Source: Streptomyces sp. NBC_01707
GTDB taxonomy: Bacteria; Actinomycetota; Actinomycetes; Streptomycetales; Streptomycetaceae
Assembly (NCBI RefSeq): GCF_041438805.1
Contig: NZ_CP109190.1
Span: forward strand, 3,906,001-3,970,000
Reading direction: 5' to 3'
Length of the DNA stretch: 64,000 nucleotides
Shown: piece by piece, positions 1 through 64,000 of the stretch
How positions within the stretch are numbered: position 1 is the stretch's first letter
Layout: each line of letters begins with the position of its first letter
The notes under the pieces: generated by a model
Told to the model about the DNA's origin: nothing
Databases searched by the model: none
What the model saw: only the letters and a program-made list of their open reading frames with translations
Made by a program: the position numbers and the translations under genes

Positions 1-838
1 CCATGCCGTGCCAGCCGAAGATCGTCTCGGTGAAGGTGGCACCGGTGAACAGCGCCAGGAAGCCGTAACTGAAGTAGGTCGACATGGGGATGAGCGCCGT
101 GCGCAGCCCGTGCTTGAGCAGCGCGGCGGGGCGGGTGAGTCCCTTGGCCTGCGCGGTGCGCAGATAGTCGGAGCCCAGGACGTCGAGCATGGTGGAGCGC
201 TGGTAGCGGCTGTAACTCGCAATGGTGCCGAGGGCGATGGAGACGGTCGGCAGCAGCAGATGCACCGACCTGTCCTTCAGCACGGTCCAGAACCCGGAGT
301 CCACGCCGGGGCTCTTCTCGCCGGTGAACTGGATGGCCTCGGTGCCGGTCTTCTGGTTGAACCAGATCGCGCCGATCTTCAGGAGCACCGCGAGGAGGAA
401 GACGGGGGTGGAGAGCAGGACGAACGAGGCGAGAGTGACCAGTCGGTCGGAGAGCCGGTACTGGCGTACGGCGGTCCAGGCGCCGACGAGCACGCCGACG
501 ACGGTCCCGAGGACGGTGCCGAGCAGAAGCAGCCGAAGGCTGACCCCGATCCGTCGCCCGAACTCCGCACCCACCGAGGTCCCGTCGATGGTCCGCCCCA
601 GATCGCCGCGGACCGCGCGCCCGGCCCACTGTCCGAACCGGGTGAGCAGCGGCTCGTGGTCATTGACCCCGAGAGCGGTCAGGTGATGGTCGACGGACCT
701 GGGCGAGAGCGGCGGCTGGCGCCCCTCGTAGTACGCGCGCGGGTCGAGCGCCAGGGAGGCGAGGAGGTAGGACAGGCAGACGGCGGCCAGCAACAGCACG
801 GCGTAGTAGCCGAGTCGCTTGGCCAGAAAGGCGGCCAC
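1..838 (-). CDS. Peptide ABC transporter permease, DppB/OppB type (3' end beyond window)
   Basis: Inner-membrane permease of a peptide/nickel-type ABC importer. About 279 codons are visible and the C-terminus lies left of the window. The N-terminus (AAFLAKRLGYYAVLLLAAV) is a short cytoplasmic stretch and first membrane helix, and further hydrophobic segments follow near residues 95-120 and 130-155. The cytoplasmic coupling loop reads DYLRTAQAKGLTRPAALLKH, the EAA-type loop that contacts the ATPase. The GTG start is preceded by GGAGG about 10 nt upstream. The gene is divergent from the peptide-binding lipoprotein at 1086, with about 250 nt of shared upstream DNA. The two probably form one uptake system, although most such operons are co-directional. 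The family is clear; the substrate is unknown. Confidence 0.9.
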   Translation of the reverse strand, partial: MAAFLAKRLGYYAVLLLAAVCLSYLLASLALDPRAYYEGRQPPLSPRSVDHHLTALGVNDHEPLLTRFGQWAGRAVRGDLGRTIDGTSVGAEFGRRIGVSLRLLLLGTVLGTVVGVLVGAWTAVRQYRLSDRLVTLASFVLLSTPVFLLAVLLKIGAIWFNQKTGTEAIQFTGEKSPGVDSGFWTVLKDRSVHLLLPTVSIALGTIASYSRYQRSTMLDVLGSDYLRTAQAKGLTRPAALLKHGLRTALIPMSTYFSYGFLALFTGATFTETIFGWHGM

Positions 839-1085
839 AGGTGTTGGTCCTCCACAAGGGCGGTCACAAGGGTCGTGCAGGAGCCGGCTGGCCGGATCGC
901 GCCCACGGCCGGCTCCTTCGGCGCAGGTCTGCCCACCGCCCCAGCTTGACGGTGTTTTGTTGCGGACATGCAAAGAAACCATGAAACCACCCCGGCTGCC
1001 CTCCCACCAGCCCGAAGATCGACTTACGGTCGCCGCAGCCTGCGGTCCCGATCGGACCGCGCCCGAACCGGAGGAATGGAAACCG

Positions 1086-2777
1086 ATGCGCAGAACCACC
1101 GTGATCGCCATCGCCGCAGCCCTGTCGGCCGCCTTGGCGGTGACCGGCTGCGACTCCTCCGGCGCGGACGGCAAGGCACCGAAGAAGCAGGCGGCGCCCA
1201 AGGCCGACGGCCAGGACATCAACGCCCACCCGCTCAGCGACCTCAGGCAGGGCGGATCGGTCAAGGTGCCGATCACCCAGTGGATCACCCAGTACAACTA
1301 CAACACCGTTGACGGCTCGCAGGGCGATGCCATGGAGATCAGCGCGCTCGTCCTGCCGGACCTTTTCGACTCGGACGCCAAGGGCGCCATCCATGCCAAT
1401 CCGAACTTCCTGGCCTCGGCGAAGGTCGTCTCCGACAGCCCGCAAGTGGTGGAGTACCAGCTGAACCCGAAGGCCAAGTGGTCCGACGGCAAGCCGCTGA
1501 GCTGGAGGGACTTCGAGGCCCAGTGGAAGGCCCTGAACGGCTCGGACGAGGCGTACGAGGCGGCCGACACCTCGGGATACGACCAGATATCCAAGGTCGA
1601 GCAGGGCAAGGACGCCCACGGCGTGAAGGTCACCTTCACCGAGCCGTACGCCGACTGGCAGCGGCTCTTCGACCCGCTCTACCCGGCCGCCTACATCGAC
1701 ACCCCGGAGAAGTTCAACAAGGGCTGGTCGGAGAAGGTCCCGGTCTCGGGCAACGCCTTCAAGATCGGTGAGTACGACAAGACGGCGCAGACCATCACAG
1801 CCGTTCCGGACCCCAAGTGGTGGGGCAACAAGCCCAAGCTGGACTCGGTGATCTACCGGGTGCTGGATTTCTCCGCGATGACCGACGCCTATCTCAACAA
1901 GGAGACGGACTCGGCCACCGCGCTCCTCCCGGAGGACTACAAGCGCCTGGTCGACGCGCCGGGCACGGAGATCCGGCGCGGCGCCCGCTGGGACGAGGTG
2001 CACATCACCTTGAACGGCGGCCGGGGACCGCTGAAGGACGTGAAGGTGCGCAACGCCCTGCAGGCGGCGATCGACCGCAAGGGCATCAACGCCAGCTTCA
2101 GCAAGGACCTCTCCTTCGAACTGAAGCCGCTGGACAACCACTTCTTCATGCCCAACCAGGTGGGCTACCAGGCCAACGCAGGGGCATACGGTGAGTACGA
2201 CGTCGAGAAGGCGAAGAAACTCCTCGACGAGGCCGGCTGGAAGGACGCCGGCGAGGGCAAGCCGCGCACCAAGGGCGGCAAGCAGCTCACGCTCGACTAC
2301 GCCCTGAGCGCGGGCGGCACCTCGGCCCAGACGGACCAGGCGGAGCTCGTGCAGCAGCAGCTGGGTGTCATCGGCGTGAAGGTGAACATCAAAAAGGTCC
2401 CGGCGAACGACTTCTTCAACAAGTTCGTCAACACCGGAAACTTCGACCTGGTCAGCTTCCGCAACGTCGACCAGGTGTATCTGACCATGTCGTACCCGGT
2501 GTACCGGCAGCCGAAGGGCAAGAACCTCTTCCAGAACTTCGGTTCGGTCGGCTCCCCGAAGATCGACGAACTGCTGTCGAAGGCCGCACAGACCACCGAC
2601 CGGGCCGCGGCGGCCAAGCTCTACAACGAGGCGGACGTCGAGATCTGGAAGCTCGGTCACTCCATCGAGCTCTATCAGCGCCCGCAGATCGTCGCCGTCC
2701 GCAAAAACCTGGCGAACTACGGCGCCGAGGGCCTGGCCTCCGTCGACTACACCAAGGTCGGCTGGCTGAAGAAGTAG
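1086..2777 (+). CDS. Peptide-binding lipoprotein of an ABC importer (SBP family 5)
   Basis: Extracytoplasmic solute-binding protein, 563 aa, the usual size for the DppA/OppA family. The start has basic residues, a hydrophobic stretch and a lipobox ending VTGC with the cysteine at residue 22, so it should be lipid-anchored. Family-5 hallmarks follow: a WSDG/LSWRDF segment near residues 135-145, and KDVKVRNALQAAIDRKGI near residues 315-335. ATG 1086 is used because GGAGG lies 11 nt upstream; an ATG at 1076 is out of frame. The divergent permease at 1-838 is the likely membrane partner. The gene ends just before a strong hairpin shared with the convergent TetR gene. The substrate cannot be read from sequence. 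Confidence 0.93.
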   Translation: MRRTTVIAIAAALSAALAVTGCDSSGADGKAPKKQAAPKADGQDINAHPLSDLRQGGSVKVPITQWITQYNYNTVDGSQGDAMEISALVLPDLFDSDAKGAIHANPNFLASAKVVSDSPQVVEYQLNPKAKWSDGKPLSWRDFEAQWKALNGSDEAYEAADTSGYDQISKVEQGKDAHGVKVTFTEPYADWQRLFDPLYPAAYIDTPEKFNKGWSEKVPVSGNAFKIGEYDKTAQTITAVPDPKWWGNKPKLDSVIYRVLDFSAMTDAYLNKETDSATALLPEDYKRLVDAPGTEIRRGARWDEVHITLNGGRGPLKDVKVRNALQAAIDRKGINASFSKDLSFELKPLDNHFFMPNQVGYQANAGAYGEYDVEKAKKLLDEAGWKDAGEGKPRTKGGKQLTLDYALSAGGTSAQTDQAELVQQQLGVIGVKVNIKKVPANDFFNKFVNTGNFDLVSFRNVDQVYLTMSYPVYRQPKGKNLFQNFGSVGSPKIDELLSKAAQTTDRAAAAKLYNEADVEIWKLGHSIELYQRPQIVAVRKNLANYGAEGLASVDYTKVGWLKK

Positions 2778-2783
2778 CGTGCC

Positions 2784-2819
2784 ACCGGTGGCCCGCCCGT
2801 CACCCGGCGGGCCACCGGT
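2784..2819. terminator. Bidirectional hairpin between convergent genes
   Basis: Perfect 14-bp inverted repeat (ACCGGTGGCCCGCC and its complement) with an 8-nt loop. It begins 7 nt after the lipoprotein stop, and its right part contains the TetR stop codon, so it can serve both convergent transcripts. There is no U-tract, which is usual in Streptomyces. Confidence 0.75.
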
Positions 2820-3408
2820 CCACCACCTCGCGCACCAGCGGCGCGGCGTCCGTGGGGACGGAGGACGCGGCAACCGCGTACGACAGCGCGAGGCGCAACG
2901 CGATCTCGCAGGTCACGGCCAGCGCCGCCAGGTCGTGCGGCGGGCGCCCCCCGTCCAGGGCGGCCACCGCGCGGTCGCGCACCAGGACGAGGAGCTCGCC
3001 CGGGGTCGGTGGCCCGGCATCGGCCCGCCGCTGCGCCGGTACGGGCGAGGAGGGCGGCCCCGAGAGACGGGCGGGGCGGGGTAACCGCTCGCCCCAGCAA
3101 CCCGTGAGCAACGCTCTGACCAGAGTGTTCGTACGAGCGGCCCGGACCGTCCAGGCGGCGGTCGCGGCCAGTCTGTCCTCCGTGCCGCCGGGCGATTGCA
3201 AGGCCCGCTCGACACCGGCGAGGTAGCCGTCGGCAGCGCGCCGGACGAGAGCCCGGGCCAGGCCGTCCTTGCTCCCGAACTCGTTGTAGAGGGTCTGCCG
3301 GGAGACTCCTGCGGCGGACGCGACGTCGACCATCCGCACCGTCGCCCAGGGCAGAGTGCTGAGCGCCGAGAGGGCGGCGTCCAGCAATGCTTCTCGCGCT
3401 GCAGGCAT
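2800..3408 (-). CDS. TetR-family transcriptional regulator
   Basis: A 202-aa protein with an N-terminal TetR helix-turn-helix: MVDVASAAGVSRQTLYNEFG around residues 24-43, followed by SKDGLARALVRRAADGYL. The C-terminal ligand domain is Ala/Arg/Pro-rich and not recognisable. ATG at 3408 has GGGAGG 6 nt upstream. It is divergent from hisN, and the roughly 120-nt gap holds a TTGAC/GTCAA inverted pair that may be a promoter or self-operator. The regulated gene could be the neighbouring peptide-binding lipoprotein or an unlinked target; sequence does not decide this. Confidence 0.9.
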   Translation of the reverse strand: MPAAREALLDAALSALSTLPWATVRMVDVASAAGVSRQTLYNEFGSKDGLARALVRRAADGYLAGVERALQSPGGTEDRLAATAAWTVRAARTNTLVRALLTGCWGERLPRPARLSGPPSSPVPAQRRADAGPPTPGELLVLVRDRAVAALDGGRPPHDLAALAVTCEIALRLALSYAVAASSVPTDAAPLVREVVDRWPAG

Positions 3409-3443
3409 CGTCGCCTCCCACGCCAGGGGTCTGCGATTCAGAG

Positions 3444-3468
3444 TTGACGCGCACTCCCGCACTGTCAA
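3444..3468. promoter_or_regulatory. Possible divergent promoter/operator of the TetR gene
   Basis: TTGAC (3444-3448) and its complement GTCAA (3464-3468) are separated by 15 nt in the tetR-hisN gap. On the minus strand the right half reads TTGACA, a good -35 for the TetR gene. The symmetry could also be an autoregulatory site. The -10 match is weak, so this is tentative. Confidence 0.3.
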
Positions 3469-3528
3469 GAGTTCACGCACCCACAGGGTCCTGTGGCTCT
3501 GTTCACCTGCGGTCGATACTGTGACGAC

Positions 3529-4329
3529 ATGCCCGATTACCACGATGATCTGCGCCTCGCCCATGTGCTGGCGGACGCCGCCGACGCGACGACGATGGAC
3601 CGGTTCAAGGCTCTCGACCTCAAGGTCGAGACCAAGCCGGACATGACGCCGGTGAGCGAGGCCGACAAGGCCGCCGAGGAGCTGATCCGCGGTCACCTCC
3701 ATCGGGCTCGCCCGCGCGACGCGATCCTCGGCGAGGAGTTCGGGATCGAGGGCACCGGCCCGCGCCGTTGGGTCATCGACCCGATCGACGGCACCAAGAA
3801 CTACGTGCGCGGTGTGCCGGTCTGGGCGACGCTGATCTCGCTGATGGAGGCGGGCGAGAACGGCTTCCAGCCGGTGGTGGGCGTGGTGTCGGCCCCTGCG
3901 CTGGGCCGCCGCTGGTGGGCGGCGAAGGGTGCGGGGGCGTTCTCCGGCCGTAGCCTCACCTCCGCGACCCGGCTGCACGTCTCGAAGGTCGAGCGGATCC
4001 CGGACGCCTCGTTCGCGTACGCCTCGATGACCGGCTGGGAGGAGCAGGGCCGGCTCGACGGGTTCATGGATCTGACCCGGGCCTGCTGGCGTACGCGCGG
4101 GTACGGGGACTTCTGGCCGTACATGATGGTCGCCGAGGGTTCCGTGGACATCTGCGCGGAGCCGGAGCTCTCGCTCTGGGACATGGCGGCGAACGCGATC
4201 ATCGTCCAGGAGGCGGGTGGCCGGTTCACCAGCCTGGACGGGGTGCCCGGTCCGGGCGGCGGGAACGCGGCAGCCTCGAACGGGCTGCTCCACCACGAGC
4301 TGCTGGGATATCTGAACCAGCGCTACTGA
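3529..4329 (+). CDS. hisN: Histidinol-phosphatase, inositol-monophosphatase type
   Basis: A 266-aa metal-dependent phosphatase predicted to convert L-histidinol phosphate to L-histidinol in histidine biosynthesis, the role of HisN in actinobacteria. IMPase-fold motifs in order: [15 protein letters not shown] (about residues 39-53), GEEFG (about 71-75), the metal-binding DPIDGTKNY (about 87-95), and the C-terminal [17 protein letters not shown] (about 212-228), where the aspartate completes the metal site. ATG 3529 matches the usual N-terminus. There is no Shine-Dalgarno, but TACTGT ends 6 nt before the ATG, suggesting a leaderless mRNA. A GTG at 3493 in the same frame is less likely. Other IMPase activities cannot be excluded by sequence. 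Confidence 0.88.
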
Positions 4330-4359
4330 TCCGGCGCCGCTACGAGGCGTACGGGCTCC

Positions 4360-4394
4360 CGAGGGGCGTGCGGGCCATTTCCGCACGCCCCTCG
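4360..4394 (+). terminator. Terminator after hisN
   Basis: Perfect 14-bp stem (CGAGGGGCGTGCGG) with a 7-nt loop, starting about 30 nt after the hisN stop. It separates hisN from the CBS-domain gene. Confidence 0.75.
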
Positions 4395-4512
4395 AATGAT
4401 CTCCACGCACCCCTTGTTGGAGTCCCCCAAGGATGCAACGCTAAGAGTCCCCCCACTTGTGAACTTGTGAATCGGCTCACGTGGTCGCTTCACGAAGGAG
4501 GTGGCTCCCTTC

Positions 4513-4914
4513 ATGCTCGTCCGTGACGCCATGAGCACGATGGTCCTCACCATCGGCCCCACCCACACGCTCCGCCAGGCGGCCCAGCTGATGTCGGCCC
4601 GCCGCATCGGCGCAGCCGTCGTCCTCGACCGGGACACCAGCGGACTCGGCATCCTCACCGAGCGCGACATCCTCAACGCGGTCGGCGCCGGCCAGAACCC
4701 CGACTCCGAGACCGCGTCCACCCACACCACCACCGATGTGGTCTTCGCCGCGCCCGGCTGGACCCTGGAGGAAGCCGCGGAGGCCATGACGCACGGCGGC
4801 TTCCGGCATCTGATCGTGCTGGACGACCACGGGCCCGTCGGTATCGTCTCCGTCCGCGACATCATCCGCTGCTGGGCGCCCACCAGGCGCCACCCGGTGG
4901 AACTGGTCGGCTGA
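4513..4914 (+). CDS. Two-CBS-domain protein
   Basis: A 133-aa protein made almost entirely of a tandem CBS (Bateman) pair, which typically binds adenosyl ligands as a sensor. The first CBS spans about residues 1-60 (VRDAMSTMVLTIGPTHTLRQ, ending GILTERDILNAV). The second spans about 70-125 (PGWTLEEAAEAMTHGGFRHL, ending GIVSVRDIIR). No catalytic domain is attached, so it probably acts as a stand-alone regulator. ATG 4513 is chosen because AAGGAGGT lies 10-12 nt upstream; the in-frame GTG at 4501 overlaps that ribosome binding site. It is convergent with the catalase gene. The partner is unknown. Confidence 0.88.
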   Translation: MLVRDAMSTMVLTIGPTHTLRQAAQLMSARRIGAAVVLDRDTSGLGILTERDILNAVGAGQNPDSETASTHTTTDVVFAAPGWTLEEAAEAMTHGGFRHLIVLDDHGPVGIVSVRDIIRCWAPTRRHPVELVG

Positions 4915-4932
4915 CGCCCCTGCGCACGTACG

Positions 4933-4978
4933 GCCGGTGGGCCACCCCCCTCGACGATGAGGGTGGCGGCCCACCGGC
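4933..4978. terminator. Bidirectional hairpin between CBS gene and catalase
   Basis: Inverted repeat GCCGGTGGGCC / GGCCCACCGGC, with a secondary ACCC/GGGT pairing inside the loop, between two convergent genes. Confidence 0.65.
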
Positions 4979-4995
4979 ACCGGCAGCCGTCCGTA

Positions 4996-6447
4996 CTAGC
5001 CGCGAAGGGCCTGGACCGCGGCCTCCAGCCGCTTGCCGAAGTCGCCGTCCGCCTGGCGGAAGTTGTTGATCGCGCGCTCGGCGATGTCGTCGCGCGAGAC
5101 CTTGGCGATGAACCCGGCGAGGTTGTCGATCAGCCGGGCCTTCTCGTCCTCGGAGAGGAGCCGGTACAGGGTCCCGGCCTGTACGAAGTCGTCGTCCTCG
5201 GCGTGGCGCGGGGCCTCGTGCGTACCGGTCTCACCGGTGACGGAGGTGGGCTCCCACAGCGGACGGTCGGTCTGGACCGGACCGCCGAAGCTGTTGGGCT
5301 CGTAGTTCTTCGCACCCTTGTGGCGGCCGTCGTACAGGTGGCCGTCCCGGCTGTTCGTCCGCGCCTCGGTGGCGTGCGGACGGTTCACGGGCAGGTGGTC
5401 GGCGTTGATCCCGACGCGGTAGCGGTGGGCGTCGCCGTAGGCGAAGAGGCGGCCCTGGAGCATCTTGTCCGGGGACGGGCCGATACCCGGCACGAAGTGC
5501 GCGGGGCTGAAGATCGACTGCTCGGTCTCCGCGAAGATGTTCTCGGGGTTGCGGTTGAGCTCCAGCTTCCCGATCTCGATCGGCGGGTAGTCCTCGTGCG
5601 GCCACACCTTGGTGAGGTCGAACGGGTTGAAGCGGTACGTGGCCGCCTCGGACGCGGGCATGATCTGGACCTGCAACGTCCAGGACGGGAAGTCGCCGCG
5701 CTCGATCGCCTCGCGCAGATCGCGCTGGTGGCTGTCCGGGTCCTCGCCGGCGAGCTTGTTGGCCTCGGCCTGTGTGAGGTTCTTGATGCCCTGGTCGGTC
5801 TTGAAGTGGTACTTGACCCAGAAGACCTCGCCGGCCTCGTTGTTCCACTGGTACGTGTGCGAGCCGTACCCGTTCATGTGACGCAGCGTGGCCGGGATGC
5901 CGCGGTCACCGAAGAGCCAGGTCACCTGATGGGTGGACTCGGGCGACAGGCCCCAGAAGTCCCAGACGTTGTCCGCCTCCTGCGAGCCGGTGTACGGATC
6001 GCGCTTCTGGGTGTGGATGAAGTCCGGGAACTTGATGGCGTCCTTGATGAAGAACACCGGGGTGTTGTTGCCGACGAGGTCGTAGTTGCCCTCTTCGGTG
6101 TAGAACTTCAGCGCGAAGCCACGCGGGTCGCGCACCGCGTCGGCGGAGCCGAGGCTGCCCGCGACGGTGGAGAAGCGCAGGAACGTCTCCGTCTGCTTGC
6201 CGACCTCGGAGAGGAACTTGGCACGCGTCCACTGCGAGACGTCGCGGGTCAGCGTGAAGGTGCCGTACGCACCCGCGCCGCGGGCGTGCACGATCCGCTC
6301 CGGAATGCGCTCACGGTTGAAGTGCGCCAGCTTCTCCAGCAGTGACTGGTCCTGCACCAGGACCGGCCCGCCGACGCCTGCGGTCTGACTGTTCTGGTTG
6401 TCGGCGACCGGCGCGCCGGCCTCCGTGGTGAGCGGTCCCTGCGTCAC
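4996..6447 (-). CDS. katA: Monofunctional haem catalase
   Basis: A 483-aa clade-3-size catalase that breaks down hydrogen peroxide in the cytoplasm. The distal histidine lies in [14 protein letters not shown] (about residues 47-60). Haem-pocket and fold motifs include [20 protein letters not shown] and [12 protein letters not shown], and the proximal tyrosine lies in [16 protein letters not shown] 6447 is preferred because AGGAGG sits 6 nt upstream; the ATG at 6465 has a poor, too-close GGA. The promoter at 6526-6553 contains a Fur-type 7-1-7 palindrome, and the divergent neighbour is a Fur-family gene. This matches the catA/catR pair of S. coelicolor, where the repressor is inactivated by peroxide. 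Regulation by catR is therefore inferred with good support. Confidence 0.95.
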
Positions 6448-6525
6448 GTGCGCCTCCTGCGTCATTCCTGCACATCCGTCATGTCCTGATGTCCGCACAG
6501 CCTGCCCCCTGCGTTATCGGTCTTG

Positions 6526-6553
6526 ATCCTACATTGGACTAAGTCCAAGTCAA
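6526..6553 (-). promoter_or_regulatory. Catalase promoter with embedded Fur/CatR-type operator
   Basis: On the minus strand, TTGACT (6548-6553) and TAGGAT (6526-6531) are separated by 16 nt, a good housekeeping-type promoter. The spacer holds a perfect 7-1-7 inverted repeat at 6534-6548 (TTGGACT-A-AGTCCAA), the classic architecture of Fur/PerR-family boxes. A bound repressor would cover the spacer and block polymerase. A second half-site-like GGTCCAA lies at 6559-6565. Confidence 0.8.
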
Positions 6554-6614
6554 CTAGAGGTCCAAAATCACACCCGTTCGGAACCAGGGCCGCCTCGCTG
6601 TTAGGCTTGCTCGT

Positions 6615-7034
6615 ATGAGTGACCTGTTGGAACGACTCCGCGGACGCGGCTGGCGCATGACCGCGCAGCGGCGTGTCGTCGCCGAGGTCCTCGACGGGGA
6701 CCATGTGCACCTGACGGCCGACGAGGTCCACGCCCGGGCCGTCGCCAAGCTGCCGGAGATCTCCCGCGCCACCGTGTACAACACTCTCGGCGAGATGGTG
6801 TCGCTCGGCGAGGTCATCGAGGTGGCCACCGATCACCGCGCGAAGCGCTACGACCCGAACGCGCACCGCCCCCACCAGCACCTGGTCTGCGCCCGGTGCG
6901 GCGCCATCCGCGACGTACACCCGGCGGGCGACCCACTGGCGGACCTGCCGACGGACGAGCGGTTCGGTTTCACGGTCTCCGATGTCGAGGTGACATACCG
7001 GGGCATCTGCCCGAACTGCGCCGCGGCGGCCTGA
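6615..7034 (+). CDS. catR: Fur-family peroxide-sensing repressor (CatR/PerR type)
   Basis: A 139-aa Fur-family regulator. The winged helix spans about residues 1-85, with the recognition region PEISRATVYNTLGEM. The metal-site histidines lie in HRPHQHLVC. Two CxxC pairs (CARC and CPNC) form the structural zinc site expected in PerR-like proteins. It is divergent from the catalase gene with a 7-1-7 box between them, so it is predicted to repress katA and possibly itself until peroxide oxidises it. ATG 6615 has no Shine-Dalgarno, but TAGGCT ends 7 nt upstream, suggesting a leaderless transcript. The catalase-repressor role is inferred from context and from the S. coelicolor catR-catA precedent. 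Confidence 0.9.
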   Translation: MSDLLERLRGRGWRMTAQRRVVAEVLDGDHVHLTADEVHARAVAKLPEISRATVYNTLGEMVSLGEVIEVATDHRAKRYDPNAHRPHQHLVCARCGAIRDVHPAGDPLADLPTDERFGFTVSDVEVTYRGICPNCAAAA

Positions 7035-7043
7035 GACAAGACG

Positions 7044-7080
7044 AAGGGCCCGGTGCGAGTGACACCCGCACCGGGCCCTT
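7044..7080 (+). terminator. Terminator after catR
   Basis: Perfect 14-bp stem (AAGGGCCCGGTGCG) with a 9-nt loop, 9 nt after the catR stop, ending in CCCTT. The rest of the gap up to 7395 shows no convincing gene apart from the operator at 7318. Confidence 0.85.
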
Positions 7081-7317
7081 CCGCATTCCACCCACCCGGG
7101 ACCGGGCCTGCGCACCTCACCGGCCGTTCCGGGTGCGGAACCATTTCGGCGGACACCCGCAGCACCTGCCGGAGCACCTGCCGGAGGGGCGTGCGGCCGG
7201 CCGCACGCCCCTCCCTCACCGGATGCGACCGGACGGCGACAGCCAGGTAGGCCACTGAAGCCGCAGCCCCGGCGGTGGCCGCAGCCATCCACTCCACGCG
7301 CACCCCCTTCCTGAATC

Positions 7318-7330
7318 TGACGGACCGTCA
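7318..7330. promoter_or_regulatory. Palindromic operator upstream of ABC importer
   Basis: TGACGG-A-CCGTCA is a perfect 6-1-6 palindrome. Allowing one mismatch it extends to 9-1-9 (ATCTGACGG-A-CCGTCATAT). This is the form of many TetR-family operators in Streptomyces. It lies 66 nt before the importer ATPase start, in a 360-nt gap that otherwise holds only the catR terminator. The regulator is unknown. Confidence 0.5.
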
Positions 7331-7395
7331 TATTGTCGGCGGCGATCGCGTCCGCCCCGCGGCGGATCCACACCTCGACCGTGCGAGGAGAGACC

Positions 7396-8217
7396 GTGGG
7401 AGATCCGCACCCGACCACACCGTCACTCACCCCACCGCCCACACCCACCGCCCCCACGCTCCGGGCCCAGGCGCTCACCCGCACGTTCGGGCGCGGCGCC
7501 AAGGCGCTCACCGCCCTCGGCCCCGTCGATCTCGACATCGCGCCCGGCGAGTTCACCTGCATCGTCGGCCCCTCCGGCTGCGGCAAGTCCACCCTGCTGC
7601 GGATCGCCGCCGGGCTGCTCCGTCCCAGCACCGGCGAGCTGTCCATCCGCACGGCATCGCCCCGCCCGGCCGCCATGATCTTCCAGGACTACGGCATCTA
7701 CGACTGGAAGACCGTTCTCGCCAATGTCCGGTTCGGCCTCGACGTCCAGCGCGTACCGCGCAAGCAGGCCGATGCCAGGGCACGTGACTGGCTCGCCCGG
7801 ATGGGGCTCTCCGAGTTCGCCGGCGCCTATCCAGCTGCTCTCTCAGGCGGGATGCGGCAACGCGTCGCGATCGCCCGCGCCCTCGCCGTCGAACCCGAAA
7901 TCCTGCTGATGGACGAGCCGTTCGCGGCGCTCGACGCCCAACTGCGGACGATCCTCCAGGACGAGCTGCTCGACCTCACCCAGACCACCCGTACCACCAC
8001 GCTCTTCATCACCCACAGCCTGGAAGAGGCGATCGTCCTCGGTGACCGGGTACTGGTGATGTCCGCCAGGCCGGGCCGGATCATTGCCGAACGCCGGCCG
8101 CCGTTCGCCCGTCCGCGCACCGGCGACGTCCGTTCGGCACCCGAATTCACCGCGCTGAAGAGCGAGTTGTGGGAACTGCTGCGCGGCGAGGTCCGCAAGG
8201 AGGTGATCCCGGCATGA
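7396..8217 (+). CDS. ABC transporter ATPase, SsuB/TauB/NrtD type
   Basis: A 273-aa cytoplasmic ATPase of a nitrate/sulfonate/taurine-type importer. Motifs: Walker A GPSGCGKST (about residues 56-64), Q-loop in AMIFQDYGIYDW, signature LSGGMRQR (about 150-157), Walker B ILLMDEPFAALD, and the switch histidine in TLFITHSLEEAI. A Pro/Thr-rich N-terminal extension of about 20 residues precedes the domain. GTG 7396 has AGGAGA 5 nt upstream. The stop overlaps the permease start as ATGA, so the two are translationally coupled. The substrate may be an organosulfur or similar small molecule; this is not determined. Confidence 0.93.
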   Translation: MGDPHPTTPSLTPPPTPTAPTLRAQALTRTFGRGAKALTALGPVDLDIAPGEFTCIVGPSGCGKSTLLRIAAGLLRPSTGELSIRTASPRPAAMIFQDYGIYDWKTVLANVRFGLDVQRVPRKQADARARDWLARMGLSEFAGAYPAALSGGMRQRVAIARALAVEPEILLMDEPFAALDAQLRTILQDELLDLTQTTRTTTLFITHSLEEAIVLGDRVLVMSARPGRIIAERRPPFARPRTGDVRSAPEFTALKSELWELLRGEVRKEVIPA

Positions 8218-9086
8218 GCACCGCTGTGAAGGAAACACCCCAGGAGGGTGGAACCGTCCTGGTGCGCAGGCCGGGCCCGCGGGAGCTGCATCCCGTACGC
8301 ACCCATCGCAGGCGCCGCGCCCTGGAGCTGGCGCTCGCCGTCGCCGTGCCGCTGGTTCTCGTCCTGCTCTGGCAGCTGGCCGCCGCCCGGTCCTGGATCG
8401 ACGACCGCGTCTACCCTGCCCCGTCCACCATCCTTGCGGACGGCTGGGACCGGGCGGCCGACGGCGATCTGTGGCCGGATGTGTGGGCCACGCTCAAGCG
8501 GGTCCTCGGCGGCTATGCGATCGGGACCGTCGCCGGGTACGCGCTCGGCCTGCTGATGGGGTCGCTCTCGCTCGTACGCGCGGCGCTGGAGCCGTTGCTC
8601 GACGCCCTGTACGTCGTACCGAAGCTGGCCCTGCTGCCGGTCTTCCTCAACATGTTCGGCCTCGGCGAAGGGCCGCAGATCGCTCTGGTCGCCGCCACGG
8701 TCTTCTTCTTCGTCTGGATCTCCACGATGGCGGCCGTCCTCGCCGTCCCGATCGGTCACCGCGACGCCGGTCAGGTCTTCGGCGCCTCGCCCTGGCAGAT
8801 GTTCCGGCACGTGCTGCTGCCCGCCTCGCTGCCCGCGGTGCTGGTCGGCGCGCGGATCGCGGCGGGCGTGGCCGTCCTGGTCATCGTGGCGTCCGAGCAG
8901 ATCGCGGCGGCCGACGGGCTCGGCCATCTGATCTTCGACTCCCGGGCACTGTTCCGGAACGACGTGATGTTCGTCGGCATCGTCTGCGTGGCGGTCCTCG
9001 GCGTCGTCTTCTCCGAAGTGGTGCGGATCGCCGGACGGCTGCTCACCCCGTGGGCGCCGCGCGACCGCGGCCGCAACCAGTCGTGA
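8214..9086 (+). CDS. ABC transporter permease, SsuC/TauC type
   Basis: A 290-aa membrane permease of the BPD_transp_1 family. A basic N-terminus (HRRRRALELALAVAVPLVLV) leads into the first helix, followed by about five more segments. The EAA-type loop lies around IGHRDAGQVFGASPWQMFRH. ATG 8214 overlaps the ATPase stop by 4 nt and has an excellent AAGGAGGTGATC ribosome binding site. It lies between ATPase and binding-protein genes, giving a three-gene importer. Confidence 0.93.
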   Translation: MSTAVKETPQEGGTVLVRRPGPRELHPVRTHRRRRALELALAVAVPLVLVLLWQLAAARSWIDDRVYPAPSTILADGWDRAADGDLWPDVWATLKRVLGGYAIGTVAGYALGLLMGSLSLVRAALEPLLDALYVVPKLALLPVFLNMFGLGEGPQIALVAATVFFFVWISTMAAVLAVPIGHRDAGQVFGASPWQMFRHVLLPASLPAVLVGARIAAGVAVLVIVASEQIAAADGLGHLIFDSRALFRNDVMFVGIVCVAVLGVVFSEVVRIAGRLLTPWAPRDRGRNQS

Positions 9087-9130
9087 ACGGCACCCCATCG
9101 GCTCCACCGAGTTCTTCGTACGGAGGCACT

Positions 9131-10276
9131 GTGCGCACACGTACCCCTCTCATCTGCACGCTGGCGCTCGTCACGACATCGCTGCTCGCCGCGGCGGGCT
9201 GCGCCAAGAACGATTCCGGCAGTGGCGGCGCCGATGTCGCGCCGCGCACCGTCAAGCCCGTCGCCGGCTGCGGCGCCGGCAGCTGGACCGACCCGGCCGA
9301 TCTGGCGGCCGACCGCACACCGGCCCGCTGCGACAAGGGCGCGCCCGCCCCTCGACCGCTGGCGAAGAAACGGAAGATCACCGTCGCCACCGGCACACTC
9401 AGTGCGGAGTACGTCGCCCCGCTCCAGGTCGCCGTGGCGAAGGGCGAGTTCACCAAGGAGGGCCTGGACGTCGAACTGAAGGTTCTTCCCACCCCGGACG
9501 CCTTGCCACTGCTCGCCAAGGGCGATGTCGACGCCCAGTGGGCAGCCCCCGAGGCGGCCGTGATGAACGGCATCAACGGCGGCTTCGACATCAAGTGGGT
9601 GGCAGGGAACTTCTCCCCCGATCCCACCTCCAAGAGCGGCCTCTGGGTGCGCCTCAAGGAGGGCGAGAGCGCCGAACACGTCGACATGGCGGGCCGCAGG
9701 ATGGGCACGATGATCGGCAAGGGCTCGGTCATCGCGTATCCGATGGACACCTCGCTGCAGAAACACGGCGGCGGCCTCGACAAGATCAGTTTCCAGCAGC
9801 TCGGCTCCGCGGACGTACTGACCGCCCTGCAGAACGGCGGCGTGGACTCCGCCTGGCTGCTCGACCCGGTCTGGCGCAAGGTGGACGGCGACAAGCGGTA
9901 CGCGTTCCTGGGCGGCCAGCCGGTCGGCGAACCGCTCGGCGGTCTGCTCTTCGGCCCGACGCTGCTGACCGAGGACCCGGATGCGGGTGTCGCCTTTCTC
10001 CGCGCCTACATCCGGACGGTGAACACCTATTTCGCCGGGGACTACAAGTCCGATCCCGCCTTCGTGACGGAGCTTGCGAAGCTGATGAAGATCGACGAGG
10101 CGACGCTGCGGTCGACGCCGTCCATGCGGATGGACTGGGAGATCCGGAAGGGCACGACGGACCGGCTGCAGCAGGCGTACAGCGACGCGGGCGTCTCGGA
10201 GGGGAAGCCGCCGGTACCGGAGGAGAAGGCCGTCGACCGGGCGATGTACGGGGAGGCGGTGGGCCACAGGCTCTGA
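9131..10276 (+). CDS. Substrate-binding lipoprotein, NMT1/SsuA type
   Basis: A 381-aa lipoprotein with a lipobox ending LLAAAGC (cysteine about residue 24) and a Cys-containing linker. The mature domain opens KRKITVATGTLSAEYVAPLQ and continues VAKGEFTKEGLDVELK, the typical NMT1/SsuA fold start in which the ligand is gripped between two lobes. GTG 9131 is chosen because CGGAGG lies 4 nt upstream. It follows the permease after 44 nt and completes the importer. A hairpin at 10316-10349 follows. Candidate ligands are sulfonates, nitrate-like anions or pyrimidine precursors; none is proven by sequence. Confidence 0.9.
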   Translation: MRTRTPLICTLALVTTSLLAAAGCAKNDSGSGGADVAPRTVKPVAGCGAGSWTDPADLAADRTPARCDKGAPAPRPLAKKRKITVATGTLSAEYVAPLQVAVAKGEFTKEGLDVELKVLPTPDALPLLAKGDVDAQWAAPEAAVMNGINGGFDIKWVAGNFSPDPTSKSGLWVRLKEGESAEHVDMAGRRMGTMIGKGSVIAYPMDTSLQKHGGGLDKISFQQLGSADVLTALQNGGVDSAWLLDPVWRKVDGDKRYAFLGGQPVGEPLGGLLFGPTLLTEDPDAGVAFLRAYIRTVNTYFAGDYKSDPAFVTELAKLMKIDEATLRSTPSMRMDWEIRKGTTDRLQQAYSDAGVSEGKPPVPEEKAVDRAMYGEAVGHRL

Positions 10277-10315
10277 CGCGGCGCCCGAACGGCATGCGCA
10301 GAAGGCGGCATGCAC

Positions 10316-10349
10316 AGAAGGCCGGATCCTCGAAAGGATCCGGCCTTCT
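10316..10349. terminator. Hairpin between importer and tRNA gene
   Basis: A 15-bp perfect stem (AGAAGGCCGGATCCT) with a CGAA tetraloop. It can terminate the plus-strand importer and the minus-strand tRNA, whose 3' end is 9 nt away. The same GGATCC-CGAA core recurs after the second tRNA copy. Confidence 0.85.
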
Positions 10350-10357
10350 GTCTTCAG

Positions 10358-10431
10358 TAGCGGGGACAGGATTTGAACCTGCGACCTCTGGGTTATGAGC
10401 CCAGCGAGCTACCGAGCTGCTCCACCCCGCG
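10358..10431 (-). tRNA. tRNA-fMet (initiator), anticodon CAU, copy 1
   Basis: A 74-nt cloverleaf with anticodon CAU at 10395-10397. Initiator hallmarks: position 1 C faces U at 72, so the first acceptor pair is unformed, and three G:C pairs (GGG/CCC) flank the anticodon loop. The T-loop GGTTCAAATCC is present. The 3' CCA is not encoded. It is identical to the copy at 12856-12929. Confidence 0.95.
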
Positions 10432-10502
10432 TCGTGAACACAACATTACGTGACGCCCTGGACCAGCGCAAATCTGTTCCTGCCGACTGCGGGAAGCGCG
10501 GT

Positions 10503-10529
10503 GTCGCGGGGGCCCGCCGCCCCCGCGAC
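10503..10529 (-). terminator. Terminator after the Sel1-repeat gene
   Basis: An 11-bp stem (GTCGCGGGGGC) with a 5-nt loop, 25 nt past the stop codon on the minus strand. Confidence 0.65.
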
Positions 10530-10554
10530 GCCCGTGCCGCACCCCCGCACACCG

Positions 10555-12642
10555 CTATGCGGTCAGCTCCTGGTGCAGGGCCTCACGGAGCCTGGCGGCC
10601 CGCTCGGCGACCTCCGCCGGGCCCAGCTCGACCGCACGCGCGCACCAGCGCTGCCCCTCGGTGAGCTCGCCGCGGCGGGCGGCGAGCAGGGCCAGCCGCA
10701 GCGCGGCCCGGCCGTGGCCGTCGTTCGCTGCGCGGCTCCACCACAGGGCGGCCTCACGCTCGCTGCCCTCACGGGCGAGGAGCAGCCCCAGGTTGAAGGC
10801 ACCGTTGCGGCTGCCCGACTCGGCGGCCTCGCGGTACCAGCGCGCGGCGCTCTCCAGGTCACCGCGGGAGGCGGCGAGCATGCCGACCCGCACCTGGGCG
10901 CGGCGGTGCCCCTGCTCGGCGGCCCGCTCGTACCAGGCCTCGCACTCGGTCTTCTCCGGCATCGGCTCACCGAGCCCGGGCGGTCCCGGCGGCGGCTGGC
11001 GCGAGTCCAGCACGCCGGCCAGCCGGAAGGCCGCCTCGGCGCTGCCGCCGCCCGCGGCGCAGCGCAGATGGCGTTCGGCCTCCTGCTCCTCACCGTGGTG
11101 CAGCAGGGCCATGCCGACCTGCAGCGCGGCCTCGGTGTGCCCGGCGGCCGCAGCCCTCTCGTACCAGGTCAGAGCCACCCGGTCCTCGTCGCGCCCGGCG
11201 TGCAGAATGCCGAGGTTGAAGGCGGCGTCGACGCTGCCCGCCTCGGCGGCCTTGGAGAACCAGGGCTGCGCACCGGTCGCGTCGCCCGCCTGGAGCAGCA
11301 GCACGGCCAGGGCGTTGGCGGCCTCGCGGTGGCCGGCGTAGGCGGCACGTCGGTACCACTGCTCGGCCTGCGGTGTACGGTCCTGGGCGGCGCAGAGCAG
11401 CCCCAGGTTGTACGCGCCGTTGACGTCGCCCGCGTCCATGGCGGCGCGGTACCAGCGCTCGGCGGTCTGCTGCTCGCCACGGGCGGCGTGCAGGGCGCCC
11501 AGGGCATTGGCCGCGTTGCCGTCGCCCTCCTGGGCGGCGCGCAGCCACCACACGGCCGCGCTCTCCTCGTCCCCCGCGTCGCGCAGCAGGAAGCCGAGCG
11601 CACAGGCTGCCCGGGCCTCGCCGCTCTTGGCGGAGGTGAGGTACCAGCGGCCGGCCTCCTTGAGCTCACCGCGCTGCTCCAGAATGGCGCCGAGGTGCAG
11701 CGCGGCACGTCGGTGACCGCGCGCTGCGGCCTGCCGGTACCACTGCTCGGCCTCGCCGATGCGCCCGGCGGCGGGGCCCGCCACCGGTCCGTCGTCCTTG
11801 CGCCCGTCCGCGCGGCCCGCCTTGCACACACCGGTCCCGGTTCCGGTGTCGTCGGCGGCCGCGCTGCGCGCAGGCAGGCCCGTCCCCAGCCCGGCGTCCG
11901 CCGCCGGGCGGCCGAACGCGTCGTGCGGGTCGTCGGCGGCCTTGCTCTCCAGGGTCCGCGCCAGGCGGTACGCGGCCTCTCGGTGCCCCTGCTCGGCGGC
12001 GGCGCGCAGCCAGCGCTCGGCGCCGACGTCGCTGCGGTGTTCCAGCAGGTCGGCGAGGGCGTACGCGCCCAGCGCGTGGCCCTGCTCGGCGGACTGGCGC
12101 AGCCAGTACTCGGCGCCCGGCTCGTCGCCACGCTCGCGGTAGTGGCGTCCCAGCGCGTGGGCCGCGGCGGCGGAACCGGCGACGGCGGCGATACGCCACC
12201 AGCCGGCCGCCTCGTCGGCATAGCCGCGCTGGTGGAGGAGGACACCCAGGTTGTTGGCGGCGGCCCGGTCGCCGTCGGCGGTGGCCGCACGCAGATAGGG
12301 TTCGGCGCCGTTGAGGTCGCCTCGGCGCAGCAGAAGCGCACCGAGGACGCTCATCGACGCGGTGTCTCCGGCGTCGGCGGCGCGACGGTGCCGTACCTCG
12401 CTCTCGGCGGTCTCCGTGCTCTCGGTGCTCTCGATGCCCTCGGTGCTCTCGGCGTTGCGTGACGGTTCCGGATCCCCGGCGGTCCCATCGTTCTCGAAGA
12501 CCTGGACAGCCCGGACAGCCTCGGCGTCATCCGTGACATGGGCAGCAAAAGCCGCATCTGCCATGTTTTCCATCTCATGGACGCGCCGCTGCACAAACCG
12601 CCCTGTCTCCAACAGAGTTGCCCTGTCCCCCATAAATACCAT
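10555..12642 (-). CDS. Sel1/TPR-repeat scaffold protein
   Basis: A 695-aa soluble protein. After a charged N-terminus with a Glu/Ser/Thr-rich stretch (about residues 60-85), nearly the whole length is about sixteen Sel1-like repeats of roughly 35 residues. Each centres on a W-Y/W-x-x-A-A-x-x-G-H/S pattern, for example WYRQAAARGH, WYERAAAAGH and WYREAAESGS. Such alpha-solenoids mediate protein-protein contacts; no catalytic domain or signal peptide is visible. The repeats are interrupted at about residues 220-275 and 560-580 by low-complexity inserts. ATG 12642 has AGGTGG 7 nt upstream. The gene sits alone between two identical initiator tRNA genes. Confidence 0.88.
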   Translation of the reverse strand: MVFMGDRATLLETGRFVQRRVHEMENMADAAFAAHVTDDAEAVRAVQVFENDGTAGDPEPSRNAESTEGIESTESTETAESEVRHRRAADAGDTASMSVLGALLLRRGDLNGAEPYLRAATADGDRAAANNLGVLLHQRGYADEAAGWWRIAAVAGSAAAAHALGRHYRERGDEPGAEYWLRQSAEQGHALGAYALADLLEHRSDVGAERWLRAAAEQGHREAAYRLARTLESKAADDPHDAFGRPAADAGLGTGLPARSAAADDTGTGTGVCKAGRADGRKDDGPVAGPAAGRIGEAEQWYRQAAARGHRRAALHLGAILEQRGELKEAGRWYLTSAKSGEARAACALGFLLRDAGDEESAAVWWLRAAQEGDGNAANALGALHAARGEQQTAERWYRAAMDAGDVNGAYNLGLLCAAQDRTPQAEQWYRRAAYAGHREAANALAVLLLQAGDATGAQPWFSKAAEAGSVDAAFNLGILHAGRDEDRVALTWYERAAAAGHTEAALQVGMALLHHGEEQEAERHLRCAAGGGSAEAAFRLAGVLDSRQPPPGPPGLGEPMPEKTECEAWYERAAEQGHRRAQVRVGMLAASRGDLESAARWYREAAESGSRNGAFNLGLLLAREGSEREAALWWSRAANDGHGRAALRLALLAARRGELTEGQRWCARAVELGPAEVAERAARLREALHQELTA

Positions 12643-12810
12643 CGTCCCACCACCTGCAACCCGCGTACACCTCGTATATCGCGGCCAGTGAGGTCACTTC
12701 AGCGTTTTGTCGACATGCCCACAGAGAGATAAGTCAAACACGTTCGGAGCCAACACGTGCCCCGCGAACCGCACTTCAGACCCTTCGCGCGAGAAAGTCT
12801 CCGCGACACG

Positions 12811-12848
12811 ACGAAGGCCCGGATCCTCGAAAGGATCCGGGCCTTCGT
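12811..12848. terminator. Terminator after tRNA-fMet copy 2
   Basis: A 17-bp perfect stem (ACGAAGGCCCGGATCCT) with a CGAA loop, 8 nt beyond the tRNA 3' end. It shares its core with the hairpin at 10316. Confidence 0.85.
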
Positions 12849-12855
12849 CTTTCAG

Positions 12856-12929
12856 TAGCGGGGACAGGATTTGAACCTGCGACCTCTGGGTTATGAGCCC
12901 AGCGAGCTACCGAGCTGCTCCACCCCGCG
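12856..12929 (-). tRNA. tRNA-fMet (initiator), anticodon CAU, copy 2
   Basis: Identical in all 74 nt to the copy at 10358-10431, anticodon at 12893-12895, with the same unpaired position 1:72 and GGG/CCC anticodon stem. CCA is not encoded. With its 3' hairpin it forms a direct repeat of about 115 bp with copy 1. Confidence 0.95.
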
Positions 12930-12993
12930 TCGTTGTGTTCAAACCGTACCACGACGCGAAGGTGGTGCCTTACCCGTTTCTACCGGCCGCCGC

Positions 12994-15879
12994 TCAGCCG
13001 CTCTTCTCCGTCTTGGGCTGAGCCGCAGCCGCACGCCGCAGCGCGTCCTCCAGATCCGCCTGGGCCTTGCCGTAGGCGCTCCAGTCCTGCTTCTTCAGGG
13101 CTGCCTCGCCTTCGGTGTAAGCCCTCTGCGCATCCGCGATCGCCTGCTTCAGCGCGGCGTCACCGGTGGCCGGCGGCTTCGTGCCCGGTGGCCGGGTGGT
13201 CTCCGCCGGCGGCTGGCTGGTGCCGGTCTCCTCCACTCCGAAGACCGCGTTGAGCGCCTCCCCGAGGCTGTTCTCGAAGACGGTCTTCGAACCGTACGAC
13301 GCGGCGACCTTGCGCAGCAGCGGATAGTTCTGCGTGCCACCGCGCGTGTACACCGGCTCGACGTACAGGAAGCCGCCGTCGAGCGGCACGGTCAGCAGGT
13401 TGCCGTACTCGATGTCGGAGTCGGTGCCCTTGAGGTTTCTCACGAACTCGGCGACGTCGTCGTTGCCGTTGAGCTCGCTCTGTACCTGGCCGGGTCCCTT
13501 CACCGTCGTGGTGACTCTCAACAGCCTTATCGTGCCGTAGTCCTTGCTGGCCGCATCCGCATCCACTGCCATGAACGCCCCGAGGTCGGGCCGCCCCTTC
13601 GGAGTGAAGGTGGTGGTCAGCGAGAACTTCTGGGCCGTCTGGTCCGGCATCTTTATGCTCAGGTAGTACGGCGGGACGGCGCCGGACTCCTTGTTGGTCG
13701 GGTCGTCCGGGACCTGCCACGCGTCACTGCCGCTGTAGAACTGTGCGGGGTTGGTGACGTGGTAGCGGGTGAGCAGCTCGCGCTGGACCTTGAACAGGTC
13801 CTGCGGGTACCGCAGGTGGTCCATCAGGTCCTTGGGGATGTCGGACCGCGGCTCCACCGTCCCGGGGAACGCCTTGCGCCAGGTCTTGAGGACCGGGTCC
13901 TCGGTGTCCCACTCGTACAGCTTGACCTTGCCGTCGTACGCGTCGACGGTGGCCTTCACCGAGTTGCGGATGTAGTTGACCTGGTTCTGCTGGGCGACGA
14001 CCGCACGCTGGTTGGTGGTGAGCGAGTCGGCCGTGGTGTCCCCGAGCGTCGTACGCGAGGCGTACGGGTACCCGTTGGTGGTGGTGTACGCGTCGACGAC
14101 CCACTGGATGCGGTGGTTCACCACGGCCGGATAGGCGTCGCCGTCGATGGTCAGCCACGGGGCGACCGCCTCGACGCGCTCCTTCGGCGTGCGGTTGTAC
14201 AGAATCCGCGAGCCGTTGCCGATGGCCCCCGAGTAGAGGATCTGCGGCTCGCTGAACGACACCGCGTACGCGGCGCGGTTGAACGCGCTGCCGAGACTGA
14301 CCCCGCTGTTGCCCTTGTAGCTGGTGGTCCTCTCGCCGTCCTCCTCGTAGTCGAGCTCCTTCTGGGGCCCGCCGACGATGGAGTACTGCTCGGTCTTCTC
14401 GCCGTAGTAGATCTGCTGCTCGTACGTGCCGAGCTCGCCTGTGGTCGGCAGACCGGACTCGGTGAAGTCCGGGGAGCCCTTCGGGTTCTTGCCCGTCGTG
14501 GTGCCCCGGGCGGCGATGGCGCCGTAGCCGTGGGTGTACGTGAAGTGGTCGTTGATCCAGTTGCGCTTGGGGATGCCGTCCAGATTGAGCTCGCGCAGAC
14601 CGATGACCGTGTCCTGGTCCTTGCCGGCGGCGTCCTTGTAGCGGTCGACGTCCAGCGTCTTGGGGAACTGGTAGTAGTTCCTCTTCTGCTGGAGCTGCTG
14701 GAAGGCCGGGGAGACGACGTTGGGGTCCATCACCCGGTAGCTCGCCGCTTCGTCCGCGCTGGCACGCAGCTTCGCGTCGTCGGTCGTGGTGCTCTTGCCC
14801 GTGTAGTCGTCCACCTGCGCGTCATCGATGTCGTACGCGTCCCGCGTCGCCTCGATGTTCTTGCGGATGAACGGGGCTTCCTTGGCCTGCTCGTTGGGCT
14901 GGACCTGGAACTTCTGCACGATCGCCGGGTACAGCCCGCCGATCAGGATCGCCGAGAGCACCATCAGGCCGAACCCGATCACCGGGAGCTGCCAGGTGCG
15001 GCGCCACAGAGTCGCGAAGAACAGCACGGCGCAGATCGCGGCGATGCAGAACAGGATCGTCTTCGCCGGCAGGTACGCGTTGGCGTCGACGTACCGCAGG
15101 CCCGTCCAGTTGTCCGTCGCCTTGAAGTCACTGGACTTCACGGCGAGGCCGTACCGGTCGAGCCAGTACGCCACGGCCTTCAGCGAGACGAAGACGCCGA
15201 GCAGCACCGACAGGTGGCCGGTGGCCGCGCCGGTCGCCCGCGCGCCGGGGCTGGTGATGCGGAGCCCGCCGTACAGGTAGTGGGTCAGGGCGGCGGCGAT
15301 CAGCGAGAGCACCGTGGCCGCGAAGCCGAAGCCCAGCAGGAAGCGGTACCACGGCAGGTCGAAGGCGTAGAAGGACACGTCCAGGTGGAACTGGGGGTCC
15401 TTCTGCCCGAACGACACGCCGTTCACGTACATCAGCCACGTACGCCACTGGCCCGAGGCGGACGCTCCGGCGATCAGCCCGACGAGCGCGGTGATCGCCA
15501 GCAGCACCCACCTCTTGTACGGGGCGAGACTCATCCGGTAGCGGTCCAGGCTCTGCTGCTCCAGCGACATCGCGCTCAGCGGCGGCCGGAGCCGGTGCGC
15601 GAGCCAGATGTTCACGCCGACGGCGATCGCCATCAGCAGTCCGAAGACGAGGAACAGCCCGATCTTGGTCCACAGGGTGGTGGTGAAGACGGACGAATAC
15701 GCGACCGACCGGTACCAGAGCCAGTCCGTCCAGAACCCGGAGAACATGACGAACACCATGGCGAGAATCGCCAGGACGCCCAGTGTCATGAGCAGGGTAC
15801 GGGCGCGCCGGGACGGGCGGCCGACTCTGATCCGTGGCCCGGTCGGGCCCCCGCCGCGGTCCGGCATCTGGAAAGCCAA
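12994..15879 (-). CDS. UPF0182-family integral membrane protein
   Basis: A protein of about 961 aa, the usual length for this actinobacterial/cyanobacterial family of unknown function. About seven membrane helices lie in the first 300 residues (first [19 protein letters not shown], with [11 protein letters not shown] after it). A large extracytoplasmic domain follows (for example [15 protein letters not shown] and [14 protein letters not shown]), then a Pro/Thr-rich linker and a charged Ala-rich tail. The likely start is TTG 15879, with GAGGGG 6 nt upstream; the next candidate, ATG 15867, has no ribosome binding site. It is divergent from the PPA1309-family gene. The mycobacterial homologue (Rv3193c) keeps the same neighbourhood. 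Function is not known. Confidence 0.92.
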
Positions 15880-16003
15880 CGTGCGCCCCTCGAAGTTCGC
15901 GGTCGTGTGAAGCAGGCCCAGCGATCGTAGAGCCCACCTATGCAACTTACTGAGGCTTTACCTAGTTCCCGTTCCCGGGGCAGAACGAGGGAGGATGTCG
16001 AGC

Positions 16004-16564
16004 ATGTCCAACGTTTCCCCCTCAGGCCCCCCGATGGCCGCGAGCCCCCTGACTGTCGCCGTGCTCGAAATCGACGAGTACGCCTCCGGCCTCGGCTGGG
16101 ACCAGCCGGCCCGGCTCTTCGCGCTCGTCGACACCGCCAAGCTGCGCGTCCAGGAGCCCGGCCTCGCCGCCCAGCTCGGTCTCGACAGCTCCGATTCCAC
16201 GACCGCCGCACTCACCCCCATCGAGCAGGAGGAGCTTCCCCCCGGAAAGGCGCTGGACGAGTTCCTCGCCACGATCGCCTGGCCCGACGCGGTCGCGGGC
16301 TGCGCCATGACGGTGGAGCGCCTGATGCTGCCGCCGTCCGCCGAGTCCTCCGTACCGGAGGGGCTCAGCGACGCCCAGCTGACCAAGTGGGTCGCCAAGC
16401 ACCCCGACCGGCAGGAGGTGCGGATGACCGTGGCCGTCCTGCGCAACGGTGCGCGGGAGTCAGCCGTACGGCTCCGGGAGAAGGACTCCCCGACCGAGGT
16501 GCTGACCGGCGCCGGCCTGGTGCCGGGGCTCGCCGAGGCGCTGGCCGCCACGTTCGAGTCCTGA
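16004..16564 (+). CDS. PPA1309-family protein
   Basis: A 186-aa soluble protein of an actinobacterial family without an assigned function. Recognisable conserved stretches are AVLEIDEYASGLGWDQPARL (about residues 18-37), ATIAWPDAVAGCAMTVERL and KHPDRQEVRMTVAVLRNGAR. It is acidic, has no signal peptide and no catalytic motif that I recognise. ATG 16004 is chosen over ATG 15995 because GGGAGG ends 9 nt before it and abuts the first ATG. It is divergent from UPF0182 and convergent with the PDZ protease; the stop codon is embedded in the terminator stem. Confidence 0.87.
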   Translation: MSNVSPSGPPMAASPLTVAVLEIDEYASGLGWDQPARLFALVDTAKLRVQEPGLAAQLGLDSSDSTTAALTPIEQEELPPGKALDEFLATIAWPDAVAGCAMTVERLMLPPSAESSVPEGLSDAQLTKWVAKHPDRQEVRMTVAVLRNGARESAVRLREKDSPTEVLTGAGLVPGLAEALAATFES

Positions 16565-16595
16565 CCGCAGCGGGCGGAACCGCCCGCTGCGGTCA
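16562..16595. terminator. Bidirectional terminator containing the PPA1309 stop codon
   Basis: A 16-bp perfect inverted repeat (TGACCGCAGCGGGCGG) with an AA centre. The first three bases are the TGA stop at 16562. The convergent protease gene ends 12 nt further on. Confidence 0.8.
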
Positions 16596-16607
16596 GGGGC
16601 GGCGCGG

Positions 16608-17696
16608 TCAGCCTGCCGAGCAGCTCGGCAGGCCGGCCGTGTCGCCGACGCGGATCTTCTCCAGCGACTTCTTCGCGTCGTCGATCGTCTTCACCTTGAC
16701 CAGGGTGAGCCCGCCGGGGGTGTCGGAGGCGGCGGCCTTGCAGTTGTCGCCCGGCGTCAGGAAGTACCTGGCGCCCGCGTTGCGCGCGCCGACCAGCTTC
16801 ATGTTGATGCCGCCGATCGGGCCGACCTTGCCCTGGTCGTCGATGGTGCCGGTGCCCGCGATGAACTTGCCGCCGGTCAGCTGACCGGGCGTGAGCTTGT
16901 CGACGATGCCGAGGGAGAACATCAGCCCCGCGCTCGGGCCGCCGACGTCGGCGAGCTTGATGTCGATCTCGAACGGGAACGTGTGGTCCGTCCCGGCCTG
17001 GATTCCGACGATCGCCCGGTTCTCCTTGGGCGCCTTCTTCGTCGTGATGATGATCTTCTCGGTGCCCTCGGGCTGCTTGCCGGCCTTCTCGGCCGCCGCC
17101 GCCGTCTTGGCCGGGATCACCGTGAAGGTGACGTTCTCCCCCGGCTTGTGCTTGGTGACGAACTTCGCGACGTCCTCGGGCTGCTCGACCGCCGTGCCGT
17201 CGACCGCCTTGATCACATCACCGGCGTGCAGCTTGCCCTGCGCGGGGCTGTCCTTGATCACCGTGGAGACCACGACGCGCGACGTCACCGGGATGCCCAG
17301 CTCGGTCAGGGCGGCGACCTTGGCGCTCTCCTGGGACTGGCTGAACTCCTCGGCGTTCTCCTGGGTCGACTGCTCCTCGGTCTTGCCCCCCGGGTACAGC
17401 GTGTCGTGCGGAACGACCACGCTGTCGTGGGCCAGCCAGCCGTAGACGGCCTCGACGAGGTTCATGTTGTAGTCGGCGCCGGTGACCCTGACCGTCGTCA
17501 TGTTGAGGTTGCCGGACGTCTTGTACGTCCGATGCCCGGAGATCTGCAGGACCGGATCGCCGGCGACCTTACCGAGCGTGTTCACCGTCGGCCCGGGAGA
17601 CATCTCCGAATACGGCACTGGGATCAGCACGCCTGCGCAGAGCAGCGCGATGAGGATCAGCGTGGAGGCGAGCATCGTCGCGGTGCGGCGTGGCAT
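16608..17696 (-). CDS. Membrane-anchored PDZ/Lon-type (S16) serine protease, YlbL family
   Basis: A 362-aa protein with an uncleaved-looking N-terminal helix (TATMLASTLILIALLCAGVL), so it should face the cell exterior. A PDZ domain lies at about residues 130-215 (SPAQGKLHAGDVIKAVDGTA). The C-terminal Lon-like proteolytic domain has the catalytic serine in GGPSAGLMFSLGI and the catalytic lysine in GKVGPIGGINMKLVGA, the Ser-Lys dyad of S16 peptidases. ATG 17696 lacks a Shine-Dalgarno; TACTGT lies 6 nt upstream, so it may be leaderless. It is downstream of a 56-aa membrane peptide and moaE on the same strand. The natural substrate is not known. Confidence 0.9.
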   Translation of the reverse strand: MPRRTATMLASTLILIALLCAGVLIPVPYSEMSPGPTVNTLGKVAGDPVLQISGHRTYKTSGNLNMTTVRVTGADYNMNLVEAVYGWLAHDSVVVPHDTLYPGGKTEEQSTQENAEEFSQSQESAKVAALTELGIPVTSRVVVSTVIKDSPAQGKLHAGDVIKAVDGTAVEQPEDVAKFVTKHKPGENVTFTVIPAKTAAAAEKAGKQPEGTEKIIITTKKAPKENRAIVGIQAGTDHTFPFEIDIKLADVGGPSAGLMFSLGIVDKLTPGQLTGGKFIAGTGTIDDQGKVGPIGGINMKLVGARNAGARYFLTPGDNCKAAASDTPGGLTLVKVKTIDDAKKSLEKIRVGDTAGLPSCSAG

Positions 17697-17838
17697 GGAA
17701 CGACAGTACGGGAAGGGTCTGTCAGTGCACCGCCGGGGCCGGTCCGTACGGGCGGAGGGCCGGGCGTCGTGCTGTGCCGGGTGGCGGGGCAGTCGGCGCC
17801 GGGATCCGGATTGGCGACTGCGTACGTTCGGTGCCGCG

Positions 17839-18009
17839 TCAGGCGGCGTCGGAACCGGAGTCGGATCTTTCCATCGCTTCACGGAACCGGGCATATCCGG
17901 CGAGTTCGGTGACATCACCGGTCGTGCGATTACGGGCGGCCCAGCTTCCCCATATCGCAGCACCGAAAGCAGCGAAAAGCGGAATCAGCAACCAGGCGAG
18001 TGCTGCCAT
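17839..18009 (-). CDS. Small single-pass membrane protein, 56 aa
   Basis: A short gene with an excellent GGGAGG ribosome binding site 5 nt before ATG 18009. The product starts with a hydrophobic helix (AALAWLLIPLFAAFGAAIWG, about residues 2-21). A basic patch (AARNRTTG) and an acidic/serine tail (FREAMERSDSGSDAA) follow, so the orientation is probably N-out/C-in. It lies in line between moaE and the PDZ protease on the same strand, 142 nt upstream of the protease start. The role is unknown; a partner of the membrane protease is one possibility. Codon third positions are G/C-rich, as expected of a real gene. Confidence 0.8.
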   Translation of the reverse strand: MAALAWLLIPLFAAFGAAIWGSWAARNRTTGDVTELAGYARFREAMERSDSGSDAA

Positions 18010-18136
18010 CACTACCTCCCCACGCCATGAGCGACCGCAACTGACCGATGAGCAGATTAGTCCTCTGCAGATCCAACGCTCAGGGCAGGGGTGCGGTTAC
18101 GCAAATCGGGGCCGATGTAGCCGGTCCGGTTTGCGC

Positions 18137-18598
18137 TCAGCAGGCGCCCACCCATTCCTCCGTACCGTCCGAGAACCGCTGGTGCTTCCAGATCGGAACC
18201 TCGTGCTTGAGGTCGTCGATGAGCTTGCGGCACGCCGCGAATGCCTCCGCACGGTGCGGGCAGGAGACGGCGACGACGACGGCCAGGTCTCCGACCTCCA
18301 GTTCACCCACTCGGTGGACAGCGGCCAGTGCCCGGACCGGGAACTCGGCGACGACCTTCTCGGCCACCCGGCGCATCTCGTCCTGCGCCGACGGATGGCA
18401 GGAGTAGCCGAGCGCGCCGACGTCCTGACCGCCGTCGTGATTGCGCACCGTGCCGACGAAGAGCGCTGTGCCCCCCGCGGCGTCGTCCCCGGCGGCGCGG
18501 AAGATCTCGTCGACGGACAGCGGCGTGTCCCGGATCTCCAGCAGCCGGATCGGGTCCTGCGCCGCCTGCTCGCCGGGGTGGTCATGGGTGGATGCCAT
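18137..18598 (-). CDS. moaE: Molybdopterin synthase catalytic subunit
   Basis: A 153-aa MoaE, the large subunit that transfers sulfur from MoaD thiocarboxylate to precursor Z to make molybdopterin. Family motifs: ALFVGTVRNHDGG (about residues 44-56), AVHRVGELEVGDLAVVVAV, and PIWKHQ with the catalytic-region lysine near residue 140. ATG 18598 gives the usual length, but there is no good ribosome binding site; ATG 18607 is also in frame. No moaD is adjacent. The pathway partner moeZ lies in this window at 52251. It is downstream of an SDR gene on the same strand. Confidence 0.9.
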   Translation of the reverse strand: MASTHDHPGEQAAQDPIRLLEIRDTPLSVDEIFRAAGDDAAGGTALFVGTVRNHDGGQDVGALGYSCHPSAQDEMRRVAEKVVAEFPVRALAAVHRVGELEVGDLAVVVAVSCPHRAEAFAACRKLIDDLKHEVPIWKHQRFSDGTEEWVGAC

Positions 18599-18735
18599 GG
18601 GGCCCATGGTGCCGCACGGCACCGACATCGCGGAATAGCGCTTTCCACCGGCGGGCCGCCGGCCGCCTTGGAGCCTTCTACAGCCCCGGGGCGCCCCGGC
18701 CCGGTCCTGCCCGCCGTACCGCGGCCGGACACGTC

Positions 18736-19878
18736 TCAGATGCGGCGGCGGGCCTTGCGGGCGCGGCGGACCAGGGCGGCGGTGCCGAGCAGCGCCACGG
18801 TCGCACCGGCGGCGCCGGCCGCGGTGGCGTCCTTGCGGCCGAGCCTGCGCCCCGCGACGGTGTGGCGGCCCTCGACCTCTTCGAGGAGAGCGGCGAGCAC
18901 CTCCTCGTTGGTCCACCCGGGACGCCAGCCGGCGTCGTGCAGACGGCTGACACTGACCACCCAGGGGTGCATCGTGTACGCGAGGTCACCCGCCGGGGAC
19001 GGGGTGAGGCCGATCCGGTGCAGCCGGGCGGCGGCGCCGAGGGCGACCGCGGAGGGCAGCTCCATCCGGCGGACGCCACTGAGCTCCTCGACCTCCTGCT
19101 GTTCCAGCCAGCCGTCGCAGCCGACCGCGAACTCTCCGTCGATCTTCTCCAGCGCGGCGTACTCCAGTGCCGTGACCAGGTCGTCGACGTGGCAGAACTG
19201 CCAGGTGGGGCGCGATCCGGCGACGACCAGGAGGCGCGGCGACTCGAAGTAGCGGGTCAGCGCCGTGTCCGTACCACCGACCAGGACGGTGGGGCGGACC
19301 ACGGTCACATTGAGGCCGGGATGGGCTCGGGGTGCGCGGCGCCCGAGCCGTTCGATCTCCAGGAGGTCGCCGACGCCGGTGGCCTCCGCCGTGGCACGCA
19401 GTTCGGCGTCCTCGGCGAGCGGGATGTCATTGTCGGGAAGCGCCCCGTAGACCATCGCCGAGGTGCAGAGCACGACCCGGTGGACCCCGACGGCCGCGGC
19501 GGCCGTCAGCACGGTCTGGGTGCCGCGGACGTTGTACGCGGTACGGGCGGCGGGGTCGGTCTCGAGGTCGAGATCGAGTGCCAGATGGACGACGACGTCC
19601 GCGCCGCGCAGCTTCTCGGCGATGGCGGGGTCGCGTACGTCGAGGATGTGCCAGATCGCCTCGGAGACCTCGCCGCGGCGCTCGTCGATGGCGATGACCT
19701 GCTTGATCTCCTCGGAAGCCGCGAGGCGTGCGGTGAGCAGCTCACCGACGCCGGTCGCGGCACCGGTGACCGCGACGACGGGGCCGCGGCTCTTGGAGCG
19801 GCTCTTCGACGGTTTGCTCTCGGGCGAAAGGTCGGCCAGGTTTCGCGCTGCGCGAACCTGAGGATCTGGGGAACTCAC
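18736..19878 (-). CDS. NAD-dependent epimerase/dehydratase-like SDR protein
   Basis: A 380-aa extended SDR protein. After a charged N-terminus the Rossmann fold starts with VVAVTGAATGVGELLTARL (GxxGxxG, about residues 34-52). DVVVHLALDLDLE and the NVRGTQTVLTAA helix are typical of the NAD-dependent epimerase family. The usual catalytic YxxxK is not evident after LCTSAMVYG, so activity is uncertain. The C-terminus is Ala/Gly-rich and hydrophobic followed by arginines (TVALLGTAALVRRARKARR), a possible membrane anchor. GTG 19878 has GGAG 7 nt upstream. It is divergent from the DUF2342 gene. Confidence 0.85.
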   Translation of the reverse strand: MSSPDPQVRAARNLADLSPESKPSKSRSKSRGPVVAVTGAATGVGELLTARLAASEEIKQVIAIDERRGEVSEAIWHILDVRDPAIAEKLRGADVVVHLALDLDLETDPAARTAYNVRGTQTVLTAAAAVGVHRVVLCTSAMVYGALPDNDIPLAEDAELRATAEATGVGDLLEIERLGRRAPRAHPGLNVTVVRPTVLVGGTDTALTRYFESPRLLVVAGSRPTWQFCHVDDLVTALEYAALEKIDGEFAVGCDGWLEQQEVEELSGVRRMELPSAVALGAAARLHRIGLTPSPAGDLAYTMHPWVVSVSRLHDAGWRPGWTNEEVLAALLEEVEGRHTVAGRRLGRKDATAAGAAGATVALLGTAALVRRARKARRRI

Positions 19879-20068
19879 CGGGCGTCTCCAGCGGTTGTCT
19901 TCAGTACGTACCCGAATGACGCGTACGTACCAGGTGGCGTCCATCCTGCCGCAGGCCGGGAGTCGGCGGAGCACTGAGGCCCCGAGCGGGCTTGGTGTCT
20001 ACGCTGGATGGTGATGTCGGGCAGTCGCCGTCGGTTCGAGCCGGCGGCCCTACGAGCCGAGGAAACCC

Positions 20069-21526
20069 GTGAGTGACACCCCATTCGGATTCGGCCTTCC
20101 GCCGGAGGAGCCGGAAGACGGCGACGAGGGCAAGAAGAAGGACCCCGCCGGAGGTGGGCAGGGTTCGGGCGGGCCTGCGAACCCGTTCGGCTTCGGGCCG
20201 GGCGCGGGCGGGGACAACCCGTTCGCGGCGATGTTCGGCACGATGAACCCGAACGACCTGGGAGCCGCCTTCCAGCAGCTCGGCCAGATGCTGAGCTACG
20301 AGGGCGGTCCCGTGAACTGGGACATGGCCAAGCAGATCGCCCGCCAGACGGTCGCCCAGGGCACCCCGGACGGCACGAAGGACGCGAGCGTCGGTCCGTC
20401 GGAGCGGGCCGCGGTCGACGAGGCCCTGCGGCTGGCCGATCTCTGGCTGGACGGGGTGACGTCGATGCCGTCCGGTTCCGTCTCGACCGTGGCGTGGAGC
20501 CGTGCGGAGTGGGTCGAGGCGTCCCTCCCCGCCTGGCAGAAGCTGGTCGACCCGGTGGCTGAGCGCGTCGGCCTCGCCATGGGCGATGTGCTCCCCGAGG
20601 AGATGCAGGCGATGGCCGGCCCGCTGATCGGCATGATGCGGTCGATGGGCGGCGCGATGTTCGGCCAGCAGATCGGGCAGGCCGTGGGCGTGCTGGCGGG
20701 CGAGGTCGTCGGTTCGACCGATATCGGACTTCCGCTGGGCCCGGCCGGAAAGGCCGCGCTGCTTCCGCTGAACGTCGAGCGATTCGGCAAGGACCTGAGC
20801 GTGCCGCAGGACGAGGTGCGGCTGTATCTCGCCCTGCGTGAGGCCGCCCACCAGCGGCTCTTCGCTCATGTGCCGTGGCTGCGCTCGCACCTTTTCGGCG
20901 CGGTCGAGGGGTACGCGCGCGGCATCAAGGTCGACACCAGCAAGCTGGAGGACGTGGTCGGCCAGTTCGACCCGTCGCAGCCCGAGCAGCTGCAGGACGC
21001 CCTTCAGCAAGGCATGTTCCAACCGGAGGACACGCCGGAGCAGAAGGCCGCGCTGGCCCGGCTGGAGACGGCGCTGGCCCTGGTCGAGGGCTGGGTCGAC
21101 GCGGTGGTGCACGAGGCCGCGAAGGCCCGGCTGACGTCGGCCGACGCACTGCGCGAGACGATGCGCAGGCGGCGCGCCTCCGGCGGTCCCGCCGAACAGA
21201 CCTTCGCCACACTGATCGGCCTCCAGCTGCGACCGCGGCGGCTGCGGGACGCCTCGCGCCTGTGGGCGTCGCTCACGGACGCGCGCGGTCTCGACGGTCG
21301 CGACGCGCTCTGGGCGCACCCGGACATGCTGCCGACCGCCGGTGACCTGGACGACCCGGACGGGTTCGTGCACCACGAGCACCTGGACTTCTCCGAGCTG
21401 GACAAGATGCTCGGCGACGCCGCGAAGGGTAGCCAGACGCCCGCGGACGACCGGAGCGACGCCGGTGACCGGGGCGACGCGGACGGCAAGGGCGGCAACG
21501 ACGGCAAGGACGAGACCGAACAGTGA
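20069..21526 (+). CDS. DUF2342 zinc-dependent metalloprotease-like protein
   Basis: A 485-aa protein of the actinobacterial DUF2342 family, annotated elsewhere as zinc-dependent metalloprotease or F420-associated hydrolase. It begins with a Gly/Pro-rich, Asp/Glu-rich disordered region including NPFGFGPGAGGDNPF, then the conserved region from about residue 85. The signature LREAAHQRLFAHVPWLR (about residues 254-270) resembles a metal-binding helix. The C-terminus is acidic and Gly/Lys-rich. GTG 20069 has GAGGAAA 4-5 nt upstream. Its stop overlaps the Nudix start (GTGA), so they are translationally coupled. The mycobacterial homologue Rv3195 keeps the neighbourhood. Substrate unknown. Confidence 0.87.
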   Translation: MSDTPFGFGLPPEEPEDGDEGKKKDPAGGGQGSGGPANPFGFGPGAGGDNPFAAMFGTMNPNDLGAAFQQLGQMLSYEGGPVNWDMAKQIARQTVAQGTPDGTKDASVGPSERAAVDEALRLADLWLDGVTSMPSGSVSTVAWSRAEWVEASLPAWQKLVDPVAERVGLAMGDVLPEEMQAMAGPLIGMMRSMGGAMFGQQIGQAVGVLAGEVVGSTDIGLPLGPAGKAALLPLNVERFGKDLSVPQDEVRLYLALREAAHQRLFAHVPWLRSHLFGAVEGYARGIKVDTSKLEDVVGQFDPSQPEQLQDALQQGMFQPEDTPEQKAALARLETALALVEGWVDAVVHEAAKARLTSADALRETMRRRRASGGPAEQTFATLIGLQLRPRRLRDASRLWASLTDARGLDGRDALWAHPDMLPTAGDLDDPDGFVHHEHLDFSELDKMLGDAAKGSQTPADDRSDAGDRGDADGKGGNDGKDETEQ

Positions 21527-22077
21527 GCCTGTACGACGACGCGGTACTCGTGCTGAAGACGTACGAGTCTTCGGCCGACCCCGACCAGGAGCAGCTGCGC
21601 CAGGTCTATCTGGACCATCTGTCGCGGCACCCGGACGGTATGTGGAAGGCCTGCGGGGCCGGGCATCTGACAGCCAGCGCGCTGGTCGTCGATCCGGAGC
21701 GCGGCCGGGTTCTGCTGACGCTGCACCGGAAGCTGCAGATGTGGCTGCAGATGGGCGGGCACTGCGAGCCCGAGGACGACACGCTGGCTGCCGCGGCGCT
21801 GCGTGAAGCCACCGAGGAATCCGGCATCAGCGGTCTGACGCTGCTGTCGGGAGGTCCGGTGGCGCTGGACCGGCATGCGATCCCGGCGCCCTGCCACTGG
21901 CATCTGGATGTGCAGTACGCGGCACTGGCTCCGTCGGGCGCCACGGAGCAGATCAGCGACGAGTCGCTCGATCTGCACTGGTTCGCGTACGACGAGGTGG
22001 CCGAGGTGGCCGACGCCTCGGTCGTACGCCTGGTCGCGCGCGCACGCGCGGCTCTGGAGGACGGCCGGCAGCCGTAA
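21523..22077 (+). CDS. Nudix hydrolase
   Basis: A 184-aa Nudix protein. The Nudix box reads GGHCEPEDDTLAAAALREAT then EESGI (about residues 77-101), with the REATEE core that binds Mg. HDGMWKACGAGHLTASA-like N-terminal residues and an HWHLDVQYAAL strand fit the NUDIX fold. The GTG start overlaps the preceding stop by 4 nt, making a two-gene operon with DUF2342. A strong terminator follows 10 nt after the stop. The nucleotide-diphosphate substrate cannot be told from sequence. Confidence 0.9.
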   Translation: MSLYDDAVLVLKTYESSADPDQEQLRQVYLDHLSRHPDGMWKACGAGHLTASALVVDPERGRVLLTLHRKLQMWLQMGGHCEPEDDTLAAAALREATEESGISGLTLLSGGPVALDRHAIPAPCHWHLDVQYAALAPSGATEQISDESLDLHWFAYDEVAEVADASVVRLVARARAALEDGRQP

Positions 22078-22087
22078 CGGACCGCAG

Positions 22088-22127
22088 CGGACAAGGGGCG
22101 GCCTCCCAGGAGGTCGCCCCTTGTCCG
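22088..22127. terminator. Terminator between Nudix and AIM24 genes
   Basis: A 19-bp stem starting CGGACAAGGGGCGG, with one G.T pair and a 2-nt centre, between convergent genes; usable in both directions. Confidence 0.85.
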
Positions 22128-22144
22128 TGTCCGCGCGGTGCGGT

Positions 22145-22900
22145 TCAGTTCCAGGCGTTGTTCTGGTTCTGGGCGTGCGCTCCCTGCTGGCCCATGCCGT
22201 ACTGGGCGCGCAGCCCCTGGCCGATCTGGGCGCTCTGCGGGGGCAGTACCTCGCTGGGCTGGACCAGGGCGAAGCCCTGTCCGAGGAAGCTCAGCTCCCA
22301 GCCCTCGCCGGTGTTGCCACGCCGCCGCCAGACCCCGGAGGAGTGCGTCTGGGCCTGCATCTGCACCCGCAGCGAGCTGGACCAGGCGACGATCGCATCG
22401 GCGTCGACGTTGACGTACTTGTCGGGCGTGACCTGCATCATCAGCGGCTGGCCGGAGGTCATCAGCGCGACCTTGCCGGTGCCGGAGATGTTGAGCTGGT
22501 ACTTGCCGGTGCCCGAGATGCCGTACTGGCTGTCCACGGCGATGACCTCGGTGTGCAGCGACGAGTCGAGCGCCAGGACGTAGGCGCTGTCCACCGTCAT
22601 GCCGTCATGGTCCACGTCCACGACATGGACGTACTGCGCCAGGTTTGCGAGGTAGACGGTGCCCTGCCCGGAGCAGCGCATCAGGTCGAGGCCCTCACCG
22701 GTGCTCGCGCGGGCCCGGCGCTGCCCGTGCGACTGGTACTCGCCGTCGAACTCCATCAGCCCCTGATAGGCGACCATGGCGCCCTTGCGGGCGAGGACGT
22801 CGTCGCGACCGGTCAGCGAGACCCGCAGGAGCTGCGGGTTCTGCACGGTGTACCGCTCCTGGGACTGCTGTTCCGTGTAGCTGAAAAGCGGACTCTGCAT
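22145..22900 (-). CDS. AIM24-family protein (third of three)
   Basis: A 251-aa beta-rich AIM24-domain protein. It shows repeated short strands typical of the family: LLRVSLTGRDDVLARKGAMV (about residues 25-44), DLMRCSGQGTVYLAN (about 73-87), VLALDSSL, and VALMTSGQPLMMQV. The C-terminal 40 residues are Gln/Asn/Gly-rich, ending in an Ala-Gln-Asn tail. No signal peptide is present. The ribosome binding site is GGGGGAG, 8 nt before ATG 22900. It is 19 nt downstream of another AIM24 gene and belongs to a three-gene run headed by a TerD-AIM24 fusion. The biochemical role is unknown. Confidence 0.87.
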   Translation of the reverse strand: MQSPLFSYTEQQSQERYTVQNPQLLRVSLTGRDDVLARKGAMVAYQGLMEFDGEYQSHGQRRARASTGEGLDLMRCSGQGTVYLANLAQYVHVVDVDHDGMTVDSAYVLALDSSLHTEVIAVDSQYGISGTGKYQLNISGTGKVALMTSGQPLMMQVTPDKYVNVDADAIVAWSSSLRVQMQAQTHSSGVWRRRGNTGEGWELSFLGQGFALVQPSEVLPPQSAQIGQGLRAQYGMGQQGAHAQNQNNAWN

Positions 22901-22919
22901 GGTGTGTTCTCCCTCCCCC

Positions 22920-23600
22920 TCAGTTCCGGATCCGCAGGCGGTCCGTACTGTCCTCGCTCGGCTGGACGACGACGATGCCCTGACCGGAGAACGCCATCTG
23001 GTACGCCTCGCCGCTTCCGCGCCCGATGAGCGAGGAGGCCTTGAAGCTGCGCTTGCCCTTCACCTTGAGGTTCGGGGACCACGCCACGAGGGCGTCCGGG
23101 TCGACGTAGGTCTCGTCGTCGCCGCGTCCGCAGTCCACGACGATCGGCGTGCCGCGCGAGGTGATGGCGACCCAGCCGGTGCCGGCGATGCAGACGTTCC
23201 ACAGGCCCTGGCCGGCGAACTTGGCCAGCCCCTTGACCCGCTCGACGCCCCAGGTGAGGTGGCCGTCGAACGCCAGGACGTTGGTGCCGTTGACCGAGAG
23301 GGAGTCGTTGTTGAGATTGATGACGACCACATCGGCGCCGTAGTCGGCGAGGTAGAGCAGCCCGTCACCGGCGCACTTCATCAGGGGTGCGCCCTCGCCG
23401 GTGATCCACTGGGAGGCGATCTGACGGACGGCGGGCGGATTCGGTTCGTACTGGATGAAGCCCTCGTACGACACCATCGAGCCGGTACGGGCGAAGAGGT
23501 CCTGGCCGGTGGCCATGGCGACCTTGAGCATCGTGCGGCCGTGGTTCTCCATCCGGGCCGTGACGGGGGTCGGGGCGAAGCCCGCGAGTTGCTGGTTCAT
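22920..23600 (-). CDS. AIM24-family protein (second of three)
   Basis: A 226-aa AIM24-domain protein paralogous to its two neighbours. Shared positions include MLKVAMATGQDLFARTGSMV (about residues 24-43), PLMKCAGDGLLYLADYG, VLAFDGHLTWGVERVKG, and the terminal AFSGQGIVVVQPSED motif also found in the other two as GFALVQPSE and NFIVVQPYE. ATG 23600 has GGGAG 6 nt upstream and starts 11 nt after the upstream gene's stop. It forms one operon with genes at 23612 and 22145. Confidence 0.87.
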   Translation of the reverse strand: MNQQLAGFAPTPVTARMENHGRTMLKVAMATGQDLFARTGSMVSYEGFIQYEPNPPAVRQIASQWITGEGAPLMKCAGDGLLYLADYGADVVVINLNNDSLSVNGTNVLAFDGHLTWGVERVKGLAKFAGQGLWNVCIAGTGWVAITSRGTPIVVDCGRGDDETYVDPDALVAWSPNLKVKGKRSFKASSLIGRGSGEAYQMAFSGQGIVVVQPSEDSTDRLRIRN

Positions 23601-23611
23601 GACGGGCTCCC

Positions 23612-25222
23612 TCAGACCTCGTAGGGCTGGACGACGATGAAGTTGCCGGGGGCTCCCCGGAACTGGAGGTTCACGGTCTCCCCGCTGTGCCCGGGGTACG
23701 CGTTGCGGCGCAGCCGGACCTGGCTGGAGATGATCACCTGGGACGCCGACGACCAGGCCACGATGGCGTTGCAGTCGGCGAACGTGGTCGGTGTGACCGG
23801 CAGGACGACGGGTACGCCGTGGGTCTTGACGATGACCGTCCCGGTGCCCTGGAACTGCATGGTGAACAGGGCACCACCGGGGATGCCGTGGCCCTCGATC
23901 CTGCGGACCTCGTGCTGCAGCGACTCGTCGAAGGCGAGAACGCTCTCCGCCGAGACACAGATGCCGTCGCCCTGGAGCTCGATGGCGTGCAGATGGGAGC
24001 CGTCCTCGGCGAGGAAGACCTGCCCCCGGCCGGTACAGCGCATCAGCTGCATCTCCTGGCCGGTGGCGTTGCCGACGATGCGGCCGGCGAAACCGGCGCC
24101 CTTGTAGCTGAAGTCGACCTTGCCCTGGTACATCACCATGGAGCCCTGTCGGGCGAGCACCGGCGTACCGCCCATGGTGAGGTCGACCCGCATGAGCTGC
24201 TGGTTCTGCGGGGTCCAACGCTGGCCGGTGGCCGTCTCCTTGTACGGCTGGAGCGCGGCCTGCAGGCCGGCACCGGCCTGCGGCACCCCTTGCGGTACGC
24301 CCTGGGGCATGCCGGGGGGCTGCTGCCCGTACTGAGGCGGAGCCTGCTGCCCGTAGGGGGCGGCGGGTACGGGCTGGCCCGGGACCTGTCCGAACTGCGG
24401 CTGCTGGGGCGGCTGGCCCGGCTGCCCGTACGGAGCCGGGGCCGGCGCGGGCGGCGGTACGGTGCCACCCATCGGCGGCATCGGCGCCGCGATCGTCGGC
24501 GCTGCATGCATCTGCTGCTGCGGGGTGGGGGCCGGAGCCTGCGCCGCCGGGGCCCCGAAGGAAGGGGCGGGCTGCGGGACTTGGGGGGCCTGCGGGGCAG
24601 CCGGAGCGCCGAAGGACGGGGCCGGGGCGGTCGCCTGCGGGGGCGGGGCGAACGACGGGGCCGCTGTCTGCTGTTGCGGCGCGGCGGGCGCCTCCTCGGC
24701 GACCTCACCGCCGAAGTTCTTCAGCAGCGCGTCGAGGCCACCGTCGAATCCCTGGCCGACGGCCGCGAACCGCCAGACGTCCTTCAGATAGAAGTCGCCC
24801 AGCATCACCGCACGCTCGGTGGTGAACTCGGAGCCGGTGAAGGCGTACCTGACGACTTCCTCGCCACCCGCGACGATGCGGATGTACCCCGGACCGACCT
24901 GCGACATCTGTCCCGCGCCGTCGATGGTCGCGGTGAACGACAGCTTGTGGATGTTCGCCGGAATACGGTCCAGCGTGACGCGGAACGACTCGGTGTCACC
25001 GGCCTGGGCACCAAGGAGCTGAATGGACTCCTCGGGCGACTTCGGCTGGTTGAAGAAGATGAAATACCGGTCGTCGGAGAGCTGCTCATTGGCATCGAGG
25101 CCGAAGCAGCTGATGTCAAAGGTCAGTCCCGGGCCGGAGATCTGCACACCTACGTACAGGTCCGTCCCCGGCGTGAGATCGCTGATCTTGGCCTTGTGGC
25201 CGCGTTGAAATTCCCTTGCCAT
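23612..25222 (-). CDS. TerD-AIM24 fusion protein
   Basis: A 536-aa two-domain protein. Residues 1-190 are a TerD domain of the tellurite-resistance/stress family: LYVGVQISGPGLTFDISCFG, DDRYFIFFNQPKSPE, and AVMLGDFYLKDVWRF. TerD domains usually bind calcium. Residues about 195-345 form a Pro/Gln/Ala-rich linker with APSFGAPAA-like repeats. Residues about 350-536 are an AIM24 domain (LMRVDLTMGGTPVLARQGSM, ending GNFIVVQPYEV). It is the first gene of a three-gene operon whose other members are stand-alone AIM24 proteins. No signal peptide. ATG 25222 matches the common TerD N-terminus (MAREFQRGHK). Confidence 0.9.
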   Translation of the reverse strand: MAREFQRGHKAKISDLTPGTDLYVGVQISGPGLTFDISCFGLDANEQLSDDRYFIFFNQPKSPEESIQLLGAQAGDTESFRVTLDRIPANIHKLSFTATIDGAGQMSQVGPGYIRIVAGGEEVVRYAFTGSEFTTERAVMLGDFYLKDVWRFAAVGQGFDGGLDALLKNFGGEVAEEAPAAPQQQTAAPSFAPPPQATAPAPSFGAPAAPQAPQVPQPAPSFGAPAAQAPAPTPQQQMHAAPTIAAPMPPMGGTVPPPAPAPAPYGQPGQPPQQPQFGQVPGQPVPAAPYGQQAPPQYGQQPPGMPQGVPQGVPQAGAGLQAALQPYKETATGQRWTPQNQQLMRVDLTMGGTPVLARQGSMVMYQGKVDFSYKGAGFAGRIVGNATGQEMQLMRCTGRGQVFLAEDGSHLHAIELQGDGICVSAESVLAFDESLQHEVRRIEGHGIPGGALFTMQFQGTGTVIVKTHGVPVVLPVTPTTFADCNAIVAWSSASQVIISSQVRLRRNAYPGHSGETVNLQFRGAPGNFIVVQPYEV

Positions 25223-25329
25223 GCGTAACGACCGTCCCCCATCCCGAATGTAAATGCGTCGCGCCAGGCTAGCCGCAAACTCCGACATTGAGCTGAGTCG
25301 GTACACACCCGGTACACAATCACCGAAGG

Positions 25330-25953
25330 TCACTCGCTTCGGGCGGCCGGCAGATGCGGCAACCGGTCGGCCGCCACCACTCCTTCGAGATAGCCGCGAG
25401 CCCGCTCGGTCCGCGGGTACGCCTCCAGCAGCCGCCAGAACCGCGGACCATGACCGGGGACCAGGAGATGCGCGAGCTCGTGGACGAGCACGTAGTCGAC
25501 GACGTACTCCGGCATGCCCTGCAACCGGTGCGACAGACGGATGCTGCCCTCCGCCGGTGTGCAGGACCCCCATCGGGTGTTCTGGTTGGTCACCCACCGC
25601 ACCGACACAGGTCTGGCCCGGCCGTCGAAATACAGGTCGGACAACCGCTCGGCACGCTCGGCGAGTTCGCTGTCACCGAGGATGCGCTTGCTCTCCTGGG
25701 CCGCGAGTTTGTCGAGCATCACGCTCACCCAGCGCTGCTCCTCCGCCTCCGACATCCTGGCGGGGATCAGCACGATGGTGCGGTCGCCCTCCCGGTACGC
25801 GGAGACCGTTCTGCTGCGGCGGCTGCTCCTGCGGACCTCGACCGCGCTCGTCGCCGAGACGCGGGGCGGATGGCTGGCCGCGCTGCGCTGATAATGTCCG
25901 GCGCTGCGCGCGGAGGTCTCGCCGGCGAAGCCGGGTGACGGGTCGGCGGGCAC
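25330..25953 (-). CDS. YgjP/M48-type zinc metallopeptidase
   Basis: A protein of about 207 aa with the zinc site HELAHLLVPGHGPRFW (about residues 160-175): HELAH plus a downstream histidine. Upstream is NQNTRWGSCTPAEGSIRLSH, diagnostic of the YgjP (DUF45) family. The N-terminal 40 residues are Ser/Arg-rich and poorly conserved-looking. The GTG 25953 start has no clear ribosome binding site, so the true start may be internal. Cytosolic by sequence. It is divergent from a ThiF-like gene across about 290 nt containing short tandem repeats. Substrate unknown. Confidence 0.82.
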   Translation of the reverse strand: MPADPSPGFAGETSARSAGHYQRSAASHPPRVSATSAVEVRRSSRRSRTVSAYREGDRTIVLIPARMSEAEEQRWVSVMLDKLAAQESKRILGDSELAERAERLSDLYFDGRARPVSVRWVTNQNTRWGSCTPAEGSIRLSHRLQGMPEYVVDYVLVHELAHLLVPGHGPRFWRLLEAYPRTERARGYLEGVVAADRLPHLPAARSE

Positions 25954-26138
25954 GCCACGACGTTACCCGCTGTCAGTACGGGAAGTCCCGCCCCCGGGGC
26001 GGTTGACGCTTGATCCACTCCACGGCATGCACCATTTGAACGACTAATGCCCCCACCTGTGGACAACTTTCTGCACGTTTCGACGCCTGCCCGCATTCTG
26101 GCAACGGATCTCGCGAAGCTCCGGCCACGCCTCGCGCA

Positions 26139-26191
26139 CAGAGATCGCGGAGCGACCGCAGAGCGATCACAGAGATCGCGCAGAGATCGCG
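26139..26191. repeat. Short direct repeats upstream of the ThiF-like gene
   Basis: The 11-mer CAGAGATCGCG occurs at 26139-26149, 26170-26180 and 26181-26191. The last two are tandem, and a degenerate copy lies between the first and second. It lies 50-100 nt before the ThiF-like start in a gene-free gap, so it may bind a regulator or be simple slippage. Confidence 0.7.
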
Positions 26192-26242
26192 CACGGACCG
26201 CACCGACGCCGGCCGGCACGACGGACAGAGACCGGGGAAACC

Positions 26243-27418
26243 ATGCATCCGATGTTGAAGCCCGCACTGCGCCGCGCCTGGCGCGACAGGGACACCGTGC
26301 AATTCGGGGTGACACGCGCTCACGCGGTGAAGCTCGGCCCGGTGGATATCGCCACCGGAAGTTTCCTGGAACTGCTCGACGGAACGCGCGGCCTCCCGCT
26401 GCTGCGCGAAGAGGCACGGAAGCTGGATCTGGCGGACCATCAAGTGGACACACTGGTGCGGCGCTTGGCGAGCGCGGGACTGATCGACGATGTACGGGCC
26501 GGCGGCCCGGAAGCCGCAGCATTACGGAACAGGGCCGACGTCCTGGAACGGCAGCGCCCCGACCTCGCGTCACTCTCGGTCATCCACCCCGAACCGGGCG
26601 GCGGGATGCGCAGACTCGCAGCCCGCCGTGCGATGCGGGTCCAGGTGAGAGGCGCCGGCCGGGTCGGTGCGGCGATCGCCGCGGTGCTGTCCGGGTCCGG
26701 AGTGGGCCGGGTCGAGGTCCTGGACGGCGGGGTCACCGAACCCTCGGACATCGCGCCGTGCGGGCTTCCGGCAGGGGCTGTCGGAGAGCGCAGGGACACC
26801 GCGGCCCGGCAGTTGGTCCGTCGCTCGGCCGTCGGCTCCACCCCGCGGTCGACGGGGACGGCAGACGCCGCGGCGGGTGACACGTCAGCGGGTGGCCCGT
26901 CTGCGAGTGGTGGTCCTGGGCTGTCGTTGGTCGTGGTCGCCCCTCGGGACGGTCTTGCGGTGTACGCCCCCGACCCCCGGGCCGCCGAACCGTGGATCGC
27001 GTCGGGCATTCCACATCTCTATGCCGGGGTGATCGAGGCCACCGGTGTGGTCGGCCCCTTGGTCCTGCCCGGCGGTACGGCCTGCGCGGGATGCCTGGCG
27101 CTGACCCGCACGGACCGGGATCCGCAGTGGCCGAGGATGCTGGCGCAGTGGCGGTCCGGGCGACGCCATGCGGTGCAGGCGTGCGACCTGGGGCTCGCGA
27201 CAGCGGTGGCCGGTCTCGCCGCGGCCCATGCGCTGGCCTTTCTGGACGGCGAACTGCCTGCCAGCACAGGGGCCAGGTGGGAGGCTGCTCTGCCGCTGTT
27301 GGACTGGCGGTCGGAGCAGGTCGGGGCGCACCTCGACTGTTCCTGCGGGGCGGGTGGGCACACTGTGGGGGAGCGCACCTCTGGGCTCGGCACGACGCAG
27401 GACACAATGGCCGGGTAA
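26243..27418 (+). CDS. ThiF/E1-like protein with PqqD/RRE-like N-terminus
   Basis: A 391-aa protein. Residues about 15-85 (VKLGPVDIATGSFLELLDGT, then a winged-helix-like stretch) resemble the PqqD-type RiPP-recognition fold. A Rossmann segment follows (VQVRGAGRVGAAIAAVLSGS, then VEVLDGGVTEPSDI), as in ThiF/E1-like partners of azole-forming enzymes. The C-terminal half carries CAGC near residue 280 and CSCGAGG near 375, a plausible zinc site. A low-complexity Thr/Ala/Gly insert sits near residues 195-225. No YcaO or precursor peptide gene is adjacent. ATG 26243 has GGGGAAA 3-4 nt upstream. It is followed by the ABC1 kinase after 41 nt. The adenylation function is uncertain. Confidence 0.78.
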   Translation: MHPMLKPALRRAWRDRDTVQFGVTRAHAVKLGPVDIATGSFLELLDGTRGLPLLREEARKLDLADHQVDTLVRRLASAGLIDDVRAGGPEAAALRNRADVLERQRPDLASLSVIHPEPGGGMRRLAARRAMRVQVRGAGRVGAAIAAVLSGSGVGRVEVLDGGVTEPSDIAPCGLPAGAVGERRDTAARQLVRRSAVGSTPRSTGTADAAAGDTSAGGPSASGGPGLSLVVVAPRDGLAVYAPDPRAAEPWIASGIPHLYAGVIEATGVVGPLVLPGGTACAGCLALTRTDRDPQWPRMLAQWRSGRRHAVQACDLGLATAVAGLAAAHALAFLDGELPASTGARWEAALPLLDWRSEQVGAHLDCSCGAGGHTVGERTSGLGTTQDTMAG

Positions 27419-27459
27419 CCGCCGCACGCGGCGCGGCAGTCTGGGATTTGGAGGGGCGT

Positions 27460-28896
27460 ATGTCTGATCTACCCCGGAAAGCGGTCACCCGTACCGCCAA
27501 GTTGGCCGCGCTGCCACTCGGCTTTGCCGGCCGGGCCACGTGGGGTCTGGGCAAGCGGATCGGCGGCAGGTCCGCGGAGATAGTGGCCCGTGAGCTCCAG
27601 CAAAGGACGGCGGACCAGCTGTTCAAGACCCTGGGGGAGCTGAAGGGGGGTGCCATGAAACTCGGTCAGGCCCTCTCCGTCTTCGAGTCGGCGCTCCCCG
27701 AGGAGGTTGCCGGGCCGTACCGGGCGGCGCTCACCAAACTGCAGGAAGCCGCGCCCCCCATGCCGACGCGCACCGTCCACGCGGTACTGGAGGAGCGGCT
27801 CGGCGAGGACTGGCGGGAGCTGTTTCTCGAATTCGAGGACAAGCCGTCGGCCGCCGCCTCGATCGGGCAGGTGCACCAGGCGGTCTGGCACGACGGCCGC
27901 GAGGTCGCGGTGAAGGTGCAGTACCCGGGCGCCGGGGAGGCCCTTCTCTCGGATCTCACCCAACTCAGTCGCTTCGCCCGGCTACTCGGCCCGCTGATTC
28001 CCGGGATGGACATCAAGCCGCTCATCGCCGAGCTCCGCGACCGTGTGTCGGAGGAGCTGGACTACGAACTGGAGGCACGCTCCCAGCGCGAGCACGCCGA
28101 GGAGTTCGCGGACGATCCCGATGTGGTGATCCCCGATGTGGTGCACCAGTCGGACCAGGTGCTGGTGACGGAGTGGATCGACGGTGTACCGCTCTCCGAG
28201 GTGATCACGGACGGCACGCAGGAGCAGCGGGACCGAGCGGGCCAGTTGCTGGCCCGCTTCCTGTTCTCGGGTCCGGCGCGCACGGGTCTGCTGCACGCGG
28301 ACCCGCATCCGGGCAACTTCCGGCTGCTGCCTGCGGACACGAAGGAAGGCGGGGCCGGACAGTGGCGGCTCGGGGTGCTGGACTTCGGCACGGTGGACCG
28401 GTTGCCGGGCGGTCTGCCGCAGCCCATCGGGGACTCGTTGCGACTCACCCTGGCGGGTGACGCGGAAGCGGTGTACGAGCTGCTGCGCGAGGAAGGCTTC
28501 GTCAAGGAGTCGATCGACCTCGACCCGAATGCGGTACTCGACTATCTGCTGCCGATCATCGAGCCGGCGCAGGTGGAGGAGTTCACCTTCACCCGGAGCT
28601 GGATGCGCAATCAGGCGGCTCGGATAGCGGATCTCCGCTCCCCCGCCCATCAGCTGGGCAAGCAGCTGAACCTGCCGCCCGCCTATCTGCTCATACACCG
28701 GGTGACGCTGAGCACGATCGGGGTGCTGTGCCAACTGGGTGCGACGGTGCGGCTGAGGGACGAACTGGAGTCCTGGGTCCCTGGGTTCCTGCCGATCGAG
28801 GACCTGCCCGTCGAGGACCTGCCCGTCGAGGACCTGTCGATCGCGGACCTGCCGGAGCAGGAGCAGCGGGTGGGCGACGCGGCAGCCGAGGCGTAG
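27460..28896 (+). CDS. ABC1/UbiB-family atypical kinase
   Basis: A 478-aa ABC1/AarF/UbiB protein. Family landmarks: the KxGQ motif in GGAMKLGQALS (about residues 64-74), the alanine-rich loop AAASIGQVHQ replacing the usual P-loop, VAVKVQYPG with the ATP lysine, SEELDYELEA, the catalytic HADPHPGNF (about 284-292) and the metal-binding LDFGTVDR. These kinases/ATPases act in lipid or quinone metabolism. The C-terminus has four pentapeptide repeats of the form I/V-E-D-L-P. GGAGGGG lies 4 nt before ATG 27460. The mycobacterial homologue Rv3197 also sits next to whiB7. Substrate unknown. Confidence 0.92.
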   Translation: MSDLPRKAVTRTAKLAALPLGFAGRATWGLGKRIGGRSAEIVARELQQRTADQLFKTLGELKGGAMKLGQALSVFESALPEEVAGPYRAALTKLQEAAPPMPTRTVHAVLEERLGEDWRELFLEFEDKPSAAASIGQVHQAVWHDGREVAVKVQYPGAGEALLSDLTQLSRFARLLGPLIPGMDIKPLIAELRDRVSEELDYELEARSQREHAEEFADDPDVVIPDVVHQSDQVLVTEWIDGVPLSEVITDGTQEQRDRAGQLLARFLFSGPARTGLLHADPHPGNFRLLPADTKEGGAGQWRLGVLDFGTVDRLPGGLPQPIGDSLRLTLAGDAEAVYELLREEGFVKESIDLDPNAVLDYLLPIIEPAQVEEFTFTRSWMRNQAARIADLRSPAHQLGKQLNLPPAYLLIHRVTLSTIGVLCQLGATVRLRDELESWVPGFLPIEDLPVEDLPVEDLSIADLPEQEQRVGDAAAEA

Positions 28897-28917
28897 GCCC
28901 CGGGACCGGACGGGGCC
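28896..28917. terminator. Hairpin between ABC1 kinase and zinc-ribbon gene
   Basis: GGCCCCG / CGGGGCC, 7-bp stem with an 8-nt loop, in the 27-nt gap between convergent genes. Confidence 0.5.
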
Positions 28918-28923
28918 GGCCTG

Positions 28924-29127
28924 TCACCACCAGGGCGAGTCGAGGCGGCCTTCGATCGCCCTGATATGGCTGCGGGCGCAGTTGTCGCAGAAATACTGGC
29001 GTCTGCCGTTCTCCACGGAACAGACCCAGGTCGGCGGCGCGTACTCGCTGTCGGCGGCGGTGTCGCACCGGGCGCACACCACGACACGGCCGCCCGGTTG
29101 TGCGGGGTGATGAGTCTCCTCGTTCAC
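28924..29127 (-). CDS. Small zinc-ribbon protein, 67 aa
   Basis: A short protein with two cysteine knuckles, CARC (residues 18-21) and CDNC (residues 47-50), plus C36, followed by a basic SHIRAIEGRLDSPWW end. The spacing suggests one bound zinc and possible nucleic-acid or protein binding. GTG 29127 is the only plausible start; its ribosome binding site is weak. It is convergent with the ABC1 kinase and downstream of a terminator, so it probably has its own promoter just upstream. I do not recognise a named family beyond small actinobacterial zinc-ribbon proteins. Confidence 0.75.
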   Translation of the reverse strand: MNEETHHPAQPGGRVVVCARCDTAADSEYAPPTWVCSVENGRRQYFCDNCARSHIRAIEGRLDSPWW

Positions 29128-29179
29128 CTCGTGACGATAACTCCGTCCCCGTCGCGCGGCACGTCACCACACAGCACGA

Positions 29180-29213
29180 CCGCGGGGCCGGTCCGTCCGG
29201 ACCGGCCCCGCGG
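29180..29213 (-). terminator. Strong hairpin downstream of the small basic-protein gene
   Basis: A 16-bp perfect stem (CCGCGGGGCCGGTCCG) with a TC centre, about 80 nt past the stop at 29294. It should separate wblC/small-protein transcripts from the zinc-ribbon gene. Confidence 0.8.
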
Positions 29214-29293
29214 AAGGGGTACTGACAAAAGGTGCTGATCGCTGCCGGGCAGAGCGGCTGTCCGGCTGCGGGTGAAGCGGTTTTTCGGCCTGA

Positions 29294-29464
29294 CTAGTGC
29301 ATGACCGCCATGGCCAGCGCGCGGCGGGCACGCATCGAAGCGCGCTCCGCCCGGCGCTGCATCCGCCGGGCGGAGACCAGGCGCACGGCCTGGCGCTCCG
29401 CATCGGCCTCCCTCAGGCGGTCGTGCATATGCGCACGAGCCAGAGCTTCTGGGATGAGTTGCAT
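29294..29464 (-). CDS. Small basic alpha-helical protein, 56 aa
   Basis: A short gene whose product is Arg/Ala-rich and strongly helical (MQLIPEALARAHMHDRLREA start, RRMQRRAERASMRARRALAM near the end), suggesting nucleic-acid or membrane-surface binding. ATG 29464 has an AGGA 8 nt upstream. The frame stays open further upstream, with an ATG at about 29617, so a longer form of about 107 aa cannot be excluded. It lies 185 nt after wblC on the same strand, with only a weak 6-bp hairpin between, so it may be co-transcribed with wblC. Function unknown. Confidence 0.7.
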   Translation of the reverse strand: MQLIPEALARAHMHDRLREADAERQAVRLVSARRMQRRAERASMRARRALAMAVMH

Positions 29465-29649
29465 TTCGCGGGTCCTGTTCTGACGCGAGTCGTTCGCGCC
29501 GATGCTTGTGACGTTCGGTGTTGCGGAGCCGACGGGCTCATTCGTGGGGACGGACATTGGTGCCTGATTTCGGGGATCGTGGGTTCGGGGACGGTCGATG
29601 GTTCCGATGCGCTTCATGGGTTTGGGGGCCGTGACCCCCAGTCCGGCGA

Positions 29650-30018
29650 TCACGCCGCGACCGGGTTCTTGCGCGGACGGCCACGCGGCCGCTTGCGAGC
29701 GACGACGACGCCCTGGATGAAGAGCTCGCCACCCCAGACACCCCACGGCTCGCGGCGCTCCTTGGCGCCGGCGAGGCAGGCCTCGACGAGCGGGCAGGTG
29801 CGGCAGAGGGACTTGGCGTACTCGACATCGGCCGGCGACTCGGCGAAGAAGACCTCCGGGTCGTAGGAACGGCAGGGGACGGGCACGCCGAGGTTCTCGA
29901 TGGCGTCGTCGAGCGCGGTGAGCGCAGTGAGGGGGATCAAGGTGGAGTCCTCCGTGAGGCCGGGCGGGGGGATCGTTTCGGAAGGCGGTACGGACGGGGC
30001 GTGCGCTTCGAGTTGCAC
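29650..30018 (-). CDS. wblC: WhiB7/WblC redox-responsive transcription factor
   Basis: A 122-aa WhiB-family iron-sulfur protein that activates intrinsic antibiotic-resistance genes together with the principal sigma factor. Cluster ligands are C49, C72, C75 and C81. GVWGG (residues 93-97) contacts sigma, and the C-terminal AT-hook RGRPRK (112-117) is specific to WhiB7 among Wbl proteins. GTG 30018 has GAGGA 10 nt upstream. It is preceded by a leader of about 600 nt with a promoter bearing an AT-rich element, a leader ORF and an intrinsic terminator. The order uvrD2-whiB7 is conserved in mycobacteria. Induction by ribosome-stalling drugs is expected from family knowledge. Confidence 0.95.
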   Translation of the reverse strand: MQLEAHAPSVPPSETIPPPGLTEDSTLIPLTALTALDDAIENLGVPVPCRSYDPEVFFAESPADVEYAKSLCRTCPLVEACLAGAKERREPWGVWGGELFIQGVVVARKRPRGRPRKNPVAA

Positions 30019-30123
30019 GGTGGTGGTGTCCTCGTCTGGTCGTTCCGGCCGGTCGGCCGGGTGGCTGCTGGTACCGGGTGCTGCTTGTCCCGAGGCCCCT
30101 TCTCGCTGTGTCGTCCGTTTGGA

Positions 30124-30167
30124 CAAAACAAAAGGGCCGCGGATCCCGAGTGGGGTTCCGCGGCCCT
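30124..30167 (-). terminator. Intrinsic terminator (attenuator) in the wblC leader
   Basis: On the minus strand, AGGGCCGCGGA and its complement form an 11-bp stem (30133-30143 with 30157-30167), with further CCC/GGG pairing in the loop. It is followed directly by TTTTGTTTTG, one of the few true U-tracts in this window. It lies about 105 nt before the wblC start and just after the leader ORF stop, so it should abort wblC transcription unless the fold is changed. Leader/uORF-based attenuation has been described for whiB7/wblC. Confidence 0.85.
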
Positions 30168-30177
30168 GAAGGCGCCG

Positions 30178-30196
30178 GCCTGATGGTCCATCAGGC
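30178..30196 (-). promoter_or_regulatory. Hairpin spanning the leader-ORF stop codon
   Basis: Palindrome CCTGATGG-T-CCATCAGG (30179-30195), plus one more G:C pair outside. It contains the stop codon of the leader ORF (30191-30193) and lies 11 nt before the attenuator stem. A ribosome terminating or stalled here would occupy it, so it is a candidate switch element. Confidence 0.55.
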
Positions 30197-30517
30197 TGGA
30201 TCACTCCAGGGTTCAGGCCCACGGAAGGCCCACATCTTGTGGTGGTGCGTCGTCTGCTGCTCGGCTCCGGCACCGACTGCCGCAAAGGCATAGGCCGCCT
30301 TGGCCTGTCCCTTCGCTACTGCTGCCGTCGGTGCCTGGGTCGGTCGCTCATTGCGCTCCCGCACGGGGAGGCTCGCCAGGGACAGCGGGCCGGCGGCGGA
30401 AATGCCGGACAGACCGGTGCCACGCAGCGAAGATTCCGAAGAGCAGGCGAGGCCGAGCGAGCAGGCGGAGACGACCGACGGATCGGTCATTTTGTTGGTC
30501 TCGATGATGCTGATCAC
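30191..30517 (-). CDS. Leader ORF of wblC, 108 codons
   Basis: An ORF entirely inside the wblC leader. GTG 30517 has a strong AGGAGG 8 nt upstream, and the first 60 codons have Streptomyces-like third-position G/C. The product starts MISIIETNKMTDPSVVSACS when translated from GTG as Met, continues Ser/Gly/Cys-rich, turns Ala-rich, and ends TTHHHKMWAFRGPEPWSDPA. No known domain. Its stop lies in a hairpin just before the intrinsic terminator, the layout expected of a regulatory leader peptide. An alternative is a 14-codon ORF starting at the internal ATG (MWAFRGPEPWSDPA), which lacks a good ribosome binding site. Confidence 0.6.
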   Translation of the reverse strand: MISIIETNKMTDPSVVSACSLGLACSSESSLRGTGLSGISAAGPLSLASLPVRERNERPTQAPTAAVAKGQAKAAYAFAAVGAGAEQQTTHHHKMWAFRGPEPWSDPA

Positions 30518-30630
30518 GACAATCGCCTCCTCTCGGCGTCTCGGGGGGACCGGTCTCGCCGGTCCTGCGTATTCGGATAAGTACAGCACGGGGTGAGGGC
30601 TTCAGAGAAGTCGCTGTTCCCGTGGTTAAG

Positions 30631-30670
30631 AACCTATGGTGATGACTGGGGCAGGCGCAAACTATTTTTT
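30631..30670 (-). promoter_or_regulatory. wblC promoter with AT-rich WhiB7 element
   Basis: On the minus strand, AAAAAATAGT lies immediately upstream of TTGCGC (-35, 30655-30660). After 18 nt comes TAGGTT (-10, 30631-30636). An AT-rich stretch just upstream of a weak -35 is the known signature of WhiB7-dependent promoters, bound by the AT-hook. It starts about 14 nt after the uvrD2 stop codon. Predicted start near 30624 gives a leader of roughly 600 nt. Autoregulation is inferred. Confidence 0.75.
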
Positions 30671-30683
30671 CGACGAGTTTTTC

Positions 30684-32885
30684 TCACACCTCCTCGTCAG
30701 CTCCTCCGAGCCCGTCGTCTGGGTCCTGACCTGCACATATGGCCAGCACCGCGGCACCGAACCGGTCCAACTTCCGGACACCGACCCCGGGGATTCTGGC
30801 CAGTTCACCGTCGCCGGCCGGGACCGACTCCGCGATCGCCATCAGCGTCTTGTCGGTGAACACGCAGTAGGCCGGCTGGCCGATCTCCTTGGCTTGTTCC
30901 GCACGCCAGTCGCGCAGTCGCTCGTACAGCCCCTCGTCCATGTCGGAGGGGCAGTCCTCACAGCGCATCAGTTTCATCTCACCCGCGTCGGTGAGGGTCT
31001 TGCCGCAGACCCGGCACAGGGCAGGGCCACGGCGCCTGCGCTTGGCCACCGCCGGCCGCTCGATGCCTCCCCCGCCGATGCCTCCGGTGCCGGCCGCGCC
31101 GCGGCCGCCGAGCGCCGCCGAGCCGGGGCGCAGCCCGTTGAGGAAGCGGCTCGGGCGCCGTCCGCCGCGGCTGCCGGGCGACCGGGACAGCGACCAGGAC
31201 AACGAGAGATGGAAGCGTGCCCGAGTCACGCCGACGTACAGCAGTCGGCGCTCCTCCTCGATCTGCTCGTCGGTCTTGGCGTACGTGATCGGCATCATGC
31301 CCTCGGTCAGCCCGACCAGGAACACGGCGTCCCACTCCAGGCCCTTCGCCGAGTGCAGTGACGCCAGCGTGACTCCCTGGACGGTGGGGGCGTGCTGGGC
31401 GGCCGCCCGCTCGTCCAGCTCCGCCACCAGGTCGGAGAGCGTCGCCCCCGGCTTGGCCTGTTCGAAGTCCTCGGCCAGCCGGACCAGGGCGGCCAGGGAC
31501 TCCCAACGGTCGCGCACCGCCCCGGAGCCGGCGGGCGGCTCAGTGGTCCAGCCCTTGGTGGAGAGGACCGCCCGCACCTGCGAGGGCAGCCCCTCCGCGT
31601 CGTCGAGCAACGAGTCGTTACCCCCGGCGCGGGCGGCGCCGCGCAGGGCGACGCCCGCCTCCCGTACCTCCGCGCGCTCGAAGAAGCGCTCCGCTCCCCT
31701 CAGCTGGTACGGCACGCCCGCGTCGGACAGGGCCTGCTCGTAGACCTCGGACTGGGAGTTGACCCGGTAGAGCACGGCGATCTCACCGGCCGGGACGCCC
31801 GCGGCGATCAGATCGCGGATCCGGCGCGCGGTGCCCTCGGCCTCGGCGGGCTCGTCCGCGTACTCCGTATAGGCCGGCTCCGGCCCCGGCTCGCGCTGCG
31901 AGACCAGTTCGAGCCGGTGCTCCGCGGCGCGGCCGCGGGCCTGGCCGAGCACGCCGTTGGCGAGATGGACGACCTGGGGCGTGGAGCGGTAGTCCCGAAC
32001 CAGCTTGACCACGGTCGCGTTCGGGTGGCGGGAGCGGAAGTTCAGCAGGTGGTCGGGGGTGGCCCCGGTGAACGAGTAGATCGTCTGGCCGGCGTCCCCG
32101 ACGACGCACAGGTTGTCCCGGTCGCCGAGCCAGAGGTCGAGGAGTCGCTGCTGGAGCGGGCTGACGTCCTGGTACTCGTCGACCACGAAGTGCTGGTACT
32201 GGCGACGGACATGGTCCGCGATGTCATGGCGGTCCTGAAGGATCGCCACGGTGAGGAGCAGCACATCCTCGAAGTCGATCACCGAGCGGTCGCGCTTCAG
32301 CTGCTCGTACATCGCGTAGATCTGGGAGATCTCGGCCGGATCGCGCGGGGCGTCCCGCTGGGTCTTGGCGACCACGGCCGGGTAGTCGGCGGGCACGGTC
32401 TGGGTGACCTTCGCCCACTCGATCTCGCTGGTGACGTCCCGCAGCTCGTTGCGGTCGAGCCGGATGCGGCAGCGGGCGGCGGCTTCGGCGACCAGCTGGA
32501 CCTTGCGCTCCACCAGCCGCGGCAGATCACCGCCGACCGCCTTCGGCCAGAAGTACTGGAGCTGACGCAGGGCGGCGGAGTGGAACGTCCGCGCCTGCAC
32601 CCCGGCCGCGCCGAGCTGGCGCAGCCTGCCCCGCATCTCGCCCGCTGCCCGGTTGGTGAACGTGACAGCCAGCACACTCGTCGGCTGAAGTATCCCGGCA
32701 CGCACCCCGTACGCGATGCGGTGCGTGATCGCGCGCGTCTTGCCCGTACCGGCTCCGGCCAGCACGCACACCGGGCCGTGCAGGGCCAGGGCGACCTCGC
32801 GCTGCTCGGGGTCCAGCCCGTCGAGCACGGCGTCCGCCGACTCGGGGACCCGGGGGAAGAGAGAGGAATGCGTTGCTGATGTCAC
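30684..32885 (-). CDS. uvrD2: UvrD2-type superfamily-1 DNA helicase
   Basis: A 733-aa 3'-5' helicase. Walker A is GAGTGKT (about residues 45-51), and motif II/III lies around VVDEYQDVSPLQQRLL. Motif VI-type RLLYVGVTRARFHLSLS is followed by the tetracysteine linker CRVC...CEDC (about 630-655). A C-terminal HRDC domain (YERLRDWRAEQAKEIGQPAY, then RIPGVGVRKLDRFG) completes the UvrD2 architecture known from mycobacteria. GTG 32885 is preferred because the family starts close before the Walker region; it has no Shine-Dalgarno, and CAGCAT lies 6 nt upstream. It precedes wblC on the same strand. Role in DNA repair inferred from family. Confidence 0.93.
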   Translation of the reverse strand: MTSATHSSLFPRVPESADAVLDGLDPEQREVALALHGPVCVLAGAGTGKTRAITHRIAYGVRAGILQPTSVLAVTFTNRAAGEMRGRLRQLGAAGVQARTFHSAALRQLQYFWPKAVGGDLPRLVERKVQLVAEAAARCRIRLDRNELRDVTSEIEWAKVTQTVPADYPAVVAKTQRDAPRDPAEISQIYAMYEQLKRDRSVIDFEDVLLLTVAILQDRHDIADHVRRQYQHFVVDEYQDVSPLQQRLLDLWLGDRDNLCVVGDAGQTIYSFTGATPDHLLNFRSRHPNATVVKLVRDYRSTPQVVHLANGVLGQARGRAAEHRLELVSQREPGPEPAYTEYADEPAEAEGTARRIRDLIAAGVPAGEIAVLYRVNSQSEVYEQALSDAGVPYQLRGAERFFERAEVREAGVALRGAARAGGNDSLLDDAEGLPSQVRAVLSTKGWTTEPPAGSGAVRDRWESLAALVRLAEDFEQAKPGATLSDLVAELDERAAAQHAPTVQGVTLASLHSAKGLEWDAVFLVGLTEGMMPITYAKTDEQIEEERRLLYVGVTRARFHLSLSWSLSRSPGSRGGRRPSRFLNGLRPGSAALGGRGAAGTGGIGGGGIERPAVAKRRRRGPALCRVCGKTLTDAGEMKLMRCEDCPSDMDEGLYERLRDWRAEQAKEIGQPAYCVFTDKTLMAIAESVPAGDGELARIPGVGVRKLDRFGAAVLAICAGQDPDDGLGGADEEV

Positions 32886-32973
32886 CCCGCCATGCTGCCA
32901 GGTCGGGAGAGGCGGACGCGGAAGTTGTCCACAGGGGAGCGACATCCGTCGTACTAATGCGGGGGCGCCTGCG

Positions 32974-32999
32974 GGAATGGCGGCCAGGTCACGTACGTT
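32974..32999 (+). promoter_or_regulatory. SigR-type promoter of the mycoredoxin gene
   Basis: GGAAT (32974-32978), 18 nt, GTT (32997-32999): an exact match to the Streptomyces SigR thiol-stress consensus. It lies about 90 nt upstream of the mycoredoxin start in the uvrD2-mrx gap. SigR control of thiol-redox genes is well established; use here is inferred. Confidence 0.7.
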
Positions 33000-33089
33000 C
33001 CACTCCCTGCGGGGGGCACCTTTCCAGCTTTTCCGCTAGACGCGGCAACGCAACGTGACGAGACGAACGAGACAGAGGAGCGGGAAAAC

Positions 33090-33332
33090 ATGCCGGGCAC
33101 TGTGACGATGTACAGCACCACGTGGTGCGGTTACTGCCGTCGGCTCAAGGGCCAGATGGACCGCGAGGGCATCACGTACAACGAGATCAACATCGAGCAG
33201 GACCCGGAGTCCGCGGCCTTCGTCGAGAAGGCCAACGGGGGCAACCAGACCGTTCCGACCGTGCTCTTCTCGGACGGTTCGACGCTGACGAACCCCTCGC
33301 TGGCCCAGGTGAAGCAGAAGATCGGCGTCTGA
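33090..33332 (+). CDS. mrx1: Mycoredoxin (glutaredoxin-like)
   Basis: An 80-aa glutaredoxin-fold protein that reduces mycothiol mixed disulfides. The active site CGYC is at residues 13-16 (TTWCGYCRRLKG), the cis-proline is in QTVPTVLF, and the C-terminal helix ends LAQVKQKIGV. ATG 33090 has GAGGAG about 9 nt upstream. A SigR-type promoter at 32974 fits oxidative thiol-stress control. It is divergent from uvrD2, as in mycobacteria (Rv3198A/Rv3198c). The CGYC dithiol centre and the mycothiol-producing host make mycoredoxin the best call. Confidence 0.93.
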   Translation: MPGTVTMYSTTWCGYCRRLKGQMDREGITYNEINIEQDPESAAFVEKANGGNQTVPTVLFSDGSTLTNPSLAQVKQKIGV

Positions 33333-33416
33333 GTCACGCGAGCTTGCGCTCCTTTCGCCGACGCGAGTGGTCAGGGCGACGAGCCCGCACGAAGAGCCGG
33401 CGCCAGGCGCCTACGT

Positions 33417-33461
33417 GAACGCCCGCTGCCTTCCGGTTGTCCCGGAGGACGGCGGGCGTTC
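33417..33461. terminator. Hairpin between mycoredoxin and folD remnant
   Basis: GAACGCCCGC (33417-33426) pairs with GCGGGCGTTC (33452-33461), with additional TTCCGG/CCGGAG pairing inside. It lies between the plus-strand mrx1 and the minus-strand folD remnant. Confidence 0.6.
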
Positions 33462-33486
33462 GCGTACCCGGAAGCCGGGCTTCGGG

Positions 33487-34344
33487 TCACGACGCCGAGC
33501 TGCCGGGCCGCCGCCGCGACCGTCTGCTCGAGAGGGACCGCGATGGTCATCGGTCCGACACCGCCCGGGACCGGGGTGATCAGCCGCGCCCGCTCGGCAG
33601 CTGTCTCGAAGTCGACGTCGCCGACATCGCCTCGTTGCAGCCGGCGTCGATCACCACGGCACCCGGCTTGATGTCCGCACCGGCGATGAAGCGCGGCTTG
33701 CCGACCGCGGCCGGCAGGACGTGCGCCTCCCGCACGATCGACGAGAGGTCGGCCGGTGCGTGAGTGGCAGTACGTCACGGTGGCGTCCCGGCCGAGCAGA
33801 AGCATCCCTGCGGGCCTGCCGAGGAAGGCGCTGCGCCCCACGACGTCCGCCCGCTTTCCCGCGAGGTCGACGTCGTACTCGTCCAGCAGGCGCATGATTC
33901 CGCCGGGCGTTCAGGAGACGAAGCCCGGCAGGCCGAAACTCATCGTCGCGAACGAGTGCATGGTGACCCCGTCGACGTCCTTGGCCGGTTCGATCGCTTC
34001 GAACTCGGCGCGTTCGTCGATGTGCGGTCCCACAGGGTGCTGGACCAGGATGCCGTGGACGCCCGGGTCGTCCGACAGCGCGGTGACCGCGTCGACCACA
34101 TCCTGTGTGGTGGAGGTGGCGGGAAGGGCCTCGTGCCGCGACTCGATGCCCGCGCTCTCGCACCGGCGGCGCTTCATCCGGACGTAGGTCACGAGGCCGG
34201 GTCCTCCCCGACCAGCGCCGTCGCCAGGCAGGGTGCCGTCCCGGTACGCAGCCGGAGATCCGCTGCCGTCGCCGAGCCGGTTTCGATGATCCTGCGGGCA
34301 AGGACGGTGCCGTCCATCGGACGGGCTGTCTGAGGTCGGGCCAC
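33487..34344 (-). pseudogene. folD: Decayed second folD (methylene-THF dehydrogenase/cyclohydrolase)
   Basis: FolD sequence can be followed end to end but only by changing frame. The GTG at 34344 still has AGGAG 6 nt upstream and begins the family N-terminus (MDGTVLARRI, then LVGEDPAS). A one-base loss near 34192 creates a stop before TYVRMKRRRCE. In DGVTMHSFATMSFGLPGFVS the next codon is TGA at 33911-33913 where the family has Cys (TGC). The frame resumes with IMRLLDEYDVDLAGK and VVGRSAFLGRPAGMLLL. A one-base gain near 33751 and a one-base loss near 33637 follow, and the end PVPGGVGPMTIAV is intact. At least four lesions mean no functional enzyme. A functional folD is presumably elsewhere. 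Confidence 0.85.
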
Positions 34345-34578
34345 GTTTCGCTCCTGGGTGTCACGAGGATCGCGAGGATCACGGTGTGTCGTCCAGGCGC
34401 ATGGCATCGACGGTTGTCGAGAGTTCCGTCGGACCGCTCCCCGGTGGTGCTCCACCTCAGCGCCGGTCACGGCCCGGGGCCAGGTTGGTGCGCGATCGTC
34501 TCGTCGGGGGAGAAACCGCCGCGGTCCTGAAGGTGCGACCGGGCCGCACACGCTCGGTCGCATGCCGATCAGCGCGCG

Positions 34579-35526
34579 TCAGCCGGCGCTGCCCGGCCTC
34601 GGGAGCGGCTTGCCGTACCAGAGTTCGATCAGACGTGCCGCGATCGAGATGCCGAACGGCGGCAGGACCTCGCCCGACTCGAAGGCCGCCGTCAGGTCCT
34701 CGCGGGAGAACCAGCGGGCCTCCTCGATCTCCTCGCCGTCCACATTGATCTCCGACGACGTGGCTCGGGCCATGAAACCGAGCATCAGGCTCGACGGGAA
34801 CGGCCAGGGCTGGCTGGCGATGTACTCGACCTCGCCGACCGTGATGCCCGCCTCCTCGAACACCTCGCGGGCCACGGACTGCTCGATCGACTCCCCCGGC
34901 TCGACGAAGCCCGCGAGCGTCGAGAAGCGGCCTTCCGGCCAGTGCACCTGACGGCCCAGCAGAGCACGGTCCTGGTCGTCCGTGACCAGCATGATCACCG
35001 CGGGGTCGGTGCGTGGGTAGTGCTCGGCGCCGCAGGCCGGGCAGCGACGGATGTGGCCGGCCGCCGCGATGACCGTACGTTCGCCGCAGCGGGAGCAGAA
35101 GCGGTGCAGCCGCTGCCAGTTCTCCAGCGCCACCGCGTGCACCATCAGCCCCGCGTCGCGGGGGCCGAGCAGCAGTCCGGCCTCACGCAGCCCGGCCGGG
35201 CGGGCCGGCTGGTCCATACGGCCGGGCAGGGAGTCCTTCTGGAGCGCGAAGTAGCTGACGCCGTCCTCGTCGGTGCCGAGGAAGTAGCGGTGGGTCTCGG
35301 TGACCGGGGCCTCGAAGGCCGGGGTCATGACGATCTCCGTACCGCCGTCGGCCGTGTCGTCGATCAGCACCTGCCCGCCCGAGACCACGAAGACGCGGGT
35401 GGTCGGGTGGCTCCAGGCGGCGGAGAGCCATGCCTCGTCGAGGCGGTGGTGCGCGGCGCGGTCGATGCCGCTGGGTGCGGTGAGACCGATGGGCCGGTCT
35501 GTCGTGGCGTTGTCGAAGGTGCTCAC
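34579..35526 (-). CDS. nudC: NAD(H) diphosphatase NudC
   Basis: A 315-aa NudC that hydrolyses NADH/NAD to NMNH/NMN and AMP and can act on NAD-capped RNA in other bacteria. The zinc ribbon CSRC...CPAC (about residues 140-163) precedes the Nudix box GFVEPGESIEQSVAREVFEE (about 205-224). The NudC-specific SQPWPFPSSLM follows and distinguishes it from other Nudix enzymes. GTG 35526 has AGGAAG 5 nt upstream. It lies 44 nt after the M20 peptidase on the same strand. The homologue Rv3199c has the same position relative to uvrD2 and adnB. Confidence 0.94.
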   Translation of the reverse strand: MSTFDNATTDRPIGLTAPSGIDRAAHHRLDEAWLSAAWSHPTTRVFVVSGGQVLIDDTADGGTEIVMTPAFEAPVTETHRYFLGTDEDGVSYFALQKDSLPGRMDQPARPAGLREAGLLLGPRDAGLMVHAVALENWQRLHRFCSRCGERTVIAAAGHIRRCPACGAEHYPRTDPAVIMLVTDDQDRALLGRQVHWPEGRFSTLAGFVEPGESIEQSVAREVFEEAGITVGEVEYIASQPWPFPSSLMLGFMARATSSEINVDGEEIEEARWFSREDLTAAFESGEVLPPFGISIAARLIELWYGKPLPRPGSAG

Positions 35527-35570
35527 AGGTGCTTCCTACTCCCCCGGGACGGTTCGGGTGTTCAGAGGAT

Positions 35571-36965
35571 TCAGCGGAGTGCGGCCGCCAGCTCGCCCCA
35601 CAGGTGGGCGGTGGTCTCCACGCCCTTGAGCAGGAGGTCGAGTTCGACCTTCTCGTTGGGGGCGTGCCAGCCGTCGGACGGTACGGAGATGCCCAGGAAG
35701 AGGACCGGTGCGCCGAGCACGTCCTGCAGGTCGGCGGCGGGTCCCGAGCCTCCTTCGCGGGTGAAGAGGATCTTCTGCCCGAAGGCCCGTCCCATGGCTC
35801 GGGCCACGGCCTGCAGGGCGGGGTGGTCCAGCGGGGTCAGGCAGGGGCGGGTGGCGGGGGCGAAGGTGATCCGGTGGCGGATGCCGGCCGGGAACCGTGC
35901 CTCGGCCCACGCGCGGACGGCCTGCTGGACGTGGTCGGGGTCCTGGCCGGCTACCAGCCGGAAGCTGATCTTCACGAGGGCGGAGGACGGAATGATGGTC
36001 TTGCTTCCGGCGCCCTGGTAGCCGCCGCCGATGCCGTTGACCTCGGCGGTGGGGCGGGCCCAGATGCGTTCCAGCGTGGAGTAGCCGGCCTCACCCGTCG
36101 TCGCCTGTGACTTGGCGGTGCGCAGCCAGGTTTCCTCGTCGAAGGGGAGCTCGGCGAAGAGGGCGCGCTCGGTGTCGGTGAGGTCCGTCACGCCGTCGTA
36201 GAAGCCGGGGATCGCGACCCGTCCGTCCGCGTCGTGCAGTGCGGCGACGAGGCGGGCCACGGCGGTCGCCGGATTGGGGACGGCGCCGCCGAACGATCCG
36301 GAGTGGATGTCCTGCTCGGGGCCGTACAGCTCGATCTCGCACTCGGCGAGGCCGCGCATGCCCGTGCAGACCGTCGGGGTCGTCTCGTCCCACATGCCGG
36401 TGTCGGAGACGATCACGGCGTCCGCGCCGAGACGCGCCGCCTGCTCCTCGACCAGGGTGCGGAAGTGCGGGGAGCCGGACTCCTCCTCGCCCTCGACGAG
36501 GAGCTTGAGGTGCACGGCGGGGGTGGTGCGGCCGGTGGTGGCGAGGTGGGCCCGGACGCCGAGGGTGTGGAAGAACACCTGGCCCTTGTCGTCGGCCGCG
36601 CCGCGCCCGTACATCCGGCCGTCCCGGATCACCGGTTCGAACGGATCGGTGTCCCAGCCGTCCTCCCGGGCCGCTGGCTGCACGTCGTGGTGCCCGTAGA
36701 CGAGGACGGTCGGAGCGTCCGGGTCGTCGGACGGCCACTCGGCGAAGACCGCGGGCGCACCTGCGGTCTCCCAGATCTCCGTGACCGGGAAGCCGGTCTC
36801 CTTGAGCTTCGCGGACAGCCACTCGGCGCTGCGCCGTACGTTTCCGTCGTGTTCCGGCTGGGCGGAGACGGAGGGGATCCGCAGCCACTCGGCGAGGTCG
36901 TCGAGGAAGGCTGTGCGGTGCTGCTCGGTGTACGTACGGACGGCGCTGTCCGGGGTGTCGCTCAT
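35571..36965 (-). CDS. M20-family dipeptidase
   Basis: A 464-aa zinc metallopeptidase of the M20 CNDP/DapE-like group. Metal and catalytic motifs: VLVYGHHDVQPA (about residues 78-89), GRGAADDKGQ (about 108-117) and LLVEGEEESGS with the catalytic glutamates (about 142-152). The later histidine lies near HSGSFGG. The C-terminal GWHAPNEKVELD is typical. ATG 36965 lies 10 nt after the adnB stop, so it is in one operon with adnB and nudC. The stop TAG and next bases form TAGGCT, followed by CAGGA. Cytoplasmic; the peptide substrate is unknown. Confidence 0.92.
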   Translation of the reverse strand: MSDTPDSAVRTYTEQHRTAFLDDLAEWLRIPSVSAQPEHDGNVRRSAEWLSAKLKETGFPVTEIWETAGAPAVFAEWPSDDPDAPTVLVYGHHDVQPAAREDGWDTDPFEPVIRDGRMYGRGAADDKGQVFFHTLGVRAHLATTGRTTPAVHLKLLVEGEEESGSPHFRTLVEEQAARLGADAVIVSDTGMWDETTPTVCTGMRGLAECEIELYGPEQDIHSGSFGGAVPNPATAVARLVAALHDADGRVAIPGFYDGVTDLTDTERALFAELPFDEETWLRTAKSQATTGEAGYSTLERIWARPTAEVNGIGGGYQGAGSKTIIPSSALVKISFRLVAGQDPDHVQQAVRAWAEARFPAGIRHRITFAPATRPCLTPLDHPALQAVARAMGRAFGQKILFTREGGSGPAADLQDVLGAPVLFLGISVPSDGWHAPNEKVELDLLLKGVETTAHLWGELAAALR

Positions 36966-36975
36966 GGTCCTGAGC

Positions 36976-39900
36976 CTATCGGCCCGTCGGAGGTGGCTCG
37001 TCCAGGAGGATCTGCTCCAGCTCGGCACGGCCCGGCAGGTGGTCGGGACGGACGGCTTCCCCGCTGCGGACGAACAGGAACGTGGTGGTGACGGAGTCGA
37101 GCGGTATGTCGTGCAGCTCGGCCCAGGCGAGCCGGTAGACGGCCAGCTGGAGCGGGTCGGCCGACGGGGTGCCCCGGGTGCCTTCCCGGCTGCTGGGCAC
37201 ATTGCGGGTCGTCTTCCAGTCCACGATCTCGTACGTGTACCCGTCGGGGCCCTCGTTGCGGTACACGGCGTCGATCCGGCCGCGGATCACCCGGCCCGCG
37301 AGGGTGATCCGGAACGGTGTCTCGACGCGGTACGGGGTGCGGTGGGCGTACGGAGTGCGCTCGAAGGCCTCCTTGAGCGCCGCGAGGTCGCGCTCGTCCG
37401 CGATGTCGGCGTCGCTCTCGTCGCCGCCGGGCAGCTCGTCGGGGCCGAGCATGGGCAGCGGCAGCTCCTCGAAGCGGGCCTCCACCCAGGCGTGGAACCG
37501 GGTGCCGCGGCGGGCTGCCGGAGCGGGCGGGCGGGGCATGGGGCGGGCCAGTTCCTGGGCGAAGCCGTCGGGGTCGTCGGCGAGACGCAGCAGTTGCGTG
37601 GCGGAGAGCGAGGCAGGCACGACGACCTCGCGCACGGTGGCGCGGGCGCGACGCAGCTCACCGGCGAGGGCGTCGAGGTCCCGGTCCCAGGAGGCGAGGG
37701 TGCGGGACTCCTCCGGGGTGAGCCGTGAGGGGGTGCGGGCCGCGGGGACGTGGGGGTCGGGGGCGTGTGGTGCGGGGGCCGGCCCCCGGGCCGCGGGGGG
37801 TTCGGTCGACCAGGCCTCCCAGTCCGCGGCCTCGTCCGGGTACGGGTCCTCGTCCGGGTACGGGTCCTCGTCGGCGTACGCGTCGTCGTCCGGGAACGGG
37901 AACGCGTCGTCCGGTGCGGCGGGATACGCCCCCGGCACCGAGTCGCTCCCCGCCGTCGCCGACTTCTCCAGATGAGCCAGCACCGTGTCCGCGGCCGCCC
38001 GGCGGCGGGCGAGTGCCGTGTCGTCCAGAGGGAGCGGCCAGGCGTGGTCGGCTGCCGCGGTGGCCGCCAGGGCCGGGTTCTCCTCGTCCTCGGCCGGCTC
38101 GTCCGTCCAGGCCTCGATCTCTCCGTGTCCGGCCGCACAGTGCTCGTACAGCGCCTGCAGGAAGTCGGACGGGCCGCGCGGCTTCTTCTGGGACGGGCCC
38201 CACCAGTGGCCGGAGCCGAGCAGCAGGGTGCGCGGCCGGGTGAAGGTGACATATCCGAGGCGGAGCTCCTCGGTGTGCTGGTGCTCCTTCATCTCCGCTT
38301 TGAAGTCCCTGAGCCCCTGGGCGTCCCAGGTGCGGACGACGGGGAGCGTGGCCGCGTCGCCGCGCAGAGCGTGCGGGAGAACCTTGGACTGGGAGGTCCA
38401 GGCGTCGCGGGACTGGCCGCTGGGGAACTGGCCGGCGACCAGGCCGGGCACGGCGACGACGTCCCACTCCAGGCCCTTGGACTTGTGGGCGGTGAGGACC
38501 TTGACGGTGTTCTCGCCGCCGGACAGCGCGTTGTCCAGGCCCTTCTCGTACTGGACGGCGGTGCGCAGAAAGCCGAGGAAGGCCAGGAGCGTGGCCTCGC
38601 TGTCGACGGCGGCGAAGCGGGCCGCCACGTCCAGGAAGTTGGCGAGGGTCTCCCGGCGGCGGGCGGCCAGGGCCTGCGGCGAAGCGGAGAGTTCGACTTC
38701 GAGGCCGGTGGTGGCGAGGACGCGGTGCAGGACGTCCATGAGGGGGTCGGCCAGCGAGCGGCGCAGGTCGCGCAGTTCGGTGGCGAGGCGGGCGAAGCGG
38801 ATGCGGGCATCGGTGGAGAACGGCAGCCCGTCGTCCTCCGTACCGCTCGAATCGAGGAACGTGTCGAGGGCGTCGGCGAGCGAGATGACTTCGGCCGGGT
38901 CGATGCCTTCGACGGCTTCGGCGAGCCGGCGGTCGGGGTCGAAGTCCTCGTCGTCGGCGTGGGCGGCGTGGTGGACGAGGAGACGGGCGCGGCGGCCGAG
39001 GAGGGCCAGGTCGCGGGGGCCGATCCGCCAGCGGGGGCCGGTGAGCAGCCGGACCAGGGAGGCGTTCGCGCCGGGGTCCTGGAGGACTTCACAGACCGCG
39101 ACGAGGTCGGCGACCTCGGGCAGGTGCAGCAGCCCGGAGAGGCCGACGACCTCGACCGGGATGTCGCGGGCGACGAGCGCGGCCTGGATCTCCGGGAAGT
39201 CGCCGGCGGTGCGGCACAGGACGGCGATCTCGCCGGGTGCCTTCCCGGTCCGTACGAGATGGGCGATCGAGTCGGCGAGCCAGTCGATCTCTTCGCTGTG
39301 GGTACGCAGGAGGGCGCAGCGGACGATGCCGTCGCGCTCGGCGCCCGGGGCGGGGCGCAGTGCCTCGACGCCCTCGTGCATGGCGCGCAGCGGCTCGGCG
39401 AGGCCGTTGGCCAGATGCAGCAGGCGGCCGCCGCTGCGGCGGTTCTCGCTGAGGGAGTACCGGGTGGCGGGGGTGCCGTCGACGTGCGGGAAGTGGCGCG
39501 GGAAGTCGTCGAGATTGGCGACGGAGGCGCCGCGCCAGCCGTAGATCGCCTGGCAGGGGTCGCCGACGGCGGTGACGGCGTGCCCGGAGGCGGTGCGGTC
39601 GGGGCCGCTGCCGAAGAGTGCGGAGAGCAGCAGCCGCTGGGCGACGGAGGTGTCCTGGTACTCGTCGAGCAGGACCACCCGATATTCGTCGCGCAGGATC
39701 GCGCCGACCTCGGGGCGGGTGAGGGCGAGCTCGGCGGAGAGCGCGATCTGGTCGCCGAAGTCGAGGAGGTCGCGGCTGCGCTTGGCGTCCCGGTAGCGCC
39801 GGGTCAGCGAGAGGAGCTCGCGGCGGGCCTCGGCGGCCTCGGGGATCTTGCGCAGCTCGGCGTTGGTGAGCCGGGCCGATGCGAGCGTACGGAGGAGCTC

Positions 39901-40476
39901 GGTGTCGTACTCCGCGAGCTGTTCGGGGCGGACGAGATGCTCGGCGAGCTCGGCGTCGAGGGCCAGCAGATCGCTGACCAGGGTGGGGAACGACCTGGTC
40001 AGGGCCGGGTAGGGGCCGGGTGCCTCGCGCAGTACGCGGGCGGCCAGCTGGTAGCGGGTGGCGTCGGCGAGGAGGCGGGTGGTGGGTTCGAGTCCTATCC
40101 GCAGTCCGTGCTCGGTGAGGAGCCGTCCGGCGAAGGCGTGGTACGTGGAGATGCTCGGCTCGCCCGGGGGGTTGTCCGGGTCGATGACCTCCGGATCGGT
40201 GACCCCGGCGGCGACGAGGGCCTTGCGGACGCGCTCGGAGAGCTCGCCCGCCGCCTTGTTCGTGAACGTGAGACCGAGGACCTGCTCGGGGGCGACCTGC
40301 CCGGTTCCGACCAGCCACACCACACGCGCCGCCATCACCGTGGTCTTCCCCGACCCGGCTCCGGCCACGATCACCTGCGGGGCGGGCGGCGCGGTGATGC
40401 AGGCCGTCTGCTCCGGAGTGAAGGGGATCCCGAGGAGCTCCTTGAGCTGCTCGGGATCGGTGATACGTGAGGACAC
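36976..40476 (-). CDS. adnB: AdnB-type helicase-nuclease subunit
   Basis: A 1166-aa subunit of the actinobacterial AdnAB double-strand-break resection motor. The N-terminal UvrD-like motor has Walker A GAGSGKTT (about residues 34-41), VLLDEYQDTSVAQRLL, and KVLTAHKSKGLEWDVVAVPG. An acidic low-complexity stretch with DEDPYP repeats lies near residues 870-890. The C-terminal RecB-type nuclease is complete: FHAWVE, RGRIDAVY, EIVDWKT and QLAVYRLAWAE. GTG 40476 has no Shine-Dalgarno, and TAGCCT ends 7 nt upstream, suggesting a leaderless mRNA. In mycobacteria adnA directly precedes adnB; here a convergent methyltransferase gene separates them. Confidence 0.93.
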   Translation of the reverse strand: MSSRITDPEQLKELLGIPFTPEQTACITAPPAPQVIVAGAGSGKTTVMAARVVWLVGTGQVAPEQVLGLTFTNKAAGELSERVRKALVAAGVTDPEVIDPDNPPGEPSISTYHAFAGRLLTEHGLRIGLEPTTRLLADATRYQLAARVLREAPGPYPALTRSFPTLVSDLLALDAELAEHLVRPEQLAEYDTELLRTLASARLTNAELRKIPEAAEARRELLSLTRRYRDAKRSRDLLDFGDQIALSAELALTRPEVGAILRDEYRVVLLDEYQDTSVAQRLLLSALFGSGPDRTASGHAVTAVGDPCQAIYGWRGASVANLDDFPRHFPHVDGTPATRYSLSENRRSGGRLLHLANGLAEPLRAMHEGVEALRPAPGAERDGIVRCALLRTHSEEIDWLADSIAHLVRTGKAPGEIAVLCRTAGDFPEIQAALVARDIPVEVVGLSGLLHLPEVADLVAVCEVLQDPGANASLVRLLTGPRWRIGPRDLALLGRRARLLVHHAAHADDEDFDPDRRLAEAVEGIDPAEVISLADALDTFLDSSGTEDDGLPFSTDARIRFARLATELRDLRRSLADPLMDVLHRVLATTGLEVELSASPQALAARRRETLANFLDVAARFAAVDSEATLLAFLGFLRTAVQYEKGLDNALSGGENTVKVLTAHKSKGLEWDVVAVPGLVAGQFPSGQSRDAWTSQSKVLPHALRGDAATLPVVRTWDAQGLRDFKAEMKEHQHTEELRLGYVTFTRPRTLLLGSGHWWGPSQKKPRGPSDFLQALYEHCAAGHGEIEAWTDEPAEDEENPALAATAAADHAWPLPLDDTALARRRAAADTVLAHLEKSATAGSDSVPGAYPAAPDDAFPFPDDDAYADEDPYPDEDPYPDEAADWEAWSTEPPAARGPAPAPHAPDPHVPAARTPSRLTPEESRTLASWDRDLDALAGELRRARATVREVVVPASLSATQLLRLADDPDGFAQELARPMPRPPAPAARRGTRFHAWVEARFEELPLPMLGPDELPGGDESDADIADERDLAALKEAFERTPYAHRTPYRVETPFRITLAGRVIRGRIDAVYRNEGPDGYTYEIVDWKTTRNVPSSREGTRGTPSADPLQLAVYRLAWAELHDIPLDSVTTTFLFVRSGEAVRPDHLPGRAELEQILLDEPPPTGR

Positions 40477-40638
40477 TCCACAGAGGCTAACCGGGCGGAC
40501 CGACAGCGTGCGGCGCGATGAACCGGACCGGGCGGTGGCCGGGAAGTGCCTCGTCCGGGGTCGCTGACCGGTCCAGGTTGAGGTCCGACCGGTCCCGATC
40601 GTGTGTGATCGCATCAACGACCTTACGAGGAGGGTCAT

Positions 40639-41598
40639 ATGAGCACCCACGCACCCGCTCCCGACTTCGGGCCGGACTCCGCCGGGCTCATGAGGCGCAT
40701 CGATACGACGAAGGCGCATCCGGCCCGGGTGTATGACGTCTTCCTCGGCGGCACGGACAACTTTCCCGTCGACCGGGAGGCCGCGGCCATGGCGCTGGCG
40801 GCCAATCCGCGGGGGCACCTCGACGTCCGGCACAACCGGGACTTCGTACGGCGGGCCGTGACCGAGCTCACCACGCGCGCGGGCATCCGGCAGTTCCTGG
40901 ACGTGGGGGCGGGACTGCCGACCCGGCAGAACGTGCACCAGATCGTCCAGGACATCGCCCCGGAGTCCCGGATCGTCTACGTCGACCACGACCCGGTCGT
41001 GCTGGTCCATGCGCAGGCCCTGCTCACCAGCAGCGCCGACGGCAGGACGGACTACGTCGAAGCCGACCTGCGCGACCCGGCGAAGATCCTCCTGGAAGCA
41101 CGCCGGACACTCGACCTCGACAAGCCGGTCGCCCTCGTTCTCGCCGCCGTACTGCACTTCATCGAGGACGACGAGGCGTACGACATCGTCCGGAACCTGC
41201 TCGACGCTCTGCCCTCCGGCAGCCATCTCGTCCTGAGCCACCTCAGCGAGGACATGAACCCGGTGGCGATCAACAAGGTGGCGGAGACGTTCCGGGAGCG
41301 GGGGTTCTCCTTCGTGCTGCGTTCGCGTGCCGGCATCGAGCGCTTCCTGACCGAGAACGGCCTGGAGCAACTGGAGCCCGGCATCGTCCCCGCGCACCAC
41401 TGGCGCCCGGACGATGCGGCCGACGCGGCCGAGGCACCGGAAACGGCGCCCTCCGCGGAGCACCTGGCCGGTCTCGACGCCATCGGCCGGACCCGGTACA
41501 TGAGCATCGGCGAGGCGACACGACATCAACGTCTACGTGACCGTGGCCCGCAAGCGTTGACCGTCCACAGCCGATACCCGCGTCACTCCAGGATGTGA
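40639..41598 (+). CDS. SAM-dependent methyltransferase (DUF574), C-terminus probably frameshifted
   Basis: A 319-aa ORF of the large Streptomyces DUF574 methyltransferase family. Residues 1-45 carry the typical LMRRIDTTKAHPARVYDVFL then GGTDNFPVDREAA. The SAM site includes RQFLDVGAGLPTRQNVHQ and IVYVDHDPVVL, and LAAVLHFIEDDE is the family signature. ATG 40639 has GGAGGG 4 nt upstream. The last 28 residues look non-native. Shifting frame near 41515-41520 gives DINVYVTVARKR and a stop at 41559, resembling the normal family end, so a one-base indel is likely. As written, the ORF overlaps the adnA stop by 16 nt. It sits between adnB and adnA on the opposite strand. Confidence 0.85.
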   Translation: MSTHAPAPDFGPDSAGLMRRIDTTKAHPARVYDVFLGGTDNFPVDREAAAMALAANPRGHLDVRHNRDFVRRAVTELTTRAGIRQFLDVGAGLPTRQNVHQIVQDIAPESRIVYVDHDPVVLVHAQALLTSSADGRTDYVEADLRDPAKILLEARRTLDLDKPVALVLAAVLHFIEDDEAYDIVRNLLDALPSGSHLVLSHLSEDMNPVAINKVAETFRERGFSFVLRSRAGIERFLTENGLEQLEPGIVPAHHWRPDDAADAAEAPETAPSAEHLAGLDAIGRTRYMSIGEATRHQRLRDRGPQALTVHSRYPRHSRM

Positions 41599-44500
41599 CG
41601 GCCCTCCGGCTGCGCGCTGCAGGACGCCCGGAACGTGCAGTGGGTGCAGTGCTGGCCGGTCGTGGGGGTGAAGCGTTCGTCCAGGACGCGGCCCGCGGCC
41701 GTGGCCAGCAGGTCGGAGACCCACTCCGTGGTGGGCGGCTCCTGGGCCTGCACCTTGGGCAGGGTGTCGCCGCCCTCCTTCTTGGGGGCGGGCTGCCTCA
41801 GCTGTACGAGTTCGGCGCCACCGGGGGCGGGACGGTGGCCGTCGAAGATCTCGTCGACGGCCCCTTCCCGGACGGCCAGCTGATACACGGCGAGCTGGGG
41901 GTGACGGGCCACCTCGTCCTTCGTCGGCGCCTGCTTCCCGGTCTTGAAGTCGACGACGTACGCCCGGCCGTCGGCGTCCCGTTCGACGCGGTCCATGGAG
42001 CCGCGGATCCGTACCTCGTACTCCCCCGCTTCGAGCGTCACGTCGAAGTCGTGCTCGCTCGCGGCAGGGGTGCGGCCGGTGCGGTCCATGACGTGCCAGC
42101 GAAGGAAGCGTTCGAGGGCGACCCGCGCCTGCTCCTTCTCCTGCTGCGACTTCCAGGGGGCGTCGAAGACCAGCCCGTCCCAGACGGAGTCGAGGCGTTC
42201 CATCAGGACCGCCAGATCGGCGGGGGTACGGCCGGAGGCGACCTCGTCGGCGAGTACGTGCACGACGTTACCGAAGCCCTGCGCGGCCGTCGCCGGGGCG
42301 TCCGCCTTCACCTCACGGCCGAGGAACCACTGCAGGGCGCAGGTGTTGGCGAGCTGGTCGAGTGCGCTGCCGGACAGCGCCACGGGGTGCTCCCGGTCGC
42401 GGAGCGGGACGGCCGAGCGGGTCGGTTCGTACAGGCCCCACCAGCGGTACGGATGGGCCGACGGTACGAGCGGCTGGCCCTCGTCGTCCGCTAGTGCGGC
42501 CAGCCGGGCCAGCCGGTGGGCCGCCTCGTCGCGCAGGGCGTCGGAGGCGTCCGGGTCGACGGTGGTGGCGCGCAGCTCGGCGACGAGCGCGGCGACGGCG
42601 AGGGGGCGGCGGGGACGGCCGGTGACGTCGCGCGGTTCGACACCCAGCTCGGCGAGGAAGCGGGACGGCTGGTCGCCGTCGTCGGCGGGGGCCTTCACCG
42701 CGGTGACGATCAGGCGTTCTCGGGCACGGGTCGCCGCGACGTAGAAGAGGCGGCGTTCCTCGGCGAGCAGCGCGCCCGGGGTGAGCGGTTCGGCGAGTCC
42801 GTCGCGGCCGATCCGGTCCGCCTCGAGGAGCGAACCGCGGCGGCGCAGGTCCGGCCAGAGGCCCTCCTGCACCCCTGCGACGACGACCAGCCGCCACTCC
42901 AGCCCCTTCGACCGGTGCGCGGTCATCAGGCGTACGGCGTCGGGGCGTACGACGCGCTTGGAGAGGGTGTCGGCCGCGATGTCCTGGGCGTCGACCTCTT
43001 CGAGGAAGTTGAGCGCGCCGCGGCCGCCGGTGCGTTCCTCGGCGCGGGCCGCGGTGTCGAAGAGCGCGCAGACGGCGTCGAGGTCACGGTCGGCGTTGCG
43101 GCCGCCGGCGCCGCCGCGCAGCGCGGCCCTCTCGAGCCGTCCCGGCCACGGGGTACCGGCCCACAGCTCCCACAGGGCCTCTTCGGCGGTGCCGCCACCT
43201 TCGAGGAGTTCACGGGCCTTGCGCAGGAGCGTGCCGAGACGCTGGGCACCACGGGCGTACGCGGGGTCGTGCGCGACGAGGCGCTCGGGCTCGGCGAGTG
43301 CGCGGGCCAGCAGTTCCCCGGAGGGCGCCGGTACGCGATTCCCGGCGGCCCGCTCCTCGTCGCGCAGCGCCCGTCCGAGCCGGCGCAGATCGGCGGCGTC
43401 CATCGAGCCGAGAGGCGAGGCGAGGAGGCTGAGAGCGGTCTCGGTGTCGAGCCAGGGCGCAGGGGGCTCGTCGGAGACAGGATCCGGGGTGGGATCCGGC
43501 GCGGGGTCCGGGGCGAGGTCCGGGGCGGGATCTGCGACCGCGTCCGCTCCCGGTGTCTGCTTCGCAGTCGTCGTGCGGTGCAGCGCCGCCGTGGCGACCG
43601 TGCGCAGCGCCGTGAGGAGCGGGGCCACCGCCGGTTCGTGGCGCAGCGGGAGGTCGTCGCCGTCGACCTCCAGGGGCACGCCCGCCGAGGTGAGTGCGCG
43701 GCGCACCGCCGGGATCGTGCGGCCGCCGGCGCGTACCAGCACCGCCATCTCGTTCCACGGCACGCCGTCCTCCAGATGGGCGCGGCGCAGCAGGTCGGCG
43801 ATGTTGTCGAGTTCGGTCGACGCGGTCGGGTAGGTGTACGCCTCCACCCGGCCGCCCTCGCGTACCGCGGCGAGCTCGCGGTGGGCGCGGACCTTCGCCG
43901 ACGGCAGGCGGGTCAGCGGCATCCGGCGGGTGAGCAGCCGGGTGGCGGCCAGCAGCTGTTCGCCGGAGCGACGCGAGGTGGTGAGGACGCCGACCGGGGC
44001 CGGGGCGCCGTCCGTGCGCCGGAACGTCTCCGGGAAGTCGAGGATGCCGTTCACATCGGCGCCCCGGAAGGCGTAGATCGACTGGTCCGGGTCGCCGAAC
44101 GCGATCAGGTCCCGTCCGCCGCCGGCCCCCGGCGCACCACCCCGGTTGCCGGCCAGCGCGTGGAGCAGCCGCACCTGCGCCGGGTCGGTGTCCTGGTACT
44201 CGTCGACGAAGACCGCGTCGTACTCGCCGGCCAGCAGCGCCGACACGTCGGGGCGCTCGGCGAGGAGCACCGCCCGGTGGACCAGCTCCGCGTAGTCCAG
44301 TACCCCCTGCGCGTCCAGCACGTCCAGGTACTCGGCGAGGAATTCGGCGGCCGCACCCCAGTCCGGGCGGCCGGTGCGGCGCGCGAAGTCGGCGAGGGCG
44401 TTCGGGCCCAGGCCCAGCTCGCGGCTCCGGGCGAGCACCGCGCGTACCTCGTCGGCGAAGCCTCGGGTGGTCAGGCAGGCCCGCAGCTCGTCCGGCCAGC

Positions 44501-45035
44501 GGATGTGCGCGAGGCCCTCCTGCTCCAGTTCGAGCTGGCCGGCCAGCAGATCGCGGACGGTGACGTCCTGCTCCGGTCCGGAGAGCAGTCGCAGCGGCTC
44601 GGCGAAGAGATCGGCGTCCTGGTGGGCGCGGACCAGTGCGTAACAGAAGGAGTGGAACGTGGTGGCCTGCGGGCCGCGGGCGGCGCCCAGCCGGGCGGCC
44701 ATCCGGTCGCGCAGCTCCACCGCGGCCTTGCGGCTGAAGGTGAGCACGAGGATGCGGGCCGGGTCGCCGCCCCGGGCGACGCGGGCGGCGACCGCCTCGA
44801 CGAGCGTGGTGGTCTTGCCGGTGCCCGGCCCGGCGAGAACCAGCAGCGGACCGCCGGGGTGATCAACCACCGCCTGCTGCGCCGCGTCCAGGAGAGGGGG
44901 GTCCACGGAACCCGGCCGGGTTCGCACCAGTCGGTACGCGCCCGTGGTCGTCCCCCTATGCCCGAGCGGGCGTGGCGGAACCCCCTGCCGTGCCTGACGG
45001 CCCGGAGTGTTCCGGGTGAAGGAGGAGGAGCTCAC
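41583..45035 (-). CDS. adnA: AdnA-type helicase-nuclease subunit
   Basis: A 1150-aa partner of AdnB. Walker A is GPGTGKTTT (about residues 69-77). Motor motifs include AVFVDEYQDTDPAQVRLLHA and RLMTAHRSKGLEWRLVVVAG. A Pro/Asp-rich repeat stretch lies near residues 500-525. The C-terminal RecB-type nuclease is complete: VHVLADEV, RIRGSMDRVE, YVVDFKTGK and PQLAVYQLAVRE. Four cysteines suited to an iron-sulfur cluster are present, one in CALQWFLGRE and three in HCTHCTFRASC. GTG 45035 is the furthest start but has no good ribosome binding site; a later start near VRTRPGSVDPP is possible. Confidence 0.92.
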   Translation of the reverse strand: MSSSSFTRNTPGRQARQGVPPRPLGHRGTTTGAYRLVRTRPGSVDPPLLDAAQQAVVDHPGGPLLVLAGPGTGKTTTLVEAVAARVARGGDPARILVLTFSRKAAVELRDRMAARLGAARGPQATTFHSFCYALVRAHQDADLFAEPLRLLSGPEQDVTVRDLLAGQLELEQEGLAHIRWPDELRACLTTRGFADEVRAVLARSRELGLGPNALADFARRTGRPDWGAAAEFLAEYLDVLDAQGVLDYAELVHRAVLLAERPDVSALLAGEYDAVFVDEYQDTDPAQVRLLHALAGNRGGAPGAGGGRDLIAFGDPDQSIYAFRGADVNGILDFPETFRRTDGAPAPVGVLTTSRRSGEQLLAATRLLTRRMPLTRLPSAKVRAHRELAAVREGGRVEAYTYPTASTELDNIADLLRRAHLEDGVPWNEMAVLVRAGGRTIPAVRRALTSAGVPLEVDGDDLPLRHEPAVAPLLTALRTVATAALHRTTTAKQTPGADAVADPAPDLAPDPAPDPTPDPVSDEPPAPWLDTETALSLLASPLGSMDAADLRRLGRALRDEERAAGNRVPAPSGELLARALAEPERLVAHDPAYARGAQRLGTLLRKARELLEGGGTAEEALWELWAGTPWPGRLERAALRGGAGGRNADRDLDAVCALFDTAARAEERTGGRGALNFLEEVDAQDIAADTLSKRVVRPDAVRLMTAHRSKGLEWRLVVVAGVQEGLWPDLRRRGSLLEADRIGRDGLAEPLTPGALLAEERRLFYVAATRARERLIVTAVKAPADDGDQPSRFLAELGVEPRDVTGRPRRPLAVAALVAELRATTVDPDASDALRDEAAHRLARLAALADDEGQPLVPSAHPYRWWGLYEPTRSAVPLRDREHPVALSGSALDQLANTCALQWFLGREVKADAPATAAQGFGNVVHVLADEVASGRTPADLAVLMERLDSVWDGLVFDAPWKSQQEKEQARVALERFLRWHVMDRTGRTPAASEHDFDVTLEAGEYEVRIRGSMDRVERDADGRAYVVDFKTGKQAPTKDEVARHPQLAVYQLAVREGAVDEIFDGHRPAPGGAELVQLRQPAPKKEGGDTLPKVQAQEPPTTEWVSDLLATAAGRVLDERFTPTTGQHCTHCTFRASCSAQPEGRHILE

Positions 45036-45292
45036 GTGGATCGCCGGTCCTGGTGGGAGTGCTGGTGGTGAGGGGGCGGGGGTACGCGCCGCGAACTGTC
45101 GACGCTACGCCAGCGAAGGGGTCCGATGCGGCGAGTTCGTTGCGGCGATCGTCACGTTCCGCCTCGTACCGCAGGCCGCCCGGACACGTACGCGGTGAGT
45201 CCCGGAGCAGGTCGGGCAGCAGATCGCACCGCACTTCTCGCACGTCCTGCGGTCCCGGCTGCTCCCGTCGTGGGATCGAATGGCGGAAGCTG

Positions 45293-45712
45293 TCAGGTGT
45301 GAGCTTCTCCGTCGACGCCCTCGGCCCCGCCGTGACCACCGGTCACGCCGTCCCACCGTGCGCGCTTCATGTCGAGGCGCGGTATGTGACCCTCCGCGCT
45401 GCGCGACGCCTCGCGCAGCGGGGTGCTCTCCTCGCGGTAGTGGTCCAGCGCCCGCAGTTCGTGGCCGGGCAGCAGCGCCCCGTCGGAGCGCACCACACGC
45501 CACCACGGCGCAGCACCGCCGTACAGCGCCATGACCCGGCCGACCTGGCGCGGCCCGCCCTCGCCCAGCCATTCCGCGATGTCCCCGTACGTCATGACAC
45601 GGCCGGGTGGGATCAGGTCGGCTACATCGAGCACGCGCTCCGCGTACTCGGGCAGCTCGTCGGGCGCACGTTCGTCCCTCGCTCCGTCGTCGCCCGTCCG
45701 GTGTTCGCTCAT
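45293..45712 (-). CDS. Alkyltransferase-like (MGMT-family) DNA-binding protein
   Basis: A 139-aa protein covering only the DNA-binding domain of O6-alkylguanine-DNA alkyltransferases: PGRVMTYGDIAEWLGEGGPR (about residues 41-60), QVGRVMALYGG, then APWWRVVRSDGALLPG. The methyl-accepting cysteine of the PCHR motif is replaced by tryptophan, so it cannot repair by methyl transfer. Such ATL proteins flag alkylated bases for nucleotide excision repair. ATG 45712 gives the usual length; another ATG lies 9 nt upstream. No clear Shine-Dalgarno. Homologous to Rv3204, which also neighbours adnA in mycobacteria. Confidence 0.88.
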   Translation of the reverse strand: MSEHRTGDDGARDERAPDELPEYAERVLDVADLIPPGRVMTYGDIAEWLGEGGPRQVGRVMALYGGAAPWWRVVRSDGALLPGHELRALDHYREESTPLREASRSAEGHIPRLDMKRARWDGVTGGHGGAEGVDGEAHT

Positions 45713-45945
45713 CCGACCCATGGTGCCGTACGCCACCGACAGCCCGGCCCGGATCGCGAACGACCGCTGCGTACACACCCGCTCACCGAGTGTGCACGAA
45801 GGAGCAAAGGAGCGTATCTTGCCCATCGCGCGACCGTGCAATGCACCCTGATGCCCCCCTCTGTCTCCAGGCCGTGCCACCATCATGCGGGCGGTGACCG
45901 GTGATACGAGAACACGAAGACCAATCAGAGGCGAAGGAGCAGGGC

Positions 45946-48780
45946 GTGCAGCCACCGAAGGCGGCGGACGCCTCTGATGCCGAGCCACGCCCGGACGAAG
46001 GCCAGGACCGGGCTCAGGCGCCGGCGCAGAAGCCGGAACCGGAGCAGAAGCCGTCATCCGGGACGGAGCGCGAGCGGAAGCAGGCGCGCGACCAGGAGCC
46101 TGCTCTGCGGGCCCGCCCGCACCATCTGGTCGGCTCCACCCTCTCCACCGTCCGCGCGGCCGAAGAGGCCGACCGTGTCTCGGGGGACGAACCGTTGCTC
46201 CCGGCGCGTGTGCACCGCCCCTCCGACCTCATGCGGGTCCTCATCGGCGTTCTGGCGATCGCCGTCCTGTTCTCCATCGCCGCGTTCGCCCACGGCACGA
46301 CCACCGGTCTCGAGAACGACATCAACAAGGGCACGGACCAGGCGCCCGACGTCCTGATCAAGATCGCCGGTCTCGTCTCCAGCATCGCCGTGCTCCTCGT
46401 ACCCGTCGCCTTCGCCATCGAGCGACTGATCAAACGCGACGGGCTGCGGATCGCGGACGGGGTCCTTGCCGCCGTGCTCGCGCACGGGGTGACGCTCGCC
46501 ACCGACCTGTGGGTCGCCAAGTCCGCCTCCGGCACCATCCAGGACGCCCTCACCCAGCCGCAGCCCGGTGCTGCGCTCACCGATCCCGTCCACGGCTATC
46601 TCGCGCCGGTCATCGCCTACATGACGGCGGTCGGCATGGCGAGACGGCCGCGCTGGCGGGTCGTGCTGTGGGTGGTACTGCTGCTCGACGCCTTCGCCAT
46701 GCTGGTCGGCGGCTATACGACACCGTTCTCGATCATCCTGACCGTGCTGATCGGCTGGACCGTGGCCTACGGCACGCTGTACGCGGTCGGCTCGCCGAAC
46801 GTCCGGCCGACCGGCCAGCATCTGATGGCCGGTCTGCGCCACGTCGGCTTCCGCCCGGTCACCGCGATGCGCGCCGACGACGCCTGCGACTCCGGCGACC
46901 AGAGCGACCGGGGACGCCGCTATCTGGTCTCCCTCGAGGACGGTCCACCGCTGGACGTGACGGTCGTCGACCGGGAACAGCAGGCCCAGGGCTTCTTCTA
47001 CCGGGTATGGCGCAGACTCACCCTGCGGGCCTTCACCCAGCGCCGCTCCATCCAGTCGCTGCGCCAGGCCCTGGAGCAGGAGGCGCTTCTCGCCTACGCG
47101 GCGATCGCCGCCGGGGCCAACGCCCCCAAACTGATCGCCACCTCCGAGCTCGGTCCCGACGCCGTGATGCTGGTCTACGAGCACATCGGCGGACGCTCCC
47201 TCGACGCGCTCGAGGACGTGGAGATCACCGACGATCTGGTGCGCGGTGCCTGGCGGCAGGTGAAGGCGCTCCAGTCGCGGCGGATCGCGCACCGCCGGCT
47301 CACCGGCGACGCCATCCTGGTGGAGCCTTCCGGCACGGTGTTCGTCACCGATCTGCGCGGCGGGGAGATCGCGGCCGGTGACCTGGTGCTGCGGATGGAC
47401 ATCGCCCAACTGCTCACCACCACCGGTCTGCGGGTGGGCGCCGAGCGGGCCGTCGCGGTCGCGCTCGACGTACTCGGTCCCGACGCCGTCGCCAACTGTC
47501 TGCCGCTGCTCCAGCCGATCGCGCTCAGCCGCTCCACCCGGGCGGCGCTGCGCAGGCTCGCCCGGGAGCGGTCGCAGCGCGAGCGGGAGGCGGTGCTCGA
47601 GGCGTCGGACGCCGCCAAGCGTGCCAAGGCCCAGGAGTCCGAGGTCTCGGAGGCGGAAGGGGCCCCCTCGGTCCCCGCCGACCGCAAGGCGCTCCGTAAT
47701 GAGAAGCAGGCGGAGAAGCGCGCCGAGAAGCGGGCGATAGACGATGCGCTGGACGAGGCCCGCGAGGAGGATCTGCTGACCCAGATCCGCCGTCAGGTGC
47801 TGCTGATCCGACCGCAGGCGCCCGTCGAGCCGGTTCGGCTGGAGCGGATCAAGCCGCGCACCCTGCTCAGCTTCATCGCCGGTGCCATCGCCGCGTACTT
47901 CCTGATCTCCCAGGTCACGGAGGCCGACTTCGGTGCGGTCGTCGAGCAGGCGGAGTGGGGCTGGGTGGCGGCGGCGCTCGGGTTCTCGGCGCTGAGTTAC
48001 ATCGCGGCCGCGATGAGCCTGCTGGGGTTCGTCCCCGAGCGGGTGCCGTTCGGCAAGACCGTGCTGGCGCAGGTGGCCGGCTCGTTCGTGAAGATCGTCG
48101 CGCCGCCCGCGGTCGGTGGGGTGGCGCTGAACACGCGCTTCCTGCAGCGTTCCGGGGTGCGCCCGGGGCTGGCCGTCGCGAGTGTCGGCGCCTCGCAGCT
48201 GTTCGGGCTCGGCTGCCATGTGCTGCTGCTGGGCGCCTTCGGCTATCTGACCGGTACCGAGAAGACCCCGTCGTCGCTCACCCCGTCCAGGACGGTGATC
48301 GCCGGACTGCTGACCGTCGCGGTGCTGGTGCTGGTGGTCACCGCGATCCCGTTCCTGCGGAAGTTCGTGGTGACGCGGGTACGGTCGCTGTTCGCCGGAG
48401 TCGTACCGCGCATGCTGGACGTCGTGCAGCGGCCGCAGAAGCTGCTCACCGGCATCGGCGGCATGCTGCTGCTGACCGGCCTGTTCGTGATGTGTCTGGA
48501 TGCGTCGATCCGGGCGTTCAGCGGCCCCGACGTACCGCAGCTCAGCTACGCGAGCATCGCGGTGGTCTTCCTCGCCGGCAACGCGCTGGGTTCGGCGGCG
48601 CCGACGCCCGGCGGCATGGGGGCGGTCGAGGGTGCGCTGACGCTGGGGCTGATCGCGGTCGGGCTGCCGAAGGAGGTCGCGGCGCCTGCCGTGCTGCTGT
48701 TCCGGCTGATGACGCTGTGGCTGCCGGTCCTTCCCGGCTGGCTCTGCTTCAATCACCTCACCCGAAAGGGTGCTCTCTAG
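45946..48780 (+). CDS. Large membrane protein: kinase-like domain plus LPG-synthase-type membrane domain
   Basis: A protein of about 944 aa in four parts. Residues 1-85 are charged and disordered. Five or so membrane helices follow (about 95-290, starting LMRVLIGVLAIAVLFSIAAF). A kinase-like region (about 340-540) has AAGANAPKLIATSE, VMLVYEHIGGRSLD, HRRLTGDAILVEPSGTVFVT and DLRGG, where canonical HxDxxxxN and DFG residues are not conserved. A charged coiled-coil leads to a C-terminal UPF0104/LPG-synthase-type domain of about eight helices (LLSFIAGAIAAYFLIS, GNALGSAAPTPGGMGAVEGA). GTG 45946 is chosen for its AAGGAG 7 nt upstream; GTG 45901 is the alternative. It is divergent from the ATL gene. 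Flippase or lipid-modifying role is inferred. Confidence 0.85.
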   Translation: MQPPKAADASDAEPRPDEGQDRAQAPAQKPEPEQKPSSGTERERKQARDQEPALRARPHHLVGSTLSTVRAAEEADRVSGDEPLLPARVHRPSDLMRVLIGVLAIAVLFSIAAFAHGTTTGLENDINKGTDQAPDVLIKIAGLVSSIAVLLVPVAFAIERLIKRDGLRIADGVLAAVLAHGVTLATDLWVAKSASGTIQDALTQPQPGAALTDPVHGYLAPVIAYMTAVGMARRPRWRVVLWVVLLLDAFAMLVGGYTTPFSIILTVLIGWTVAYGTLYAVGSPNVRPTGQHLMAGLRHVGFRPVTAMRADDACDSGDQSDRGRRYLVSLEDGPPLDVTVVDREQQAQGFFYRVWRRLTLRAFTQRRSIQSLRQALEQEALLAYAAIAAGANAPKLIATSELGPDAVMLVYEHIGGRSLDALEDVEITDDLVRGAWRQVKALQSRRIAHRRLTGDAILVEPSGTVFVTDLRGGEIAAGDLVLRMDIAQLLTTTGLRVGAERAVAVALDVLGPDAVANCLPLLQPIALSRSTRAALRRLARERSQREREAVLEASDAAKRAKAQESEVSEAEGAPSVPADRKALRNEKQAEKRAEKRAIDDALDEAREEDLLTQIRRQVLLIRPQAPVEPVRLERIKPRTLLSFIAGAIAAYFLISQVTEADFGAVVEQAEWGWVAAALGFSALSYIAAAMSLLGFVPERVPFGKTVLAQVAGSFVKIVAPPAVGGVALNTRFLQRSGVRPGLAVASVGASQLFGLGCHVLLLGAFGYLTGTEKTPSSLTPSRTVIAGLLTVAVLVLVVTAIPFLRKFVVTRVRSLFAGVVPRMLDVVQRPQKLLTGIGGMLLLTGLFVMCLDASIRAFSGPDVPQLSYASIAVVFLAGNALGSAAPTPGGMGAVEGALTLGLIAVGLPKEVAAPAVLLFRLMTLWLPVLPGWLCFNHLTRKGAL

Positions 48781-48879
48781 GGGCTGTCCCGGCTCACGGA
48801 TCCGGTCTGCGGACGCTGCCGCCACCCGCTTGGACCGGCGTCCCGCGCGCGGTCCCGCACCCCATCGCACGATGGAGCA

Positions 48880-50511
48880 ATGAGGACCCCCCCTTCCCTG
48901 CGCGCCGCGGCCCTCGCCGCAACCGTGACCGCTCTGCTACCCCTCGCCGCCTGTTCGGACGGCGGCGACGGTGCGGCCGACACGGACCGCACCCGGAACT
49001 CTCCGCACGCGGCGAACGCCGCCGACACGTCGATGCCGGCCGACCTGACTTCCCAGAAACTGGAGTGGAAGCCCTGCCCCGCCCCATCCGCGGCACAGGG
49101 TGGCGGCGCCGCCCCCACCCCGCTCCCCGGTGACACCGCCTGGCAGTGCTCCTCCATGAAGGTCCCGCTCGACTACGCGAAGCCGGACGGCGACACGATC
49201 GAACTGGCGCTCATCCGCGCCAAGGCCATCGACCAGAGCAAACGAATCGGCTCACTCATCCTCAACTTCGGCGGACCCGGCGCTTCCGGCGTCGCCACGC
49301 TGCCTCAGTTCGGCACCACGTACGACAAGCTCCGGGCCCGCTACGACCTGGTGAGCTTCGATCCACGCGGGGTCGGCCGCAGCGAGGGCGTGAAGTGCGA
49401 GAACGACAAGCAGCTCGACGCGCGCTTCGAGAGCGACCTCACCCCGGACGACGCCGCCGAGGTGCAGGCCTACGTCAACGAGCAGAAGAAGTATGTGGCG
49501 TCATGCAAGAAGAACTCCGGTTCCGAACTCCCCTACGTCGGCACCACCAACGCCGCACGCGACATCAATCTGATGCACCAGGTGCTCGGTGACGAGAAGC
49601 TGCACTACCTCGGCTTCTCCTACGGCACCGAACTGGGCGGCGTCTACGCCCACTTGTTCCCGAAGAGCGTCGGCAGAATGGTGCTCGACGCGGTCGTCGA
49701 CCCCACCGAGGACACCGAACAGTCCTCCCTCGGCCAGGCGCAGGGCTTCCAGCTGGCTCTGGACAACTTCGCCAAGGACTGCGTGAAACGCGGCGCCGCC
49801 TGCAAGCTCCCCGGCTCCACCGGGAAGGAGGTCGAGCTGTGGATCGCCGAACTACTCCAGCGGTTGGAGAAGACGCCGATCACAGGGCTCGGCACGCGGA
49901 AGCTGACACAGTCCCAGGCCATCACCGGGATCGCGGCCTCCCTCTACTCACGGCAGACCTGGCCGTTGCTGGAGGAGGGGCTCGACGAGGCGGACGGCGG
50001 CAACGGCGCGCTGCTCCTGGCCCTCGCCGACTCGCTGAACGGCCGCGCCGACGACGGTCGTTACGACAACTCCACGGCCGCCAACACGGCCATCAACTGC
50101 GTCGACTCCAAGCAGCGGTTCAGCGTCGACGAGACGAAGGCGAAGCTCCCGGCGTTCCAGAAGGCCTCGCCGATCTTCGGTGACTATCTGGGCTGGGGTC
50201 TGCTGGCATGCACCGGCTGGCCGGCGAAGGGCGCCTGGGACACCCCGGACGTCAGCGCTCCCGGCGCGCCCCCCATCCTCGTCATCGGCAACACCGGAGA
50301 CCCGGCGACCCCGTACGAGGGCGCGAAGGCGATGGTCGACGCACTGGGCAAGGGTGTCGGGGTGGAGCTGACGTACGAGGGTCAGGGACACGGCGCGTAC
50401 AACACCGGCGACGCCTGTGTGCAGAAGGCCGTGGGCGACTATCTGTTGGACGGCAAGGTTCCGGTGGCCGGTACTGTCTGTCGCTTAGAGGCTGACGGCG
50501 GCGACAAGTAG
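48880..50511 (+). CDS. Tripeptidyl aminopeptidase-like lipoprotein (alpha/beta hydrolase) 1
   Basis: A 543-aa exported serine hydrolase of the Streptomyces Tap/SlpD/SlpE group that releases N-terminal tripeptides. The lipobox ends LAAC (cysteine about residue 25). The catalytic triad is visible: serine in GFSYGTELGG (about residues 247-256), aspartate in VIGNTGDPATP, histidine in YEGQGHGAYN. LNFGGPGASGV forms the oxyanion-hole region. ATG 48880 lies about 100 nt after the membrane-protein stop, so it probably has its own promoter; the ribosome binding site GGAGC is weak. It is paralogous to the next gene, from which it is separated by 47 nt. Confidence 0.9.
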   Translation: MRTPPSLRAAALAATVTALLPLAACSDGGDGAADTDRTRNSPHAANAADTSMPADLTSQKLEWKPCPAPSAAQGGGAAPTPLPGDTAWQCSSMKVPLDYAKPDGDTIELALIRAKAIDQSKRIGSLILNFGGPGASGVATLPQFGTTYDKLRARYDLVSFDPRGVGRSEGVKCENDKQLDARFESDLTPDDAAEVQAYVNEQKKYVASCKKNSGSELPYVGTTNAARDINLMHQVLGDEKLHYLGFSYGTELGGVYAHLFPKSVGRMVLDAVVDPTEDTEQSSLGQAQGFQLALDNFAKDCVKRGAACKLPGSTGKEVELWIAELLQRLEKTPITGLGTRKLTQSQAITGIAASLYSRQTWPLLEEGLDEADGGNGALLLALADSLNGRADDGRYDNSTAANTAINCVDSKQRFSVDETKAKLPAFQKASPIFGDYLGWGLLACTGWPAKGAWDTPDVSAPGAPPILVIGNTGDPATPYEGAKAMVDALGKGVGVELTYEGQGHGAYNTGDACVQKAVGDYLLDGKVPVAGTVCRLEADGGDK

Positions 50512-50558
50512 CACGCGTCGCGCGCCGTCGCACAGGCACAAGGGGGAGGGACGTACAG

Positions 50559-52154
50559 GTGGTTCACCATGCTCGCGCCGGGGCGCTGGCCGCTGCCGCA
50601 CTGCTGCTGACGGGAGTGCTCGCGGGTTGTGACGGGGGCACGGACGCGAAGGCGGACGGCAAGGCGGGCCGCGGTGCGGCCTCCTCGTCCACCGGGGCGT
50701 CCGGGGCCGCGTCCGACGGTTCGGACGGGAAGCCGGGCGCGCTGCCCGCCCTGCCCACGGTCCTCACCTCCCAGCGGCCGGTCTGGAACCGCTGCAAGGC
50801 AGTCGGGGGCGAGAGCGCGCCGGCGTCCGGCTGGAGATGCGCGACGGTCAAGGTGCCGTTGAACTACGCCGAACCGGCAGGCGACACGATCGGGATCGCG
50901 CTGATCCGCAAGGAGGCCCGGGACAAGGGCCGTCGGCTCGGCTCGATGCTGTTCAACTTCGGCGGCCCTGGCGGCTCGGGCGTCTCGATGCTGCCGCGCG
51001 CCGCCGGGTCGTACGGGAAACTCAACACCCGCTACGACCTGGTGAGTTTCGATCCGCGCGGGGTCGCGGGGAGCTCCGGGGTGAAGTGCCGCACCGACCG
51101 GGAGCAGGAGGACGCCAACCGGGAGATCGATCTGACTCCGGACACGGCGGCGGAGGAGGCGGCGTTCATCAAGGACGGCGCGGACTTCGGTGCCGGCTGC
51201 GAGCGCAGCTCGGGCAAGGTCCTCCCGTACGTCGGTACGACGAACGCCGCGCGGGACATGGATCTGATCCGCGAGGTGCTCGGCGACAAGAAGCTCACGT
51301 ACTTCGGCATCTCGTACGGTACGGAGCTCGGCGGTACGTACGCGCATCTCTACCCGAAGAACGTGGGACGCACGGTCCTCGACGCGGTCGTCGACCCGAC
51401 CGCCGACACGATCGGGCACGCCCGCAACCAGGCGACCGGCTTCCAGCGGGCGCTGGAGAACTACCTCAAGGACCGTGGCCAGGACCCGAAGGCGGGCACC
51501 CGGCGCATCGCCCGGCTGCTGGAGCGGATCGACGGGAAGCCGCTGCCGACCGGCTCGGGCCGCCCGCTCAACGAGACACTGGCGATCACCGGCATCGTGA
51601 CGCCGCTCTACTCCAAGAGCAGTTGGCCCGTTCTGACGCAGGCGCTGGACGAGGCCGAGAACCAGGGCACCGGCAATCTCCTCCTCCAGCTCGCCGACTC
51701 GTACAACGGCCGTGACGAGAACGGGCACTACGACACCCAGAGCCACTCGCAGCGCGCCATCTCCTGCGCGGACAGCAAGCTCCGGCCGACGGCGGGCGAC
51801 GCGAAGGCGCTGCTGCCCGAATTCCGGAAGCTGTCCCCGGTCTTCGGCCCGTTCCTGGCGTGGGACACGGCCGGCTGGTGTGCCGACTGGCCGGTGAAGG
51901 GTGAGCACGACACCCCGGAGGCGAGTGCCCCGGGCGCCGGTCCGATCCTGGTCGTCGGGACGACCGGTGACCCGGCGACGCCCTACGAGGGTGCACAGAA
52001 GATGGCGGACGAGCTGGGCAAGGGCGTCGGCATCATGCTCACCAACAAGGGCGAGGGACACGGCGCCTACGGCGAGAGCGCGTGTGTGACGTCGACCGTG
52101 GACGCGTACTTCCTGGACGGGAAGGTTCCGGCGAACGGCAGGACCTGCTCGTAG
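50559..52154 (+). CDS. Tripeptidyl aminopeptidase-like lipoprotein (alpha/beta hydrolase) 2
   Basis: A 531-aa paralogue of the preceding gene. The lipobox is LAGC (cysteine about residue 25), followed by a Gly/Ala/Ser-rich linker. Active-site regions are LFNFGGPGGSGVS, the serine in GISYGTELGG, the aspartate in VVGTTGDPATP and the histidine in NKGEGHGAYG. GTG 50559 has GGGGGAGGG 9 nt upstream. It follows the first copy by 47 nt on the same strand, probably as an operon made by tandem duplication. A hairpin follows at 52177. Confidence 0.9.
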   Translation: MVHHARAGALAAAALLLTGVLAGCDGGTDAKADGKAGRGAASSSTGASGAASDGSDGKPGALPALPTVLTSQRPVWNRCKAVGGESAPASGWRCATVKVPLNYAEPAGDTIGIALIRKEARDKGRRLGSMLFNFGGPGGSGVSMLPRAAGSYGKLNTRYDLVSFDPRGVAGSSGVKCRTDREQEDANREIDLTPDTAAEEAAFIKDGADFGAGCERSSGKVLPYVGTTNAARDMDLIREVLGDKKLTYFGISYGTELGGTYAHLYPKNVGRTVLDAVVDPTADTIGHARNQATGFQRALENYLKDRGQDPKAGTRRIARLLERIDGKPLPTGSGRPLNETLAITGIVTPLYSKSSWPVLTQALDEAENQGTGNLLLQLADSYNGRDENGHYDTQSHSQRAISCADSKLRPTAGDAKALLPEFRKLSPVFGPFLAWDTAGWCADWPVKGEHDTPEASAPGAGPILVVGTTGDPATPYEGAQKMADELGKGVGIMLTNKGEGHGAYGESACVTSTVDAYFLDGKVPANGRTCS

Positions 52155-52176
52155 AACAGGTCGACGGACAGGGCGA

Positions 52177-52211
52177 AGGGGCCGGCCCGCGCAATGCGGA
52201 CCGGCCCCTTC
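52177..52211. terminator. Hairpin between peptidase pair and moeZ
   Basis: AAGGGGCCGGCCCGC and its near-complement (one mismatch), 5-nt loop, ending CCCCTT, between convergent genes. Confidence 0.75.
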
Positions 52212-52250
52212 GAAGCGTTCAGCCCCCGCACGGAGGCTCGGCACAACGGC

Positions 52251-53429
52251 TCAGTACACCGGCTTCTCGGGCTCGATCTGGTTGACCCAGCCGATCACGC
52301 CGCCGCCGACATGCACCGCGTCGGCGAAGCCCGCCGACTTGAGGACCGCGAGGACCTCGGCGCTGCGGACACCGGTCTTGCAGTGCAGGACGATGCGCTT
52401 GTCCTGCGGGAGGTCCTGCAGGGCGTTGCCCATCAGGAACTCGTTCTTCGGGATCAGCTTCGCACCGGGGATCGAGACGATCTCGTACTCGTTCGGCTCG
52501 CGGACGTCGATGATCTCGATCTTCTCGTCGGCGTCGATCCACTCCTTGAGCTGCTTCGGAGTGATCGTGGAGCCGAGCGCCGCCTCCTGGGCCTCCTCGG
52601 ACACGACGCCGCAGAAGGCCTCGTAGTCGATGAGCTCGGTGACGGTCGGGTTCTCGCCGCAGACCGCGCAGTCCGGGTCCTTGCGGACCTTGACCTGGCG
52701 GTACTGCATCTCCAGGGCGTCGTAGATCATCAGTCGGCCGACCAGCGGGTCACCGATGCCGGCGAGCAGCTTGATGGCCTCGTTGACCTGGATGGAGCCG
52801 ATGGACGCGCAGAGCACGCCCAGCACGCCGCCCTCGGCGCAGGACGGAACCATGCCGGGGGGCGGCGGCTCCGGGTAGAGGCAGCGGTAGCAGGGACCGT
52901 GCTCCGACCAGAAGACGGACGCCTGTCCGTCGAAGCGGTAGATCGAACCCCATACGTACGGCTTGTTCAGCAGCACCGCGGCGTCGTTGACGAGATAGCG
53001 GGTGGCGAAGTTGTCCGTGCCGTCCACGATCAGGTCGTACTGGGCGAAGATCTCCATCACGTTCTCGGCTTCGAGCCGCTCTTCGTGAAGGACGACATTC
53101 ACATACGGGTTGATGCCCAGGACCGAGTCCTTGGCGGACTGGGCCTTGGACCGGCCGATGTCGGCCTGGCTGTGGATGATCTGGCGCTGCAGGTTCGACT
53201 CGTCGACCTCGTCGAACTCCACGATGCCGAGCGTGCCGACACCGGCCGCGGCCAGGTACATCAGGGCCGGCGAGCCGAGACCGCCGGCGCCCACACAGAG
53301 CACCTTCGCGTTCTTCAGCCGCTTCTGTCCGTCCATCCCGACATCCGGGATGATCAGGTGGCGGGAGTACCTGCGGACCTCGTCGACGGTGAGCTCAGCA
53401 GCTGGCTCGACCAGGGGTGGCAGCGACAC
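52251..53429 (-). CDS. moeZ: MoeZ: adenylyltransferase/sulfurtransferase
   Basis: A 392-aa two-domain protein that adenylates and thiocarboxylates sulfur-carrier proteins (MoaD, ThiS or CysO type). The MoeB/ThiF domain has the nucleotide loop VLCVGAGGLGSPALMYLAAA (about residues 43-62), EFDEVDESNLQRQ, DGTDNFATRYL, and zinc pairs CYRC and CAVC. The C-terminal rhodanese domain (about 285-392) has its persulfide-forming cysteine in HCKTGVRS. GTG 53429 has GAGG 5 nt upstream. A SigR-type promoter lies at 53495-53520. It is likely to serve moaE-dependent cofactor synthesis and other carriers. The homologue Rv3206c shares the neighbourhood. Confidence 0.94.
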   Translation of the reverse strand: MSLPPLVEPAAELTVDEVRRYSRHLIIPDVGMDGQKRLKNAKVLCVGAGGLGSPALMYLAAAGVGTLGIVEFDEVDESNLQRQIIHSQADIGRSKAQSAKDSVLGINPYVNVVLHEERLEAENVMEIFAQYDLIVDGTDNFATRYLVNDAAVLLNKPYVWGSIYRFDGQASVFWSEHGPCYRCLYPEPPPPGMVPSCAEGGVLGVLCASIGSIQVNEAIKLLAGIGDPLVGRLMIYDALEMQYRQVKVRKDPDCAVCGENPTVTELIDYEAFCGVVSEEAQEAALGSTITPKQLKEWIDADEKIEIIDVREPNEYEIVSIPGAKLIPKNEFLMGNALQDLPQDKRIVLHCKTGVRSAEVLAVLKSAGFADAVHVGGGVIGWVNQIEPEKPVY

Positions 53430-53494
53430 AGGAACCTCAACAATGCAGGTGGTCGGTTTCTACGTACTTCATCTACGTACGGTTGTTCACCCGT

Positions 53495-53520
53495 AACACT
53501 GCCACGCTCCTCCTCATTCC
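53495..53520 (-). promoter_or_regulatory. SigR-type promoter of moeZ
   Basis: On the minus strand, GGAAT (53516-53520), 18 nt, GTT (53495-53497): an exact SigR consensus, about 70 nt upstream of the moeZ start. Its -35 overlaps the last codons of the spherulin-type gene. I recall a MoeB-family gene being reported as a SigR target in S. coelicolor, which would support this. Confidence 0.7.
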
Positions 53521-54368
53521 GAGATACCCGGTCCGATCCGCGAGACGATTTCGTCCCAGTACCCGGGCAGCGCCGCGAATGGATCGGTTTGTCCACCATG
53601 ATCCGTGCGAATCGTGCGGTCGGTGAAGAAGATCGTCCCGGCCCCCTGCCAGCGGGCGATCCGCATGGCCTCTTCGAGGTGGGTGCGCGGGACGCCGTGC
53701 ACGAAGTGCGCGAAGCGGTCCGGCGGGTAGTCCGCGGTCCACTCCGCCACCTGCGACCAGCGGTAGTCGGTCCATGCCCCGGAGAAGGTGACCAGCTGGT
53801 CGGCCGTCTCGGCGTAGCCGGGATACGGGTGGGTCCCGTGCCCCAGCACGAGCAGCCCGCTCCCGATCTCTTCGTCCCCGCTGTCCGCGCGGTCCTCGCC
53901 CTCCTCCAGAAGCGCGGCGAGTGTGCTGGTGAGGCGGCGGACCGCCGGAAGGTCGGCGCGCTCGGCCGGACACCGGTCGAGATAGAAGCCGTCGACGCGG
54001 TACCAGTCGAGGAAGGACTGCGCGTCGGCGATCAGCTCGCCGAACGGCCGGTTGCCGAAGGTCAGATCGAGATGGCCCAGCAGCAGGCCGCCGCCCGCCC
54101 GCACGGCGTCCTGCGCAGCCCCGTCGTGCACGGCCCGTTCACGGGCGTTGCGGAGCCGGCCCGCCGCCTCCAGACAGTGCGGGTCGGGCCGGGCGCCGGG
54201 GCCGTTGTCGATGTTGAGGACCGCCCAGTGCAGCGGGGTGCCGGAGCGGGTCAGCTCGGCCCACTCGGTGGGCGCGAGCAGCGGGTGCGCGTACCCGGGG
54301 ACGCCGAAGCCGAGCTGCTCGGCGCCACCGGTCCGGCGGGCGGTACCGGCACGGGTCAGATGCGGCAT
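53514..54368 (-). CDS. Spherulin-4-family protein (GH135-like)
   Basis: A 284-aa TIM-barrel-type protein of the spherulation-specific family 4. Landmarks: LGFGVPGYAHPLLAPTEW (about residues 19-36), HWAVLNIDNGPGARPDP, LGHLDLTFGNRPFGEL, VDGFYLDRCPAERADLP (about 128-144) and TIFFTDRT. Fungal Sph3 of this family hydrolyses galactosaminogalactan with an Asp-Glu pair in the DGIFFDE-type strand; here that position reads LDR, so the second acid is missing. No signal peptide. ATG 54368 has GGAGG 4 nt upstream and overlaps the epimerase end by 13 nt, so it is the last gene of the PelF-type cluster. Active hydrolase status is doubtful. Confidence 0.8.
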   Translation of the reverse strand: MPHLTRAGTARRTGGAEQLGFGVPGYAHPLLAPTEWAELTRSGTPLHWAVLNIDNGPGARPDPHCLEAAGRLRNARERAVHDGAAQDAVRAGGGLLLGHLDLTFGNRPFGELIADAQSFLDWYRVDGFYLDRCPAERADLPAVRRLTSTLAALLEEGEDRADSGDEEIGSGLLVLGHGTHPYPGYAETADQLVTFSGAWTDYRWSQVAEWTADYPPDRFAHFVHGVPRTHLEEAMRIARWQGAGTIFFTDRTIRTDHGGQTDPFAALPGYWDEIVSRIGPGISE

Positions 54369-55321
54369 GCCGCCTCCATCCAGATGTCGGCGAGGGACTC
54401 CTCCAGATTGATCCGGGGGCGCCAGCCGAGCCGGTCGCGGGCGGTGCGGACGTCCGCCTGCTGCCAGGCCCCGCAGCCGTCCGGGTACGGGGACGGGGTC
54501 GCCGAGAGGTGTTCGATGACGGACTCGGCGGAGGTGCGCGGGGCGCCGATGGGGAGCCGGGCGGGGGGTGTGTCCAGCTCGTGCAGGGCGCCCGGGTAAC
54601 CCGCGACCTTGGCGAGCACGGCGGCCGCGTCGCGCAGCCGCACGGCCCGGCCGGTACCGATGTTGACGACGCCCTGCGCGGCGGAGAGCGACGCGGCGTG
54701 CACGGCGCGGGCGACATCCCGTACGTCGACGAAGTCGCGCTGCACGCCGAGGCCACTGAGTTTCAGCTCGCCGTCGCCCGACTGCATGGCACGGCGCATC
54801 GCCTCGGCGAGCCGGCCCAGCGGTGAGCCGGCCGGGGTGCCGGGGCCGACCGGCGAGAAGACCCGCAGCACGACCGCGTCGAGGCCTGAGCCGAGGACGA
54901 GCTCGGTGGCGGCGAGCTTGGAGACGCCGTACGGGCCGCCGGGGCGCGGCACGGCGTCCTCCGCGGTCGACGAGCCGGGCTGCGAGGGTCCGTACTCCGA
55001 GGAGCAGCCGACCTGGACGAGGCGGGCGCTGCAGCCGCTGCGGCGCATCGCCTCGCAGACGGTGGCGACGGCGACGGTGTTGTGCCGGGTCAGATCGCGG
55101 GCGCCGCCGCGGGTGGCGCCCGCGCAGTTGACGACGACCCCGGGGTGGACGGCGTCCAGGAAGCGGGTGAGTGCTCCTGGGCTGCCACCGGCCAGGTCGA
55201 ACCGTACGTCGGCGTCGTCGCCGCGGCCGAGCGCGGTCAGGTGCACGGCGGGGTCGGCGAGCAGCCGGTCGGCCACGAACCGGCCGAGGAATCCATTGGC
55301 TCCGAGCAGCAGAACCCTCAT
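54356..55321 (-). CDS. NAD-dependent sugar-nucleotide epimerase/dehydratase
   Basis: A 321-aa extended SDR of the UDP-glucose 4-epimerase-like family. The N-terminal LLLGANGFLGRFVADRLL has the GxxGxxG dinucleotide motif. VVNCAGATRG, then QVGCSSEYGPSQPG with the catalytic serine, and the YGVSK catalytic Tyr/Lys (about residues 131-135) follow. RVFSPVGPGTPAG and QRDFVDVRDVARAV are substrate-side motifs. ATG 55321 has AAGGGGG 6 nt upstream. It lies 145 nt after the membrane-protein gene and overlaps the spherulin-type gene. It probably supplies an epimerised sugar nucleotide to the PelF-type transferase; the exact sugar is unknown. Confidence 0.87.
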   Translation of the reverse strand: MRVLLLGANGFLGRFVADRLLADPAVHLTALGRGDDADVRFDLAGGSPGALTRFLDAVHPGVVVNCAGATRGGARDLTRHNTVAVATVCEAMRRSGCSARLVQVGCSSEYGPSQPGSSTAEDAVPRPGGPYGVSKLAATELVLGSGLDAVVLRVFSPVGPGTPAGSPLGRLAEAMRRAMQSGDGELKLSGLGVQRDFVDVRDVARAVHAASLSAAQGVVNIGTGRAVRLRDAAAVLAKVAGYPGALHELDTPPARLPIGAPRTSAESVIEHLSATPSPYPDGCGAWQQADVRTARDRLGWRPRINLEESLADIWMEAACRI

Positions 55322-55466
55322 CGTGTGCCCCCTTCGTGCCGACGGCGGGCTGCCGGTGCGGGGGATTGGGGGGTCATGTCCGGTGTCTCCTTGGGGAGGT
55401 TGCGAGCGTTACGGGACAGGCACCCGCGGCGTCGGCTCCGCGGGGTTCGTGCGGGGTCGTGCGGGG

Positions 55467-57245
55467 TTACGGGCGGGTGTGGGCGGAGGCCCTGGAGAGG
55501 GCGACGGTGGCGTGGATCAGCAGCCCGAGCGCGGCTGCGCCGCAGGCGATGGCGGGTACGGCGCCGGTGCCGGCCGCCGCTACGACGGTGTAGACGGGCT
55601 GGGCGGCGAAGTGCAGGCCGGGCAGCCGTCCGGCCAGGACCAGGGCGGGCGCGACCGCTTCTACGGCGCAGGCTGCGGCGAGTCCGGTGGTGGCGGGCTC
55701 GGGGAAGCCATGGACGGTCAGCAGCCGGGCCAGCAGGAGCAGGACTCCGAGGGCGGCGGCCGCCATCGGGGCGCCGCCGCCTCCGTATCCGAGGTCGGCG
55801 AGGTGGAGCAGCCCGATGAGGACGCACAGGAAGAGCCCGACGGTCCCGAAGAGCAGGGGGCGCACACCTGCTGCGAACTCCTCCAGCGCGCGGCTGCCGG
55901 CGAGTTTGCGCTGTGCGTGCACGGAGAAGAGGTGCGCGCACCAGGCGGCCGGGGCGACGGCGAGCGCGAGCCCCAGGAGGGGTGCGGGGGTGATCGCCCA
56001 GGGCCCTTCGGGACCGCCGCTGAGGACCTGGTCCAGAAGGGCTTCGCCGTACAGGACGTACCCGAGAAGCCAGTACCCGTAGACCGCGGACGCGGCCGAC
56101 GCGCGCCCTTCGGGGGCGTGCAGGGGGCCGCTCCGCAGGCACAGGCCGAGGCCGAGGAGCGCGACCAGCGCCCCGACAAGGGCCACGGTGAGCCGCGCAC
56201 CGCCACCGAGCACCCCGTCGGTGAGTTTCAGGACGACGGCGGTCGCGGTGCAGGCGGCGCCGGGGAGCAGCGCGCGGAGCGACCAGGCGGCGCGCGTCTC
56301 GATGTCGCGCATCGGTGCGTGCGCCGTCCGACCGGGCTCGCCCGCGACGGCGGGTACCCGCGCGTAGAGCTCCTCGGCGAGCGAGAAGACGTCGCGGTGC
56401 CGGTAGCGGGCGGCGGTGCGGTCGGTGACCCCGTGGGCTTCGAGCCCGGCGGCGATCTCCAGGGGATCGACCGCGCGTTCGCAGAGCTCGCGGTGCCGGT
56501 GCATGAGCGTTTTCACGGGGTCGACGGGCCCACGCCGGGCCGCGCTGGGCTTGCGCGCGGAGACGGCGGGGGTGTGTGCGATCTCGGGAGCGCGGGAGAC
56601 GTGGTCGGGCTCGGCGTGGGCCGTGGCCTTGACCTCAGCCGCTTTCGGCTCGGGCTCCGGCCCGTCGGTGCGCAGGCGGTCCTGGGTACCGGTCGCCTGA
56701 GGCGGGTGGACGGATTCGGCGGGCGGGGGTGGGTTCCGATCCGGGTCCGGGGCCCCGTGCGGATCTGCGGCCGGATCCGGCTCCGCGGTCCAAGAATGGT
56801 CTGCTTCCGGACTGCCGGCGGTGTCCGGCGCCTGGGGCGTCGGCGGGTCCGCCTCCGAGGCGTGCGGGCCTTCGCTCCGGTCCGAACTCCCGTCCCGCCC
56901 CATGAAATGCCCCATGACCGACGCCGGCCACCCCTTTCCGGAGAGGCCGGGCACCACCGACGTACGCCGCTTCCCGGTGAGGCCCGGCACCACCGGTGCC
57001 CGCCCCGGCCCGGATGCGGGCAGGCCCCGAGCCGGTGCGGAGATCTCCGCGCCCCGTGTCTCGGAGACCAGTGCCTCCGGGTGGGAGTCCCAGCTCGTGT
57101 CGGGCATCGGTGTGCCCGAGGCATCAGGTGCCTCGGTCGGGCGGCCGCCCATGGGGGTTCCTCCGTGTTCTTCGCCAAGTCCGCGGGGCCGGTCGACGGG
57201 TGTACCCCGCCGGCCCGCCCTCGTGTCCGTCTCCTGCTCACACAT
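55467..57245 (-). CDS. Polytopic membrane protein with long disordered N-terminus
   Basis: A 592-aa protein. The first 230 or so residues are Pro/Asp/Glu-rich and disordered. A helical cytosolic segment (about 240-305) includes TLMHRHRELCERAVDPLEIA, GVTDRTAARYRHRDVFSLAE. The last 260 residues contain roughly eight hydrophobic helices (for example LTVALVGALVALLGLGLCL and LLFGTVGLFLCVLIGLLHLA). It resembles no named transporter I can identify with certainty, but its place after a PelF-type transferase suggests a polymer-export or synthase-membrane partner (PelG- or PelE-like role). ATG 57245 overlaps the upstream stop by 8 nt, so translation is coupled. Confidence 0.82.
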   Translation of the reverse strand: MCEQETDTRAGRRGTPVDRPRGLGEEHGGTPMGGRPTEAPDASGTPMPDTSWDSHPEALVSETRGAEISAPARGLPASGPGRAPVVPGLTGKRRTSVVPGLSGKGWPASVMGHFMGRDGSSDRSEGPHASEADPPTPQAPDTAGSPEADHSWTAEPDPAADPHGAPDPDRNPPPPAESVHPPQATGTQDRLRTDGPEPEPKAAEVKATAHAEPDHVSRAPEIAHTPAVSARKPSAARRGPVDPVKTLMHRHRELCERAVDPLEIAAGLEAHGVTDRTAARYRHRDVFSLAEELYARVPAVAGEPGRTAHAPMRDIETRAAWSLRALLPGAACTATAVVLKLTDGVLGGGARLTVALVGALVALLGLGLCLRSGPLHAPEGRASAASAVYGYWLLGYVLYGEALLDQVLSGGPEGPWAITPAPLLGLALAVAPAAWCAHLFSVHAQRKLAGSRALEEFAAGVRPLLFGTVGLFLCVLIGLLHLADLGYGGGGAPMAAAALGVLLLLARLLTVHGFPEPATTGLAAACAVEAVAPALVLAGRLPGLHFAAQPVYTVVAAAGTGAVPAIACGAAALGLLIHATVALSRASAHTRP

Positions 57246-59025
57246 CGCCGTCCCCCGTTCGCCGGGCGCCCGCGCACACGCCCTCGGCGGCCCAGCTCGG
57301 GGTGCGCCCGGTGGTGAGCGGGACGGGGGCCGTCCAGTTGCCCAGCACATGGGCCTCCGGCGGTGTCGCGAACGGGCGTGGGGCGCCGTCCGCGTTCAGC
57401 GCGTGCGTGTCTCTGCGCACCGGAGCGTGCGAGATCAGCTCCAGGTAAATGCCGCGAAATGCCGCGAGGTTCTGTTCGACGGTGAAGAGTTCGAGTGCCC
57501 GGGCCCGAGCCGCCGCGCCGAGGCGTGCACGGCGCTCGGGGTCGCGCAGCAGCGTGATGCAAGCGTCGGCGAGCGCCCGGGGGTTGCGCGGGGGCACCAC
57601 CAAGCCTGTACCGCCGATGACTTCGACGACGGCGCCGACGTCGGTCGACACCGTGGCTCGTCCGCAGAACATCGCCTCGACCAGGCTGATCGGGAAGCCT
57701 TCGACCACGCTGGAGAGGACCACGATCCCGCCCGCCGCATACGCCTCCGCCAGGTCCGGCAGTTCGGCGTCGCCGATGTCCTCGAAGGAGACCGGGTTGT
57801 CACCGATGGCGTGCGCGTCGGCGGCCTCGTCGGGGAAGAGCTGGGCGGCGAGCGCCCGGCACTGGGCGAGGTATGTGGCGCCTTCCGCGCACGGCGCCGG
57901 TGCGCCGATGATGCGCAGCCGCGCGTCCGGTTCGGCCTTCCGCACCTCGACGAATGCGTGCAGCAGCGCGACCAGGTCCTTGGAGGGTTCGATCCTGCCG
58001 ACCCAGACCAGCGTGTCGGGTCCGCCGTCGTCGCCGCTCTCCCCGAGCGCGGCGAAGCGGGCCGCCTCCATCCCGGGGTAGACGGTGCGCACCTTGGCCC
58101 GGTCGGCGCCGCACCGTTCCTGCCAGCGGCGGGCATGCGTATTGCCCGGGGTGATGAGCGCGGCCTGCCGGTACACCTCGGTGGCGAGCCGTCCGAGGAA
58201 ATTGGCGAGGAGGGCGCGTACCGGCGCACTCAGCGGCGTGCCGGTCGCGGCGAGGTAGTGCGCCCGCAGCTGCACACCGTGCTCGGTGACCAGCAGCGGC
58301 ACCCCGAAGAAGCGTTTGGCCAGCAGACCGGGCAGAGCGGCGGCTCCGCCGGACGTGGCGTGGCAGAGGTCGACCGCGCCGAGGCTCTCCTCGTCGTACC
58401 AGTCCAGGGAGAGCGGACGCAGGACCCGGTCCAGCTCCGCAGCGAAGGCGAGGAGGTCAGGAACGGTCGCGGTCTGGACGGTGCGACCGGTGCCGGGGGC
58501 GCGACAGGCGGCTTCGAGTACGCGGACGGCGGTTTCGGAGCGGAGCGCCGCGGGTAATCCGCCGTGTTCACGGGCCAGTTCGGCGAGTCCGTACAGCCCG
58601 TCCGTGAACTGCGCGTCGGCAAAGTCGGAGGCACCCGCGCGCCGTACGCCGTCCGCGTCGTCGCGCGTCGTGTCCGCCGTGCAGATGGATGTCGCGAGCG
58701 CCGTGAAGTGCGCCGTGAAGCGGCGCCGTTCGCGACGTCCGTACGATCGCCCGCCCCCGCCGGTCAGCAGCCGGGCGAGCAGCCCCTTGGGGGCGTGGCC
58801 GCCCAGGATGTCCTCGTCGGCCATCCACAGCGGCGCCGTCCGCACCCGGCTGACCTGGGGCGGGAGCTGTACCCAGCCCTGCGCCTCCTGCTCGGCGGAG
58901 CGGCTGAGCGCGTAGAGATCGAACTCGTGCGTCAGTCCGCGCACCAGACGGTCGCACCAGAGTCTGGACTCACCGGTCGCATACGGATAACCACCGTCGG
59001 TGAGGAGTCCGATCCGCACGAGCAC
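57238..59025 (-). CDS. PelF-type GT4 glycosyltransferase (DUF3492)
   Basis: A cytoplasmic glycosyltransferase of about 595 aa. The N-terminus RIGLLTDGGYPYATGESRLW matches the DUF3492 opening of PelF-like enzymes. The GT-B C-terminal domain has ITPGNTHARRWQERCG, LVWVGRIEPSKDLVALLHAF (about residues 370-390) and the EX7E motif in SSVVEGFPISLVEAMFCGRA (about 460-480). PelF polymerises UDP-sugar into the Pel exopolysaccharide in other bacteria. GTG 59025 has GGGAG 9 nt upstream; GTG 59019 is also plausible. It is the first gene of a four-gene minus-strand set with the membrane protein, epimerase and spherulin-type genes. Confidence 0.88.
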   Translation of the reverse strand: MLVRIGLLTDGGYPYATGESRLWCDRLVRGLTHEFDLYALSRSAEQEAQGWVQLPPQVSRVRTAPLWMADEDILGGHAPKGLLARLLTGGGGRSYGRRERRRFTAHFTALATSICTADTTRDDADGVRRAGASDFADAQFTDGLYGLAELAREHGGLPAALRSETAVRVLEAACRAPGTGRTVQTATVPDLLAFAAELDRVLRPLSLDWYDEESLGAVDLCHATSGGAAALPGLLAKRFFGVPLLVTEHGVQLRAHYLAATGTPLSAPVRALLANFLGRLATEVYRQAALITPGNTHARRWQERCGADRAKVRTVYPGMEAARFAALGESGDDGGPDTLVWVGRIEPSKDLVALLHAFVEVRKAEPDARLRIIGAPAPCAEGATYLAQCRALAAQLFPDEAADAHAIGDNPVSFEDIGDAELPDLAEAYAAGGIVVLSSVVEGFPISLVEAMFCGRATVSTDVGAVVEVIGGTGLVVPPRNPRALADACITLLRDPERRARLGAAARARALELFTVEQNLAAFRGIYLELISHAPVRRDTHALNADGAPRPFATPPEAHVLGNWTAPVPLTTGRTPSWAAEGVCAGARRTGDGDV

Positions 59026-59098
59026 ACCCCCGATCTCCCTTGTGGGCGGCCGCCGTTGAAATGGCGACTCGCAGCGGGACGACCGTAAGCGGATACGC

Positions 59099-59134
59099 CG
59101 GTGGCGCGATGGACGGTTGTCCATCGCGCCACCG
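59099..59134 (-). terminator. Terminator between peptide importer and PelF-type cluster
   Basis: A 16-bp perfect stem (CGGTGGCGCGATGGAC) with a GGTT loop, 76 nt past the ATPase stop. It isolates the importer from the PelF-type operon, whose promoter should lie in 59026-59098. Confidence 0.8.
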
Positions 59135-59209
59135 AAAGGGGTGAACCGTCGTAACTTTCCCACCCCGGTAGCGTTCCGTCGCGCTATGAGGGTGAACGGT
59201 TACGCAGGG

Positions 59210-60898
59210 TCAGGCTGCGGCCAGCTCCTTGCGGGCCGTGCGGCGCACCGCCGCGAGCGCCGGATCGAGGGCTGGCACGGCGGCCAGCAGCTGCCTGGTG
59301 TACGGATCCTGGGGCGCTCCGTACACCTCGTCGACACTGCCCTGTTCGACGATCCGGCCCTGCCGCATCACCGCGACCCGGTCGCTGACCTGCCGCACGA
59401 CCGCGAGGTCATGGGCGATGAAGACCAGTCCGAGGCCGAGTTCGCGCTGGAGCTCGGCGAGGAGTGCGGTGACCTGTGCCTGGGTGGTGACGTCGAGCGC
59501 GGAGACCGGTTCGTCGCAGACGATCAGCCTGGGGTCGGCGGCGAGCGCGCGGGCGATGCCGACGCGCTGGCGCTGTCCGCCGCTGAACTCGTGCGGGTAG
59601 CGGTCGTACCGGTCGGGGTCGAGGCCGACGCGTTCCAGCAGCTCCTGGACGCGCGCCCGGATCCGGGGGTCGTCGAGCGCGCCCGCCGCGCGCAGCGGAT
59701 CGGCGACGGATTCACCGATCGAACGGCGCGGGTTGAGTGAGGCGACGGGGTCCTGGAAGACCATCTGGAGCTCGCGCCGGTGCGGGCGCAGCGCCTTGTC
59801 CGACAGCGATCCGATCTCCGTGCCCCGGTAGTGGAGCCGGCCCGCGGTCGGGTCGAGGAGGCGTACGAGCATCCGGCCGAGGGTCGTCTTGCCGCTGCCG
59901 CTCTCGCCGACGATGCCGAGCGTCTCGCCGGGGTGGACGGTGAGCGATACGCCGTCCACGGCGGTGACCCGGCTGCGGCCCCGTCCGAATTCGCGTCGCA
60001 GATCGATGGCTTCGAGCAGCGGCTCGCCCGTCCGCGCGACGCGGGACACGGCGGAGTCGGGCCTCGGATCGCCGTCGTCCGCGACACGAGCCGCCGGAAC
60101 CGGCTCCGGGCGCTTCGCGTCCACCCGCGGTACGGCGGCCAGCAGTTCGCGCGTGTACGGCTGCCGGGGAGCGCCGAGCACCTCGGCGACCGGCCCGCGC
60201 TCCACCTCCCGGCCCGACTGCATGACCAGCACCTCGTCGACGCTCTCCGCCGCGACGCCCACATCGTGGGTGACCAGCAGGAGCCCCATGCCGGTCTCCC
60301 GGCGCAGGGAGTGCAGCAGGTCCAGGATCTGGGCCTGGACGGTGACGTCCAGAGCGGTCGTCGGCTCGTCGGCGATCAACAGCCGCGGCTCGCAGGCCAG
60401 CGCCATCGCGATCAGCGCACGCTGCCGCATCCCGCCGGAGAACTCGTGCGGCCGGGACCGTGACCGCCGCACCGCGTCGGGGATCCCGACCCGGTCGAGC
60501 ACGTCGACGGCCCGCGCCCGCGCCGCCCGCCCGGAGGCGCGCGTGTGGACCCGGTACACCTCGGCGATCTGGTCACCGACCGCGTAGTACGGGTCCAGCG
60601 AGGACAGCGGGTCCTGGAAGACCATCGCGGCCTTCGCCCCGCGCAGCGCCCGCAGTTCCGCGTCGTCGGCCGCCTGTACGTCCACGCCGGCAACCCGGAT
60701 CGAGCCGCCGACCCTGGCGCCCGTCCCCCGGTGGAGCCCGAGCAGGGCGTACGCCGACGCGCTCTTGCCGGAGCCCGACTCGCCGACGACGCCGAGCGCG
60801 GCACCCTCCTCCAGCGTGAAGGACAGCCCGTCCACGGCCCGTGCACCGTCCGCGCCGTCGAAGGAGATGGTCAGATCGGAGACCTCGACCAGACTCAT
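59210..60898 (-). CDS. Fused double ATPase of an oligopeptide ABC importer (DppD-DppF type)
   Basis: A 562-aa protein with two complete ABC cassettes. The first has Walker A GESGSGKSAS (about residues 38-47), signature FSGGMRQR, Walker B LLIADEPTTALD, and TPYTREL-like C-end (QPYTRELLAAVPR). The second has GESGSGKTTL (about 342-351), signature FSGGQRQR, LIVCDEPVSALD and PYTRQLLAAVP. The short region joining them is Asp/Pro/Arg-rich. ATG 60898 overlaps the permease stop as ATGA. It powers the permeases encoded upstream; many bacteria keep the two ATPases separate. Confidence 0.95.
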   Translation of the reverse strand: MSLVEVSDLTISFDGADGARAVDGLSFTLEEGAALGVVGESGSGKSASAYALLGLHRGTGARVGGSIRVAGVDVQAADDAELRALRGAKAAMVFQDPLSSLDPYYAVGDQIAEVYRVHTRASGRAARARAVDVLDRVGIPDAVRRSRSRPHEFSGGMRQRALIAMALACEPRLLIADEPTTALDVTVQAQILDLLHSLRRETGMGLLLVTHDVGVAAESVDEVLVMQSGREVERGPVAEVLGAPRQPYTRELLAAVPRVDAKRPEPVPAARVADDGDPRPDSAVSRVARTGEPLLEAIDLRREFGRGRSRVTAVDGVSLTVHPGETLGIVGESGSGKTTLGRMLVRLLDPTAGRLHYRGTEIGSLSDKALRPHRRELQMVFQDPVASLNPRRSIGESVADPLRAAGALDDPRIRARVQELLERVGLDPDRYDRYPHEFSGGQRQRVGIARALAADPRLIVCDEPVSALDVTTQAQVTALLAELQRELGLGLVFIAHDLAVVRQVSDRVAVMRQGRIVEQGSVDEVYGAPQDPYTRQLLAAVPALDPALAAVRRTARKELAAA

Positions 60899-61884
60899 GC
60901 CAGCACCACCCGACGGTCGGCCATCGCCTGCAGGATGTCCGCGACGGCATTGGCAAGGACGACGAAGAAGCCGGTGACCAGCACCAGACCGACGACGACC
61001 GGAAGGTCGACGTTCTTCACGGCGTCGACGAGTTCGCGTCCGACGCCGGGGATGTTGAAGAGCGACTCGGTGAGGACGGCGCCGCCGAACATCGAGCCGA
61101 TGTCCAGTGCGCCGAGCGCGATCACGGGGCCGAGCGCGCCGCGCAGCGCGTGCCGCCCGACGAGCTTCCGCTCGCTCACCCCGTACGCCCGGAAGGTGCG
61201 CACGTGGTCCTCGGCGAGCGTCTCCAGCATCGACGCCCGGGTCATCCGGGCGTACGGAGCGGCGGAGACCAGGGCCAGGGAGACCCAGGGCAGCAGCAGG
61301 TTCCAGGCCCACTGTTCCGGGTTCTCGGTGAGCGGTACGTAGTCGGGGAAGGGCAGCAGCTGCAGTGCCGAGCAGAAGACGATGATCAGCAGCAGACCGA
61401 TGACGAAGACGGGCGTGGCCATGCCGGCCAGGGTCAGTCCGGTGAGGAGCCGCTCGGTGGCGCGGCCGCGCCGCCAGACCGAGAGCAGTCCGGTGCCGAC
61501 GCCGAGCACGATCCACAGCACGAAGGCGCCGATGGCGAGTGAGGCGGTGGCCGGGAGCTTGGTCAGGATCATCTGGGTGACCTGCTCGTCGTTCTGGTAA
61601 GAGCGTCCGAGGCAGGGTGCCTGGCAGTGCAGGATTCCGGTGCCGGTCGAGTAGTCACGGCCGGCGAAGATCCCCTGGAGGAAGTGCGCGTACTGCAGGT
61701 ACAGCGGGTCGCCGAGCCGCAGTTGGTCGCTGACCTGTGCGACCTGGGCGGGCGAGCAGCGCGGACCGCAGGCGATCTGTGCCACGTTGCCCGGGGCGAC
61801 GTAGAAGGCGGCGTAGACGACGACGCTGAGGGCGAGGAGCACGAAGAGCGCCCCGCCGATGCGCCGCAGCAGGAACCGGCTCAT
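60895..61884 (-). CDS. Peptide ABC permease, DppB/OppB type
   Basis: A 329-aa membrane permease. MSRFLLRRIGGALFVLLALS is the typical DppB start. A periplasmic loop carries CGPRCSPAQVAQVSDQLRLG and a second cysteine pair (HCQAPC), which may form disulfides. The coupling loop reads DHVRTFRAYGVSERKLVGRH. ATG 61884 overlaps the DppC stop by 4 nt. Six helices are expected. Confidence 0.94.
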   Translation of the reverse strand: MSRFLLRRIGGALFVLLALSVVVYAAFYVAPGNVAQIACGPRCSPAQVAQVSDQLRLGDPLYLQYAHFLQGIFAGRDYSTGTGILHCQAPCLGRSYQNDEQVTQMILTKLPATASLAIGAFVLWIVLGVGTGLLSVWRRGRATERLLTGLTLAGMATPVFVIGLLLIIVFCSALQLLPFPDYVPLTENPEQWAWNLLLPWVSLALVSAAPYARMTRASMLETLAEDHVRTFRAYGVSERKLVGRHALRGALGPVIALGALDIGSMFGGAVLTESLFNIPGVGRELVDAVKNVDLPVVVGLVLVTGFFVVLANAVADILQAMADRRVVLA

Positions 61885-62864
61885 GCTCCGGCCTCCTTCT
61901 TGCGTCCGGTGCCGATCCGCAGCCGGGAGGCGACGCGCGGGTCGAGTGCGTTGCGGACGCCTTCGCCGAGGACGGTCAGCGCCAGCACGGTGATGAAGAT
62001 CAGCAGGGCGGGGATCAGCAGATAGGTGGGCGCCGCCTGGTACCAGGTGTCGGCGTCGCTGAGCATCTGTCCCCAGGACGGCGTGGGCGGTTTGATGCCG
62101 ACGCCGAGGAAGGACAGCGCCGCTTCGACGACGATGTTGCCGGGGAAGAGCAGCACGGCGTAGGTGATGACGGGAGCGGCAAGCGCGGGCAGCAGCTCGC
62201 GCCGGGCGATCCGCATGCCGCCCCAGCCGCTGAGCCGGGCGGCCGCCACATGGTCGAGCGACTTCAGCGCGAGGGTCTGGGCACGCACGATCTTGGAGAT
62301 GCCGGACCAGCCGACCAGGCCGACGATCGCGGCGATCAGCACCGGACGCGGGAAGTCTGCGGGGACGACGGCGAGCGCGCCGAGCGCGATCACCATGACG
62401 GGCAGGGCGACGACGACGTCGGTGACGCGACTGAGCGCCTGGTCGACGAGGCGGTTGCCGAGTCCGGCGGCGAGCCCGACGGTCACACCGATGATCACCT
62501 GGAGCAGAGTCGCGGCCAGCGCGACGCCGAGCGAGACCCGGGCCCCGTACACGACGCGGGCGAAGAGATCGCGGCCGGTGAGCGGCTCCACGCCGAGCCA
62601 GTGGTCGGCACTGATCCCGCCGAACGAACCCAGCGGTACGCCGCCGGTCGCGGAGTCGACGAGGTTAGCGTGGTAGGTGGTGGGGTCCTGGCCCTCGATG
62701 CCCGCCAGCAGCGGGGCGGCGAGCGCGACCAGGACCAGCAGGGCGACGATCACGGCCGCCACGGTGGCGGAGCGCCGTGCGCGCAGCCGCCGCCAGAACG
62801 AGGAGGCCCCGGAGGCGGGGGCCTGCACGGCCCCCGCCTCCTTGACCAGCAGAGCTTCGGCCAT
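61881..62864 (-). CDS. Peptide ABC permease, DppC/OppC type
   Basis: A 327-aa permease. The N-terminus is cytosolic and Ala/Glu-rich, then SSFWRRLRARRSATVAAVIV enters the first helix. The DppC-type periplasmic segment HWLGVEPLTGRDLFARVVYG (about residues 88-107) is diagnostic. The coupling loop reads DHVAAARLSGWGGMRIARRE. ATG 62864 begins 2 nt after the binding-protein stop. It is translationally coupled with the DppB-type gene. Confidence 0.94.
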   Translation of the reverse strand: MAEALLVKEAGAVQAPASGASSFWRRLRARRSATVAAVIVALLVLVALAAPLLAGIEGQDPTTYHANLVDSATGGVPLGSFGGISADHWLGVEPLTGRDLFARVVYGARVSLGVALAATLLQVIIGVTVGLAAGLGNRLVDQALSRVTDVVVALPVMVIALGALAVVPADFPRPVLIAAIVGLVGWSGISKIVRAQTLALKSLDHVAAARLSGWGGMRIARRELLPALAAPVITYAVLLFPGNIVVEAALSFLGVGIKPPTPSWGQMLSDADTWYQAAPTYLLIPALLIFITVLALTVLGEGVRNALDPRVASRLRIGTGRKKEAGA

Positions 62865-62866
62865 GG

Positions 62867-64000
62867 CTACTTGACCGCGACCTGCGAGATGTCGAGTACA
62901 CCGGTCCAGTCGCTGATGACGACGTTCTTGACGGACTCGCCGTACAGGCGCTTGTAGACGGGGTGGAACAGCGGCACGGTCACCGCCTGCTCACCGACCT
63001 TCTTGTCGAGTGCGCCCCAGCGCTTCGCGGCCGCGCTCAGGTCGGTCAGCTTGTTGATCTCGTCGATCTCCTTGTTGACGGAGGCGTCGTCGAGCTGGGA
63101 GGCGTTGAAGTTGTAGCCGTTCTTGACGATCTGGCGTCCGTCGAAGATCGGTGCGAGGAACGGACCGCCGGACGGCCAGTCGGCGCCCCAGCCGGTGAGG
63201 AAGAAGCCGGGCTCGCTCTTCACGTTGTAGATCTTGTCCGAGTACGCGTTGGACTCCAGCCCCTGGAGCTTGACCGTGATCCCGGCCTTCTTCAGCGCCT
63301 CCTGGATCGCGGTGGCGATCTCCGGGCTGGTGGCGAAGTTCTTGTCGTTGGAGTGCGTGAGGGTGATGGTCAGGCCCTTGGCGTAACCGGCCTCCTTCAG
63401 CAGCTCCTTGGCCTTGGCCGCGTTGCCCGTGCTGCCGGCCGGGAAGGCGTCGTACGCGGTGTGGCCGAAGGACGCCTGCTCCGGCAGGAAGGTGGTGGCG
63501 GGCTCGGCGAGCGAGGAGCCACCGGCCGCGTTGACGACCGAGGTGCGGTCGACGGCGTACGAGATCGCCTGACGCACCTTCGGGTTGTCGAACGGCTTCA
63601 CCTTCGGGTTGAAGGCGATGTAGTTCGTGTAGCCGAAGTGGCCGGTGCCGACACGGGCGGCGAGCTTCTTGTCGCCGGTGACCTTGGCGAGCTCGGCCGG
63701 GCCGAGGTTGGTGTCGGTGGTGACGGCGGCGGCGTCGGCGCCGCGGGAGGCGGAGAGCCGCTGGTTGATGACGGCCGAGTCGAGCCCGGAGCGCACGTCG
63801 ATCCGGTCCGGGTACGCCTTGCGCTCCTCGTCGGTCGCGGCCGACCAGAACTTGTTGCGCTCCAGGACGAGGCGCTCGCCGTCGCCCTCGTTCTTGACGA
63901 CCTTGTACGGACCCGAGGAGATGGGGTGGTTCTCGTACTTCGTGCCGGTGTCCTTGGCCTTCGGTACGGGAGTCGTCTGGGTCTGCGTCGCCAGGTAGGG
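62867..64000 (-). CDS. Peptide-binding protein of ABC importer (N-terminus beyond window)
   Basis: The last 377 residues of an SBP family-5 protein; the frame is open through the right window edge. Family features: HPISSGPYKVVKNEGDG and LVLERNKFWS near the left end of the visible protein, FDNPKVRQAISYAVDRTSVV (the conserved VRQAIxYAxDR motif) and PGFFLTGWGADWPSG. The signal peptide/lipobox cannot be seen. It is followed 2 nt later by the DppC-type permease, so the operon order is binding protein, permease C, permease B, fused ATPase. The ligand is unknown. Confidence 0.93.
   Translation of the reverse strand, partial: PYLATQTQTTPVPKAKDTGTKYENHPISSGPYKVVKNEGDGERLVLERNKFWSAATDEERKAYPDRIDVRSGLDSAVINQRLSASRGADAAAVTTDTNLGPAELAKVTGDKKLAARVGTGHFGYTNYIAFNPKVKPFDNPKVRQAISYAVDRTSVVNAAGGSSLAEPATTFLPEQASFGHTAYDAFPAGSTGNAAKAKELLKEAGYAKGLTITLTHSNDKNFATSPEIATAIQEALKKAGITVKLQGLESNAYSDKIYNVKSEPGFFLTGWGADWPSGGPFLAPIFDGRQIVKNGYNFNASQLDDASVNKEIDEINKLTDLSAAAKRWGALDKKVGEQAVTVPLFHPVYKRLYGESVKNVVISDWTGVLDISQVAVK

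Follow-up and report, generated by a model that had tools for sequence, protein, structure and literature searches.

Does a four-gene set of Streptomyces sp. NBC_01707 that recalls the Pel and galactosaminogalactan (GAG) systems make a cationic amino-sugar polymer, as the original prediction proposed, or some other glycan? The window, a stretch of 64,000 nucleotides of this genome, indeed holds the four open reading frames on the minus strand between 53514 and 59025, and the features considered here are the following:

57238..59025, minus strand: GT, a PelF-like DUF3492/GT4 glycosyltransferase of class B (Pfam and NCBIfam profiles)
55467..57152, minus strand: MEM, a membrane protein (Pfam search without any match)
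54356..55321, minus strand: SDR, an extended SDR, sugar-nucleotide reductase or epimerase (PF01370)
53514..54368, minus strand: SPH, a spherulin-4 protein (GH135 fold), probable pseudo-glycosidase (PF12138)
53781..53783, minus strand: codon of Ser196 in SPH, at the site of Glu222 of Sph3 (alignment to 5c5g)
52251..53429, minus strand: downstream MoeZ/MoeB-type ThiF-rhodanese gene (ThiF 281.7 bits, Rhodanese 59.1 bits)
59100..59133, minus strand: inverted repeat upstream of GT, with 15-bp arms and an AACC loop (conserved upstream regions)

The 13-nt overlap described between SDR and SPH is correct. The 8-nt overlap described between GT and MEM would require MEM to begin at an ATG at 57245, and the start at 57152 is favoured instead, being backed by the database entry for the window's own protein (P0005, 561 aa), several relatives and a GGAGG motif; GT and MEM are then separated by 85 nt, which makes their overlap doubtful. 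Beyond the MoeZ gene, two adjoining and similar alpha/beta hydrolase-like genes lie on the plus strand (48880-50511 and 50559-52154), the second of which was scanned and has a TAP-like domain.

The identification of GT as a PelF-type DUF3492 transferase holds, as PF11997 (DUF3492) matches at about 88 bits (87.3-88.1; cut-off 23.3), together with GT4 domains, and the NCBIfam PelF model is also reached, if narrowly (104.8 bits against a cut-off of 100). The single GT scanned from the fuller relative operons that we call class A passes the same model clearly, with 172.3 bits. The EX7E motif reads EGFPISLVE in the window and is present in 13 of 14 class B and in all nine class A rows. For SDR, the label of UDP-sugar epimerase-like protein stands at the family level (PF01370, 128.5 bits), and SDR is no more than a candidate UDP-sugar 4-epimerase: the nearest solved chain is a 4-keto-reductase, GDP-6-deoxy-D-lyxo-4-hexulose reductase (2pk3, 1.4e-20), with epimerases ranking lower. 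No NCBIfam equivalog model attains its cut-off for this protein. Simple Nei-Gojobori estimates of dN/dS, computed against 17 relatives picked to span identity from 80 named Streptomyces loci, range from 0.03 to 0.15 for SDR, far tighter than for its operon partners and similar to MoeZ (0.06-0.15).

The structural model of MEM, which starts after the long N-terminus, presents a small helical cytoplasmic domain followed by about nine or ten transmembrane helices in an apparently MOP-like fold. MurJ and WzxE, flippases of lipid-linked sugars, are among its closest structural neighbours, and Foldseek itself returned no significant match. PelG belongs to the MOP superfamily, of which MEM may be another member. 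The PelG model PF16933 has no match at E ≤ 1 among 22 members of the MEM alignment, and none in the window's genome (the control, Thermotoga maritima, rings). Despite this negative result, the MOP-like fold means that MEM could be a functional analogue of PelG. PelD, PelE, PelA and an Agd3-like CE18 deacetylase were likewise sought among the four genes and five scanned neighbours, and none was found; in the whole genome, searches for CE18 with PF25115 and with a class A protein as query, which had no positive control, came back empty. An ordinary Pel operon is ruled out for this cluster by the missing PelG match and the missing deacetylase.

Membership of SPH in the spherulin-4 family is sound: it matches PF12138 at 61.9 bits (cut-off 30.2) and agrees with Sph3 (GH135) in both sequence and fold. 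The catalytic sites of Sph3 lie on 5c5g at chain positions 116 (Asp) and 172 (Glu), which an offset of 50 converts to Asp166 and Glu222, and the catalytic Asp is reportedly given as Asp166 in the original Sph3 paper. In the alignment to 5c5g, the position of Glu222 (chain position 172) is occupied by Ser196 of SPH. One published source gives Glu222, in agreement with the offset, but prints the Asp as Asp196, not Asp166 (PMC12054363). Glu is found at this site in one of 63 class B copies and in none of the 77 aligned copies from named Streptomyces loci, as against all 17 class A rows and one stand-alone spherulin. The remaining 62 class B copies carry S, A, R, C, N, L, Q or H, with no common substitute. 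The catalytic Asp, located in the FFDE segment, is retained in the window (Asp131) and is Asp in 50 of the 63 class B copies; several of these have neither acid, and the sole copy with Glu, in locus L147, keeps both. SPH is under purifying selection against the same 17 relatives. A hydrophobic segment was looked for in the window's SPH and not found, which makes it unlikely that SPH is a hydrolase anchored or secreted in the manner of Sph3. To judge from its residues, SPH is a probable pseudo-glycosidase.

How widely is this gene set kept? A class B GT profile scores at least 457 bits in 128 of 132 Streptomyces genomes (no match at class B level in G135, G140, G186 and G187), with the next band of matches starting from 432; this and the other genome counts separate the two classes by bit score alone, a criterion that fails outside the genus, where a class A locus (L133) scores 464 and a class B locus (L144) 450.8. 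In the order's other families, represented by 15 genomes, the profile finds nothing better than 9.2e-21. Other genera of the Streptomycetaceae also have class B, with synteny confirmed in the fetched loci. Of 197 genomes drawn from across the class, 19 pass 1e-40, namely 16 Streptomyces and three others, whose loci are class A-like.

Of 78 loci examined, seven of class A and three truncated ones were set aside. In each of the resulting 68 class B loci, GT and MoeZ are on the same strand, and SDR is present in 68, MEM in 67 and SPH in 62, counts in which the presence of GT and SDR is presupposed because the loci were gathered by matches to one or the other. That GT, MoeZ and SDR share one strand in 68 of 68 loci, fetched by GT matches, places the arrangement beyond chance, and a chance neighbourhood is thereby ruled out. 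The survey of co-occurrence across Streptomyces that had been suggested also agreed with the original prediction, as 71 of 80 named loci, retrieved through SDR, hold all four genes together with MoeZ, while six are cut by contig ends and three (L240, L257 and L258) have no intact SPH. Spherulin-4 remnants are visible between SDR and MoeZ in L240 (7025-7267) and L258 (7095-7157), which suggests recent loss of the SPH gene in these two. An ABC transporter upstream is not constant, occurring in 31 of the 80 named loci.

Upstream of the operon, the core of the inverted repeat, GGAC-loop-GTCC, was recovered in 96 of 105 regions, and five of the nine misses are class A loci. The loop is AACC in 94 of the 96, and at least 13 of the 15 arm positions are paired in 79 of the 96, four of these pairs being imposed by the search. 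The repeat is preceded by a conserved GAAC...GTTACG stretch and Rfam gives no match for it at E values up to 1. A regulon sharing the repeat was considered and rejected: the genome has four exact GGACAACCGTCC sites, and only the one upstream of GT has long arms.

The class A operons are the fuller relatives of this set. DUF3492 occurs in 96 of 101 Streptomyces genomes, and strong matches (at least 150 bits), which we call class A, in 49 of the 101, so that in about half of the surveyed Streptomyces both classes could be compared in one organism; the window's genome has a class B match only. PF12138 is matched in at least 71 of the 101, a lower bound because the genome search missed the window's SPH, whose protein scores well above the cut-off. 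All 11 class A Streptomyces loci inspected (L082-L092) contain a large deacetylase-like gene, GT, a membrane protein and spherulin-4, and six of them add a LegB-like 4,6-dehydratase, a nucleotidyltransferase and an SDR; their gene content is a biased sample, as the loci were fetched from DUF3492 matches, mostly with a spherulin nearby. L081, fetched with them, is a stand-alone spherulin without GT. Both catalytic acids are present in class A spherulin-4, and MoeZ was not found in class A loci. The deacetylase-like protein matches the Agd3 (CE18) model weakly, in four of five members scanned (best 9.2e-07); that of L089 reaches 26.9 bits against the cut-off of 27.6 of the Agd3 Pfam model, and a sequence search for solved relatives found none. 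We therefore treat it as a putative Agd3-like CE18 deacetylase. Operons of this kind are not new, since actinobacterial agd3 operons, some with spherulin-4, have been described (Bamford et al., 2020; PMC7229062).

Class B falls in the GT tree on one side of a branch (support 98) beside L137 (97); the 14 remaining class A copies from streptomycetes group apart in a clade of their own (99). L137, a locus from the Streptomycetaceae with matches starting from 3537 to 12605, carries a full operon with an intact spherulin, stands closest to class B in both the GT and SPH trees, and may possibly represent an intermediate form. In the GT tree, L147, the class B copy with Glu, is an early branch inside class B. 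Support in the SDR tree is weak where class B and L137 join (71); both the GT and SDR trees are quick reconstructions with an assumed root, covering 26 of the 68 class B loci and the window. The shared ancestry with Pel/GAG-type operons that had been proposed is thus supported by the relationship of class B to a fuller operon with a putative deacetylase, a stronger PelF-like GT and an intact spherulin-4. The simplest reading of these trees and gene contents would be that a full operon settled beside MoeZ and shed its deacetylase, dehydratase and nucleotidyltransferase, and that the function of the spherulin decayed afterwards.

In S. coelicolor, SCO5178 is annotated as moeB, a putative sulfurylase (PMC4340878), and with the conserved gene order SCO5174-SCO5177 should match the four genes. 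By this order, GT, MEM, SDR and SPH are likely orthologues of SCO5174, SCO5175, SCO5176 and SCO5177, respectively, and the MoeZ gene, which we count outside the glycan system, is the likely orthologue of SCO5178. SCO5174 has been named a transferase or putative glycosyltransferase (PMC6585502; PMC3610822), and its insertion mutants produce less actinorhodin (PMC6585502). SCO5174, SCO5175 and SCO5177 are among 53 listed genes most changed between the first and second mycelium, with induction in the second mycelium (log2 at 24/48/72 h: 2.4/3.8/3.5 for SCO5175, 2.2/3.5/3.5 for SCO5174 and 2.6/3.3/3.0 for SCO5177; PMC3610822); SCO5176 is absent from the table.

The explanation that we favour, at about an even chance, is that this locus is a reduced relative of Pel/GAG-like operons, in which a PelF-like synthase, a flippase and a pseudo-glycosidase would serve a hyphal surface glycan in differentiation. 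Its basis in this analysis is gene content, synteny, the fold of SPH, residue loss, selection and the relationship to class A; published data contribute the induction and the lowered actinorhodin of SCO5174 insertion mutants; the mapping to SCO genes, the identity of the sugar, the choice between polymer and short glycan, flipping, docking and the place and role of the pseudo-enzyme are what we infer. The cytoplasmic PelF-like GT4 would lengthen a glycan from a nucleotide sugar that SDR would help to provide. MEM, with its apparently MOP-like fold, may dock GT through the cytoplasmic helical domain and move the glycan, or a lipid-linked form of it, across the membrane. SPH, a GH135 barrel without the catalytic Glu that seems to be cytoplasmic, could be a subunit that binds the glycan or aids assembly without catalysis. 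The set would be induced in the second, differentiating mycelium, where its product would be a hyphal surface glycan, which need not be cationic, as no deacetylase lies in the cluster.

Alternatively, the GT-MEM-SDR core could make a short glycan, lipid-linked or attached to the wall (resembling teichoic or teichuronic acids, or a glycolipid) and flipped by the MOP-like protein, rather than a free PelF-type polymer. We consider this rather unlikely: MurJ and WzxE among the closest structures to MEM and the four genes without PelD/PelE-like or deacetylase matches speak for it, but the likeness to PelF and the common origin with operons having a deacetylase-like gene and an intact spherulin-4 speak against it. 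The cationic amino-sugar polymer of the original prediction is not supported at the window's locus, where SPH has lost its Glu and shows no hydrophobic segment, the cluster has no deacetylase and SDR is only a candidate for the UDP-sugar 4-epimerase role. It could be rescued if enzymes encoded elsewhere deacetylated the product, in line with the narrowly reached PelF model and the Agd3-like proteins of class A relatives; given the lost Glu, an SDR closer to a 4-keto-reductase and a genome without PF16933 and without a CE18 match (this last without positive control), such a polymer appears unlikely.

SPH might also still be an enzyme, acting through other residues or on a different substrate. 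The retained Asp131, an Asp in 50 of 63 copies, the purifying selection and the two acids of L147 are compatible with this, but the various replacements of Glu in 62 of 63 class B copies and the absence of both acids from several make it highly improbable. Least of all do we expect the four genes to be mere neighbours of MoeZ with separate functions. SPH is lost alone in some loci, the upstream ABC transporter is variable and SCO5176 is missing from the induction list that holds the other three (PMC3610822); against this, the GT, MEM and SPH families (and SDR in six of 11) are grouped in class A loci as well, none of which showed a MoeZ, and three of the four genes are induced (PMC3610822).

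More tentatively, and with doubt prevailing, the reduced-operon reading can be extended: in the Streptomycetaceae, a synthase operon of GAG/Pel type may have become core glycan machinery of development. The deacetylase would have been discarded, and a spherulin-4 hydrolase of the cytoplasm converted to a pseudo-enzyme whose role is to bind or steer the growing chain between the PelF-like GT and a shortened MOP flippase. If true, synthase-dependent polysaccharide systems would gain a new architecture, and differentiating hyphae a new surface glycan. The known polymers of the hyphal surface would then be joined by a further glycan, a polysaccharide hydrolase would be seen to have become a conserved non-catalytic partner, and strongly induced, uncharacterised Streptomyces development genes would have a concrete, testable function.

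Among known systems, SCO5174-SCO5177 of S. coelicolor are the same four genes by order and annotation, and the available portions of the two papers on them (PMC3610822; PMC6585502) contain no link to Pel or GAG, no spherulin name and no lost active site. The open-licence PMC text likewise returned nothing linking PelF and spherulin, or DUF3492, to Streptomyces, and nothing on a pseudoenzyme glycoside hydrolase in Streptomyces exopolysaccharide; on spherulin with galactosamine it yielded the agd3 paper alone (PMC7229062). Compared with the fungal GAG cluster (Uge3, Gtb3, Sph3, Ega3 and Agd3), the window's set has an SPH without the active-site Glu or a hydrophobic segment, an SDR of uncertain function and, in all four genes, neither a deacetylase nor a GH114 match. 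The Gram-positive pelDEADAFG operon (Whitfield et al., 2020; PMC7112168) resembles class B in its PelF-like GT4 with DUF3492 and polytopic partner, and differs in that the four genes have no PelD, PelE or PelA match and MEM none to PF16933. Finally, actinobacterial agd3 (CE18) operons combine a cytoplasmic glycosyltransferase with a multi-spanning membrane protein and sometimes spherulin-4 (Bamford et al., 2020; PMC7229062). Class A loci look like the same kind; in contrast, class B stands apart by the absence of an agd3-like gene, a spherulin without the catalytic Glu and a near-universal presence in Streptomyces beside MoeZ.
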